A stretch of DNA of 64,000 nucleotides. It comes from Venturia oleaginea (lineage: Eukaryota; Ascomycota; Dothideomycetes; Venturiales; Venturiaceae). A program made the position numbers and the translations under genes. Positions 1 to 64,000 of the stretch are shown piece after piece (the stretch's first letter is position 1; every line of letters begins with the position of its first letter). The stretch lies in NCBI GenBank assembly GCA_013176395.1, contig JABMLP010000028.1:434001-498000 (forward strand), in the 5' to 3' direction. The notes under the pieces were generated by a model. That model had not been told where the DNA came from. It saw only the letters and a program-made list of their open reading frames with translations, and did no database searches.

Positions 1-2103
1 TCAGCTGTACAATTGCCCATGCCTCAGCTCTTCAATCGTATGAGCCATCTTCCGCCTCCCGTGCCAGTGGTCATCGAAAGCATTCTCCCAAATCCTCTGA
101 CGCAAAAGGTGCTACGACAGTGCACCTCCAATTCATCAAATCTGATCAAATTTTTCGCCATTCGCATCATCATCGTCGCGTTCCAGAAATTGCGAGACGT
201 GATCGCAATGTTTCGGGACAAGTCGCAAAACGGCGGCAAATTATGGGAACAAGCGGTGGAGAAGTTGGTCGCTGAATTTGGCAAAAGATGCCCTGCCATG
301 AAAGACATCACACTGCTTCACTCTACACTGAAAAACTCGACAACAGAAAACCACATGCAGAGAGAGGCGGTGGCAAGACTCATCTGCTTGTATTATGAGG
401 TCATTCCACAGGCAGCGTTGGATGAGAAGTTCGACGTTTCAGTACCACTCGCGAGTGCACTTCAAAGTGTTGAAGAAGACAAGGGCTCTCGAGACGGGAA
501 AGAGTTACGTTTGCTAGAGCTCAGTCACCTGGTCAAAATTGCTCGCTGGTCACCGTCCATGAGCTGGTGGAGTAAGCCTAAGGCGCTGAAATTCTCACCC
601 TTCATGACATTACTAAGACTTGTCGTGCGCGCGCCCGAATCTTCGGCCGAAATCAAATCTCTCGTTGCCTCCATCGTCAAAGACTGTGGCGCGCTTCAGA
701 CTGAGACTGAAGTCTCGGCTCTCGATGCTCTTATCATAAGTTTGACAGATGGACCTGACTTTGCGCCAACTGACGCAACATTCGAATTTCTGGACGACTC
801 CTTCAGACGGTTTTCGCAAAAGCCCATTAAGTACGAAGACGATAAGGATGCGCTAGTTCAGGCCAATTCGAACTTGAGTCAAGAACCAATAAGTCTGTTA
901 CGGTTGACACTCTTAGAACAAATGCCATTCTTCGAGAAAGAACGACCGGAATATGTCGCCAACCTGCACCTTTGGTTGGATCGCCTTCGTATAGCTTTGG
1001 CCGCCATTGGCGAACCTGATGTAAAAGGGACCAGCAAGCACCCGAAGGCATCATCAGTTGCTACGCCCGACCAAGTAAAGTCCATCCAAACAAGCATAGC
1101 CGAGATCAAAATCGAGCCCAAAGACTCCGTGACGAGAAAGCCCATCCAAGCCACCATCGCCGAACCTACACCGGAATCCACGATCGTCACCCCCCTCGAT
1201 CTCACACCCTTCCTCCCACCTCCCGAAGACACCAAAAACACCGCTCTCACAAAATGGTCCCGCAAAGACCTCGTCGCCGCAACCGAAGAGGGCGACATCG
1301 CAGCTCTAATCATGAACCTTACATCGCCTCACCACTCCATCCGCATCCAAACCCTCACTGCTCTCCGAACCTTTATTAATCAACTCCAATCACCTTCTTG
1401 CACGTATCCCGAAAAAGAACAACTCTATATCCTCCTTTCCGAACTCCTAGAAACCGCCCAGCCGATTCTTGAAACGGGTAAGAAGTTTTCGGGCTTGGCG
1501 ACGACGTGGGCATCTCTTGCTGTGGGTGTGCTGGTTGATCCGACGAGCGTTTTGTACCCGAAGGTTTGTGAGTTTTTGATGCAGAGACCGAGGTGGAGGG
1601 TTAGCAAGATGGCGGAATATTGGACGGAAAAAATCATTCTGCAATCTCCTGGGGATGAGAATGAGGGGGCGTATTATAGGGAACTCATTTGGCTCCTCAA
1701 TTGGTTGTACGAGGGACTGAGAATGGAGGCTGATGTTGATGCATTGAGGAAAAGTACTGTGCTTGAGAAGGTGTTTGCGACTTTCTCATCTCCGGCGTTG
1801 GGGAATGGATATGGGGCCAAGGTCTTTGAGTTGGTTGTTGATGGGGCAAGGTTGGAGAGGGAGGCTAGTTTGCAGGGGAAGATTAGACCGTTTGTGCTTA
1901 GGGTTGTTGCTAGGATTGTTGCGGTTGGGGGTGCGACGACGTTGATTACTCGGACGGGGATTTTGGGCTGGTTGTGCGAGGTCAAGAGTATGGGTTGGGT
2001 TGGTGAGGAGGGCGTTGTGTTCCTTGAGGGGTTGGAAAGAGTTGTTATTGAGAAGGCGAATCGGGGTAGGGTTGGGGAGTGGAGTGCTGGGACGATTTCG
2101 TAG
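1..2103 (+). CDS. URB1: URB1/NPA1 ribosome-biogenesis protein, C-terminal part
   Basis: The frame is open from base 1 to the TAG at 2101-2103, so the gene enters from the left edge and its start lies outside the window; about 700 residues are visible. The C-terminal quarter has the Urb1/Npa1 pattern (ELIWLLNWLYEGLRMEADVD near residue 555, then a VFATFSSPALG-like stretch). Urb1 is a large nucleolar HEAT-like scaffold that acts in early pre-60S particle assembly with Rsa3, Dbp6 and Npa2 (family knowledge). The middle (about residues 340-420) is a low-complexity Pro/Thr/Glu linker. No intron is needed in the visible part. The family assignment rests on the C-terminal pattern only. Confidence 0.72.
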   Translation, partial: SAVQLPMPQLFNRMSHLPPPVPVVIESILPNPLTQKVLRQCTSNSSNLIKFFAIRIIIVAFQKLRDVIAMFRDKSQNGGKLWEQAVEKLVAEFGKRCPAMKDITLLHSTLKNSTTENHMQREAVARLICLYYEVIPQAALDEKFDVSVPLASALQSVEEDKGSRDGKELRLLELSHLVKIARWSPSMSWWSKPKALKFSPFMTLLRLVVRAPESSAEIKSLVASIVKDCGALQTETEVSALDALIISLTDGPDFAPTDATFEFLDDSFRRFSQKPIKYEDDKDALVQANSNLSQEPISLLRLTLLEQMPFFEKERPEYVANLHLWLDRLRIALAAIGEPDVKGTSKHPKASSVATPDQVKSIQTSIAEIKIEPKDSVTRKPIQATIAEPTPESTIVTPLDLTPFLPPPEDTKNTALTKWSRKDLVAATEEGDIAALIMNLTSPHHSIRIQTLTALRTFINQLQSPSCTYPEKEQLYILLSELLETAQPILETGKKFSGLATTWASLAVGVLVDPTSVLYPKVCEFLMQRPRWRVSKMAEYWTEKIILQSPGDENEGAYYRELIWLLNWLYEGLRMEADVDALRKSTVLEKVFATFSSPALGNGYGAKVFELVVDGARLEREASLQGKIRPFVLRVVARIVAVGGATTLITRTGILGWLCEVKSMGWVGEEGVVFLEGLERVVIEKANRGRVGEWSAGTIS

Positions 2104-2177
2104 GTGGCATGTTCTTGTAGGGGCGGGCGTTTTTCCTGAACCCACTGATACTCGATTTTAGAGGCGGGTGTCGAAGA

Positions 2178-2212
2178 TTTTTTTTTTTTTTATAGAGAGA
2201 GAGAGAGAGAGG
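2178..2212. repeat. poly-T plus (AG)n microsatellite
   Basis: A run of 13 T is followed by about nine AG units, directly after the URB1 3' end. The rest of 2104-2710 is AT-rich and shows no supportable gene. Confidence 0.9.
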
Positions 2213-2710
2213 AGTACTATTCGCCGGTGCGGATATCATAAACATATATGAATGCATTGGGGCGGTGCAAAAAGATGGCTAGATTTGGAATCCGTTGGCG
2301 CTGGAATTTCTAAACTTTTCTTCACTTCTCCGTTAATTCATCTTTCTTCAGAACTGCCTGTCTCCAACATCATATCTGTCTATATTACAACTGATACCCA
2401 GGCCTTTCCATTATCGACAATAAATCAATACAATAACCCAAACACAGCATCTACTATCGCCGTATTCAATCTAAAAACTGCTTCTTCCAACTTTCTTATC
2501 TATGATTACTATCTCTTCTTCGGTAATAGGTTAGCTATATTCGTTTCTTAGTAGAATGTTTGGTTTCAATAGTATACATATCCGTTGTCTTTTCTCTTGG
2601 TTTTACTCAGTGGCAATTCCCTGCTTGGGATATTTTTTGTTTTATCATGGATTTTTGCTATCGGCGTTGGGGTTGGGAAGGAGAGGGAGGAAGATTATGC
2701 AGATTATATA

Positions 2711-2752
2711 ACGTATTCCACCATCGAGCGGGTCAACCCATCGAGCGGGTCA
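2711..2752 (+). repeat. left TIR of pogo copy 1
   Basis: Begins ACGTATTCCACC and contains two direct CATCGAGCGGGTCA units. It is the inverted complement of 4518-4559 with one mismatch. Confidence 0.93.
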
Positions 2753-2778
2753 AAAAGGCTTGGCACGACCAACTTAAG

Positions 2779-4479
2779 TTACGACTCTTCAATTTCATCG
2801 CTATCAACAATAGATTCTAAGTCCGTCGTGCTGCTATCTGATTCAGAAGATATCTTGATATCTTTTTTACAAGTTCGCGCATTATGCCCAGCTGCGCCGC
2901 AGTTCCTACAGCGCCGTTGAGTTGGTCGGGCTGTTTCTTGACCACCACTACCACGAGCCTTCTTTGATCCCTGAGGCGCTATAGACGCCTCTGCAGCTAC
3001 CTGCGCTGCTGCAGTCCCATACTCCATAGTACCACCTTGCTGGATCCACTTCCTTTTGCGCAATTTTCGGTTCGTTGTTACTGCTAATTGCTCTTCAAGC
3101 TCGCGGTTACGCGCAACAAGCAGAGCGTTTTGGTGTAGCATCAATTCAGCGCCCTTAACAAGCTGGGAAAAGCCTGCCTGCGCAGTAACTGGTGACCGAG
3201 TAAAAGACTCGCTTACGAGCTTGGATTGGGATCCAAATTCATAAGTATTACTTGGAGTCTTGGACTGCCACGGCGTTTCTGGGAGATGGGTTTCTGGCGG
3301 GGTTCGTAGCCGTACTTCAAGGCGATCCAACACCACCTGCGCGTCGATAGGGACTAGCCCTACTGCCTCAAAAGCCTTTTGACAGTTCTCTTTCGTAAAC
3401 ACGTCGAAAAACGCGTCTTTGAAGGCAGTGAGAAAGCCTTCCTTGTTGATATGGTACACGCGTCGGCGTGCCAAGTCCCGGATGCGTTGGGAGTACTTGC
3501 GCTTCAACGGCGAGAAGCAGACCACGTCAAGGGGCTGGAGTATATGCGACGAGTGCGATGGCATGCAGAGGGTTATAATCTTGTTTTCGAGGCAGTAGTC
3601 CTTGAAAACCTGGCTGAGATGGCTCTCATGGCCGTCCAAAATAAGCAGCCTGTATACCCCCACCTGCCGCGCCTTTGTATACGCGTTAAAGTGCTTCAAC
3701 CACTCAAGACCAAGCGCATTATTTGTCCAGCCGTTCTCAGAGACCGAGAGCTTCCAATTCCGTGGTATATCTGCCTACTCATACCACGCAGAGATATGAA
3801 CGCGTCCTTTGTAGATAATGAATGGCGGGGTCGCATACCCGGCGGCGCAGATGCTCTGGATAACTGTAACCCACTCGCGATCGCCTGGCTGGATTAAATT
3901 AGGCCGTGTACGTCTTTCAGAAGCTGTGACGACCTTCATTGACCCAATAACACCCATCTGGAAGCCAATCTCGTCAAAGTTGTGCGTATCCTCGTCGTGG
4001 ATACCGTACTTTGCCTTGGTGTCTGTAACGAGCTTAAACCACGCGCCAATAATCTCTGGATCTTCCTGTAGTATCCTCTGCCTATCCTTAGCTCGATTGA
4101 AGGCCATCTTGAGTTCATCTGAGCGCGTTATGAACCTCTCAGCCCAGTTTTTCCCTACTGGCTCTCCACCGGGTACACCCAGTAGTTTATCCGCCATATC
4201 TGCTACCTCACACAGCCGGGGCGCGAATCCTCGCGAATCGAGGTCGAGGATGTATTGGACAATTGTCTGCTCTTCAGTCGTAGTGAGCTTGTGTCGGGCG
4301 TTGCGAGTATCTAGGCGATACGTAATTCCGTTATATCGCCTAGTTAATGTTGAAGGAGGTATATCAAACGCCTCAGCAGCGCGCCGGAGGCTTCGGAATT
4401 GGTGGGTATTGTAGGCAGAAAGGGCAAGCTGGATTCTGCCTTCTCTGTTAGATGATTGCGCGTTTTGTTGTTGAGACAT
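2779..4479 (-). pseudogene. pogo-type DDE transposase with one in-frame stop
   Basis: Reading from the ATG at 4479, the frame encodes an N-terminal HTH (about residues 8-55), a CENP-B-type HTH (EEQTIVQYILDLDSRGF ... GKNWAERFI) and a DDE core. The presumed catalytic aspartates lie in HNFDEIGF, LLILDGHESH and LQPLDVV. The tail has a CCHC zinc knuckle (CRNCGAAGHNARTC) before an acidic Ser/Asp-rich end. The frame is continuous over 566 codons except for one TAG at 3775-3777, just after ISAWYE. The related copy at 51551-51570 has GAG there, so a single G-to-T change on the coding strand silenced this gene. The element may still move if supplied with transposase in trans. Confidence 0.9.
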
Positions 4480-4517
4480 ATTGTGTTGATAAGGGAGCAG
4501 CTGGTCTTGGCATAAAC

Positions 4518-4559
4518 TGACCCGCTCGATGGGTTGACCCACTCGATGGTGGAATACGT
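4518..4559 (-). repeat. right TIR of pogo copy 1
   Basis: Inverted partner of 2711-2752, ending GGAATACGT before a TA target site. Confidence 0.93.
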
Positions 4560-4597
4560 TATACTTATATTTATTGGGGGATGTAAAATTCTTGTGG

Positions 4598-4598
<1 letters not shown>

Positions 4599-4628
<30 letters not shown>
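4599..4628. repeat. (CT)n microsatellite
   Basis: About fourteen CT units with one interruption, 40 bp beyond the right end of pogo copy 1. Confidence 0.9.
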
Positions 4629-4731
4629 CTTCCCCATCTGCTAGATTCTATTTGAATCTTTTATTCGAACTAGCGATTGTAAGACGTGATCTAAACCTTG
4701 ACGAATGGGAAAATACCCTTATATTCATCCC

Positions 4732-5703
4732 ATCACAATTTCGCCTTCATTTCTTTCAATGCCCGCTCACGAAGTATACGTTTCAATATCTTACCGCTCG
4801 CGTTCTTGACTATCTATCAAACTCAGTATTTAACTCAACTTCCGATACGGCGTTCCGTACTTACCTCGTTTGTGAACACGATTCCACCAGTTAATGGTTT
4901 GTAATGGATCAATCTCTCGTTAACGTGGCTGTGGACATCTTCATGTGTGAGTTTCTCGCCTTCGGGACCTGGTCTTTTTACCACGTAACCCCGTGGGTGT
5001 TCGGTGTCGCCGTCCACGGATTGAATACCGATTACTGCTGCGTCGATGATTTTGGGGTGGTCGAGAAGCATGGTTTCGATTTATGGATGGGCGACTTGGA
5101 AACCGGGGACTTTGATGAGTTCCTAAACTTCCATTAGCAAGACTTCTTTCTGAAATATAGGCAAGTGCTGAGCTTACCTTTCTCCGGTCCACAATATGCC
5201 ATAATTTCGTTTTGGAATCGCAGTACATGATATCGCCAGTATGGAAATATCTATCTTCATCCCAGCTTTTATTTGCTTCGGGGTTGTCGAGATAGCGTTT
5301 GGTGACGCTGGGTCCTCGTACACACATTTCACCAGGGATGTCGTAGTCGGTGATGTCTTTCCCATTTTCGTCGACCAACTTGACATCAAGACCGACAACT
5401 GGTCGGCCGACGCTAACAGGCAATCAGCATATACTTTTGGAACTCTCGAAGGCGGTGCGTCCTACACTATTGAAGCTGTGTATACAAACTGCATCGCCCT
5501 TCTTCATCTTAATCGCTTTTAGTCCAACAGCAATCTTTGAGGATGCTTTCCTTCGCAGACTTTTGTGAGTAGTAGTTCGACGGATCGGCATCATCAATAT
5601 ACAAAGGCTCATTCTCATCGAATATCTGATCGTCAAAATACCATGAAAGTAAATCGATCGTGGGAAAATCGCGTTGATCTTGGGTTAGGAAAGGTGTTGC
5701 CAA
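4732..5703 (-). pseudogene. acyl-CoA synthetase / 4-coumarate-CoA-ligase-like remnant
   Basis: Minus-strand pieces of an AMP-forming ligase. An N-terminal piece (5703 to about 5440) reads FPTIDLLSWYFDD ... YYSQKSAKES. It is followed directly by C-terminal motifs: GRPVVGLDVKLVDENGKDI, GEMCVRGP, YFHTGDI and VDRRK. A GTAAGC...TTTCAG intron follows, then ELIKV-FQVA, a TAA, LLDHPKIIDAAVIG, and after a second GT-AG intron the catalytic-lysine motif NASGKILKR and a stop at 4732. The roughly 250-residue middle carrying the AMP-binding core (the TSGTTG-type P-loop) is missing. There is also a frame break near 5540 and a stop at the PSEIE position. Non-functional. Confidence 0.85.
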
Positions 5704-7397
5704 GTGATTTCAGTGATACTGAAGAAAGGACGGAGAGGGAAAATACGGAGCAGAGTATCAGAAAAGACTTCGAGTGTAAGAATGTCTCAGAGGTACTTCA
5801 AACTTCCAAAGTCCGTCTCACATCGGCAGACAGCGGCCTCCATCATAGGTCCACCTCCATAATGAATTGAGAGGGGTTATCGGGAACCAGAAGCAGGGCT
5901 CCCTCGTAGTCATGTTGATCGAGTCAGCATTTCAGGTGCTCAAGAGTTGTTTCAAGAGCGGACAGCCCTGGGAGCGGCCTTTCCGATAGATGCTAAGATG
6001 GGATGAAATGAGATGGCAGTTCTTGGGCGGTTGATGAAGTTGTTCGCTTCCAAGTCCAGCTTCGAGGGTAAGCATAATCCCGAAAAGCCGCTTACCTTTT
6101 TAAGACTAGCGTCGATATCGAATCGAAACACTAAGGTATCTCCACGATTCTTGTTCTCCTTATCACCTTCGACGAGTATGTCAAATTTGTTTAGCACAAT
6201 GATTGATATCCAGAATACATTAATACTGGTTCCTGTAAGCTGATAGCAAATTTTGATAATTTTAACATTCTTACATTTAATCAATGTCGTTATCGAATTG
6301 AGGTACTTAAAAACCAATGGGATTTTCGGTGTCTAGAGGACGGGCGCTGAATCATTCCTTTACTACCTAGAGCAGCGGTTCTGTTGCAGATTCGGACATT
6401 TCCGGGGCCGTTGCTGAGGTCTTCGATCTTTTTTGTCGATGATAATGGCAAAGATACTTTTCAAATAAGAGTAAGTCTTGACTTGTCAATTCGCAAGAGT
6501 TTACTTTTTGACTATCTCGGATCTTATTTTATATTGTTTAGTGTGCATTATTACCCATCGTCGGGCAGCATTACATACTAGTATTATTCAATTCAAGATA
6601 TCCAAAGTCGCGCAATTCCATCGTACCAGGGAGCGTCGTCGTTGAGCAAACCATCTCAGTCGATCCCACCACTCTTGTCGTAATTTTTTTCTTACCTATC
6701 TGGCCATAGGACATCGGGCCCTGTCCCATCAGGCAGCGGATGTCTGCCAATTAGAAGCAAATTCGCAATTTCCTTGTCCGAACAACTCCGCTGGACTTGA
6801 AGCGCGCTCTGAAGGCCGCTGCCCAAGCAGCCTTTTCTTTTACCCATGTCCAGACTTGTGCCATCATCTCTTGCTTGCCTTCGAATACCTGTTCAAAACT
6901 GCCCCGCGCCATTGCCAATCTTTTCAGTTGAGCTGCGGGTTCCAGCCAGTCGAAGACTTCTATAACAATTAGTGCAGCCACTGTGTCGAAGCAATACCTT
7001 TCAGATATGTGAAAGTACGGCGCGGTCTTGCTGTGTATTGTCGTGGTTTAGATCCTTCATCCTCTCCGAGAGAAGAACCTTGAAATCGCGATATAAAGTT
7101 ATGGTATCTTCAAAATACCGAGGTTGAATTTGTTCGAACAAGCGGTTCTAAACTCGGTGGCTGACACGTTGTTGGACTCGAAGATGTGAATTCTCTATAC
7201 AAAATGGAATGAGGTCTTGAGAATGATGCCACGGAGCACACTCGCTGCCATTGTTTTCTTGGACGATAATTCTTCGAATTTGAAGTCGGGTAGCTGTGTG
7301 CAATGACCTAAAAAACGAGATCGAAGCTACTACAGCCGAAAAGTGGTGCTTTGTAGCGCGCAGAACTTTTTGGACATATGCGCGCTGAAAGCAATGA
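5704..7397. other. intergenic, no supported gene
   Basis: Only short open frames in several directions. A 76-codon minus frame at 6751-6981 has protein-like composition but no recognisable family and no matching exons. This may be decayed coding DNA. Confidence 0.5.
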
Positions 7398-8839
7398 TTA
7401 CTGCAACTTCTTCTGTTCTAGCATCCTTCCAAGTTGCTCAACATCTTTCCTCGTACCCCACCACACACCAGCCACAGTCGCGGCCAACGACGCAACAAGG
7501 ACAGCTGAACTAGCATCTGTACTTGGATATACATTCCAAGCCCATTCTTGCGCAGCCCAAATGCCATAGATGACCACGGGATGCATCCCACTTCTCCACA
7601 ACAAGAAAGGGGTGGCCCACGCAGTCCAAGAAAAGAATTGGTAATGCAAAGATCTAGCAGATAGCATTCCAATGCTATTCGATGTCAAGATTGTGGTTAA
7701 GATGAACTCGGGCGTTATCCTCTGGGAAATAGCCTCCATGACTTGATAATCTTGCTGTGCCGAAAAGAAAAGTCTTAGGGTTTCTGTGAGGGAGCGCTGG
7801 GATGGTTTGACCCAGCGAGTCGTTATGAAAACGAGCAAGAGCCCTACGTGAGCTGAGAGGAGGGCATAGGAGAATGGTTTCGACAGGAAGATATCTTCGG
7901 GCACGAATCGCCAGTTGACGGTCCATTTGTACAAAAATTGGCGGTTGAGCTGGAATGCACTGTACAAGTAGGCTCTCCAGTGGACCTTTACAAATTCGAA
8001 CGCAAAGAGACCCTGTCATAATGCTTAGCCGAAATTCGAAATGCGAACGTGTCCATCACGTGACTTGATATTACTTACTTGAGTCTGTCCGATCAACATC
8101 GCTTGAGTGATGGCTCTTTCGCTTCCGATTGCTTGTAGAAGTATGACGCCTACTGCCGGTAGGGTAAGAATGACACTCATCTTGACCGCAATGCCGCAGG
8201 ACAGAAGCGCGGATCCGCCAGTCCACATTCGTTTCTGGTAAGCATATATTGCCAGCCAAAGAAACAGCACAGCCCAGCAGTCATTGAACAGCCGAAGTAC
8301 GTAGATACTATGGAGTCGTTTTGATAGCACCAAAAGAGGAAAAATGTACGGTGGTGCCTGTCCGGGTTAGAACTTTCTCGATTTCGAGGACAAGACCAAC
8401 CTTTGCGAGTCGATAGCAAGTCATCACAACTGCCAAATTGAACAGGTAGAGTATGGCAAAGATGATCTGAGCCGCAAAGATATTGGATCCTTCATCTGTG
8501 ATGGCGTACAAAACGCGATAGATGTAGACATGGAGCCCCGGGTAGACGAGGGGACCAGTATCGCCAGCGATGTTGTAATAATTCTTCTCGCCTTTGACAT
8601 ACAATGCAACCTGTTGCATATACGCTTTCCAATCGATTTCGGTGTCTTTTCATAGTAATTATTAGATAATTCTGGTCAAGTTATGATGGTCGCGACCAGG
8701 AGAGAGTGGCCAACTCACAAGGTATCTTCCATATTATCAAGGCGCAAAGAGCAGCCTCTGCCGTGAGGAGTAGAGGCGCGACCCAGCGCGCCTGTTTAGG
8801 GTCGCTGGCGATGGCGAAGGATTGATTGACAATGTTCAT
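7398..8839 (-). CDS. ALG3: Dol-P-Man:Man5GlcNAc2-PP-Dol alpha-1,3-mannosyltransferase
   Basis: ALG3 adds the sixth mannose to the lipid-linked oligosaccharide on the ER luminal face, the first Dol-P-Man-dependent step of N-glycan assembly (family knowledge). I assemble four exons, all GT-AG and in frame: 8839-8719, 8645-8401, 8357-8079 and 8012-7398, for 419 residues, the usual length. Family signatures are clear: [39 protein letters not shown] and the strongly conserved [15 protein letters not shown], along with many hydrophobic segments. The ATG at 8839 is chosen because it opens exon 1 just before [15 protein letters not shown]. The gene looks intact. Part of exon 3 is copied, inverted, at 9013-9061. 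Confidence 0.95.
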
Positions 8840-9012
8840 CTTGATGAAGTTGATGGTCCAGTTGGTTGGAGGAGAGATGTGATCAGAGTTTTGTCGCTGC
8901 GAACCCCTGACTTGTTCGCGTTTCAGCCATTCACCAGTATTGCTTCATCAGTAATTATTTACATTTACGGCCATCTCATCAGTGATTACATTTACAACTA
9001 TCTGGGTCCACG

Positions 9013-9061
9013 GTACATTTTTCCTCTTTTGGTGCTATCAAAACGACTCCATAGTATCTAC
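9013..9061 (-). repeat. 49-bp inverted copy of ALG3 exon 3 sequence
   Basis: Perfect reverse complement of 8301-8349, followed after one mismatch by four more matching bases. It lies between the ALG3 start and the 3' end of the kelch gene, about 660 bp from its source. Confidence 0.95.
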
Positions 9062-9065
9062 TAGC

Positions 9066-9132
9066 TAGCAACCTCCAGCGGGTTTGTATAGCAACCTCCA
9101 GCGGGTTTGTCTAGCAACCTCCAGCGGGTTTG
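9066..9132. repeat. three tandem copies of a 21-mer from the kelch gene end
   Basis: TAGCAACCTCCAGCGGGTTT(G) occurs at 9066-9086, 9089-9109 and 9112-9132, with a 23-bp period. The third copy overlaps the real C-terminus and stop (KPAGGC*) of the kelch gene; the other two are downstream duplicates. Confidence 0.95.
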
Positions 9133-10163
9133 AAAACCTCGGAGATGCTCGTAGTCAGTCGTGAGCCATTCGAAGCGCTACCGCCAGATATGTAAATGTT
9201 TTCATTGACAACAACAGCCACAGTGCCATGTCTGGGAGTCCTCATCGGAACGTCCTGAATCCAAGAGTCCTTTTCCACATCGTATACCTCCGTCTGAGGG
9301 AAGACGCCTTGCGTACTGTTATCGGGATTCCCCTCACCGCCGAAAGTGTAGATTTTGTTCCCAATCGCCGCCGTCGAGAGACTGCTGCGTGCTGTTGGCA
9401 CCCTCGCCATTTCGGTCCATTTCATATCCGCTGCACTCAGGTCCATCGCAAAGACACTGCTTTGCCTCGAAGCCATCAGACCTTTCCGACCTCCAACAAC
9501 GTAGAAGATACTGCCAACGACGGCACCACCGGCATGGTCTCGCACTTCAGGCAATTTCGTGGGCAAAACAGACCACTTGTCCGAAGCAGTATCGTAGGTG
9601 CTCACCACGTCCATTGCGCTTTGCCCAACTTTCTGCGTTCCGCCAGCGAGATACACAACCTTTCCGTGCACACCAATTGCCGATGATCCGCGTCCAGTTC
9701 CCGCCATCATCGAAGACTTCTCTTTCCATGTACTCGTTTGAAAATCAAGCTTGTAAGCCGTCTCCAGGGGAGTTGTGACACCTTCTGGCTTGAGGCTAAG
9801 CGCCCCAAGAACATACAGCTCGCCGTCTACAGCCACGACATTTGGATGATGAACCTTCATCGGGAACGGTGGCCCGGCCGACCATTTACCAGTCGTCGTA
9901 TCATAAACTTCGACAGTATCCAGACTTGTGAGGTTCGGCCATCCGCTCCCTTGTGCCACCATTCCTCCAATAAGATATATTTTGTTGCCAATCGCTGCTG
10001 CGCCATGTTCTGCTCGAAGGCCCATGGATAATGGTGATAGTTGCTTCCAACAACTACTGCTTGAAGGAGGCTCGGCTGCAAGCGAGAGCCAACATAACGA
10101 CAACAACAACCAAAACATAGATTTGAAAGTATGTATAGGGAGTCTTGTATTCTCTCTGGCCAT
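9111..10163 (-). CDS. secreted kelch-repeat protein
   Basis: Single exon, 350 residues. The N-terminus holds a hydrophobic signal sequence (MFWLLLSLCWLSLAAEPP, starting at residue 16), so the protein is probably secreted; translation may start at 10163 or at that second ATG (10118). The rest consists of about six kelch blades with the GG...Y/V...W pattern: IYLIGG, VYDTTTGKWSAGPPFP, VYLAGG, YDTASDKWSVLP, FYVVGG, IYTFGG, VYDVEKDSWI and IYISGG. These would form a beta-propeller of the galactose-oxidase fold. No copper-site or oxidase motif is evident, so a binding role is more likely than catalysis. Its last seven codons are triplicated downstream. Confidence 0.85.
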   Translation of the reverse strand: MARENTRLPIHTFKSMFWLLLSLCWLSLAAEPPSSSSCWKQLSPLSMGLRAEHGAAAIGNKIYLIGGMVAQGSGWPNLTSLDTVEVYDTTTGKWSAGPPFPMKVHHPNVVAVDGELYVLGALSLKPEGVTTPLETAYKLDFQTSTWKEKSSMMAGTGRGSSAIGVHGKVVYLAGGTQKVGQSAMDVVSTYDTASDKWSVLPTKLPEVRDHAGGAVVGSIFYVVGGRKGLMASRQSSVFAMDLSAADMKWTEMARVPTARSSLSTAAIGNKIYTFGGEGNPDNSTQGVFPQTEVYDVEKDSWIQDVPMRTPRHGTVAVVVNENIYISGGSASNGSRLTTSISEVFKPAGGC

Positions 10164-11289
10164 GGCGGTTGAAGAAGTCCAGCCAAGGATGTGCTATGAA
10201 AACAACCAAGATTCCGTTCTGCTTTTGACTCCAAGCAATCGCCAATATTAAAACGGTTCAGGTTATTACTCATTTCCATCAGAATTGCTGCTCAAGGGCC
10301 CCACCTTTTGGCTCATTGAGCCGAGGAGTTTGACGATATGTTGTCGGTGCATCCACCTCCGCATCTTCGGGATTGCAAAACTATCGCCAACAGATCGCTT
10401 CTACTACTCGTCCTCCAATACGCAAAGAGATTCATAATCATTGTATTCTTGACAGAATCACGCTAACATGTTGTTGGACGCGAATGCGAGTCCAAGAACT
10501 TCTCGCCAATCACGACAGCTCGTGTGTGGCTTGGCATTCGAGTCTCTTCATTGCTCTTACCTTCCAGAGCTTTGACGCGATAGCCCGGAAACTAAGATTC
10601 AACTAGAGGCCACGGAACTGCAGATTCGCTAATTCGTGGACTATCACCATACACATTGTTCATCTCCACTCTGCCACAGCACTGTTCTGATGTTTCCATC
10701 TCGGATGAGGCCGGATCACAAAACCCAAAGAGGCATCAAGTGTCGAGCCATGCGGCTGAAAGATCTTGTTTCTGCTCTTGATTCTTGGCGCTAGAGCCCT
10801 GCCAGAGTATTGGGAATCGCTGAAACGGAATACTATAAGGTGCATCTTGAAAAGTACCCACAAGTTACTTGTAAAGGTTTGGTGGTCGATCCGGCGTCGA
10901 CGGCACGATCTGATGGGTGGGCAAGGGGCGACAAGATTCCCAGGGCCCTGAGCAACTCGACTGTTTTTACTGATAACAGTTCCTTCACGTCCAATCTCCA
11001 GGGTTCTAGAAGCGCGGGAGGAAAATCTCACGGCCAAGAAACGCACCGGCCTTTCGTCTCTTCGCTTCAGGATTTTGAAAGCACGGGAACTCCGACACGA
11101 TGGCAAGCAACGATCCGACCTTTTTTGTGCAAGGATTGTGCTTGACCAGGCTGATACAGCCGATTTCCGAAATCGGGCCTTTGTAAAGGGAAATAAGGAC
11201 GAGGTCAGAATATTTCACCCAAAAGAGCGAACTTGGTAAAATCTCGAGCTGGCCACAATCGTGATCGACCTTTCATACCAGACTTAGTT
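10164..11289. other. intergenic between kelch and tyrosinase genes
   Basis: Open frames exist on both strands around 10660-11145 but none shows a domain, signal peptide or splice structure I can defend. This should contain the tyrosinase promoter. Confidence 0.5.
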
Positions 11290-12693
11290 ATGCGGTACCT
11301 GTTGTTTTTGTTGTTCTGCATGGCAGCCGCCATCGCGGAAACGAAGAAATGCACAAATCCACGCGTTCGCAGATCATGGTAGTCGCTGTTCAACATTATC
11401 TCTAAACATGTAGACTGACTCGATCATAGGCTGTCACTGAAAAATGCGGAGAAACTCGAATACATTCGAGCCGTCAAGTGTCTGATCGCTCTTCCCCCGA
11501 AAGGCAATTATTCTGCAGCCAGGAATAGGCGTGAAGATTGGACCGCGATGCACATTTGGAGATCTAGACCGATAGCCCCTGGTTATGTACCTGGCAGTAT
11601 GAGCATGATCCTGCAGATATCAATTTTCGCTTACATATAGCAGATATCACGACGTTCATGGTTGAACCACCCGGTATACATTATAATGCCATATTCCTCC
11701 CGTGGCACAGGTCTGTGATCCCTAATCATAGCTTTCCTAAATGCAATTTTTTTCCTAGAAAGGGCACTAACTTGACAGCTAGGTACTATCTCTGGACTTA
11801 TGAAACCGCCTTGATTGAAGAATGTAATTACACAGGCGCTCAGCCCTATTGGGATTGGGTAGGTAGCCCCTGCTCAATGCCAACTATAGTATCACATATT
11901 GACCAAGATCGATATCAATAGACTCTTTATACCGCCAGGAACAATCGTCGCTTCGCCGACTCAGCTCTCTGGGACCCCGTCTACGGCTTTGGGGGCAACG
12001 GTGCAAAAGGCTCCGTTCCCGAAAAGGAAGCCCCTATACTCTCAAATTCCAGTTGTGTCATAGACGGGCCTTTTGCAAATATGACAGTCACCCTTGGCCC
12101 GGGCTACAAGCTTGATGCGCACCCGCACTGTCTCTCTCGTAACTTCATCACTCTGTCTGCCAATGACACGCTCGTTGGGCCGCAGATGGTCGACGATGTT
12201 TTGAAGGAGAAAGATTACTTTGAGATGATAGTGGCGATGACGAGGACTCCGAACTCCTCGAATAGACCTAGATACTATGGCCTTCATTCTATTGGGCACG
12301 CTGGGCCCGGTGGTGATGTATGTATCCATCCATTCCTTTCTTTTTCCATGTGAATCCTCTATTCGATAGCATTGCTACTTTGTACATCCAGATACTTATA
12401 ATCCACGACAGGAAGCAGACTTTTGGTCTTCCCCCAACGATCCCATTTTTTACCTGCATCATGCTAATCTCGATCGTATTTGGAATCAGTGGCAGCAAGT
12501 TTCTCCGGAGCGTTTGTACACTATTTATGGGCCGGCTTCTATGGGGAGAGGATTTACTAGAGGGCCTGGGGAGACGACGCTGGATACTATGCTTGAGATG
12601 AGTTCTGATATCGCGCCTGGTATACCTGCGAGGGCTTCGATGGATCCGTTGAATAGAGATGGGAAAGGGATTAATTGTTTTAGGTATGAGTGA
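11290..12693 (+). CDS. small secreted tyrosinase (type-3 copper)
   Basis: Tyrosinases oxidise phenols to o-quinones with a binuclear copper site. Six exons join in frame: 11290-11378, 11430-11596, 11641-11710, 11783-11858, 11922-12317 and 12412-12693, for 359 residues. Residues 1-17 form a signal peptide ([17 protein letters not shown]). CuA ligands are in [12 protein letters not shown] and LPWHR, followed by YYLWTYE and PYWDW; CuB ligands are in [12 protein letters not shown] and [12 protein letters not shown]. All key histidines are present. It lacks the long C-terminal lid of melanin-type tyrosinases, like the short secreted members that include the RiPP-cluster enzyme UstQ. The exon 3 acceptor is a tandem TAGCAG site, so a one-residue splice variant is possible. 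Confidence 0.92.
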
Positions 12694-13936
12694 GGTGAAG
12701 GAAAAGAGATGGTTGATGTTGTAATGATCTGGAGGTAATGGAAAACGATAGTGGAGTGGGGAGAAGGGAAAGGGTGGGTTCGTCAACCTGTCCTCGATGT
12801 CGTTAATTAATTAGTAGATAGACATCCGTTCGAAGTCTCTTCGACTCGTCTTAGAGTGAAGACCGTTTTCAAAGTATAATTTGCGTTATGTGTGTGGACG
12901 ATAGAAGCGGATATGAATTGAAGAAATGGGGGACGTGCCTCCGCATAGTGTTTCTGACCATTTTTATACCCTCATCCGATCAATCAGCTTGAATCTATTT
13001 TCAGCGCTTTGCGTCCCTCATCACTTACCTCCTAGGAGCACTCGAAATTCCAAGTCTTGCCAGGAGATGGGTCGGAAAAGAAAACGAGTTAGGACAAGGA
13101 TGATCTTCCGTGTCACATGTTCAAGAGCTACCCCCACAAGGGCTTTCACTTCCTATCGTGTGGGATACTGCTGCATTGCTGCGCGTTCCCTAACAGTCCC
13201 ACGCCCACGATTCTGGTTCCAAAGTGTTGTATTAACTGTGGGAGAGATCGAGCAAGTCCGAGTGTGCCATGGTAAAGCTCTGGAAGAGCTCTGGAAGAAG
13301 GGCTCAGCCAGACCCTGACAAGTAGGATATTTTTGGATACATTTTTTTGCTGCGCATTAGCCTCCATCACTATCCAATCTGCAAGCGCGGTCTGGCGCCC
13401 GTATATCAAGGAGCCCGCACAGCCTCTCCCCTTATTCCTACTCTACACCCTTCGCACTTGTAGTGTTCATTCTCACACGCTTGATGTCGCAGATTGTTCT
13501 GGCAAAAAACTCCGAACTTAATCTTGATGAAAAGTTCCTACCTTATCGGGTACAGTAGCGACCACCTCTGGCTTTCGTTTTTTTTCTATGCGCTCTTTCT
13601 GCGCACAGACATTGCAGCCAAGTCAAGCCTGCGCTTTATCCAGCCTTTAAAAATCAAGCTGGCCTATCGCAGCACGCGCTTAGTAATTAAGCATATCAAA
13701 TAGTTAGGCAGCTTACTTGCACGAGCCTCACCAGATATTCGCCCCTCGATAAGAGTAGAGCATGAGCGGGTCGGCGCCCTCCCTGTAGTCCCAGGGAGTG
13801 CGCGCCCCACCGGAGCAGACCGCATTTGACTCACCGGTTGGCACGTCACCAAGGCACGTGTGACGGCACGGCACGGCACGTGACCACAAAATCACGTGCC
13901 ATGACTCGTGCACTTTCTCTACCTAGTCGGAGTTTC
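12694..13936. other. intergenic, no supported gene
   Basis: Short unrelated frames only. The last 100 bp carry a cluster of CACGTG motifs, listed separately. Confidence 0.55.
13855..13900. promoter_or_regulatory. cluster of three CACGTG motifs with a 9-bp hairpin
   Basis: CACGTG occurs at 13855-13860, 13877-13882 and 13894-13899. The last two lie in an inverted repeat (GGCACGTGA / TCACGTGCC, 8-nt loop). CACGTG is the core site of bHLH regulators (E-box). The function is inferred, and the element now inserted at 13953 separates it from the HET gene. Confidence 0.4.
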
Positions 13937-13952
13937 CTTACGAAACTCTTAC
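13937..13952 (+). repeat. left target-site duplication of the non-LTR insertion
   Basis: CTTACGAAACTCTTAC, repeated exactly at 15559-15574. Confidence 0.9.
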
Positions 13953-15558
13953 GACGAAAACAGCACACACAGCGAGAACTCAATTTTTGGAATTTACAGA
14001 AGTATCATCTAAAGATCATCAAAACACCTCTGCCAGTGGCCGCTCCGGCCTCTAGAGGCCATCGCGCGTCCCTCAGCGTCGATGAGATATCTCTAGAGTC
14101 GCCGTCGCGGCCACGGCAGAGCAAGCAGACGAATACATGAGCAAGCTACACGAACGATGCGTCCACCAAAGACAACAGCAACCATCTAGTGACTATCTCC
14201 CGGCTAGTCCATCACCCCAGATGACACTGCAACGCTCCGAGTCGACGAGTCACTGCTAGAACGGCAATACCTTCAACACATCTCAAACACCAGACGCCCG
14301 GTGCGCAACAATCGGCACCACACACCACTGCAACGACTAGACAATCTCTCCCAACGTCTTGGCAAACCGTCCTGCTACAAGCTGTTGCCCAGAGCCTTGA
14401 GCCTCTCCCCAAACTGTTGCGTCCCAGTTATGGCATTGGCAAGAGTAGGTGCGCGACACAGTAAGTAGTAAGGACGCATAGAAGGAGCCTATTGGCGGCA
14501 AATCCCCTCCCTGTAAGCTAGTAGACGTAGCCTTGAGCCTCTCCCCAGACTGTTGCGTCCCAGTTATGGCAGTGGCAAGAGTAGGTGCGCGATATAGCAA
14601 GCAGGGAGAGCGACTAGCAGCAGATAGGCTCCGACTATAAGACGACAGGTCTACAACACAATCGGTGCGACACGATACGGCAGCTGCTAGAGAACCTCAT
14701 CTACTATCGTCTCCGCAAACCGTCCTGCTGCAAGCTAATGTCCAGAGCCTTGAGCCTCTCCCCAAACTATTGCCTCCCAGTTATGGCATTGGCAAGAGTA
14801 GGTGCGCAACACAGTAAGCAGTAAGGACGTATAGAAGGAGCTTATTGGCGGCAAATCCCCTCCCTACAAGCCAGCAGACGTAGCCTTGAGCCTCTCCCCA
14901 GACTGTTGCGTCCCAGTTATGGCATTGGCAAGAGTAGGAGCGCGATATAGCAAGTAGGAAGAGCGACTAGCAGCAGGTAGGCTCCGACTATAAGACGGCA
15001 GGTCTATAGCACGATCGGCGCCATACAATACGGCAGCTACCAGACAGCCTCGTCCACGGGCATACCCGGAGTATCACACCCAAGCAGCGAAATCACGACT
15101 ACGATGGTTACTATTGTCTCCAGCATCACACAACCAAATACACCGCCGCATAGGAATCTGGTGCAAGGCAACTTTCACAAGCAGAAACATACTTAGGGAA
15201 CCCATTGGCCTTGAGGGATAAGGCGAAACAGATAGACAAAGCTGAGCATTAGAGGGAGACTGTAGGTAAAAGGTTAGCGAAACACGAGGCATTGCCTCTT
15301 GAGTCTACATAGCACAGATATACTAGCAGAATAACCAGTATCTACAAGAGCCAGCGGGCATTTGGAGATACTGGTTAAGGGAAAAGAGGGAGGACGGAGG
15401 GGACAGCTGGTCTTGTTTCAGTGAACGGGGCGAAGTGGGGCGCGGTGGATTATATAATCTATCACGTGTCGGCTGTCTGATGAAGTCCTCCTAACCGGAC
15501 ATAGCTGCCTGATTAAGCGGCTGCAACCGAGTAGGATAAAATCAATCAATCAATCAAT
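13953..15558 (+). mobile_element. non-autonomous non-LTR (LINE-like or SINE-like) insertion
   Basis: A 16-bp direct duplication, CTTACGAAACTCTTAC, occurs at 13937-13952 and again at 15559-15574. The segment between ends in (AATC)n, about five units, directly at the right copy. A long variable target duplication plus a simple-repeat 3' tail is the mark of target-primed reverse transcription. No RT or endonuclease frame is present, so it would need an enzyme from elsewhere. The 3' end (about 15470-15540) resembles my recollection of fungal Tad-clade LINE tails, a weak inference. Internal tandem repeats occupy 14361-15066. Confidence 0.8.
14361..15066 (+). repeat. two tandem copies of a 353-bp unit with nested 137-bp repeats
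   Basis: GCAAACCGTCCTGCT recurs at 14362 and 14715, and the following sequence is repeated at high identity for a full period. Inside each unit the block from GCCTTGAGCCTCTCCCC to about GGCAAGAGTAGG recurs after about 137 bp, near 14395, 14532, 14751 and 14885. This is a higher-order repeat inside the non-autonomous element. Confidence 0.85.
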
Positions 15559-15574
15559 CTTACGAAACTCTTAC
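15559..15574 (+). repeat. right target-site duplication of the non-LTR insertion
   Basis: Exact copy of 13937-13952, abutting the (AATC)n tail. Its first C could instead belong to the tail. Confidence 0.9.
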
Positions 15575-15979
15575 CTCTCTACCTTAGATCCTAAGTGTAA
15601 TTCGGTGACATGTTTTGAAGTGCCTTGTGCCTTCGTGTGGATATGCCGTGCCGTCACAGCAGCAGTATAGCCCCACTTGACCGATATCGTATTGAGCTTT
15701 CGCTATCCCCAGGACAAGTCAAACACAATCCCTTCTCTCTTTATGAAATTACACTAATACAAATCCACATACTACTTGGGCAGTTGAAATGGACGAGGAT
15801 ATTAGTAATCCTTCTGGCTGGAAAGACAACGACTTTTTGGTATGAGCAATGACTTTACACATAGAACTGGAGCTAACGTCGATGTGTTCGTGGCTGTAGG
15901 ACGTAAGTCATATTACCGATGTTATAACAATCTATATTCTATGAATAGTGACTAATTGTATAACAAGTGGAGATATTGA

Positions 15980-17973
15980 GTGAATAACCAATTCGCTATC
16001 AACGTCTTGTCTGGTTCGCATGCTAGTTATTCATCTCCACTTACGTCGTCGACTCGCTGCTGTACTGAATGCAATTATTTGCTCTACCGTAATGAACCGA
16101 AAGCCATGTCTACTACCTTTGGTAAAGACGGGGACTGTAGTCTTTGCAGATATCTTCGTGATATCTCTGTAGATCCCAATCCCTACTGCCTTGGCGGAAC
16201 GCATATTGAACGGCAGGGATCGGACCTAGTTCTCAATGGGCAACGTGTGTTGACATTGCGATCTGCGCCTGGTAAGCAGGTACATGCCGCTTATCTATTT
16301 CAACTTAAAAGTGTATATATTGTTCCTTCTAACGCAATCTCTCTTAGACAATATATCTGACGGTATTCAGGTTGAATACGCAAATCTGCCACCAGTATCC
16401 AGTCCTGAATATTTTACCCTTATTCGAGCGAGCGTGGGTCGAAGGGTTTAACAAAGCTCATCAATGTAACAGCGCGATCACTAAGAACAACTTACCAACT
16501 CGGGTCGTTGATATTGGCGAGTCGGGTGATGATCTGCTCATTCTTCGGTATTCAAAAGAAATTGAAGACTGCAGCTATGTTGTACTATCACACTGTTGGG
16601 GTCGGTACAGTCCTAAAGAAAAGGGAGCGATTTGTACGCACAAGGGCAATTGGAAAGAACGTACATTTGGGTTCCAAGTACGAGACCTTCCGAAAACATT
16701 TCAGGATGCTATTGAAGTAACTCGGCAACTCGGCAAACGATACCTTTGGATCGATTCACTTTGCATTATTCAAAGCTTAGACGGAAATGAGACAGACGAC
16801 CGGAAAAAAGAGTCGAAACGAATGGAAACAGTGTTGTCTTTGGCATACTGCACGTTAGCTGCAAGTTTGGCTAAGTGCTCTAACGAAGGGCTCCTCAGGC
16901 CACGGCTATACAGTCAGTCCTTACAGCTCGAGACCGAGCACGGCCGTCTCTACGTCTCTACGGAGGTAGACAACTTTTTGAAGGACATGAAAGACGCTCC
17001 CTTGAATGACCGTGGGTGGGTTCTTCAGGAACGTATCCTCTCATGTCGAACAATCCATTTTGGTGCGAAACAAACGTACTTTGAGTGCGGAGAGGGAGAT
17101 TACTGCGAGAACTTCACATATTTGGAAAGGTGAGAAATATATAGGAACCTGTTCTATGTAAGCTAACCGTTATCTTCTTCGTTACTTAGTTCAAAACGCA
17201 ATGAATACTTTTCAATGGACCCACAATTTCCAGATCGCCTTCTCAACGCGGGTTATACACAAGTCTTAGAATTCATCCAAAACCTCTTTCGGGACTTTTC
17301 ACAACGTCAGCTTAAAAATACGACCGATAGATCAGTGGCATTTTCGGGACTCGAGAATCGTATTAAGAAGGCTCTTAAGACTAAAAGCATATATGGTATT
17401 CCTCAGAGATTTTTGTGCCGAACACTCCTATGGCAGCGTCCGAAACATGGGAAGTTGAACAGAATCGAATATGTAGATAAGTCGGTACCGTCATGGTCCT
17501 GGATGGCTTGTTCTGGCCCGATCGAGTTTGCAATTCCTCCGAAAACCCGAATGGCTTGGAGAACCACTCTTTCCTTTGAGGGGAGACTACAAATGGCTTG
17601 GAGAATCGCTCGTTCATTTAGAGGTCCAAAGAAGGCCCTGTCAGCTACGGAGGTAGCGAATTTCGTAGATTGCGAATTGAAGGAAGAAAAGAAGATAAAG
17701 GAAATTTCGAAAGAGAGAAAAGGGAAGACAAAGGAAATTGTGAGAACGGGGGGAGAAAGTATTGGGTGGATACAATACGACATACTGGAAGATATAACGG
17801 AGTTTGATATACAAAGATGCATCGTTGTAGGAAGAGATCTACGCGCTCGAGGGAGATATAACGTTTTGGTAGTCAATCCGTCGTCCCTGAAGAACGAATA
17901 TACCAGAATTGGGATTGGTGCAATTGATAGCTCTAACTTGTCAAGGATTAATGGTAAGGTGCGAGTTGTATGA
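15980..17973 (+). pseudogene. HET-domain (heterokaryon incompatibility) gene with a 4-bp frameshift
   Basis: HET domains trigger death after fusion of unlike fungal cells (family knowledge). Exon 1 (start uncertain: no ATG before 16106, and an upstream exon is possible) ends at 16271. Exon 2 runs 16348-17129 and exon 3 runs 17190-17973, with clean GT-AG introns. Exon 2 reads VEYANLPPVSSPEYFTLIRA, then the frame must change to continue WVEGFNKAH. At 16426-16434 the four bases AGCG are duplicated; without the duplication the frame would be continuous. The HET core then follows: YVVLSHCWG, DAIEVTRQLGKRYLWIDSLCIIQ, AYCTLAAS and RGWVLQERILS. The tail after residue 400 is Lys/Glu-rich. An assembly error would explain the break equally well. 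Confidence 0.85.
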
Positions 17974-18870
17974 GGCGTTTGGTAGAAGAGATAAAACCTC
18001 AAAAATTTCATTTAGTCCAGCGTCAAAATTTGAAGCTTGTGCAGGTGGACGTTGGCAAGCTACACAGAAAAAAAATTGCACAATAAATAACGTACTTCAC
18101 AAGCGAGTGGGCCACCTCACAAACGTAAACCGCCTTCGTAACAACGTCGCGTAATGCCTCAACAACACGAAAAGCAGAAGATCTATAAAGAAGGAGATAT
18201 ATTCCTTGCTATCTCAGATATCAATTCAAAGCAAATCCAAAGCAAAAGACTCGCTGCAGTAATATATAGCGTACCTCGAACAACAGTACAACGCCGACGC
18301 GCCGGACAGCGCCCTCGACGCGAATGCGAGCCGAATTCGAAGCGATTGACAAAGCTAGAAGAGGAGGTGGTTATAAAGCGTATTCTTAACGAAAGCTTAC
18401 GCGGCCTACCGCCGTCGAAGGTCTACGTACAAGATATGGCTAATAAACTACTAAGAGAGCGGGGTGGGAAGCCTGTTGGCAAGAACTGGGTTAACAACTT
18501 GGTAAAGCGTACGCCAGAGCTTACCACCCGATGGAGCCGTCCATAGGATCGCCAGCGAGCTGCCTGCGAAGACCCGGCGGTTATTATACCCTGGTTCACA
18601 CTTATTCAGAGGATAAAGGCAGAGTACGGTATCATAGAGGAGGATACCTACAATTTTGATGAATCTGGCTTCTTAATAGGCAAGATATCGTCTCAGCTAG
18701 TCGTTACAGGCTCAGAGAAACCTGGCAAGCAGAAAAAACTACAGCCAGGCGATCGTGAGTAAAGGCGCGCAGCAGATAGCACATGAAATGGTGTTAATGC
18801 GCGAAGAAACAGCGCGCCTTCGAGACGCAATTGAGGCAGTTACAAAGCGTAAGAGTCGCAAAAGGAGATA

Positions 18871-20213
18871 CAGTAGGGTCACACAAGTTTCCGTACAGCC
18901 GAGATCGCTCAAAAAATGGTGATTCTTGTAATTACATTATCGCGCTTTCAACGCGATCATTTTCGCTCATATTCTCGTATAATGTACAGTAATACCAGGG
19001 CTACAAAATGAGCCATTCAGTGATCTATTTAGTATTTTTTGTGCCAACCATCTGCCGCCAGTAATGCCTCAACCCTCCTTGGCATTGACTCAAGTACAGC
19101 ATCAAAATAATGTTGTTCAATAAACCGCCAGACCTTAATAAGTGCTTCTTCTAGAACCTCTCGTATATTGTCTACACCGCCAGTAACGTATTCAATCATA
19201 GGTTCCACTTTGTAGACCAATTCCTTGAGCCTCCGCCAGAGGTTTTCAATCGGGTTCATATCACGACTGTAGGGCGGCGCATCTTGTAGTGGAATGAGGT
19301 TTTCCTTAAACCAGACTGTAGTCTTTTTGGCTTTGTGGATAGGCACGTTATCCTGCATAAATTTAAGGCCCGGTTCGTATACTGTAGGTAGCATTTCGTC
19401 GAGTAACTTGATATACGAGTTCGTAGAGTAGCCTTGACGCTTGCTCTCTAGGTCACGCTTAAGAATGTACAATTCAGAGCGCCCTACTTGGCCAGAGAAG
19501 CATGCCCAAATCATGATAGACACTCCTTTACCCTTCTTATAGGTATCAATCATTGAGGTCTCCCATTTTTGTCCTGGTGTGCGAAAACACCATGTTCTTG
19601 CCTTGCCGGTCCCTCGCTCAACTGAGCACTCGTCAGACCATATAATCTTCGCCCAATCTTCAGCTTTCCACGAGATGTGCTGCTCTGCCCAGAGCTTCCT
19701 GGCGTCAGCATGTACCTGTGTGAGGAAAGGGCGCCTTGCAGACCTCCAATTTGCGATTCCGTACTCTTTCAATATCCTCCTGATGGTATCCTTCGAAAAA
19801 TCGATGCAAGCCTGTCTTTTGACCTCCTCGTACGTTAACTTAGGCTGCGTACGTATAATGCGTAACAGAGATCGTTCATCTCGGTCTGTATACGAGCGTG
19901 GCCGGCCGCTGGAAGGTAGGGATTCGCCGTTCTGGCGTAATGGGGCCTTTTCAAGGCTGTATTGGATGGTGGAACGCGGTAGTTTTTGTAGCGCCGCAAT
20001 TGCGCCTAAACTGAGCCCGGCTTCACGCTGCGCATCAATTTTGCCGCGTTGATATGGAGTAAGACAATGATTAGGAAGCCTCTGCGGGTTTATAGGAGTC
20101 AATGGCTTTCGTTGAGGTGGCATAATGGAAGTGCAAAGATAATGTGTTAAAAAATGAGAGGTGTAGATTTCGCGTTTTCGCTTAATTGTACGGAAACTTT
20201 TGCCCTAGTACTG
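18871..20213 (-). mobile_element. Tc1/mariner-superfamily transposon, structurally complete
   Basis: Starts CAGTAGGG and ends ...TACTG, with TA on both outer sides (18869-18870 and 20214-20215). Removing it restores the host pogo sequence AAAGGAGATATACGG. The TIRs share CAGTA and then AAGTTTCCGTACA 13 bp further in, with a divergent spacer. The element is 1343 bp and encodes one intact transposase on the minus strand. Confidence 0.92.
19029..20123 (-). CDS. Tc1-like DD34E transposase
   Basis: An uninterrupted 364-residue frame from the ATG at 20123. It begins with a paired-type HTH (LTPYQRGKIDAQREAGLSLG and SRSTIQYSL-like), then a second HTH (RSLLRIIRTQPKLTYEEVKR ... DTIRRILKEYGI). The catalytic triad is visible: WSDECSVE (D), FMQDNVPIHKA (D) and YSRDMNPIENLW (E). 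Exactly 34 residues separate the second D from E, the Tc1 signature. With TIRs and TA duplications present, it could be an autonomous element. The length is normal for fungal Tc1/impala-like enzymes. Confidence 0.95.
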   Translation of the reverse strand: MPPQRKPLTPINPQRLPNHCLTPYQRGKIDAQREAGLSLGAIAALQKLPRSTIQYSLEKAPLRQNGESLPSSGRPRSYTDRDERSLLRIIRTQPKLTYEEVKRQACIDFSKDTIRRILKEYGIANWRSARRPFLTQVHADARKLWAEQHISWKAEDWAKIIWSDECSVERGTGKARTWCFRTPGQKWETSMIDTYKKGKGVSIMIWACFSGQVGRSELYILKRDLESKRQGYSTNSYIKLLDEMLPTVYEPGLKFMQDNVPIHKAKKTTVWFKENLIPLQDAPPYSRDMNPIENLWRRLKELVYKVEPMIEYVTGGVDNIREVLEEALIKVWRFIEQHYFDAVLESMPRRVEALLAADGWHKKY

Positions 20214-20548
20214 TATATACGGACTGAGCAGATCTTGACAGCTGGTGAAGTAACTGACTTAGTTACTATAAGGGAGGGTGGTGATCGTAACGATGGTGAG
20301 AAGCCTGCGAAGAGGGTACGTGGAGAGAGGCACTGCGGCCGTTGCGGCGAGATTGGGCATAACTCCCGCCCGCACTTGTGAGGTAGAAATAGAGAATATA
20401 GATGATAGCAAAGCTTCTAAATAATATTATTCTATTCTATTTAATACTATAAATTGTTGTAGGGTTGCGTAGTATTTTAACGAAGGCGGTTTACGTTTGT
20501 GAGGTGGCCCACTCGCTTGGGTGGCCCACTCGCTTGTGAAGTACGTTA

Positions 20549-21282
20549 GAGATAATCGCGAAATTTAAAGTAGGTTTTCTCTTTCCTAACTAGGAAAATT
20601 ACATGAAACCTAACTCAAGAGAGGAACTCCCTTCTAGTACCCCTACCCCGCGCTATAAGGCGGATACTAAAATATAAGCTATAACCCGACGCCGAATAGA
20701 ATCCCTTTCGCTTACGCGGCCTGATTCTACTATTCGTCGTCGCGGACTTTGGCATGGCCTGGAGGTGGCTTGGTGCAAAAAGAAGAGCCTCGTAGCGAAG
20801 CTAAGGAGACTCGGATATATATAGAAATCCTGATGATTATTATATCACTTCAGAATTTTTAATCGATAATGGTATGTCAGCACTGTCAGTTCACTAGTTA
20901 TTCTCCAATTCCAGAATTTCCCCCTCTCGTTCTAGCTTTGGCTGCGTATTGTCGCCGCTTGGTCAATTCGATATCCTAAGACGGAGGGCAAAGGTAGATG
21001 GACCGTCTTGGAGTCGATATCGTCGAGCACATGGTAATTCTCATGGACGGTTTCGAGAAATCTCGATTGCAAGCACCGGCTCAAGGATGACATTCTATGG
21101 TCGTTGATAACGCATCAGGACCCATATATCGCAAGGGAAACGAGAAGCCGCAAGCCACATGTCATAATACAATTTCCAAAACGCTGTCACGATGATGTGA
21201 AGCTCAATAGTAATACATATAAAATCGAAACGTCGTCCTCCCAAATCGAATCGAAACCCCAGACCGCACTCTCACCATCCAC
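20549..21282. other. intergenic, no supported gene
   Basis: Many stops in all frames. The block 20640-20830 has a different, more GC-rich texture, possibly an old repeat, but nothing I recognise. Confidence 0.5.
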
Positions 21283-22760
21283 CTAAACACCAGCAGCAAA
21301 AGTCGAGTTGATATCCCCAAACTTGATGTTACTGAAAGTAACACTCGCACTTCCACCAGCAGCCTCGACCTGCGCCGGCGATCCCCCACTGACAGGACAC
21401 TCTCCCCGCTTCCCACCAACCTTTGCCTCCGCTCCAGGCGGATCAACACTGTCCAGCCAATGCATATTCGCATAATGATCATCCCACAAACTCATAACGA
21501 GAACCATGCCTTTACTCAAAGCCTCACTCATACTCGTGAACCCACCCAGAGTCTTGAAGGTGTACTTTGCCTCTTCCCCAAATACCTTCTTCTGCGCATC
21601 GCAAAAAGCGGGCGTGACCGAGTTACCAGTCACTCCTGCGACTTTGGAAACACTGTTCGGAATCACCTTCCCATTCTGCACGTAGAACCTCTTAATCTCC
21701 TTCAACGGGGATCCAATAAACTGCGTCACAACCGTGAACTTGGAACCCGTATCGACTGTCTTGCCCTTGCCGTAGAAAGTGGGATCGCCCATGCGGTAGG
21801 GATTGAAATCGCAGCCGTCGGGGTCGCAGGTTCCGCCGTAGCGGTTGTTGGAATAGGTACCGCCGCAGGAATCACCCGTACATCTGGTTTGGCCTATGGT
21901 GCTGCAGGAATGGGGTGTCACGGCCGTGGCCATGCTGTTTGCTTCCCAGATGTCCATTTCGGCGCAGCAGGAGCCGAAACCGCCTACGCCGGAGTTCTTG
22001 TCCGTTTTTGAGGGTTTCCAGCCGGCGCTGTTGCCCTGGTGGATGTATTAGCTTTTGATTGTGTAAAGGGATGGGTGAGAGGAGTACCTCGCCGTTGATC
22101 CATTTCAGGTCACGGGGGCACTGGGCGTCGCAGTATCCAGTTCCCATGGTTGCTCTGGGAGGACACAAAATATTAGCTTTGCAGGTTCGAAAAGTTGAAC
22201 AAGCATTGAACTCACCCAGCCTTGTTTCCGGGATATTTGCTCTTTCCACCATCTTGGTCCATGGAGACAAAGTAGAGAGCAGTATTGAGACCACATCCAG
22301 CAGCACTCGTGTCGATATCAAACGTAAACTCCTTGTTCAACATGGAGAACATCTCGTAGTTATCGTCATCCTTCATCAAGTACAACCTTGACCCAACATT
22401 CGTCCCATAAGCATCCTTGGACAAAAAGTTGACCTTGACGGAATTTCCACTGGCAGTAATACCGTAAGTGCCAGGATAATCGGCACCATCAACAGCACAT
22501 TTCGCAGCGCAAGACTTGTTGTCGGTACAGATTTTTGTGTTCCAGGTGTTTCCAGTGTAGCAGTTTGTTGATCCAGAGACACCTTCATGGGTCCATCGCC
22601 AGTTTGCGTCCAGCACAATTTTTCCAGCGACGTCCGTGCAACCGGCAGTGGTACATTTTTGCCAAGTCAGCGGAGGATGTACTTCTTTCTTGTTTGTGCC
22701 CATGAGCTGCGCCTGCGCAGTCGAAATGGCGGAGAGAAAGAGAACTGTTGCTTGCAACAT
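21283..22760 (-). CDS. GH7 cellobiohydrolase (reducing-end), no cellulose-binding module
   Basis: GH7 enzymes release cellobiose from cellulose chain ends by a retaining mechanism. Three exons (22760-22216, 22154-22088, 22035-21283) give 454 residues. The signal peptide is [17 protein letters not shown]. The catalytic triplet E-x-D-x-x-E is intact in [14 protein letters not shown]. Other family marks are [66 protein letters not shown] and [16 protein letters not shown]. Length and loop content favour a cellobiohydrolase over an endoglucanase. The protein stops right after the catalytic domain ([13 protein letters not shown]), with no linker or CBM1. Confidence 0.94.
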
Positions 22761-24250
22761 CTCGAAGAAAAAAAACAGTAAGGAATGTAGAGTTCGAAAA
22801 GCGAACGGGGAAATGGATAGGAGAAAATCCGGGTACTATGCTCGAGACTTATCCTATAAGAAGGGAACCATTGTAAGGTTTGCTTCTTGCATGTATGAAT
22901 CATAATGGTTCATAGCTCTCTTAGCCTCTCTAAACGGAATCAAATTTCTCCACGACTGACTTAGCCCCGGTGGAGAACCCGTTGAAACGTCTTGACAAGG
23001 AAATTGTGTTCTCCGTCGAAGCATCTCGAATAATCTTAGACCGATATAGGCAAGGGGCATGGTTTCTCCGTGCGGGCTTTGCCTTGTGACAGTTGACAGA
23101 CATGCAACCCTTGGAGTATTGAGTGTAGCGCGTTCCAAAATTTAGCTTCCTGCGTAAAACCCGGTCAAGGTAGGCCAATTCCTCTTCGCTTACCGGCGGT
23201 GGACCTGTTCTCGGTGGACCTGTTCTCGGCATAGAGGCGCGTGCTTGTAGGTATTCGCAGAAATCGTGCGCGGATAGAATGAAAGTGGCTTGTTAATGCT
23301 TTTTCAGGGTCGTCGTATAGCATTAAAACGGCTAGCGAGATGCCTCCGATAGATTGTTTCTCTAGCCGAAGGATTGATGCGCATCAAACGATGCGCAGGG
23401 TATACCCGGGCGATCGGAAGATCATGGTCCTTGCTAAGAATGAGTACCTGGGAATGCTCGTGCGGATTCGAATATTCAGTGGTGTCGACTCGCCTCTATT
23501 CATGTGAGTGGAGACAGAGTGGTCAGAAAGCCTGCAAACAAACGTAGAGTCGAGAATCTTTGTAGTTGCCACTTTCAGAAGTAGACGATGGGTTCCCGCT
23601 GAAGAAACCTTCCAGTATAGAACGTTCCGTACCGGGTGTTGGAGAGCGCAGCGAACCGGTAGCTAAGCAATAAAGGTTAGGAGAACGTCAAAGATCGACG
23701 TGCAGAAAGCTGGCCATCTTCCCGTGCTGCAACGATTTGTGTTTCAAAAAGAAAACGTGTTGTTGTCAGAATATGGGGAGATGCGGGGTTTACAGTCTAA
23801 TTACTGATTCTGGAGAAAGGTGAAGATCCCGGGGTAAAGTGATGATCTTCCTCAAAAGCAAACTGATAGCCGAGAAGATGGAGATATCCTATTGTACTAA
23901 ATATTTCCCAGCTCTTTCGCCCTTCGGATAAGTGTCAACTACAGCTACTAGCAAACCGGTGCAGTTAACACCGAACCTCGCTGTGGAAAACTGAGCGACT
24001 TGAAGAGATGTAAACATTAAAATTCCCTTTTCAGATGTCAAGGAATAAGGTAGGTGAGACGAGTCCATGATTCTAGCTCGCCCGGCAGCCTCCACAATCA
24101 TCGCGGAAAAGAGGCCCAGACAGGAATAGAGGCGCCGATGTTTGGGTGTTTCGAAAGAGATCAGAGGCCAGGCTGGAGTCGAGCCCCCTGAAGTTCCAGC
24201 GTCTCTCTCCAAAAGAAATGATAAATAAGCCAAAGTTACGACCGAGAAGC
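22761..24250. other. intergenic upstream of the GH7 gene
   Basis: Contains the GH7 promoter. A 15-bp tandem duplication (GGTGGACCTGTTCTC, twice) lies near 23204-23233. Minus-strand frames at 22930-23232 and 23889-24250 have no recognised domain; the second contains one hydrophobic stretch, discussed with the neighbouring peptide precursor. Confidence 0.5.
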
Positions 24251-25008
24251 CTAAGATGGCCCCAGAAACTGCGCCCGTCTGATAGCGCTTGGTGTAGCAG
24301 CCGAGTCGGCAGAAATGGCTGACATGGTTCCGTCTGGGTTTGCGATGTTCGGTCTTGGCTCGGACGGTGACACCGACAGCGGTGCGGCAGGTGATGCAAG
24401 ACCCGGGATTGGCTTCAGTACTGTGAGTGGGTTCATATCGAGCGAGGTCGGACTTGCCCGTCTCTCCATTTCTGTGAAAGGATTCAAGACCTCCAAAGGA
24501 ATGTTGGATGCTGGCCCGTGCCACATCGAAGGTTTAGGTCGACTGCCAGCTGGATCTTGTCGTTTCCTCAAGACCGGAACTGCTGTTGGGGTACTCGCAA
24601 GGCCAAATGACGCAGGCTCATGCCACATAGTCGCCTTTGGCTCGCTCTCATCAAGACTTTGCCGCCTAGCTTGTGGCAATTTTGGCGGAAGGCTATTCGG
24701 CGGTGCATGAGAAGCAGGACCATGCCACATGGTAGCTTTTGGCTTTGCGGGATCTTGTCGCTTCGACCTCAATCTTACTGCTATTGATGCAGCCGGAGTA
24801 TATGAAGCAGGGCCATGCCACATCGTCGCTTTTGGTCTGCGCGCACCAGGGTCTTGTGCCAGTGCCATTGGATTGGCGTGACTGCATGGTGTTAGATTGT
24901 GATTCGGAAGGAGAATTAAAAGTTGAGGCGGCAGAGCGATGGGAGTTCCACGTACCTTGATTGAATGAGCCAGAGTAGCACCAAAGGGAAGCAGGCCATT
25001 CGCGACAT
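24251..25008 (-). CDS. secreted repeat-peptide precursor with Kex2-like sites
   Basis: Exon 1 is 25008-24956. A 74-nt GTACGT...CTAAC...CAG intron follows, then exon 2, 24881-24251, for 227 residues. Residues 1-20 form a signal peptide (CFPLVLLWLIQSSHA). Four modules follow, each with one MWH[G/E]PAS core (at residues 38, 69, 103 and 137), usually preceded by PKAT. Dibasic sites RR33, KR59, RR91, KR125 and RR159 punctuate them, giving predicted fragments of 26, 32, 34 and 34 residues. QDPA follows KR twice. A 68-residue tail has another RR at 220. This is the layout of Kex2-processed fungal peptide precursors (pheromone, KEP and dikaritin types), but the core matches none I know. A GT-AG alternative in the tail could add a hydrophobic segment. 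Confidence 0.8.
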
Positions 25009-25464
25009 AGTGCTCGTTGACATGTCTCCTGATTTAGCGGTGAATTCTGTCGTCAAGTTGAGTCGAATATTTGGCGCTGAAATTGTTAAGTGGTCGTCTT
25101 TCGGCGTAGAAACAGGCTTGCATCTGGTCCTCCATCTTTTCAGATTTTCCTTTTCGCCATCGAATTCGACAGAGTTGAATATAAATGCATTGAGATGATC
25201 GAGTGAGGTTAATTGTTCAGCCACCTCGAAACCTGGGGCTTATTGTTTCGGACATTGAAACACCACCACCAACCAATTGTCGTTCTTTGACGATTGAAAA
25301 TGCAGAAACATGCCGGATATTGCCGTGCAATAAAGTTGTCCATGCGTGAGGAAACAAGTTTCTAGTGACAGCCATTGCGACTGGGCATCGTGCAAAAGCT
25401 ACGATCTTGTGCACCGCGCGTGAGAAGGCATGTAAAACACATAGTCTGCTTTTCATGACGCAGG

Positions 25465-26163
25465 TCAATCAAAATGGCTGTTGGCATGATGAGCAACAGC
25501 GGCTTCATCACCCTCGAATGATGCACATACTGGACAAACTGCAACGGGAGTGGTAGAATCCGTGACACTCTCTGCGGTACTCACTGCTGGGGGAGGACTG
25601 ACACCTACAGACCTGCCCTTCTTCTTCTGTTTTGGCTTTTTGACGAAGTCGAGAAGACTAGGAGCAGCTCGTGCAGACGCATCGATATCATAATCGAAAC
25701 CGTCTTCTCGCACGTCAGAGACATGGCGTCCACTGGGAGTCGAACTGGGTTGGGAATAAAATCGAGAGGTCGCTTCAGAACCGATAGGCTCCCCGTTCCT
25801 CCCCAGGTTACTCAATCCTGCAGATGCCGTTTGAGCAGTCGCTGCGTCCACGATCTGCTGCACGCGACCAACGCGGCCGTCCTGAAGGCGCACTTTGATC
25901 CCGCGAGGGTGATTACCAGAAGTCAGAACGTCGCCAACTATTCCCTGTACCTTTCGGCCGGTTGGCTGGTCTACTTTCAGCACGATGGAGACGCCAATAC
26001 CAGGCGTTACGTCTCTGAAAGCTGGTACAGTAGCCATGCCACCTCCCTGGGGCTGGCGATCAAAAGAGCGAAAATCGCTTCCGCCACGGCCTCTCCCGCG
26101 ACCACGATTCCTGGGACTTCTTCCTCCAGAAACGAAACCACGACCACGGTGCTGGTCGGACAT
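25465..26163 (-). CDS. YwbE-like (DUF2196) RGG-rich protein
   Basis: 232 residues from the ATG at 26163. The open frame extends upstream to 26397, but the first 78 codons do not look conserved. The N-terminus is RG/RGG-rich (GRGRGRGGSDFRSF), suggesting RNA or nucleic-acid contact. Residues 45-95 match the YwbE/DUF2196 domain: GIGVSIVLKVDQPTGRKVQG, then GIVGDVLTSGNHPRGIKVRL and DGRVGRVQQIV. The C-terminus has a basic patch (KKPKQKKKGRSVG) and a single zinc-finger-like CPVCASF...HHANSH. The molecular role of the family is not established to my knowledge. Confidence 0.82.
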   Translation of the reverse strand: MSDQHRGRGFVSGGRSPRNRGRGRGRGGSDFRSFDRQPQGGGMATVPAFRDVTPGIGVSIVLKVDQPTGRKVQGIVGDVLTSGNHPRGIKVRLQDGRVGRVQQIVDAATAQTASAGLSNLGRNGEPIGSEATSRFYSQPSSTPSGRHVSDVREDGFDYDIDASARAAPSLLDFVKKPKQKKKGRSVGVSPPPAVSTAESVTDSTTPVAVCPVCASFEGDEAAVAHHANSHFD

Positions 26164-27421
26164 TGAGTCTGTTAACCGATTGATTGCTTGGCTGCTGAAG
26201 GACGAGACTGATGAATCGAGTTGTTTTGCCTGAACACGAAGGTTTCTCATGGAAGGGCAATATGATCGGGAAATGGAAATCTTGATGAAGTGATTGTGCT
26301 GTGCGACACGCCGTTCAGAGCGAATGCGAAAAACTTTGGCGACCCGGAAGACTATCGGAGAACCCTCGGGGATATTCAATACACACCCATGAACCATCTA
26401 ACCTCGCCGTCAACTATTCATCACGACACCAACTCACAATTTCCAATTGTAAACTGTAAATTACTCTTAGTGGTGGTAAGAAGTATTTTTCTTGATGAGT
26501 ATTATCCCCCCACGTATAGTGCCGGCTTCAAGGCTAGAGGATAGAAGATACGGAATTGACGAAACTACTATTCCCTCAAAACAACCTAAGTCTCTCGTAT
26601 CATCCTCTCACCCACCTCAAATGCAACTACCTCAAGATATACACACACAATCCATTTCCATTCGCGCACAAAAAAGCCCGAAATCCACAACAGAGATTCC
26701 TGTCCATTCACGAAGATAAACCTACAAAGACGTCCAAAAGGTCAAGAACACACTCATAAGCAACACGAACACAATCAAAGAGGCGAGAATAAGGAACAGC
26801 GACAAGAGAAATCGATAAAAGTGCATACAAGAAAAGTTCGGCGGCAAGAAGTATAGAGACTAGATACAAGACAAGTAACGAGAGCATCCAGGAAGTGCTC
26901 CAATAGTACGTGATACAATACAGCGAGAGAGAGATAGTGGAGAGCGAAAGCGTACCGTGCTGGAAGCACAATACCCCAAAACTCGAACCTAGGAAAGAAA
27001 GAGAGATGTCAAATCAAAGGACCCACTCAGTTCAAATCACTCCTCCAAAAATTATTCCTACAACGCCGTCCCCCCTCCAGTGTGATGAGGCTATTGCGAA
27101 AAAACGCCAGGCTCAACTCATTCATACGTTTATAGTTATCTATGGCCTATCCTAGACCATCTGTCAGAAAAACTCCCAAACCAACATGCAGAGCAGATGA
27201 CACAAATGAGGGCATAAATTTCCCCCTTCTTCTCGCTGCGTTGCATACAGTTGGCCGCACAGATAAACGACAATATAGAAAACGCATTTACGTTCATCGC
27301 AACTAGGGTACTGTTGCTACCAATATACGTCATCACGGAGTTTCTTGTTGTCCGATTTTTCTAGGCGCCGTTAGTTGAGATCTTCTCATAGTGATGCGAG
27401 ATGGTACTTGCGACACGGTAC
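26164..27421. other. intergenic, no supported gene
   Basis: Both strands carry short frames. The hydrophobic minus frame at 26708-26971 is probably chance. 27356-27420 may belong to a terminal intron of the neighbouring mannosyltransferase gene. Confidence 0.45.
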
Positions 27422-28927
27422 TCACCTCCCTGCGACCTTGACTTTATCCACGGGATTGGCCACCTTGTTTTTCTTGGGCGCCGCCTCTTTCTTCTCGGCA
27501 GCCGGCGCCTTATCAGCAGGCGGCGACTTTGCAGCCTCTTTCTTTGCCTTCTCCACTTCGCTCTCGGCGTTTTCTTTCTTCGCCTCATTCTTCATGATGG
27601 CCTTATCCTTCTGCCATTGATCTTGGGGGCTGTCAAATTGCGCCTTGATCTTATCCATGCGATCTTTCTCTTCCTTCTCTTTCGCGGCCTTCTCTTTCCT
27701 CTCCTTCTCCATTTCTTCCATGTGCCGGATGTCGTCCACGCTGGGTTCGTACAAATGCCAGATGGTGTAATGAGGTAGGCCGACGACAGAGAACTTCATG
27801 CGCTTCGCCATCTGTGACCTGATTAGTAAAACTACGAGGTCAGGAGTGTATGTGGGTACTAACCTTTCCGAACCCCTCTGTCTCAGCATGCTTCTCAAAA
27901 CTGAAAGCTGGGAAATGTACACCTGCCCGAAACACTTTAGCCTTAGCCAGAATACTAACACCGCCAACCCCATCAAGCTCCATCTCCATATCTGGGTCAC
28001 CATAGGGGTCTCGAAGGTAGGCAAGATGAGGTCTCCAGGTCGCGTATTCTGCATAGCCCTCGACAATGACGGCGTCCTCATCCAATGTGTCTGCAAGAGC
28101 GAGAGCGGTTTCGGATTCTTGCCAGGAATTGAGATCGTAAGGTTGCTCGCCGCCTAGCCAGTCAGGCAGTGGTCGCCAGACGTCTGAGTGATGTGTTAAC
28201 AATAGTTCGGGATAGCCCACAAATTTAACGTACTTGGTACGATGACATCTTTATTATGGCGCATCAGATCTTCCAGAATCGTGAAAGGAGCTGTCTCCAC
28301 ATCCACATCTCTCCAATAAACCCAGCTGTGCGTAGGTCGCATTGCGGCGCTCAACAGCCAGTTACGAGCCTGTGCCATCGACTTTCTTCGCCCTGCCTGT
28401 GCAGCGAAACCGTGTCGGCTCTCCACATCTTGATTGACCTTCTGTCCAAAATCCTTCTTCATGATGGAAATCTCGCCATAACGTTGCCTTGGATTGTCGT
28501 GCTCCTGCAACTCCTCCAGCAGGTCGTTAAGCAGTTGTAGGGTGTTGTCCTTAGAATCCCCCACCAAGAATGCAAGATCAATGAGATTGTGGGGATATGT
28601 GAGGTTTCGCAAGTGTGAAAAGAACATGGGTAAATGTGGTGCGGCATCTCTCAAGGGAGCACACAGGAGAATTCTCTCTTCTCGCTCCCAGCCCCGAGCC
28701 GAACCTTGGACATTGGAGAGGTCGTAATATCGCACCGTTTCCAATTGCGAGTCTTCCGCAACGGAATATAGGCCTAGGGAGACGGCTCCAATAACACCGG
28801 CCCTTGCGCTTGGGGAGAATATGAAGACGAGGGAGAGACATGCCAGGGCGGCGAGAGAGAGTTTTAATATGAGTTGCCGCCGTCTTCGTAACGCCGGCTG
28901 TGATCTAGGTTGGAACCTGTAGACCAT
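27422..28927 (-). CDS. ANP1: ANP1/MNN9/VAN1-family Golgi alpha-mannosyltransferase
   Basis: Member of the Anp1 family, which builds the alpha-1,6 mannan backbone in cis-Golgi M-Pol complexes. Three exons (28927-28234, 28183-27864, 27811-27422) give 467 residues. The ATG at 28927 is used because upstream in-frame codons lack an ATG. A type II signal anchor spans about residues 20-45 (LILKLSLAALACLSLVFIF). Family motifs are ILLCAPLRDA, FLVGDSKDNT, ARNWLLS, the DxD metal site in WVYWRDVDVE, DVIVPNVWRPLP, YAEYATWRPHLA and the closing GLPHYTIWHLYEP. A Lys/Glu/Ala-rich tail follows. The apparent TGA stop lies inside GGGAG|GTGAGT; an intron from there to TAG at 27356 (branch CTAAC) would add about nine residues. 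Confidence 0.9.
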
Positions 28928-30044
28928 GGTGTTAGAAAGTTTCCTCTTCTTCACTTTAGGGAGGTTTGCGTAAAAGCGTCAATTGGGGCCAACGTACTTG
29001 TGCTGTGAGAAATTGTAGGCTCCGCTGCCTCCGAGGGGGTATGCGGCATTCCCATTTGAATAGGCCGACCTGTGCATCTTTCCTCCTTGGAACTCAGCAT
29101 GCAGCGGCAACATTCATTCAGAGGGATATCAAGGACCCGTCGATGGTAATTTGGTGGCCGATGACCGGCTTCCCTCCGGCGGGGTGTCTATGAGAGATCC
29201 AGGTCGAGGATGGCGATGAGATGGAGGACTGGGTGAGGGAGAGTCTTGGGTGGTCGAGCAATGTCCGGTTCTTGTTCGTCTTGCTTGCTGGATGTTTTTG
29301 TCAACCTTGCTGTGCCCCTGTCCAGCTCGGAGATCAAGTGAGATGGAAAGCAATAGCAATTCACCACAAATACAACTTGACGATGAAAATCACCCTCAGT
29401 ATGCGAGATACGCTCTGGGGTCGGAGATACAGTCAATTGATGTCGTTCCTCTCTTCTCGTTCTCGCAAAAAGGCTTACGTGTGCTCCCCGCTGCCCGCAA
29501 TTGTGGCCGCGACTCACAGAGGACATTGTCAACCTCAACCTGGCCTCTCGCATCCTGCGTCGTACGACTAATTCAATGTCTAGCACGGGTATCACGTTTC
29601 ATCAACATGCACTCAGGTTAATGCTACCGCGTCTCGAAAACTGTCTTGTCTCCTGGGTTGCCGACGATACCAAGCCATGAAAAGTTCAACGATTCTTTTT
29701 TGTAGCAGACCGTTAGGCCTATCTCCAAGATTGAGAGGTCATGATGATTCAGAAGATCTCTATTGGATGGTATATTTGACACTTGGTGATATCTGGCAAT
29801 ATGAGGTTCAGCATGATTACTCACGCCTAGTATTTCTTCTTTGTTTCTTCGGACGTACTCGACCTAGAGGCGCTTCTCAGGTCTGCCAAACACTATCGGG
29901 TATTGTATTGTACGCTTATGAAACATATCTCACAGGCTATTCTTAAACGATTTGAGCCTGGCAATCGTAGTCGCATCTCCTAAATATAGAACTGCAGTCC
30001 CGATCCTTTCCGAAAACCCATCTTATACCTCCACTCCTTCTCGT
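28928..30044. other. intergenic, no supported gene
   Basis: Frames overlap on both strands at 29130-29620 without domain or splice logic. It should hold the promoter of the mannosyltransferase gene. Confidence 0.45.
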
Positions 30045-30698
30045 TCAATCAACCTTGACATCCTCGCAAGGTCGCAACGAGATAACTTTACCTTCCTGCA
30101 CTCTATTCTTTCCAGCCCTATATTTCGCCTCTAAGATATAAAGCTCCTCGACCTGCTTCCCAGAAGCAAGCCAATGCTGCGCGGCCTCCAAGCGCTTCAT
30201 CTCCTCGTTCATGTATCCAAATAAACGAGGCATATAGTTCATTGGATAATCCGCTCGCTGCGGGCTCGAAGGTTTTTGCTTGGTTGTCGGAGGTGGGCAT
30301 GATTCTTCTGCGAAGGAAACCTTAACGGAGCGGCGCGAATGTGGCTCGTTGCTATTCTCGGCGTCTCCAACTTTGTTCTGCTCCCTCGTGGAGAGGATTA
30401 ACCTCCCCAATGTCCCTATCAAATCCTCCAGGCTCCACTTGACCACTGTACCATAATATTCCCAGGCCGACGCGCGAAGAGGCGTATTCCTCATCTTTGC
30501 GTCCCACTTTTTGAACCGATCGTGGGGGCGAACGAATTTCCGATCTTGCGTCGCGCTACGAAGGGTTTGGAAAAGGTCTTTGCACTCGATGATTAAATTG
30601 GCAACTGTGATGGCGATTGTTGGTAATATGGGTACAGTGCTGATGGTGGTCGCTGGCGTGTCGCTGGTCTGCTGTCTTGTACGATAGTGGAAAGACAT
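30045..30698 (-). CDS. hypothetical protein, 217 aa
   Basis: One uninterrupted frame from the ATG at 30698. No signal peptide; the segment about residues 22-45 is mildly hydrophobic. The rest is charged, with KFVRPHDRFKKWDAKMRN, a Trp/Leu-rich central part (WEYYGTVVKWSLEDLIGTLGRL) and a C-terminal helix-like part (FGYMNEEMKRLEAAQHWLASGKQVEELYI). The composition is protein-like and the pattern helical, perhaps an Ank/NACHT-type N-terminal region, but I do not recognise a family. No intron is required. Confidence 0.55.
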   Translation of the reverse strand: MSFHYRTRQQTSDTPATTISTVPILPTIAITVANLIIECKDLFQTLRSATQDRKFVRPHDRFKKWDAKMRNTPLRASAWEYYGTVVKWSLEDLIGTLGRLILSTREQNKVGDAENSNEPHSRRSVKVSFAEESCPPPTTKQKPSSPQRADYPMNYMPRLFGYMNEEMKRLEAAQHWLASGKQVEELYILEAKYRAGKNRVQEGKVISLRPCEDVKVD

Positions 30699-32299
30699 TC
30701 TTGCGATAGAAGCTTTGGTTGATCAGGTTGTAATTCTGCACTCGTGTCTTTGGACTGGAGATCTCTCGGTTTGGGAAATTTGAAAAGTCGAATTGACTGC
30801 GAACATACCTCTTAAATATTAGATACGGTGCTTCGCTTTGACTGAGAAATTTGTATTGGTCTTGTGCGGGCCTTCCGTATCATTGTAGGTCTCGCTTTGA
30901 TATCTATGGATCCTCTTCCAAACTGGAGAACTTGTGAGCTAGATACCCTGACCTATTATATATCGAAAAAGTTGAGACTGCTAGGAGTGCGAACGAGAAC
31001 AGGACGTCTGAAGTTGTGCGAAAGTTGAGCAAGATTTATCTTATCACTACTACAAGTCCTTTCAAGGTTCTGAAAGACTCCCCATCAAAATCGAAGCTTG
31101 GTAGATTCAGTTCTACCATTAGTAATTGTGGGTAGCTATTACTGGTAGACATTCAATTCCCAACCACTGCGGCTGGCTCAACATTCTCTTTTCTTAAAAT
31201 AAAAATCTCGTTGGTCCCAGTGAATGCGTCCAGTACTCTCTCCAATAGAGCTCTGACAAACCATGGTCGATATCGATAATTTTCCGGAAATCCGGATGAA
31301 CAATTTTGCCAGAAATTCATCGATATCGACCTGGAATTGGGGGATTTCAAAAAGAGAGCGTTATCGCGCAAGTCGTGATGAGATCGATTTGACCAAGGTC
31401 CATCTTTTGTTCCATTTCTCCTTCTTCTCCGCTTTCTTGGTGTTCTTATTCAGGGGCTTGTGATAGAATCATTTCGGACGATTATCTCGTAACGCGCATA
31501 GCCCAATCTCGCAATCTCAACATCGACCTTGCGAAGTAAGCAATGAAAGTGTGGTGTTGAAGCCGTACCAAAGGCGGCTGGCATAATGCTGAAGCTTTAA
31601 AGCCCCAAATCGAGTACCGCTGGTTTCGCGTTCGAACTCTGTAGTGGTGAGACTTCGGTTCTCACATCCCAATTTTCGATAACGGCTAGTGTTCTGGCGA
31701 CAAACGGCGGTAGGAAACTGCCTTCCATGGTCTGCACGTCGTTCTTACAATGAATTGTGAAGGGCCGGGGGGGGGGAGAAGGATGATGAGATGGCCAAAG
31801 TAGAGTCTGCAGATATCGAAAAGAACCGTCCATGAAATTCGGACCCTTGATTCTGTGGTGAATATGCGCAATACTTGTCAGTTTATGTCCCATCTATTCT
31901 ATATTGCAATCCGATATTCTGACGGTAATTGAAGTCTTCTCCGAGTACTGGGTCGTGGCCGAAGTGGAAGTGGAAGAGGACAGATATGATGACCGGAGAC
32001 ATGATGAAGAGTTAGGCAGATACTTCGAGGGGGAAGTTGACAGATATAGTTGTTGATGACTGGAAGAGCGACTGGAAGAGCAGCCTGATGGAACCTTGAG
32101 TACGTGTCCGTAACGATTGAGTAAGACCAAATCCTATCTTAGGAATATTTCGCAAGAAAGTGAAGTCGGTACGCGTTGTAAATCTCCACGCGAACCCTGT
32201 CGCGTACAACTACTATCCACGGAGTCGGGTGAGATGTTGCCGCAAGCTGTCCTCGACAAAACATATTATCGCGACCAAGACCCCAAATACCCGCCAACT
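30699..32299. other. intergenic, no supported gene
   Basis: Contains a G10 run near 31768-31780 and an imperfect 26-bp inverted repeat at 31262-31334 whose arms include GGTCGATATCGAT. The right end is the promoter region of the ARF-GEF gene. Confidence 0.5.
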
Positions 32300-35200
32300 A
32301 TGGCTGACATGGCCGTCCTCATGCCCCCGAGGCCAACCCCACTCACTGTGGCTGTCGACCCGGTCGGCCTGGTCATTACAGAATGCATCGCCGTCATGAG
32401 CGCCATGCGAAAACACCCCCGATGGGCACATTCAAGCGTAGGGGCTATTCTCAGTGGTGGAACCGAGGCTACAGCATTGGGGACAAGAAGAGGAGGGACC
32501 ACAGGGTAACGAGGACTCATCTTTGGCTCTAGACGCAGGATGGAGATGGGGGGCTAGGAGTAAGAAAGGAAAGAGTCTACAGGATAACCCTCTCATGAGT
32601 TCCTTCACGAAATTGAGGAGCCAATTGAGAGGATGTAAAGGTACGGGAATAGGTCCTGAAAAGGGGGGTAGAGTACTGATATACGTGTGGAATAGATATC
32701 AAGACGTTCGATACACCAAGACTACTCCATCCTTTCCTTCAAGTCATACGAAGCTCCTCTACCTCCGCCTCGATCACGTCGCTCGCCCTCATAGCCATGA
32801 CGAAGTTCCTTTCCTACAGCGTAATCTCAAGAGACTCACTACGATTGCCGTTTGCTCTACAGAATCTGGCAGCTGCAATCACGCATTGCCGATTTGAGGC
32901 GAGCAGTACTTCAGCAGATGAGATTGTATACGTTAGGATACTCAACCTTATGGAGGCTTTGATATCAGGGCCCACAGGAGACATGTTGAGCGACGAGAGT
33001 GTGTGCCAGATTATGGAGACAGGGCTAGGCTTGTGCTGCGACCAGAGGTTCACGCAAATACTGCAGCGGTCGGCGGAAATCACAATGGTTTCAATGTGTC
33101 AGATTATCTTTGAGCGGCTAAAGCATCTCGAATTTGAGGCTGGCGACGAGCCCGGCGCGTTGGACGAAGTTACGAAGGACGACATGGACACCGTGAAGAT
33201 GGATATGGAACCTACGACAAATGGCGAGAGCACACTCGCGCCGGAGATTGCCACCAACGGAGAGCAACACAACTCTCCTGGCGCGGAAGCAGAAACAGCA
33301 GGGACGACAGAGGCAACAATGGACTCAGAGAAAAGCCAGGAACTGGAACCTTTACTCGCAGCACCGCAAGTGGAGGATCCAAACAGCAGTACGGTGGACC
33401 TTGGAGTGCAGAGTGATGATGAGGAAGCTTTGGTAAAACCGTACTCGCTTCCCTCGATCAAAGAGTTATTCCGGAGTCTGGTCGAGCTGTTGGACCCACA
33501 CGACAAGTCGTATACGGATACGATGCGGGTGATGGCATTAAGGATTGTGGATGTGGCACTGGAGGTTGCAGGTCCATCAATCGCAAGCCACCCGAGTCTG
33601 GCTTCATTGGCAAAAGACACGCTTTGCCGGCATCTCTTCCAGCTTGTGCGATCGGAAAATATGGCAATTCTCAACGAGTCTCTACGTGTGGCGGGCACAC
33701 TATTGGCTACGTGCCGGAATGTGCTCAAGCTGCAACAAGAGCTTTATCTCTCGTATCTGGTCGCTTGTCTCTTCCCACGGGTCACGATACCTCATGAGCC
33801 TGGTATTGACCCAAAGCTGTATGAAGGCGTGCCGCAGGCTCCAGGTGTGATCAAGCCAGCGCCAGCTCAGCAGTCGGGGGGAGGGAGTGGACGAAACACG
33901 CCTGTTCCAGTCAGGGATCGTCAACGACTCGGTCTCGAGGGTGGATCACGCAAGCCGGATGCAAGAGAAGCTATGATTGAAAGCATTGGTGCCCTAGTTC
34001 GGATGCCAACTTTTATGGCAGAATTGTTCGTCAACTATGATTGCCAGGTTGATCGGCATGACATTTGTGCCGACCTGGTCGGACTTCTCTCACGAAACGC
34101 GTTTCCAGACTCTGCAACTTGGAGTACGACAAACGTGCCACCGCTTTGTCTTGATGCTCTTTTAGGATTTGTGCAGACGATGGCAGATCGATTGGACGAC
34201 GAACCTGTCACTGAAGGTTTCCCTTCTGCGGAACAGCTGCGGAACCAACGCGATCTTAAGGCGACAATCATCAGAGGCACGGCCAAATTCAACGAGTCAC
34301 CTAAAGCAGGTGTCGCCTTCCTCGCCTCTCACGGCGTCATATCGAGTGTGGATGACCCAAAAGCCATCGCGCAATTTGTTCAAGGCAGTTCACGGCTTGA
34401 TAAGAAAGTTCTTGGGGATTTCATATCGAAGGGCTCGAATGAGAAGATTCTGATAGCTTTCTTGGAGGCCTTTAATTTTGAAGGCAAAACAGTTGAAGAG
34501 TCGCTCCGCGAAGTTCTGTACACTTTCCGTCTGCCAGGAGAGTCGCAATTGATTGAACGTATCGTTGTTGAATTTGCTAGGAAGTACATCAAGGACGGGA
34601 ATCACGACAACATCGCCAACGAGGACGCCATCTTTGTCCTAACTTACGCTATCATTATGCTAAACACCGACCAGTTCAACCCCAATGTCAAAGATGCGCA
34701 GCGCATGAAGCTGGACAACTTTGCGAGGAACTTGAGAGGTGTCAACGATGGCAAAGATTTCGACATTGAGTATCTCGAGTCGATATTCCTGTCCATCAAG
34801 TCGAAGGAAATTGTATTGCCAGAAGAACACAGTAACAAAGACGCCTTCGGACATGCTTGGAAAGAGCTTCTGGTTAAGGTCGACACCGCGTCTGATCTGG
34901 TCATTTGCAATACTAATATTTACGACGCTGACATGTTTGCTGCTACGTGGAAACCCATTGTTGCCACGCTCTCGTATGTTTTCATGTCAGCTTCAGAGGA
35001 TGCAGTTTTCTCGAGAGTCTTCACGGGATTTGCACAATGCGCGCAAATCGCCGCGAGACATGGTTTGAGTGATGCGCTGGACAAGATTGTGTTCTCGTTG
35101 AGCTCCATCAGTACTTTGGCAACAGGAACCTTGCCCAGCACTTCATTGAATACTGAAGTCCAAGCTAATGGGAAGAGCGTCATGGTATCTGAAACTGCCG

Positions 35201-37440
35201 TGCGATTCGGCCGCGATGACCGCGCTCAACAAGCCACCGTCGTCCTGTTCCACGTTCTAGAGGGCAATGAAGCGACTTTGCGTGACGGATGGGAATACGT
35301 ATTTCGCATCATGTTGAACCTTTTCATCAATTCTCTCATTCCAGCTAGCTTTAAGTCGCAACACCTTGATCTACCGGCGATACCACTACAGCCACCTGCT
35401 CAAGTCATTGACAGAGGCGAGAGACATGCCGAGGGCGGATTGTTTTCAGGTCTCTCGAGTTACTTGAGCAGTTTTGCAAACGATGAACCTCCGGAGCCGA
35501 GTGAACAGGAAATCGAAGACACGCTTGCCGCAGTGGACTGCATCGGGCAATGCGATTTTGAACAGTTCGTGGAACGCATTAGGTGAGTTGACTCTCTTCT
35601 GAGTGTGTTCGAATCCCTGAGAATTCCTGGAGAGCTGCCATCCAACATTCTTAGTCGCGTTTGGAGGTCGTCATCGAAATCTCTGTTCCACATGGGTGCG
35701 TCAAAAGATCTTGGTCTCTTCTTTTCAGGCTCGCTAGAAATTGTAGCCATTGCACTGCTATCAGAGCTCTAGTCGTTGAAGCCGCTTTATCCATTGTCGA
35801 GTTGTCTTGGATTCTGGCTAACATATTCTTTCATAGCAACTTACCTGTTGATTCTCTGAAGTCTGTGATCGACACCCTTTTGAGCCAAATTCCAGAGGAT
35901 TCGAGCCCAAGCGTTATTACTGTCAAGCCTGATCTGCCTCCCACGAGCCCGAGGACTAGTGGCACGAGGAGGAAGGCCAACACTCCTACTTACGATCCCA
36001 CGATGGTCTTCGTACTTGAGCTGGCCACGATATTGACATTGAAGGACGAAGAATCAGTGCGTGAACTTGGTAAAGATGTCGCTGGCGCACTGGAATCTGT
36101 CATCCGAAACGCTTCAAATATGCATTACGTGGCCATCTCGAGAGTGGTATATTATATTTTGACTCTGTTGAGGTCGAGCGATGTAAGTGTCTCTTCATGC
36201 TGGGCGATGCCACTTGCGTGCTCAAGACTAACGACTGTAGGACTACGGCTTCCTCCGCGCGCCCGTAGTTTTACATGCCTTTGCCACGTTTGACCAGGAA
36301 CTACTGGAGCAGTGTGCTCTTCCTCTCATCAAAGGAATGGCAGATTGCATTCAGGGGTCTTCTTCTGGCCTTCGGAGCGAGATGGCCACTTCTCCCGACT
36401 TTTGGGACATTCTTCGCAAGCTGCATAGTGTTCAGGAGGTCAGCCCGTACGTCTTCCGCATATTAGCAGAGCTGCAGACGTCACCTTCAACCCAACCTGC
36501 CATCACGGCAGACAATTACGAGCAAGCCATCGTGCTTTTCAACGATTTTGCTACTGCTGGTGCTCAGGGAGCCAAGGACGAGCAGAGACGCGACATCGCC
36601 AGGAGAAGAAAGGATACCTCTGGTAAAGTGCCCAAGCCCAAACATAAGCATGAGGTTGAAAGAGCGGTGAAGGCCATGGGAATGGTCTACGAAATGACCT
36701 CTAGAGTTCCTTCATTCATCGCACAGTCTCACCTTGAGACTACAGAAGCCTGGACAGCGTACTGGTCCCCCATTTTCCGCGTCTTGACGCAGCAATGTCT
36801 CAACCCTTGCCGAGAGATTCGCACACAGGCTTTTTCCTGTCTCCGACAAACACTGCTGAATCCTATTCTTTTGACCAAGGAGGAGGGAGATCGGGATAAA
36901 GAGTGGACGGCTATCTTTGATGAGATTCTCTTCCCCTTGATCAACCAGTTACTTAAACCTGAGATTTATACTTCGGATCCTGGAGGTATGGGTGAGACGA
37001 GAGTAGAAGCCGCGACGCTTTTGTGTCGTATTTTCCTTCATTTCCTTGTTCAGTTGGCGGAGTGGGGTGGGATGGTGGCTCTCTGGGTTAAGATACTGGG
37101 AGTGATGGATCGGTTGATGGCGAGTGGACAGGGTGAAAGCCTTGTACGTCTACCCTACCACAACTCAAACTAACTGCAAATTCAGCTTGCTAATTTACCG
37201 TCTTAGGAAGAAGCCGTCGCCGAAAACATGAAGAACATTCTGCTCGTTATGCAAAGTGGTGGGTACCTTGCGCCGCCGGAGGAGAAACCGGAACAGGCTG
37301 AGCTTTGGAATGAGACGTGGAAAAGGCTGAATCGTTTCTTGCCGCATTTACATAAAGAGCTTTATCCTGAGATCAAGGAGAAGGATAGGGGAGTGGAGGC
37401 GAACAAGGGGGAGGCTATTATTCCGATTGTTGAGAACTAG
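32300..37440 (+). CDS. GEA2: ARF guanine-nucleotide exchange factor, Gea/GBF1 type (Sec7 domain)
   Basis: Activates ARF GTPases for COPI traffic at the early Golgi. Exons: about 32300-32640, 32696-35582, 35655-35771, 35837-36182, 36241-37143 and 37207-37440. The N-terminal DCB part reads AVDPVGLVITECIAVMSAMRKH and DNPLMSSFTKLRSQLRGCKD. The HUS region lies around KEGLV-like ALVRMPTFMAELFVNYDC. The Sec7 domain covers RDLKATIIRGTAKFNESPKAG to IMLNTDQFNPNV, with the glutamic finger in FRLPGESQLIERIV. HDS segments reach the C-terminus. Within the first exon the frame must change between AILSGGTEATALG and NEDSSLALDAGWRW (about 32455-32508), with no credible intron; an extra T in GGGTAACGAG at about 32509 would explain it. 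Sequence error or mutation is unresolved. The 35772-35836 intron has a GTCGTT donor. Confidence 0.9.
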
Positions 37441-38780
37441 AACTTGTATTTGTAGGTAATCGGGACATGGAGAGAGAGAGAGTGCACGCGAAAGCGCGAT
37501 TGTTTTTGGAAAAACTTGGGCGATGATTGGGAGTTTGAGATTGTTGTAAGAATAAACGGGATAAAGGTTTCTTTTTAGACCGTCACCGTCTCTTTTCAGC
37601 GAGAAGATTCTTTTTCGTCAAATCTTATAATGTCCCCATCCTATCCCTCACGTTTATACCTCAAAATCGTTCCTCGTTCGTTCCTGGGCGGTGGCGAATA
37701 GGATTTTCTAGATTCATTGTGACTTTTTGTAGTTTCTTTTCTGGTGATTTAGAGGCGTGCAGTGGGGATGGAGTGGGATGGATTGGTTACTGGTAGCTCC
37801 TCCGCTTTGCTGGCGAGGCTGTATGTGGTATTTGTCAAAAGGTGGATGAAGCAGACTGAAGTCTGAATTGATGATCGTGGGCATGCCCATATATATACAC
37901 GATTGAGGGGCTCGTGTTCAAGCTAGTACAAATGAGGTGAATGAAATGAGTTCATTTGACAGTATTGTCTATGTTACTTTCTGGAGTACTCGTGGATTAG
38001 ACCGTCTTACATACTTCTGGCGACATCGGTAGTTCTGCTGTTTCGAAGCGGCCGTCGATGATGTGGTATTATCGATGGTTGGGCCTTAAGCGCTGATGGT
38101 CCGAGTCATATCGTGGTGCCGTTCCTGTAACGTTTGTATCCCGGGTTCAGCGTTCCGTTCTCGTTTCCGTCTCTCGTGGTGAGGGATACAGGCACGAGGG
38201 ATTTGACCCGTTATATCTTGATGTATCAAAAGGTAGCTGAAGCAGACTGATTTTTGAACTGAGAGGCTGAGGGCCTCGTATATATACAGAATGTGTCTCG
38301 TGCACAGACCAATTCATTTGACATGATGTTGGTACGAGCGAGAGAGTGGTACTTCAGGATTCGCTTGTGGACTCATCTATTCCCGATGGCTGTTGGGGGT
38401 ATTGGTTGTAAAGTCTAACCGTGACCTTTGGAGCTTGTGTTTCTTGTGCGTGATGAAGGACGTCGAGGCGATCAGAATAATGTCCAAAGGTACTTCGACA
38501 CCGATACTAACCTGCAATCCTTGGTTGCAGTTCTCGGTACTGCTTGTTAACGATACGGCTGCAGAACTCGTGGTAAGAGCGGTATTAGAGGAAGTCTCTA
38601 CTGCTACTAAGGAAGTTCCAGATAGTACTTCAAAAGATTCCGTTAGACTACAAGAAATAGTAGATATACCTTCCATACAAGCCAACGTAGATAAAACATT
38701 AAGCGTTGGGATTATCGAGCTCTCCCCTTTCCTTTAGACTACTAACTACAATTATAGCTGTTCGTAATAGAATATCTATA
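37441..38780. other. intergenic with two diverged LTR-like segments
   Basis: Segments at about 37827-38030 and 38218-38400 share TCAAAAGGT[A/G]G[A/C]TGAAGCAGACTGA, a TATATATACA box and TTCATTTGACA in the same order. They look like two old copies of one LTR. No associated coding region survives between them. Confidence 0.35.
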
Positions 38781-39453
38781 ACGTATTCCACCACCCGAAC
38801 CGCCACACCTCCCAGCCCGCCAAAATCTCTTGGCACGACGAACTCATGTTACGACTCTTCAATTTTATCGCTATCAACAATAGATTCCAAGTCCGTCGTG
38901 CTACTATCTGATTCAGAAGATATCTCGATATCCTTTTTACACGTTCGCGCATTGTGCCCAGTCGCGCCGCAGTTTCCACAGCGCCTTTGATTTGGTCGGG
39001 CTGTTTCTTGATCACCACTACTACGAGTATTCTTTGATCCCTGAGGCGCAACAGACGCCTCAGCAGCTACCCGCGCTGCTGCAGTCCCATACTCCATAGC
39101 ATCACTTTGCTGGATCCGCTTTCTTTTACGCCATTTTCGCTTCGTCATTACTACCAATTGCTCTTCAAGCTCGTGGTTTCGTGCAACAAGTAGGGCGTTC
39201 TGGTGCAGCATCAATTCAGCGCCTTTAACGAGCTGTGAAAAGCATGCCTGCGCAGTAAGTAACCGGTGACCGAGTAAAAGACTCGCTTATGAGCTTGGAT
39301 TGGGATCCAAATTCATGAGTATTGCTTGGAGTCTTTGACTGCCACGGCGTTTCTAGGAGACTAGGAGATGTTGCAGTAAGGGTTGCAAGGTGATGTAAAC
39401 ATGTATGATGTCTATCATTGTGTATTGTATTGTTCTATGTTCAGCCGTAGAGC

Positions 39454-39657
39454 TGTCATGATCGAACTATGTTGGTATTCGAATGCAGTTAAACGTAGTT
39501 AAATGTGGTGGTTCTGCTCGATCAGGTCTAGCGCGAGACTGGTCGCAAGTACTTAGACTCGTCTCTACCTCTTAGTTAGCTCCTCATCCTTACAACTTCG
39601 CACATCCCATAGAATTCAAGTCATGCTTCCAAGTCAAGTCCAAGGTCAAACGTGACA
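39454..39657 (+). repeat. Gypsy 5' LTR
   Basis: 204 bp, identical to 45366-45569 except CCAAGG versus CCAGGG near the 3' end. Confidence 0.96.
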
Positions 39658-39729
39658 GTTTGTAAGGATCCCTTTTCACGATAAAAGTCGGGCTGCTATT
39701 GTCTACGCAGCCGACAAACCTCACCAACT

Positions 39730-41304
39730 ATGCCCCGAATTCTCGACCTTCCCTCCCTTGCGGACGATACTACCACCCTCGAAAACAGTACTCTCGAAAA
39801 CCCCCTAGCCTTCTACGACTTCTTTATAACCCCTAGACTCGCAGCAACCCTTACTCAGAAGATCCAAGCTACCTTTGCAACCCCGGCGGACGAAGCCTCA
39901 GTCAACGAAAATGAATACATCCCAGTCTCACACGTTACTCTCGACCGCGCTTCGGCGCTCCCACTCCTCCAGCTTTTAGCTACCATCTCCCATATGTTCA
40001 ACACAGCCCAGCGAGACCAGGATACCATGTCCCGTTCAATTCAAGAACTCAAGCTCGAAGCCTCTGAGAACGAAGCTCGCGCCCTTCGAGCAGAACTCCA
40101 GGGCGTTACTTCTCGCGAAATCTCCGCCCCTCGACCAACCCAAGGCGACATCTCTATCTTTGAAGGAGATAAAAAAAAATACAAGAGCTGGCTCTTAGAC
40201 CTCCGGATAAAACTAAGCGCAGACTCCAAAGCATTCCCTTCAGTAAACTCACAAGTTACTTACGCCTTCAATCGACTTGACGACAAGTGCAAATCCACAA
40301 TTCGCCCATACTACAACGAAACTACGAATTCATGGCCTTTTGAATCCCTCGACGAATTTATCTCAAAACTCAACGACAGCTACGCTCCTCGTTTCGATAT
40401 TCAAGATGCTATGAATAAGCTGCAGAACCACAAGATGGCAAACCGAACATTTGCTACTTACGCCGCAGACTTCCGACGCCTACTCCAAGAAGCCGGAATC
40501 ACCCTCCCTCACGTCTCAGAACCCGCAAACCCCTTGGAACAACTTATGATTGTCAACTTTCGCAACGGCCTGAGCGCAGAACTCAGCGGAGCAATGATTC
40601 ACGTCCCTACGACAAAGAAACTGGAGAAGTTAATCGATCTGTGCCACAACTGCGAAGCCAACATGAAACAATTCGAGAAAATCTCTCGAGCTCGAAAAGC
40701 TCCCGTATTCTCAGGATCATCTACATCAGCTACCGCTCCCTCTGCATCCCAACGCGCATTCCTAGTCTCCCCCGCCACTTCTTACGCTTTCGGAGATGCC
40801 ATGGACATTTCAGTTATGAACCTCAACGGTAGTGCCGGCGCCGACATAGGTACCTGCCTCCCGTCTCTCCAGATGAAACCAATTGCATCCTGGACCCTGG
40901 AAGAGAAAGCCGCCAATATCCAATGGCGAAAGACCAACAACCGTTGCGGATACTGCGGAGAGCCCGTAGTAATTATGCCTAATGGTCAGAAGCACATCGC
41001 CGCCGTATGCCCTAAGAAAGCCCAGCGTGGACGCCCCTCCAATCAGTTCACTACTCCCAACCAGTTCGCCAGTGACCCCATGCAGTTTGGCAACTCCGGA
41101 GCTCGAAACTTCATTCCCCCTATGAGCTTTAGCAATATGAGTATGTCAGGAGCATCGGGAGCGTATCCACAGAACGTCCAGACTCCCCGGATCACTCAAG
41201 GCCCTGAAGAACGCTCAGGTTCTACCGCCTCTTCTAGCACCACAAGCTACGGCTTCGGATCAGCCCCATACACCCCGAGTTCGGAAAACTCACAGTCTCG
41301 TTGA
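39730..41304 (+). CDS. Gypsy Gag protein
   Basis: 524 residues, uninterrupted, from the ATG at 39730. The retrotransposon gag region spans about residues 130-300 (FEGDKKKYKSWLLDLRIKL ... LNDSYAPRFDIQDAMNKL ... LLQEAGITLP). A zinc-knuckle-like motif CGYCGEPV...HIAAVCP lies near residue 405, in a CX2C...HX4C arrangement with a longer spacer than usual. A Ser/Pro/Gln-rich tail follows. The stop overlaps the start region of the pol frame, which is in the -1 frame. Confidence 0.93.
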   Translation: MPRILDLPSLADDTTTLENSTLENPLAFYDFFITPRLAATLTQKIQATFATPADEASVNENEYIPVSHVTLDRASALPLLQLLATISHMFNTAQRDQDTMSRSIQELKLEASENEARALRAELQGVTSREISAPRPTQGDISIFEGDKKKYKSWLLDLRIKLSADSKAFPSVNSQVTYAFNRLDDKCKSTIRPYYNETTNSWPFESLDEFISKLNDSYAPRFDIQDAMNKLQNHKMANRTFATYAADFRRLLQEAGITLPHVSEPANPLEQLMIVNFRNGLSAELSGAMIHVPTTKKLEKLIDLCHNCEANMKQFEKISRARKAPVFSGSSTSATAPSASQRAFLVSPATSYAFGDAMDISVMNLNGSAGADIGTCLPSLQMKPIASWTLEEKAANIQWRKTNNRCGYCGEPVVIMPNGQKHIAAVCPKKAQRGRPSNQFTTPNQFASDPMQFGNSGARNFIPPMSFSNMSMSGASGAYPQNVQTPRITQGPEERSGSTASSSTTSYGFGSAPYTPSSENSQSR

Positions 41305-44300
41305 AAAGATGTTCATCAAGACACGACAACAAATCGAAACGACATGTTCTTCACATCAGTTCGGCAGTTCTAGGTTACTCAGAGAAATCAACAGGAGAGA
41401 TTGATGGACCAGTAGACTCTAGACCAATCATAGTCCCAATTACACTTAATGAATCGATCAAAACCCTCGCCGTTACTGATTCCTTTGCCACAGGAAGTTT
41501 CATAGACCTCGATTTTGCGCAATCCCACGGCTTTCCCTTTATTCCCCTCGAAAACCCCCGCCGCCTCAAAGCCTTTGACGGCGAACAGGCATCCTCTGCA
41601 CCCTCTTACGTTACTCACGAAATCCACGTCTCCGTCAGAACCGGAGAACACCACCTCGAAACCACGAAATTCTTTGTTACCCGTCTCGGCTCCGCAGCAG
41701 TCATCTTTGGCACTCCCTGGATGAACCTCCACGGTGTGAAACTCGATTTTGAGAATCGTAGTATTCACTTCGGTACCCACTGTTCTAAGAAATGACTTCA
41801 GGGCCACAAGGGCTCTGTTGAGTATATCCCGCTCCCGTTTGGTGCCCGCGCACCCCCTCAAGAAACCCCGGACTCTCCTCGCGATTGGAAGATTGTCAAC
41901 TCTCACGCTTTTCAATGGAATTCTAAGCAGCCCAATGCTCAAATCTACGCAATCAGTATTCAAGATATCGATAAATTTCTGGCGAAGAAACCGGATTACA
42001 AAGACCCTCGCCCCCAGTTACCCAAAGACCTTCACGACCTCGCGCACGCTTTTAACAGAAAAGCTGCTGATTCACTGCCCCCTTCACGCCTCGTCGACCA
42101 CAAAATCGAAATTCAAGAAGACAAGAAAGACCAGTTACCCAACGCTCCTCTCTACGGTATGTCCCAGAACGAACTCAAATGCCTCCGGAAATGGCTGGAG
42201 GAGAATTTGGGAAAAGGTTTTATCAGAAAAAGCCAGTCCGACGTCAGTTCCCCATGTATCTTTGTTAAAAAACCAGGTGGTGGTCTGCGATTCTGCGTAG
42301 ACTACCGAAAACTCAACGCGATTACTCGAAAAAACCGATACCCTATTCCCTTACTCCGCGAAACCCTAGACAAACTCAGCAAAACCAAGTACTTCACGAA
42401 GATCGATATTATCTCAGCATTCAACGCACTCCGAGTCCACCCCGACGGCGTTCCTCTCACTGCATTCAGAACCCGCTTCGGTCTGTTCGAATCTCTAGTT
42501 ATGAACTTCGGCCTCTGCAATGCCCCGGCGACCTGGCAGTCGTATATTAACGAACAACTTAAAGACTTCCTCGACGTTTTCTGCACCGCGTACCTCGACG
42601 ACATCCTAATCTACAGCGGAACTCTCGAAGAGCATAAAATTCAAGTGCGGCAGGTTATCGAACGAATGCACGCAGCAGGACTCAACATCGACATCGACAA
42701 ATGCGAATTCTACCAGACAGAAGTCAAATTTCTCGGTTTAATTATCACAGACCACGGAATCCGGATGGACCCGGACAAAGTCAAAACAATCATTGATTGG
42801 CAATACTGTACCACTCGCCATGACGTCCAATCCTTCCTCGGTTTTGCCAATTTTTACCGCCGTTTTATTTTCAATTACTCCTCCACCGCGAAACCTCTTA
42901 CCGACTTACTGAAAAAAGACAAGCCGTTCTACTTCGGCCCAAAACAGCGCGCCGCTTTTGATAAACTCCAAGAAGCCTTCATCTCCGCACCAATCCTCGC
43001 ACATTTCGACCCTACAAAGAAGTGTATTGTCGAAACAGACGCCTCCGACTGGGTAGGCGCTGGAGTACTCTCACAAATCGGCAATGACGGTTTGCTACAC
43101 CCCGTCGCCTTCTTCTCTCACAAGTTCACACCCCAGGAGTGTAATTACGAAATCTACGACAAAGAACTCCTAGCAATCATTCGCGCATTTGAAGAGTGGC
43201 GAGGAGAGCTCGAAGGAACTGAAGACCCGATCGAAGTTATTACAGACCACCAAAACCTCGAACACTACATGTCAACCAAAAAACTCACTCGCCGACAAGC
43301 CCGTTGGGCCGAATTCCTCTTCCAATTCCACTTCGAAATCAAATGGAGACCAGGAAAAGATACTACGAAACCCGACGCCTTGACCCGCCGCTCCCAAGAC
43401 CTCCCCTCAAACGTATCCGACCCGCGTATCCAGCACCAGTCACAGGTTATGCTTAAACCCCACACACTTGACCCTAAGATTCGAAAAGAACTAGCGCTCC
43501 AAGTCCACAATCTTTCATTATGCCCAGTTACGCTTCGTGACCACTCCTCTCCACAAGACTTCGAGAAAAACCCAGACTACCGCGACTCTTCCGAAAATGA
43601 CGGGGACGAATCCCTTGAGCCCCTCAACGATATATGGAACAAACCTAGCAACGACGCAGTAGCTGAAGAACAAATCCCAACCACCCCGTTCTCCCCTCCG
43701 GACATATTCATCCCTTCGCAAGACCCAGACGACGAAGAGCTTATTTGGGACGAAGACAAGTTTGAAGAACTCTACGCTAGAGCGTTGACTAAAGACAAAG
43801 AACCACGCGAAGTCTTGAAAAAACTACGCGACGGCAAAACCCACCACCGAACGTTGCGGATGCAGGACTGCGAAGAACGCGACGGCCGCCTTTGGTATAA
43901 AAAGTGTCTATTTATTCCCCAAGACGATACACTACAAGCATACATTCTGAAAGCGAACCACGACTGTAATGTCGCAGGTCACCCGGGTAAAGCTAACAAC
44001 TTCCTCAAACTCCGCAAGTTCTACTACTGGCATGGCATGCACGCCACCTCGGACAAATGGGTCTCACGATGCGACGCCTGTCGACGCGCAAAACCGAGCA
44101 ACCTAATGTACCAAGGACTCCTCAACACTCTCGAAGCCCCTCAACGAAAATGGGAAGACATCCAGATGGACTTCATTACCGATTTACCTGCTACACGCAA
44201 AGGAGGTAATACCTGCCTCTTAGTAATTGTCGATCGCCTCACCAAAATCAAGCACCTTATCCCCTGCCAAAAACTCCCAGAAGCCCGCGAATGCGCCTTA

Positions 44301-45281
44301 CTCTTTCTCCAACACGTCTACCGCCTCCACGGCTTACCTCGAAGCATTATCTCCGACCGAGGATCCCAATTCGTTGCTATCCTCTGGAAAGTACTCTGCA
44401 AACGCCTCGGAATCCGAATCCGCCTCTCTACCAGTTTCCACCCCGAGACAGATGGCGGGACCGAGCGAGCGAATGCCCAAGTCGAAATCTACATCCGTGC
44501 TTACTGCAATTATCAACAAGATGATTGGGACGAATGGTTACCACTCTGCGAATTCGTGATCAACAACACACCCTCCAATGCAACAAAACTCACACCATTT
44601 TTTGCCGCCTACGGCTACGATCCACGCTCCGGATTGGAAGCGCCAATTCAACCAGACCGTAACGCCTCTCGCCACGAAATTACCGAGACACGAAAAGCTA
44701 ATTCCATGGCTGACTTCATGGCAAACCTTGAGAAGATTTGCTACAACGAGATCCGCCACGCCAGCGCTACCTACGAATATTTCAAGAACAAACATCGGCT
44801 TGGTTCTCCAAACTACAAAGTTGGTGACTGGGTTTGGCTAAACCTCAAGAATATCAAGACCACGCGCCCATCCAAAAAGTTCGACTGCAAGTTCGCCGGC
44901 AAATTCAAGATTCTACAAGCCCTAGACCACGACGCTTACAAACTCGAGCTCCCTACTTCTATGCATTGCCATCCCGTCTTTCATACAAATCTACTGCTCC
45001 CTGCCTACCCCCCTTCCGACAGGATGTTTCCAAACCAGAATGACTCGCAACCTCCTCCCGTCGATGTTGAAGAAAACGATGGAATCTACACCCTGGATGA
45101 AGTCGTTGATTCACGATTCAACAAAGCTACGAAGAGATTTGACTACAAGGTTAAATGGGAAGGCTATTACTTACCGACATGGGAACCCCTTCAATTCTTG
45201 CACAACGCAAAGAGCGCGGTTGATGAATTTCACCAGAGATATCCAAGAAAACCAAAACCAACCGGGTACAGGCCTGGTTAG
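41301..45281 (+). pseudogene. Gypsy Pol polyprotein, one in-frame stop after protease
   Basis: Frame open from 41301 except one TGA at 41793-41795, then open to 45281. The protease region has AVTDSFATGSFID where the active-site triad D-S/T-G is expected; the glycine is phenylalanine. RT: FVKKPGGGLRFCVDYRKLN, FTKIDIISAFNALRV and the catalytic YLDDILIYS. RNase H: VETDASDW, YDKELLAI and ITDHQNLEHY. Integrase: HX4H...CDACRRAK zinc domain, MDFITDLP, IISDRGSQF and HPETDGGTERAN. Chromodomain: YTLDEVVDSRF...YKVKWEGY..PTWEP at the C-terminus. About 1,320 codons. RT, RH and IN are intact; the protease looks inactive. Confidence 0.93.
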
Positions 45282-45365
45282 GATTCGATCATGCTTCAAG
45301 TTTGTCAGTCACCTCGCCAAATAGTTCAGTTTGAACCATTGCGCCTCGGCCTTGTTGGGGGGTAC

Positions 45366-45569
45366 TGTCATGATCGAACTATGTTGGTATTCGAATGCAG
45401 TTAAACGTAGTTAAATGTGGTGGTTCTGCTCGATCAGGTCTAGCGCGAGACTGGTCGCAAGTACTTAGACTCGTCTCTACCTCTTAGTTAGCTCCTCATC
45501 CTTACAACTTCGCACATCCCATAGAATTCAAGTCATGCTTCCAAGTCAAGTCCAGGGTCAAACGTGACA
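45366..45569 (+). repeat. Gypsy 3' LTR
   Basis: 204 bp, preceded by the purine tract GGGGGGTAC. Confidence 0.96.
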
Positions 45570-45755
45570 AGAGCTTATGTTTACATATGATGTGTGTACT
45601 CTAGCAGGAGCTATTGTGATAAAGGAAGTAAGAACGGTATAGCTCAAGTGTGCCTTCTGTACCAGGATGTGACACACCCCCCCAGATATCTTGTGCAGCG
45701 GGGTATCTGAATGCTTGCTGTATAACATACAATGCCTCCCATGGGATAACTTCTA

Positions 45756-47801
45756 TCAGCTTCTATCTCTAGAGGGTATAACAGTCCTCAATCCAATCTG
45801 CCGAACAAACTCCAGATGCTTTGGTGCTGAAAGAGCCTTTGTAAGCCCGTCGGCCGGCATTTGATCTGTACTTGTCCAAAGGACCTCAATCTGGTCTTTT
45901 TGAGCCTCTTGCCGGAGCCAAAAATGGTGAACGTCGACGGGTCGGAGCTTTGTCGTTAAGTTTGGCGTAGGTTTGTTAATGATGCCGACTGTCTGAATAT
46001 TGTCGCATTTAATCTTGATGCCATGCTCTGGGTCAAAGTTGATCTGGTTGAAAAATCTTTGGAGGGCGATTAACTCTTTTGATGCTGTAGAGAGTGAGAG
46101 AAGCTCCGCTTCGGTGGTCGATGTTGTGACCGAAGTTTGCTTAGATGATTTCCAAGCGATTGGACCTTGGAAAGCTGAGATGATGAATCCCTGAGTTGAT
46201 TTCCGAGTTTGTTGGTCATCTGCGAATGAAGCATCACTCGAGGCGTCAATTACTGTCTCTCCTGGCGGAATAAGACGACCATCGAAGAAAGGTCCAAGCC
46301 ACTTTGTACCATTCAGGTAGCAAATGACCCGATCTGCCTCTCTTAGGTGCTCTGGAGATGGATTCATGCTGAATTGACTTAATACGCTAACTGCCTGCGC
46401 GATATCTGGCCGTGTAATGACAGCAGGGTGAATCAAAGAACCTATCCGCTCTTGAAATGCCATGGTCTGTTCCGGTGTGGCTATCTGATCGTACGGTTCA
46501 AGCGTGCGTCCCGAGAGTGGCGTTGTAGGTATCCTTGCGTGTTCTAGGTGGAATTTTGTAACTAGCTTCTCAATGTAGCTATCCTGACAAAGATGGAGAG
46601 TCTTTGCAGCTCGATCTCTCGTAATTCGGATATTGAGAAAACTGGATGTCGTTTTGAGGTCTCGTACGTTGTACTTCGAACCGATGCGGACCTTTAAGGC
46701 TTCAACCTCATGCCTAAGGTGCCTTGGTGCAACAATCAGGAAGTCGTCGACGTAGACGAAGATGAGAATCAGGATTTGGCGATGTACAAATAGACATTGA
46801 TCTTCTTCACACGGTTGGAAATCAAGTGTGGTTAGGAAGGTCGATAGCTCTCCGAACCAGAGCTTTGAAGACTTTTTCAGGCCGTAGAGAGCCTTAATAA
46901 GGCGGTATACCTGTCCTTTTACCTCAAATCCTGGGGGACATTCAACGAAGACCACTTCGTCGAGCCATGCGTTGATGAAAGCGTTGATTGCGTCCAGCTG
47001 GTCGCAATCGAGGTCGAAGTAGGCTATGAGGGCGCAAACAAGGCGAAATGTCCGATATGCCCCGGTTGCTGCATAGAAGTCTGCTCCTGTGATCCGCTGT
47101 AGGTCTCCACGCACGCAGATTCTGGCCTTGAATTTTATGAGGTATCCATCAGCATCAGATTTATACGAGAACACCCACTTCAGAGGGAGGACTTGGGCGC
47201 TGAGTGGTCTTCCCACTAGCTCAAGTGTCCTTTGAAGTTGTAGTGCCTCTATCTCAACCTTAGCAGCAGCAAGAAACTCTACGTGGTATGGATGTGACAT
47301 CAATTCCTTCCAATTGCGTGGTTCCAGTGGCAGATCATCCCGATGTGCCCTCCGGAACATCATTGCAGCTGAGAATGCGTGGAAAATAGGGATATATGTC
47401 TCTGTTTGGGCCAATCTGGCGCAGTGTGCGGCCTCCCGGGTTTTGGTGTCTATTCCAAGGTAACTGCGTGCCTTTTCTGTAGGCTTTCGAGTCCTTCCGG
47501 AGCGCGATGGCTGTGTGAAGGAATCCTTGAGATGTTTCTCTTTGCCGTCTTTCTCCTTAAGCTTTCTTGTTGTGCGTGTTTGAGACGTGGATGACGTGGT
47601 CTGCGTTGCTGATGTATCCGCCGGTGTATTGGGTTGTGTTACACTTTGGATCGAATGCTCGTCTGATTCCGACTCGTAGTGCTCTTGTGACATAGGTGTG
47701 GGGCTAGGTGTTGGAAAAGGAGCAGTGTCTACCTCCTTGTTCGTTGGTGCCTGTAGACTGCATCTGGATTCCTGTCTGGGACGGGATTGGCTCATCGTCA
47801 A
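45756..47801 (-). CDS. Copia reverse transcriptase-RNase H ORF
   Basis: Overlaps the upstream ORF by 98 nt and lies in the +1 frame relative to it, in the low-complexity linker (TPSPTPMSQEH). RT motifs: LPLKWVFSYKSDADG, KARICVRGDLQ, QLDAINAFINAWLDE, the catalytic FVYVDDFLIVAP and YLNGTKWLGP. RNase H: DASSDASFADD, STTEAELLSLS, KCDNIQTVGI and the closing VDVHHFWLRQEA and MPADGLTKAL. Catalytic residues are present. Most Copia elements keep IN and RT in one frame, so the offset is either a mutation or a programmed +1 shift. Confidence 0.92.
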   Translation of the reverse strand: MTMSQSRPRQESRCSLQAPTNKEVDTAPFPTPSPTPMSQEHYESESDEHSIQSVTQPNTPADTSATQTTSSTSQTRTTRKLKEKDGKEKHLKDSFTQPSRSGRTRKPTEKARSYLGIDTKTREAAHCARLAQTETYIPIFHAFSAAMMFRRAHRDDLPLEPRNWKELMSHPYHVEFLAAAKVEIEALQLQRTLELVGRPLSAQVLPLKWVFSYKSDADGYLIKFKARICVRGDLQRITGADFYAATGAYRTFRLVCALIAYFDLDCDQLDAINAFINAWLDEVVFVECPPGFEVKGQVYRLIKALYGLKKSSKLWFGELSTFLTTLDFQPCEEDQCLFVHRQILILIFVYVDDFLIVAPRHLRHEVEALKVRIGSKYNVRDLKTTSSFLNIRITRDRAAKTLHLCQDSYIEKLVTKFHLEHARIPTTPLSGRTLEPYDQIATPEQTMAFQERIGSLIHPAVITRPDIAQAVSVLSQFSMNPSPEHLREADRVICYLNGTKWLGPFFDGRLIPPGETVIDASSDASFADDQQTRKSTQGFIISAFQGPIAWKSSKQTSVTTSTTEAELLSLSTASKELIALQRFFNQINFDPEHGIKIKCDNIQTVGIINKPTPNLTTKLRPVDVHHFWLRQEAQKDQIEVLWTSTDQMPADGLTKALSAPKHLEFVRQIGLRTVIPSRDRS

Positions 47802-50409
47802 AGAGTGTGTCCAAAATGACTTGATTTGCCGTATCAGACTCCTCGAGTTGAGTCAATCGAATTGTACGAGTTGCCTTTGAGACGTTGGCTGGTTGCTCTA
47901 GATCTTCAGAGGAGTATTTAGAAGCTTCGTCAATGATGGCGTCCCTAGTAGTAACAACCTCGTCTAGGAATGGAATCCAAATGACATAGATGTTGCTTGC
48001 CGATGGACCGATGTAGAATCCGATCTCAGCTCGTGGTTCGAACTTCTTGCTGCGCTCTTTGATATCCTTTTTGACGTAAGCGCGAGATCCTGGTATTCGT
48101 AAGGCTGCAAGGTTCGGTTTTCGACCGTAGAGGACTTCGTACGGTGATTTCCAGCCAGAACGGGCCATTGGGGTTCGGTTGAGAATGTACACAGCTGATT
48201 TGACAAAATGTGGCCAAAGATGGTTAGGAAGACCTGCTTCCAGCATCAATTTCCGTGCTCTTTCGACAATCACTCCCCCAGAGCGTTCGGCAGATCTATT
48301 TGGCTGCTTAGTACGCACTGGAGCCTTTTCAATCGAAATCCCCCTATTCCTTGCAAAGGCATCGAACTCCGTCTGAAGCCCTGCTTCCGGATCTAGTCGG
48401 TAGACTCTTGTTGTATGTCCGAGGGTCTGCGTGATGTTGTATGCTTCCTCAAGGCAGAGAATAAGGTCTTCTTGCCGCTTTCGTGCAAGTGTCCAAGCCA
48501 TGTGAAGTCCTGAGAACTGACAGTAGATATTTAACGTATACTGGTCGTTATTTAAGGCCTTCTCATTGTAAATAAGATCCATGTGAAGTACCTCGAATGG
48601 GTAAGAGCCTTGATGCATGGGATATCTGGAGATTTGTTGATGTGACCGGGCCAAAAGGCACTCCTTACAACGAGGGTTCTCATTAAGGCGGTCGTGTGCA
48701 GGAGAATGAGTGAATTTGACTCCGTCAACGGCAGTTGGAAGCTGTTTCAGGGCTGAAAAGCCAATATGGCCCATTCTGCGATGCCATCGGTCGGATGTCG
48801 CCAGAGAGGTGTGTTGTTGGTGAGAATTTACCGCAGCAACGCTGATCTGGCGAAACTGTTGGGTCGTGAGGCTGCTTGATAGACATATGTCTAAAGGACT
48901 TGGTTCGAGGACGTAAAATCCTTGATGTTTGAAAATGTAAGCAAAGATTGTCGAACGGTCGTTGAGGGAACGCATGGTCCTCGTTGCGCCGTCGAAATAC
49001 ACTCCCTTAGCTTCAAACTTATCGTACGAAGCCAAGTTGACATGGAAACCTGGGATATAGGCAACATCTTGCAGAGTGATAGTGCTTGTTCCTTCAGGGC
49101 TGTGGATAACGATTTCAACGGTGCCGTAACCTTTGATTTGGCCTTCGGTGTCCCCAAACAGGCATGTCTCGCTGCTGGTCGTGTGCTGGAAGGTCTTGAA
49201 CCGGGATATGTCATGGCAGAGGTGTGTATCTGAGCCGCTGTCAAGGATGAAGCTGTCGTGAAGGCGGTTTGATGACTGTTCAGCCATGCTAGCTACCTTG
49301 CGAGCTAAAGTATGTGAGATCTGGCGCTGCACAGAGAAGTACTGAGGCTTTCCAGTGGCAGTCTGCCCCAGATTGGCGCTGTTTGTTGCTGCTTTTGGCG
49401 TTTCGGACGCAACCGTCGTCGTGGTCGTCAAAATCCAATCAGGCGGTGTCAAATGTATCCGAGCAAGGGTTTTTTGGATGAATTTAATTTTGTTTGGGTT
49501 CTTGATAAGATCATTGGTAATCCGTTGCTTTGTCGTAGCGTCTTCAGTCCATCCTGGTCCTCTCTTTGTAGTGTTGAGATATGGACAATCCACGTACCGC
49601 TCGCTTTGACCGCACACACAAGTATACGACCTGTTTTGATCCGATCTGCGTTCCGACTGACTGGGATTGTTGTATGTAGCTTGTCCTGGTCCAAGAACTG
49701 CTTGTGCTGACCGTACATTGTCGTTTATAATTGATCGGGTCATGTTTGCTGTCAACTCATACATCTCCACCAGTTTCTTCAGGGATGATGTGGACTTGGT
49801 CGTGGCTCCTAGATGCTCTGATAGAGTCTGAGTGACCATAGCTTGAGTGAACTCCGGATTCGATGCCTTTGATGCCTTAATGAAGTCCTTGCAAAGTCGT
49901 TTCTCCGTTAACACTGTGCCGTCGATCCGTTTGGCCATATCCAGCAGCTTGAGCCATCGATGAAGCCAGATTGTGACATTCTGGGCCTTGGTGCCTCTGA
50001 TAAGCCGTGCGTGCTCGTCCATGGCGTCTGTTTCCCGTTGATCGCCGTTGATGGCGACTGCATCTCTGATAGCTGTCAAACGCTCGCGTGGTGACGGATC
50101 TAAGTCCAGGATATGCATCTGATATCCAGAGGAGATCGTCGTGGCGATTTGCGTCGAAACTTTGAGCAATTGTTCCTTCAAGCGTTCATTTTGAGCCACT
50201 TTAAGCTTAAACACAACGTCCCAGCCTGCTGGCTGATTGACCGGAAGCGGTATCTCATCAGGTACTTCATCTTCCCTGTCTGGATCGCAGTACTTCCAAA
50301 GGCCGAAGCTTTGTGCAAATGTCTTGATAGAACGGAACCAATCGTCGTAGTCTGAAGGCTTCTCGAGAGTGTACATAACGCTTGCCATAGCGGAAATGAT
50401 CGCTGCCAA
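47704..50409 (-). CDS. Copia gag-protease-integrase ORF
   Basis: Open from 50409; the first ATG is at 50388 (MASVMYTLEKPSDYDDW). Order: UBN2-type gag (about residues 1-230), a Cys/His stretch (CVCGQSERYVDCPY), aspartic protease with FILDSGSDTHLC, GAG-pre-integrase zinc motif (HRRMGHI ... CKECLLARSHQ), and the integrase core. The integrase acidic residues are in EVLHMDLIYN, YRLDPEAGLQ and SAERSGGVIVERAR, followed by PYEVLYGRKPN. It ends in the IN-RT linker where the reading frame changes to the next ORF. No internal stop. Confidence 0.93.
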   Translation of the reverse strand: MAAIISAMASVMYTLEKPSDYDDWFRSIKTFAQSFGLWKYCDPDREDEVPDEIPLPVNQPAGWDVVFKLKVAQNERLKEQLLKVSTQIATTISSGYQMHILDLDPSPRERLTAIRDAVAINGDQRETDAMDEHARLIRGTKAQNVTIWLHRWLKLLDMAKRIDGTVLTEKRLCKDFIKASKASNPEFTQAMVTQTLSEHLGATTKSTSSLKKLVEMYELTANMTRSIINDNVRSAQAVLGPGQATYNNPSQSERRSDQNRSYTCVCGQSERYVDCPYLNTTKRGPGWTEDATTKQRITNDLIKNPNKIKFIQKTLARIHLTPPDWILTTTTTVASETPKAATNSANLGQTATGKPQYFSVQRQISHTLARKVASMAEQSSNRLHDSFILDSGSDTHLCHDISRFKTFQHTTSSETCLFGDTEGQIKGYGTVEIVIHSPEGTSTITLQDVAYIPGFHVNLASYDKFEAKGVYFDGATRTMRSLNDRSTIFAYIFKHQGFYVLEPSPLDICLSSSLTTQQFRQISVAAVNSHQQHTSLATSDRWHRRMGHIGFSALKQLPTAVDGVKFTHSPAHDRLNENPRCKECLLARSHQQISRYPMHQGSYPFEVLHMDLIYNEKALNNDQYTLNIYCQFSGLHMAWTLARKRQEDLILCLEEAYNITQTLGHTTRVYRLDPEAGLQTEFDAFARNRGISIEKAPVRTKQPNRSAERSGGVIVERARKLMLEAGLPNHLWPHFVKSAVYILNRTPMARSGWKSPYEVLYGRKPNLAALRIPGSRAYVKKDIKERSKKFEPRAEIGFYIGPSASNIYVIWIPFLDEVVTTRDAIIDEASKYSSEDLEQPANVSKATRTIRLTQLEESDTANQVILDTLFDDEPIPSQTGIQMQSTGTNEQGGRHCSFSNT

Positions 50410-50482
50410 TGCGTATAAAGCGAAGTAAAGGTCGGAGGTAAAGAAGTTAGAATTACTTAAGTAGTGTGACCGGGCTCATAAC

Positions 50483-50667
50483 TGTTGCAGTAAGGGTTGC
50501 AAGGTGATGTAAACATGTATGATGTCTATCATTGTGTATTGTATTGTTCTATGTTCAGCCGTAGAGCTGATGTTTACATATGATGTGTGTACTCTAGCAG
50601 GAGCTATTGTGATAAAGGAAGTAAGAACGGTATAGCTCAAGTGTGCCTTCTGTACCAGGATGTGACA
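50483..50667 (-). repeat. Copia 5' LTR
   Basis: 185 bp, TG...CA ends, intact. It reads as the 5' LTR because the element is on the minus strand. Confidence 0.95.
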
Positions 50668-50893
50668 GGAGACGGGGCTCTGGCGGGGTACGTAGCCGTA
50701 CTTCAAGGCGATCCAACACTACCTGCGCGTTAATAGGGACTAGCCCTACTGCCTCAAAGGCCTTTCGACAATTCTCTTCCGTGAACGCGTCGAAAAACGC
50801 GTCTTTAAAGGCAGGGAGAAAGCCTTCCTTGTTGATATGGTACACGCGTCGGCGCGCCAAGTCCCGGATGCGTTGGGAGTACTTGCGCTTTAA

Positions 50894-51287
50894 TGCTAGT
50901 GTCTATCTGGTGGAGCAAGGGCCTCGTCCGACCAAGCGACAACAACAACATGGCGATCTCGCATATCGCACGACTTCTGAGCCTTCTGAGGCTCGTCTTG
51001 TATCTAGATTCCCACCCGCCTACACCCTGTAGTCAACGTCTTATACGTGCGGGCAGTAGGGCACCTCATTTGCCTTCAATCGAGAAGCAATTGAGCCGTG
51101 GGCATGCCATCCTGAGACCTACCCCGTGGCTGAAGCCCCGTGTGGCTGAGGAAGCCTGTATGGCTCAGGGCTCAATGGCTTGCTCGCTCACAATGAAAAT
51201 TCACGTGCCCTGGCCTGCGTCCGGCCAATCAACAGATAAAACGTGCCAGATGACCGTGATCCGAAGGCGTGGCGAGATGGAGATAGA
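50894..51287 (+). mobile_element. solo terminal copy (A2-B2) of the Ngaro-like element
   Basis: 394 bp, the same length as and nearly identical to 57750-58143, inserted in pogo copy 2 between GCGCTTTAA and CGGCGAGAAG with no target duplication. It starts TGCTAGTGTC and ends GAGATAGA. It has no coding part. It is best explained by recombination between the two A repeats of a full element, the equivalent of a solo LTR. Confidence 0.88.
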
Positions 51288-52324
51288 CGGCGAGAAGCAG
51301 ACCACGTCAAGGAACTGGAGTATATGCGACGAGTGCGATGGCATGCAGAGAGTTGGAATCTTATTTTCGAGGCAGTAGTCCTTGAAATTCTGGCTGAGAT
51401 GGCTCTCATGGCCGTCCAAGATAAGCAGCCTGTACCCCCCCACCTGCCGCGCCTTTGTATACGCGTCAAAATGCTTCAACCACTCAAGACCAAGCGCGTT
51501 ATTTGTCCAGCCATTCTCAGAGATTGAGAGCTTCCAATTCCGTGGTATATCTGCCTCCTCATACCACGCAGAGATGTGAAAGCGTTCTTTATAGATAATA
51601 AATGGCGGGGTCGCATACCCAGCTGCGCAGATGCTCTAAATAACCGTAACCCATTCGCGATCGCCCGGCTGGATGAGTTCAGGCCTTGTACGTCTTTCAG
51701 AGGCTGTGACGACCTTCATTGACCCAATAACGCCCATCTGGAAGCCAATCTCGTCAAAGTTGTGCGTATCCTCATCGTGGACGCCGTACTTTGCTTTAAT
51801 GTCTGCAACGAGCTTGAACCACGCGCCAATAATCTCTGAATCTTCCTGTAGTATTCTCTGCCTATCCTTTCCTCGATTGAAGGCTATTTTGAGCTCATCT
51901 GAGCGCGTTACGAATCTCTCAGCCCAGTTTTTGCCTACTGGCTCTCCACCGCGTATACCCAGTAGTTTATCCGCCATATCTGCCACCTCACACAGCCGGG
52001 GTGCGAATCCTCGCGAATTGAGATCGAGGATATATCGGATAATCGTTTGCTCTTCTATCGTAGTGAGCTTATGAGAGTTTGGGCGAGTTTGGGATAGAGA
52101 GGTGATTCCGCGGAGCCGATCAGAGAGCCTTTGGTGTTTAATGTTAAAGGCTGTAGCAGCGCGCCGTAGGCTTTGAAATCGACCAGAGGTATGAGCCTGA
52201 AGAGCGAGATCAATTCTACCTTCTTCTTGAACGGCTATCACGTTGCGTTGTTGAGACATTACGTGTTAAAGAGGAAAAGGGCTGTGCCAAGGAAAAGTGG
52301 CCGGCTCGGTGGTGGAATACGTTA

Positions 52325-52863
52325 TAACTAGAAGTAAAGTAATTATAAGGATAGCTAGGGGTAATAACTCCTAGCAAATTTAACCCCCCTACTATACTAA
52401 TCCAAGTATTATTCGCGAGAAAATAATCGCCGAATTGGTAGTACGTGTTACGGGGAACTCGTTTCTCAACACAGTTGATTATGTCAAGACCTTCTTGACA
52501 CCCGTGTCCTCTTGTTCTAGTCCGCGGGTTTGGGGTAAGCGCAATATCAGTCTGGAAGTACTTACCTTAAGTACCTTCCCTTGCTCAGGTTCTTTGGAGG
52601 CTCACTAGATCCCAGCCGTCTGATGTATCTTTCAATTCAATTGTCGTCTAACCGATTTGATCCTCAGATCAATCCTGAACGCTTGTCGGTTAGTATGAAG
52701 GTTTAGGGTGGGCTTGCTTCGTGTGCATGTGACTTGTGCTTGATTGTATCTAAGTAAAAGGTCGTTACTGTAGTAGGTTGAAGAAGCTTCTATGTGAGAA
52801 ACATAACATGAGATAACTGCCAAGAGAGAAAGGAAGGTCCGTGCAACGTCCTCCCTATATACT
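52325..52863. other. non-coding DNA between pogo copy 2 and the Ngaro-like element
   Basis: No gene. On the minus strand there is TATATAGGGAGGACG next to the Ngaro insertion site and a further TATATATACAAG beyond it (about 58284), so the Ngaro element may have landed in an old LTR. Confidence 0.35.
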
Positions 52864-52980
52864 TGCTAGTGTCTATCTGGTGGAGCAAGGGCCTCGTCCG
52901 ACCAAGCGACAACAACAACATGGCGATCTCGCATATCGCACGACTTCTGAGCCCTCTGAGGCTCGTCTTGTATCTAGATT
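52864..52980 (+). repeat. A1 repeat of the Ngaro-like element
   Basis: 117 bp beginning TGCTAGTGTCTATCTGG and ending GTATCTAGATT; repeated at 57750-57866 and in the solo copy at 50894. Confidence 0.93.
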
Positions 52981-53246
52981 GTTGTTGTAGGACTCGTCCT
53001 TCATCCCGATATTCTCCTTATCGTCCTACGAGTCTTTCCCGCCGCTGCGCGCGCCGCGCTTAGCCGTTCACCGCTTCTCGACAGACTTTTCAAGTACACC
53101 GCTGGCCTCGACGACGTCTTGGGCATCGTTATATTGCACCAGCATCAGAAATCCCTTCCAAAGAGCTCCTTGGCATCTCTAGGGCTCTGTACTTATTAAC
53201 AGAGCTGACCTGCTAACGATTTTAAATAGTTATACCGCTTTCTTTA

Positions 53247-53679
53247 TGCCTCCGAAGAAGGATATCACCGCGTCGGTTCCTATCAACTTATCCCTACCAC
53301 CGGGTCACTCTACTCGCTCCTCTCGTACCCGATCCCCCTCTATTGTCTTCGAGACCCAGAGGTCATCTTCACGGTCGCGATCAACAATGCCCAGGCCGCT
53401 GAGGCTCGCGCCGTAGAGGCTCACAGGCTAAGGATGGACCGCGAAAAGGAGGAGCGCGACCTCCAGATGCAGGTCAAACGCGAAGAAGCGGCGGCGCGCC
53501 TTGCAAAAATTAGGGAGGGCTCTTTACTAGAACTACCGCATGGCACCAGTCGTCCGGGGGCGACTGAGCCGGATAACAGTACGGACTCACGTACGGCGCC
53601 TCCATCGGGATCCGCGAGCCTCATACGATTCGCGTACGCGGCGTTTCGAACAACTACTTCTCCGACGAGGCGACCGTAG
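53247..53679 (+). pseudogene. Ngaro gag-like ORF1 remnant
   Basis: ATG at about 53247 opens MPPKKDITASVPINLSLPPG and an Arg/Ser-rich stretch, then stops. A second frame (53434-53679) reads a charged helix, RKEERDLQMQVKREEAAARL-like, and stops again. These look like pieces of one N-terminal ORF broken by frameshifts. No nucleic-acid-binding finger is visible. Confidence 0.55.
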
Positions 53680-55106
53680 CCGAAGCTACGGGCTACGTTG
53701 CGAAGGAGCTGGCCGCCGGCCGATTGGCTATCTCTACAGACCCGGGCCTGTTTATCGCTCCTCTTGGGATGGTCCCAAAACAAGACGGAACCTTACGCCG
53801 GATCCACGACCTCTCTTGGCCGCCCCAAACTTCAGTCAACGATGCCATTCCACGCGTGTTTGGCAAGCTACAGTACACCAGAGTCGACAGAATTGTTCAG
53901 CACGTCCTTCGTACAGGCCGGGGCTGTCTTCTGATGAAACGCGACATTGCGCACGCTTTTCGCAACATCCCTGTGGATCTCATTTCGTCCCGGTATCTTG
54001 GGTTTTGCCTCAACGGCGTCAATTATCAAGAACTCTGCCTCCCTTTCGGTCTCAGGACTGCGCCATTTATCTTCAATCTCTTTGCGGAAGGTCTCCATTG
54101 GGCTCTCGACGAGCAGGCCGGCACGCGCAGTATCCCTACCGCGATCGAGCACTACCTTGATGATTTTATGTTTGTGTGTACGTCTCAAGAAATTTCGGAC
54201 CGCGTTTCGGAACTCTGGATCAAGACCACCGATCGACTTGGGATTCCTCGCAAGGATGCCAAAGACGTGGTCGGCACGGCCGTCGAGATATTAGGTCTTC
54301 TGGTTGATACGGTACGCTTGGAACTGCGTCTCTCCGACGAGAAGAGAGATTCTTTGATCCAGGCTATCCGTGATCACCTCTCCGAGACAAGGCCGCGGCT
54401 CCGGGATACGAAGTCCCTCGCCGGGCGGCTCAGTTGGGCCAGTGCCGTCATCCGCCTTGGCCGGGTTTACACTCGATCGATCTGGGACTACCTGAGCGGA
54501 GCATACGGAGAAGTCAATCGGCACTTTCGCCGAGCCCTGACTAGCGGTGTACGAGACGACCTTCTCTGGTGGCTCCATGCGCTCGAGCTAACCAACGGGG
54601 TCTACTTCTTCGATTATCGAAAGCGCCGTTGTTTCCACCTTTTCACTGATGCCTCCGGACAACAAAGCCTCGGCGGCTTCTTTTTCGAGTCCTCTGAGAC
54701 CGATGTCTCTTGGGGGGATTACACCAATAGTATCGCAATCGAGCATGCTTTTATTGCTGAACCGTCCAATCGTTCGGCGTTTATCAACCCTAAGGAGATG
54801 GAGGCTGTTGCCGTCGCATTCCTCCGTTGGGGACCGTCTCTCTGGGCACATAATCGGGTTGTTATCCACTGTGACAACTCTACGGCCGTGGCCGGGTTGA
54901 CGAAGGAGGCTGTTCGTGGTGAGAGCAACACCCATCTCCGCACTATTGTTACTCAGGCCGCTGCCTGCGATATTGTTATCGAAGCCCGCTGGCTTCCATC
55001 TACGGCTAACGGCCTGGCCGATGCCCTCTCTCGAGTCCAGTTTGATCGTATCGCCTGGCTCTGCCCCCAATGGGGCTCACCGCTTTCGATCTCACAGTTC
55101 CGCTGA
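53576..55106 (+). CDS. DIRS/Ngaro reverse transcriptase-RNase H
   Basis: Open without an ATG from about 53576 to the TGA at 55104-55106, so it was probably translated as a fusion with, or by frameshift from, ORF1. RT: YVAKELAAGRL, PLGMVPKQDGTLRRIHDLSWP, MKRDIAHAFRNIPV, LCLPFGLRTAPFIF and the catalytic HYLDDFMFV. RNase H: HLFTDASGQQSLGG, INPKEMEAVAV, VIHCDNSTAVAGL and NGLADALSR, all four acidic positions visible. The order and motif spacing match DIRS-type RT rather than Gypsy or Copia. The last roughly 110 codons are the source of the adjacent satellite. Confidence 0.9.
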
Positions 55107-55115
55107 ACTATTGTT

Positions 55116-56112
55116 GAACCGTCCGATCGTTCGGCCTTTATTAACCCTAAAGAGATGGAGGCCGTTGCCGTTGCCGTTGCATTCCTCCGTTGGGGACCAT
55201 CTCTATAGGCATATCCGGCCGACGCCCTCTCTCGAGTCTAGTTTTCGATCGTATCGTCTAGCTGCCTCCGATGGGGCTCACCTTTTTCGATCTCAGTTCC
55301 GCTGAACTATTGGTGAACCGTCCGATCGTTCGGCGTTTATCAACCCTAAAGAGATGGAGGCCGTTGCCGTTGCCGTTGCATTCCTCCGTTGGGGACCATC
55401 TCTATAGGTACATCCGGCCGACGCCCTCTCTCGAGTCTAGTTTCGATCGTATCGTCTAGCTCTGCCTCCGATGAGGCTCACCGCTTTCGATCTTACAGTT
55501 CCGTTGAACTATTGGTGAATTGTCCGATCGTTCGGCGTTTATCAACCCTAAAGAGATGGAGGCCGTTGCCGTTGCCGTTGCATTCCTCCGTTGGGGACCA
55601 TCTCTATAGGTACATCCGGCCGACGCCGTCTCTCGAGTCTAGTTTCGATCGTATCGTCTAGCTCTGCCTCCGATGGGGCTCACCGTTTTCGATCTCACAG
55701 TTCCGCTGAACTATTGGTGAACCGTCCGATCGTTCGGCGTTTATCAACCCTAAAGAGATGGAGGCCGTTGCCGTTGCCGTTGCATTCCTCCGTTGGGGAC
55801 CATCTCTATAGGTACATCTGGCCGACGCTCTCGCGAGTCTAGTTTCGATCGTATCGTCTGGCTCTGCCTCCGATGGGGCTCACCGCTTTCGATCTTACAG
55901 TTCCGTTGAACTATTGTTGAGCCGTCCGATCGTTCGGCGTTTATCAACCCTAAGAGATGGAGGCCGTTGCCGTTGCCGTTGCATTCCTCCGTTGGGGACC
56001 ATCTCTATAGGTACATCTGGCCGACGCCCTCGCGAGTCTAGTTTCGATCGTATCGTCTGGCTCTGCCTCCGATGGGGCTCTCCGCTATCGTCCTTACAGT
56101 TCCGTTGAATTC
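55116..56112 (+). repeat. five-copy ~200-bp tandem array derived from RNase H codons
   Basis: Units begin GAACCGTCCGATCG (or a variant) at 55116, 55315, 55517, 55719 and 55919. Each fuses two parts of the upstream RNase H region, about 54767-54850 (PSNRSAFINPKEMEAV...) and about 55010-55115 (ADALSRVQFDRI... to past the stop), and lacks the roughly 160 bp between them. A GCCGTT triplet is tripled within units. The array separates the RT and recombinase ORFs. Confidence 0.93.
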
Positions 56113-56189
56113 TTGCTATCCCGGGGATTGCAACTTTGGGCTTGGCGCGCTGTTCGTGGCAGCCGTTCTTTGCAGGCTCATCGGCTTAA

Positions 56190-57356
56190 GCGCCATGCTA
56201 CTCTGCTATCGCCGACGTTCGGCAGATACCCTGGTCGGACTCCGGTACTCGTACAAAGCTTGCTAACGTGCTTCGTCCAGCACCTAGCCTCGAGTATACT
56301 TCCTACGATAGCGAGCTCCTCCCTACAGTTCATAGGTTCTTCCTCCGTACCCTTCGCGAGCGAAACCTTGGCCTCTCTGATGAGTATATTACTCTCTTAT
56401 GGTACGGCTTGGCCCAGAACACGCGCAACACGTACGGCGCGGGTATCAAGAGCTGGGAGAGGTTCTGTAGGCTGGAGGGCTGTGTAGACTATCCCGCAGA
56501 ACCCCTCAATCTCGGCGAATGGATGGCAAGGCGTGTCATTACTGGAGGAGCGAAAGGCATCATTTCCGGCGCTACAGCGGCCAGCTACCTCTCCGCAGTA
56601 CGTTCAAAGCATATCGACCTGGGATACCCTATCAGCGCGTTCGCTGATCCGATGCTCCTACGCGCAAGACAGGGGGCTCTCAACCTCAGGCCTCCGAAGC
56701 GCAAGAATAGGCTCCCTATTACTGTACGCATCCTTGAGGGACTGACGGCTGTGGAACCGACCACCGGAGCCGACCTCAATCTCGACACTCTCTTCAAGGT
56801 GGCCTATGCTGGTTTCTTCCGCCTTGGCGAGCTGGCTTACACTAGAAGAGATAGGGAGCACCCGCTGTTCTCCTATACTCACGTCTTACGGAGCGATATC
56901 GCCTTCCATCGTCATACGCCTAGCCATCAGCCTTACGGGGTCTCTATTTTCCTGAAGCGTAGCAAGACCGATTACGCTAATCAGGGCGTTCCCATCTCCA
57001 TCGCCGCAACGGGAAAACCTACCTGTGCAGTAGCCGCCCTGGTAAGACTTTTCAGGCACGATCCGAAGCCGCTTTCGGCGCCTCTCTTCGACATCGGCAA
57101 AGGGCATTGTTCGGCCGCTGCTGTACACATGCAACTACGCCGACGCCTCCTCGCTACTGGTATTATCTCCTCGCTGGACGACAAGTCCTACACAGGCCAT
57201 TCCTTCCGCAGGGGTGCTGCTACGGACGCAGCTGCGAAGGGAGTGCCTGAGCTCGAGCTTAAGGCAGCGGGTCGATGGTCCTCCGAAGCTTTCCTCCGTT
57301 ACATATCCCGTTCGTTCGAACAGCAGCTTGCAATCAGTCGCCTGTTCCTGATATGA
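56190..57356 (+). CDS. tyrosine recombinase (integrase) of the Ngaro-like element
   Basis: The frame is open from 56190 to the TGA at 57354-57356 without an early ATG (a GTG is at 56268, the first ATG at about 56521), so its true start is lost or it is expressed by a non-standard route. The N-terminal SAM-like domain reads ARNTRNTYGAGIKSWERFC-like near residue 50. Catalytic residues are visible: FFRLGEL (R), LKRSKTDYANQG (K), GHSFRRGAAT (HxxR), GRWSSEAFLRYI (W and the nucleophile Y). This enzyme inserts the circular cDNA without target duplication. Length fits the family. Confidence 0.9.
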   Translation, partial: APCYSAIADVRQIPWSDSGTRTKLANVLRPAPSLEYTSYDSELLPTVHRFFLRTLRERNLGLSDEYITLLWYGLAQNTRNTYGAGIKSWERFCRLEGCVDYPAEPLNLGEWMARRVITGGAKGIISGATAASYLSAVRSKHIDLGYPISAFADPMLLRARQGALNLRPPKRKNRLPITVRILEGLTAVEPTTGADLNLDTLFKVAYAGFFRLGELAYTRRDREHPLFSYTHVLRSDIAFHRHTPSHQPYGVSIFLKRSKTDYANQGVPISIAATGKPTCAVAALVRLFRHDPKPLSAPLFDIGKGHCSAAAVHMQLRRRLLATGIISSLDDKSYTGHSFRRGAATDAAAKGVPELELKAAGRWSSEAFLRYISRSFEQQLAISRLFLI

Positions 57357-57512
57357 CACCGTTGTGTTCACCCGATCGCCAAAAGCTATACTCTGCTTCG
57401 CTACACCGCTGTGTTTCTCGCCTCTACCCTGGACCGAGTATGTCGTACAGACTCGCCTCCTATCCCACCTCGTTTCCTTCTTGTTTGTCTGGGCCGCAGG
57501 CGCTTCGCTTCT

Positions 57513-58143
57513 GGGCAGTAGGGCACCTCATTTGCCTTCAATCGAGAAGCAATTGAGCCGTGGGCATGCCATCCTGAGACCTACCCCGTGGCTGAAGCCC
57601 CGTGTGGCTGAGGAAGCCTGTATGGCTCAGGGCTCAATGGCTTGCTCGCTCACAATGAAAATTCACGTGCCCTGGCCTGCGTCCGGCCAATCAACAGATA
57701 AAACGTGCCAGATGACCGTGATCCGAAGGCGTGGCGAGATGGAGATAGATGCTAGTGTCTATCTGGTGGAGCAAGGGCCTCGTCCGACCAAGCGACAACA
57801 ACAACATGGCGATCTCGCATATCGCACGACTTCTGAGCCCTCTGAGGCTCGTCTTGTATCTAGATTCCCACCCGCCTACACCCTCTAGTCAACGTCTTAT
57901 ACGTGCGGGCAGTAGGGCACCTCATTTGCCTTCAATCGAGAAGCAATTGAGCCGTGGGCATGCCATCCTGAGACCTACCCCGTGGCTGAAGCCCCGTGTG
58001 GCTGAGGAAGCCTGTATGGCTCAGGGCTCAATGGCTTGCTCGCTCACAATGAAAATTCACGTGCCCTGGCCTGCGTCCGGCCAATCAACAGATAAAACGT
58101 GCCAGATGACCGTGATCCGAAGGCGTGGCGAGATGGAGATAGA
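57513..58143 (+). repeat. B1-A2-B2 terminal block of the Ngaro-like element
   Basis: B1 57513-57749 (237 bp, GGGCAGTAGGGCACC ... GAGATAGA), A2 57750-57906 and B2 57907-58143 (identical to B1 by eye). Confidence 0.93.
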
Positions 58144-60103
58144 CTTCTGGTTATGGGTGCCAAGGTGTATTTGTAAGAGTTCAACCCTCAAAGGTGTCTC
58201 GCAAGTGAGATAAGACAGCTTGTATTTCAAAGTATCTAAGTGCAAGGGTGAAAGTGTAAGTACAGGAAGGATAGCTTGTATATATAATCCTCCTCTTACA
58301 AATAGATCCTTCTAGAATGTATCTTTAAATGGAACATGACAGCTTGCAAAATAACAAGAGAACAATTGAGAATCCAGTCATGGATAAGCTAGGGAGAAGG
58401 ATTCCATCTCTTAACAGTATTCCCACACCTCTTGGCTCTTTCCACACTTCCCATATCCGTCAGATCTGTGGGCACTGCCAAGACCTGTGGGAACTGTGGA
58501 AATATCACGTGACTTCTGTACGTACCATTCTCCTTTAGGACTGACTCCGTCTCATCTTGTACGACCGAAGGATTCCCTCCATCCTCAGACCTAACAACAA
58601 CTTATTGTTATCCAACCATTCTTTGCGAGTCCTGCCGTTCCTGCTCTTCAACCTTGAGGTGATTTGTAACAGTACGCTACAACGTTAGATAATTGTTACG
58701 GATACTGTAACGTGGAACGTTTAGTAACATGTATGGCGCGTTCCCTTTGTGATTAGTAAGTTGTTACACGGGATCGGAAGGATCATGTGAACGCTCGAGC
58801 CTTGGCAAAGCGAACGCTCGACACGCTCGATTGCGAGCGTTGTGAGCGCGCTCGATGCGCTCGATTGCGAGCGCCACGAGCGCAGGATTTCTTAGGAGAT
58901 GGATCTCTATATAAGTCATTCCTTGCGTTTTGTGCTTGGCGCCTTGATGTCAGGAAAAGAGGTCGATCCGTGAGTTTATTAAGCTTTCGACGGGGTGTCT
59001 TCACCTTACAGCTTGTGCCGTCGTATAACGCCCAGCAATTCAATGGATGGACTATCAAGTCCTTCCACCTGTTCACTTTGGCGTGCCTATAACTTCACCG
59101 GCAATCAATTAGGGTCCTGAAGTTCTCTGCTGGCTTTATCTACTCAGGCCTCGAATATTTTAATATTACGAAAATTAAGTTCTATCGTTTGCTTTTTCCC
59201 GACTATCTATCCTAGCTTTCATAGTATATTCCGGAAAAGTGTTTCTGGAATCGGGAATGTCGAGTGTCTGTCGAATGGCTACAACTTGATATTCCCCGCT
59301 GAGAATGAGTAAACGACACGTAAACCCAGTATCGTGCCAATGACGGTGTCTATGCTGGCAACAGGGGCCATAGTATGACTAGCGTTGGTGTCTCTGGAGC
59401 TGTCGAAGTTGGTTCCCTAGAAATAGCCAAAGGCGAGATTGTAACCACTCTCGATTCGCCCGTATAAGCTGCCTGCGACAATTTGAATGATAGCTTGTCG
59501 TAATCGGCGGTGATATAAGCTACTCTTAGGATACAAACGAGTGGTGAAAAAACATTCTCGCTGTGTGTGTTGTGAACTAAGACCATCCAGATGAGGCAAG
59601 TGAGACATAATGGGGTCTAAAGGTGGTCGAGCATTTGGTACAACGAATGGCAGCAAGAGATTTTTCCCGAGGCCGGCAGATCAAAAGTAGCAGCTTTTTC
59701 GGGGCGAGCTGTACTTCTGTATTAAGCTGAAATTGATTTATAGAGACCACTGCAATCGCAATGGAAAGGATGACTCAGCCGTCTTGAGGTCCTAATCCGT
59801 CTTACAAAAGTCGCCATGATTGGCCAGATTCTTGCTTTCATCTGCAGAGCGTCAAGGGGAAAGGGCTGTACTGGAGAGCGACTGTGGTACCAGAAAGAGT
59901 CATGTGAGTCCTCCAGTGTGCCAATGGTAGATGATTCAAGCTTCTCATCGATCCTTGGATCTCAAATTTGTTGCGCCCTTGATGAAAGTCAAGTCTCTGA
60001 CATGCATCGTTGCTCATGGAGACTTCGTGGTTCTTTATGCCTTGTTCCTAGTCTCTTCCATTATGCGTAATTCATGCCAATCTCATATGCTCGTCATGAG
60101 ACC
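58144..60103. other. non-coding; possible solo LTR and GC-rich hairpins
   Basis: No gene supported. 58668-59100 has LTR-like traits (starts TGTAACAG, TATA box CTCTATATAAG at about 58907) but no matched partner or target duplication. Inside are two perfect hairpins CGCTCGATTGCGAGCG at 58824-58839 and 58858-58873. The remainder (59100-60103) has only short frames. Confidence 0.4.
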
Positions 60104-60564
60104 TCAAAGCTTCGTTCCCTTGACACCACCTCCAACCTGCTCAGCCACATAGCCAAACGCGACAGGATTATTCGCACCACTACCACCGGAATCTAAGAAA
60201 GAGAAGGGCGGTCTTATCAGCGATTGTGTGAAGAATACTGGATGGCATTTTGCAGGATCGTAAACAGGCCTCGATTGAAGGAATTGTTGTAGAGTTGCAG
60301 GATTGTGGAAGGATGGATGTGAGAGCTGGGGATTCGCTGAGGGGTGGAGGAGAGTCTGCGCGAAGGGAGGCATGGCCTCTATTTGCGATCGGGGTAGGCG
60401 GAGGGCTTGATATGTAGGTTGGCTTGACTGGGAGCGGGTTTGTTGGTGGAGAGGGTTTTGGTTGTGAGTATGTGGTTGAAGCTGTGGAACTGTTAGCTGC
60501 AATCAAACTGGACATCTAGGAGGCTATATACCTGTGGTCTGTGAGGCTGGAATGAGGAATACAT
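60104..60564 (-). CDS. hypothetical small Pro/Gln/His-rich protein
   Basis: Tentative two-exon gene: ATG at 60564 (MYSSFQPHRPQ), a short intron from GTATAT to the CAG at about 60498, then a frame to the stop at 60104, about 141 residues. Low complexity in the middle (QPHTHNQNPLHQQTRSQ). The C-terminus, NPVAFGYVAEQVGGGVKGTK, is the only part that looks constrained. The intron would be unusually short (about 35 nt), which lowers confidence. No family recognised. Confidence 0.35.
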
Positions 60565-61311
60565 GGTGATAGTTGAAGTTGAGTTTGGGTTGCTCCTCAT
60601 GTGAGCATCTAGTATCTAGGTTTCATATGGAGAAGCTCTGAAAGCCGAGGTCATCACGACGTCTCTCATGTTTGATAGCTGTATGCCAACATCAACTCCA
60701 TCTCAGCAACATTTTCATATCCACTGCTATATCACCCTCACTCGAGATACTCTTGTGAAGGGGTAGATGCCGCCGCCCTTTCGTCACCATGCAGAGTCTC
60801 GTTTCACCTCCGCAACACCATTCCCAGAGTTATCACCACGATATGGCTTTACCGGGTGGATACGCCTGATGGCTTTACCAGGCGTATACACCCAGCCGGA
60901 ATGAGACTCTCATATTTCTCAGCGCTATTCCCCACCTCCGTATTTCCATTCTATCTCCTTTGCATAGTCGATGCAGTCTTAGTACATACGCTTTCCTCAT
61001 CTCTTTCGCCACACCCCGACTCGCGTCGGCTCAGATTACGCCCCTAGCTGATGGCTGTGCAGTTGGATACCGGGTAACATTGCTCCTTACTAGTAGTTTG
61101 AATCGCCGGATCCAGCGGAATGCTCGCAGATCTGTCTGATGTCACTCTAGATCGCCCTCGACTTCCGATTGATCCACTATGACAACTTTTCGAGCAAACA
61201 CATAAACATTCCTGTCTTTCTCGACGTGTTGAAGCTCCAACTTTTACTTATTTCTCTTTCTTCAACATTTAATCCACTTCATTCTTAATTTCTGCTCCTA
61301 ATCTGCCCACT
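60565..61311. other. promoter region of the phospholipase B gene
   Basis: Pyrimidine-rich stretch just before the ATG (61230-61310). A near-duplicate pair, ATGGCTTTACCGGGTGGATAC and GATGGCTTTACCAGGCGTATAC, lies at about 60842-60890. No gene. Confidence 0.5.
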
Positions 61312-63418
61312 ATGAAGACGTTTGCAAGCTTTGCGCTTGCTGCTTCGCTGGCAGCAGTCAGCCAAGGTAGAAACGCTCCAATTGTGCACTTTGCGCACCC
61401 AACCTGACGTGTTCTAGTATCTGCTCTTGAAGCGAAGGATGCCTACATGGACGTCTTACACACATACGGCGAGATCGCAGGACGCGCACTGCCTAATTCA
61501 CCTAATGGATACACACCTTCCAATGTCGATTGTCCCTCCGATCGGCCAACTGTCCGAGGCGCTGCTCAATTATCACCCAGCGAAACATCATGGCTCGAAA
61601 GGCGGAGGAACGTCACTGTGGGCCCCATGAGAACACTCTTGACTCGAATGAACATCACAGGATTCGATGTGAACTCATGGTTCAATGATCATGCGAATAA
61701 CGCATCTGCACTTCCGAATATTGGTATCGGCCTGTCTGGAGGAGGTTGGAGAGCCCTATTGAACGGAGCCGGAGTTATCTCGGCAATGGACAGCAGGACG
61801 ACCAACAACACCGGAGCTGGACAACTCGGCGGATTGCTTCAGTCTGCAACCTATCTGGCGGGATTGAGTGGCGGAAGTTGGACCGTCGGCTCCATCTACG
61901 TCAACAACTTCTCCAGCATTCAAGCCCTGAGAGACACAAACTCTGGCTCGGTGTACGAATTCGGTAATTCGATATTGGAGGGGCCAGATACGGGTGGATT
62001 GCAGGTCCTAGACACAGTTCAGTACTACACGCGTCTTGCCGATGATGTGAACGGGAAACAGGACGCCGGTTTCAACACTTCTCTCACAGATGTTTGGGGA
62101 CGAGCTTTATCTTTCCAGCTCATCAACGCCACATACGGAGGGCCGGCATATACTTGGTCGTCCATTGCCCTCGATCAGGATTTCCAAGATGGAAACCAAC
62201 CGCTACCAATCATCATAGCCAACGGACGCCGACCAGGTGAGTTACTCATCGCCGCCAACACTACTATCTTCGAGTTCAACCCATGGGAATTCGGCACTTG
62301 GGATCCTACCATCTACGGCTTCGTTCCAACACAATACCTCGGTACGAACTTCACGAACGGCAACGTTGCTGGAAACGAACAGTGCGTGGTCGGTTTCGAC
62401 AACGCAGGTTTCGTCATGGGCACCTCCTCCTCCCTCTTCAATCAATTTCTGCTCCAGATCAACCAAACCAGTATTCCAGGTGTCTTGAGGAATGTTATCA
62501 CTCGTCTTCTTGTCGACCTCGGACAGAATAACGACGATATCGCCGAATATTCTCCAAATCCTTTCTATCAGTACAACCCTGCCACCAACGCTGGAGCAAA
62601 TTTCAACGCTTTGGATCTGGTAGATGGTGGTTCGAATGGCGAAAACATTCCTTTGCATCCGATGATCCAGCCAAACCGAAACGTCGATGTCATATTTGCT
62701 GTGGACTCGTCCGCGGATACAACTTACTTCTGGCCGAATGCCACATCCCTCGTCGCAACATATCAGCGCTCGCTTGGTAATTTTGCAAATGGAACTATCT
62801 TTCCTCCGATCCCGGACCAAAACACCATTGTCAATCTCGGTCTCAACACTCGTAAGTTCTCACATTTCTCTCTTCGAAAACAACAATCATCAAATTCTTG
62901 TCTCTCGAGTCTTTCACTCAAATAAGAATCTTCCCACTAAATATACACCCCCGCCTAACACAATCCCAGACCCAACCTTCTTCGGCTGCAACGCCTCAAA
63001 CATGACAAACGGCCTCTCAACACCCCTAATCATCTACATCCCAAATTACCCCTACGTAACCCTCTCCAACTTCTCCACCTTCCAGTTGTCAACCAACGAC
63101 TCCCAACGTGACGCCATGATCCGCAATGGCGCTCTCACAGCGACTATGAATAACAACACTCGTCTATCCACTTGCTACGGATGCGCCATCTTGTCTAGGT
63201 CGTTGGAGAAGACGGGTACGATTATCCCGGATGTGTGTACGAGTTGTTTTTCGCAGTATTGTTGGAATGGGACGGTGGATAGTAGGACGCCGGCGCCTTA
63301 TGAACCGAGGGTTGAGTTGGCGGCTATTCGGTTGAGTGGGGGTGGGGGGAGGCTTGCGGGGGGGTCTGTTTGGTTTTCGGGGGTTGTTGCCGTGGTGGTT
63401 ATGTTGTTTAATTTTTGA
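61312..63418 (+). CDS. plb1: GPI-anchored phospholipase B / lysophospholipase
   Basis: Hydrolyses acyl esters of phospholipids and lysophospholipids at the cell surface. Three exons (61312-61366, 61418-62851, 62970-63418) give 645 residues, normal for fungal PLB. Signal peptide MKTFASFALAASLAAVSQ. The patatin-like/cPLA2-type nucleophile motif is GLSGGGWRALLNGAG; the catalytic-Asp motif is LVDGGSNGENIPLHPMI, followed by VDVIFAVDSSADTTYFWPN. The C-terminal Cys-rich part (PTFFGCN, CYGCAI, CTSCFSQYCWNGT) is typical. About a dozen N-glycosylation sequons. The C-terminus has a small-residue stretch and a hydrophobic tail (WFSGVVAVVVMLFNF), fitting a GPI-anchor signal. Confidence 0.95.
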
Positions 63419-64000
63419 TTTGATTTTGGATGAAATAGGATGGGGGATTTTGGATATATGTATGTGTAATTTTAATTGTGTAATTTTTTTTGTAGTTAGA
63501 CTTCTACCTTTTCTATTTCTTTTTCCACTGTTGATGTTGGTGGGACTTTCTCCTGGATTTCGATTGGTTGAGGTGTGGTACTTATTAGCTAGCTTACTTT
63601 GATTTAATTGAAAGATATAGAAGGGATTTGGGGATATAAACTAATTAATCGAGTACCTTTAAGGTAGATAGAGGAGTTCGTACTTACGTCACCGGAAAAT
63701 TGAAGATTGAAACTTGAATAGCGGTACATTAGTTACAGTAGAACGGGCCATTGGTTGGGCAAATTAGGTAGGTTAAAGCTTGTATATCCATAGGTCATAG
63801 AGCCGACCACAAGTTTCCGCATTCGCATGTTACTCCAAAGTATATATATGGGGCGAATCATAGAGTCATGTATTTCGTATCAACTATTTCTAAGCCATAC
63901 TATTCCATCGTCTTGAAAGAAACAAAACCAACGCCCGCTAAATCGCCAAGGATATATACTCGAAACTTAGGAATGAACGATACGACACCACCACACAACA
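63419..64000. other. 3' flank, no supported gene
   Basis: AT-rich DNA downstream of the phospholipase gene. Nothing recognisable before the window end. Confidence 0.5.

Follow-up and report, generated by a model that had tools for sequence, protein, structure and literature searches.

Kex2-processed repeat proteins (KEPs) are a known and very diverse class of fungal precursors. By the published criteria, a KEP has an N-terminal signal peptide, falls into four or more fragments on cleavage at KR or RR, and carries at least three similar repeats of at least eight residues between Kex2 sites, with the repeats covering no less than 15% of the protein (PMC6339444, PMC7329392). The survey results drawn from PMC7329392 count 7878 KEPs in 1345 of 1461 strains, and 2560 of the 7878 were without a homologue within the surveyed set. 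A new repeat core is by itself ordinary, because KEPs are both numerous and private. The functions of KEP peptides are described as largely unknown in PMC9769878; that study used mass spectrometry to detect, in Coprinopsis cinerea, KEP peptides bearing pyroglutamate derived from an N-terminal Gln, and expression in Pichia was accompanied by C-terminal trimming of a precursor and spontaneous pyroglutamate closure of the peptides. Ascomycete alpha-pheromone precursors share the signal peptide, the repeats, and the Kex2 sites of this layout, and the dikaritin precursors of ustiloxin and phomopsin share repeats separated by Kex2 sites.

The locus described here lies in a window of 64 kb, the whole stretch of DNA that was analyzed (positions 434001-498000 of contig C21), in a 46.1 Mb genome of 61 contigs. 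On the minus strand, the letters of the DNA predict a two-exon gene whose joined exons encode a protein of 227 residues (Table 1). The protein runs from MSRMACFPLVLLWLIQSSHANPMALA through four units to a C-terminal tail, an arrangement of two exons, signal-like start, and four modules that agrees with the earlier note, the intron and the signal peptide being predictions. Hydropathy averaged over 9 residues peaks at 2.69 in the stretch beginning at residue 7, within exon 1, and two candidate sites for signal cleavage were recognized by eye, after SSHA (residue 20) or after ALA (residue 26). The frame of exon 2 continues open across the predicted intron; since the length of the intron is not divisible by three, the signal-like start and the units are joined solely in the spliced form. 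In the unspliced form, the first ATG of this frame lies at 24868 and is not accompanied by a hydrophobic start. After residue 26 the protein contains no Cys and a single Tyr, located immediately behind the core of unit 1. An AlphaFold model of exon 2 alone, made from the single sequence, had a mean pLDDT of 53 and almost no secondary structure; this would suit a precursor and is no proof of one. A possible fifth repeat, degenerate and located in the tail, was considered and rejected, as its score of 4/11 was equalled or exceeded by 82% of 5000 shuffles.

Table 1. Predicted features of the repeat-protein gene and neighboring domain matches, with positions numbered within the window
Feature	Position	Strand	Description
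Exon 1	25008..24956	-	MSRMACFPLVLLWLIQS plus 2 nt of the following codon; signal-peptide-like start
Predicted intron	24955..24882	-	74 nt, GTACGT...CTAAC...CAG; CTAAC begins 14 nt before the end
Exon 2	24881..24251	-	stop TAG
Unit 1	24758..24856	-	QDPGARRPKATMWHGPASYTPAASIAVRLRSKR; conserved half QDPGARRPKATMWHGPAS, variable half YTPAASIAVRLRS, dibasic KR
Unit 2	24662..24757	-	QDPAKPKATMWHGPASHAPPNSLPPKLPQARR; conserved half QDPAKPKATMWHGPAS, variable half HAPPNSLPPKLPQA, dibasic RR
Unit 3	24560..24661	-	QSLDESEPKATMWHEPASFGLASTPTAVPVLRKR; conserved half QSLDESEPKATMWHEPAS, variable half FGLASTPTAVPVLR, dibasic KR
Unit 4	24458..24559	-	QDPAGSRPKPSMWHGPASNIPLEVLNPFTEMERR; conserved half QDPAGSRPKPSMWHGPAS, variable half NIPLEVLNPFTEME, dibasic RR
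C-terminal tail	24251..24457	-	Pro/Ser/Ala-rich, one further RR, terminal AQFLGPS; no fifth repeat above chance
TGAAACA	25256..25262	+	upstream of the gene; 7 matches in the window on both strands, about 0.05 expected here; weak lead
Kelch	9114-10193		Pfam; farther from the gene
HET	16348-17130		Pfam; farther from the gene
Cel7 cellulase	21286-22047		Pfam; near the gene; matches many Cel7 structures
DUF2196	25468-26397		Pfam; near the gene
Anp1	28199-28978		Pfam; near the gene
Sec7	32680-35583		Pfam; near the gene

The four units share an 11-residue core, PK[AP][TS]MWH[GE]PAS, in which the heptapeptide MWHGPAS occurs three times and MWHEPAS once (starting at residues 38, 69, 103, and 137). Chance repetition was rejected, since shuffling the mature protein 200 times never produced a four-member family of 7-mers with at most one mismatch, the largest family having two members (5/200). 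Conservation is confined to the first half of each unit, from its initial Gln through the Ser that ends the core, and the 14 residues behind the core show a mean identity of about 10% between units. Gln is rare after residue 26 (6 of 201 residues) and is nevertheless the first residue of all four units, in three cases directly behind KR or RR and in one directly behind ALA, so that it follows each of the three between-unit dibasic sites. The earlier note makes no mention of these Gln starts. Shuffled versions of the mature protein contain 1.7 [KR]R pairs on average, whereas the protein itself holds six (P = 0.0027). One of these, an RR within unit 1, precedes a Pro, before which kexin is expected to cleave poorly. 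The description of every module as bounded by RR or KR thus holds between units and fails on the left side of unit 1, which abuts the signal-peptide region instead.

Comparison of the four 33-nt cores suggests which part of the unit is under constraint. Of 12 variable columns, nine fall at the third codon position (hypergeometric P = 2.5e-4), and the codon differences between cores are those the earlier note had described. By the Nei-Gojobori method, the sense frame gave a pS of 0.78 and a pN of 0.07, the strongest contrast of the six frames, and the observed constancy was matched in 0 of 5000 neutral simulations (star divergence with 45 ± 3 nucleotide differences, scoring whichever of the six frames did best among those free of stops); all these silent-site figures are somewhat favorable and partly circular, because the repeats were picked for the agreement of their peptides. 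On the plus strand, an ORF at 24315-24710, antisense to the gene, contains repeated EAGPCHIVAF-like stretches that are the mirror image of the sense cores. An antisense gene was rejected on its weaker silent-site signal, which was the second best of the six frames (pS 0.48, pN 0.14). To our knowledge, it is unusual for cores to be so diverged at silent sites and for spacers to be unrelated, and yet for the Gln, the core, and the dibasic ends to persist. This combination points to old modules, each held by selection. The proposal that selection acts on the peptide is therefore supported by the pS and pN values, the excess of third-position changes, and the neutral simulations.

The KEP rules were applied to the protein by hand. 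Cutting at KR and RR gives seven fragments; the repeats are the four 11-residue cores in four units, by our own count and not by the FIMO and seed-scan programs of the KEP authors; and the core alone accounts for 44 of the 227 residues (19%). A kexin is encoded in the same genome, as indicated by a P-domain match and by similarity to PDB kexin (E = 2.5e-169 over query residues 99-585). By the fragment, repeat, and coverage rules, counted in this way, the gene classes as a KEP, with a probable signal peptide. Units, dibasic sites, and the silent-site pattern together bear out the KEP-like layout proposed from the first inspection of the DNA. The gene shares with KEPs the secretory-type start, four similar units, and KR or RR in between, and differs in that the first half of the unit alone is conserved and in that the units have not been recently homogenized, given the very high synonymous differences between cores. 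The position of the core, which does not adjoin the Kex2 sites, contrasts with compact KEPs and counts against this assignment. Among individual KEPs, protein 497993 of Coprinopsis cinerea (PMC9769878) likewise yields Gln-initial peptides, for which pyroglutamate was found by mass spectrometry; its core, QIPAELPTKSINGNIEPYK, appears unrelated by eye, without alignment.

On balance, we consider it likely that the gene is a KEP whose four linear peptides of 30-32 residues, probably capped by pyroglutamate, are released as secreted signals. The signal-like start present after splicing would direct the protein to the secretory pathway, and kexin would cleave behind the KR, RR, KR, and RR of units 1 to 4. 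A carboxypeptidase would then trim the basic ends, releasing peptides of 31, 30, 31, and 32 residues, for which the calculated monoisotopic masses in the pyroglutamate form are 3330.716, 3151.603, 3278.581, and 3514.665. If the signal peptide were cut after SSHA, the remaining NPMALA would consist of three X-P or X-A dipeptides, which an enzyme of the STE13 type could take off; DPP IV/STE13-type peptidases gave four matches at three places in the genome, one of which was checked against the PDB. The N-terminal Gln of each peptide would probably cyclize to pyroglutamate and so protect the N-terminus. Neurospora possesses glutaminyl cyclases located in the ER, and the same study suggests that a Gln first exposed in the Golgi may evade the ER-located enzyme (PMC5241404). 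Closure may also be spontaneous, as reported for peptides made in Pichia. Selection, as the silent-site analysis supports, would act on the constant half, which closes with PK[AP][TS]MWH[GE]PAS; the most likely reason is that this half binds one partner, a receptor belonging either to the fungus or to an organism it encounters. The variable half may act as a spacer and is perhaps trimmed further. The role of the peptides as secreted signals is inferred.

A related reading, which we regard as rather unlikely, is that the protein is a secreted effector or a hormone mimic directed at a plant or other host, its modules being active either after release, as a special case of a KEP, or together as one repeat protein. 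The secretory-type start, the repeats, and the kexin sites suit this role as well. Against it, we recognized no motif of a known plant peptide hormone. According to PMC6339444, plant pathogens carry more KEPs than animal pathogens or saprotrophs do, which favors an effector, though the difference does not hold for KEPs as a share of the secretome.

It is unlikely that the dibasic pairs are incidental and that the protein is not a processed precursor at all. It would then be disordered and either secreted or associated with the wall, or its gene would be mispredicted. In favor of this explanation are the Pro/Ala/Ser-rich composition, the lack of a predicted fold in the model, and codon usage, which is indistinct: the gene scored 0.085, below all seven training pieces, taken from clear genes of the window (0.109 to 0.244), a level that was reached by 11% of 2000 stretches drawn at random from the window. 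Two frames on the opposite strand scored slightly higher (0.087 with one stop and 0.099 with nine), and the third-position GC of the gene is 0.48, compared with 0.52 to 0.63 in the training pieces. Codon usage and third-position GC thus do not support the reading frame, which also counts against a KEP. The silent-site pattern of the cores, the dibasic excess (P = 0.0027), and the Gln behind three of three between-unit sites stand against the explanation as an unprocessed protein or misprediction.

We give little credence to a divergent alpha-type mating pheromone precursor whose products would act on the species' own Ste2 receptor, although several observations are in keeping with it. A Ste2 gene is present in the genome (C3:1011182-1011949), and upstream of the repeat-protein gene there is one TGAAACA (Table 1), a match to the pheromone-response element of yeast Ste12. 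The canonical pheromone was not found: by eye, all five genome matches to WCxxxGQxC fall outside repeat precursors (three matches came from the reversed control pattern), and PYGxPxG, the core known from Pleosporales, had no match; this absence weighs little, as neither pattern would detect a pheromone at another place in the genome that is divergent or lacks the Trp. With no candidate from these patterns for the alpha pheromone of this fungus, a divergent one is retained here as a rival. Divergent alpha factors are known, such as NSNGGLPGELL of Huntiella (PMC10182648). In contrast to alpha-pheromone precursors, the between-unit Kex2 sites are not directly followed by the XA or XP dipeptides removed by STE13, but by QD, QS, and QD, and the core stops short of the next Kex2 site. 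The units, at 30-32 residues, are also longer than the 9-24 given for alpha pheromones in PMC6339444. The core belongs neither to the Cys-pair type WCxxxGQxC, there being no Cys after residue 26, nor to PYG[LM]P[IV]G, which agrees with the initial view that it is not a known alpha pheromone; neither type of precursor was found elsewhere in the genome by eye.

A dikaritin-type precursor of a cyclic RiPP like ustiloxin or phomopsin, which the earlier note had also named, is alike in layout and sits in a genome with at least 23 UstYa matches, but can be virtually dismissed, as none of those matches to UstYa/DUF3328 lies on the contig of the gene, eight ORFs of the window between 9114 and 35583 had no UstYa and no domain taken for a tailoring enzyme in Pfam, and the core lacks the Tyr of the EDYXI given for ustiloxin and phomopsin in PMC6339444. 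Of the 45 ORFs in the window that reach at least 170 residues, ten were compared with Pfam, and no tailoring cluster was seen among these ten; the nearby ORFs at 27425-28153 and 30048-30722 had no Pfam family. A search for 5.8S rRNA was negative.

Retroelements were observed elsewhere in the window. An element at 50893-58143 contains a reverse transcriptase (PF00078, 53577-55103), behind which an ORF at 56190-57353 appears tyrosine-recombinase-like by eye and had no Pfam match. Its repeated stretches, at 50893-51287 and 57749-58143, with an additional 237-nt copy at 57513, are similar to split direct repeats of the DIRS/Ngaro type. Part of the reverse-transcriptase ORF, close to its end, recurs in five more copies at 54752-56115 with a spacing of about 200 nt. 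Adjacent sets of long retroelement ORFs, recognized by eye, are gypsy-like (39685-45281, plus strand) and copia-like (45756-50475, minus strand).

Searches for relatives of the repeat protein returned no family in Pfam and no match in NCBIfam. There was no paralogue in its own genome, where the two matches at E values up to 10, one per exon, are this locus itself. None of 20 candidate stretches for bacterial relatives was confirmed, and a single PDB match (E = 0.34) was rejected. Nine candidate stretches from IMG/VR gave two matches, with 59% identity over 27 residues and an E value of 6e-5 relative to the candidates only; these were taken for chance, as they lie in frames of 479 and 508 residues that lack MWH and match the C-terminal tail alone. 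A text search across 5.39 million papers did not find WHGPAS, and pieces of the core three or four letters long were absent from the main text of PMC7329392, PMC7099791, PMC12048977, and PMC9769878; in PMC6339444, "pas" alone occurred, at two places not taken for peptides. No description of the core was thus found, and the searches, with the supplementary KEP tables outside them, do not establish that it is absent from print.

A bolder proposal, which we advance tentatively and hold to be somewhat doubtful, is that MWH[G/E]PAS may be the invariant face of an undescribed family of fungal peptide signals. Its members would be pyroglutamate-capped peptides of about 31 residues with a constant N-terminal half that binds one receptor and a C-terminal half that drifts, and it would be module-wise selection, not gene conversion, that has preserved the four copies over a long time. 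Strong silent divergence among the cores flags the important residues without needing homologues. The products of the precursor are well defined by their Gln start, constant half, and dibasic end, so that a culture supernatant can be searched for four exact masses and a response could be probed with one synthetic core peptide.
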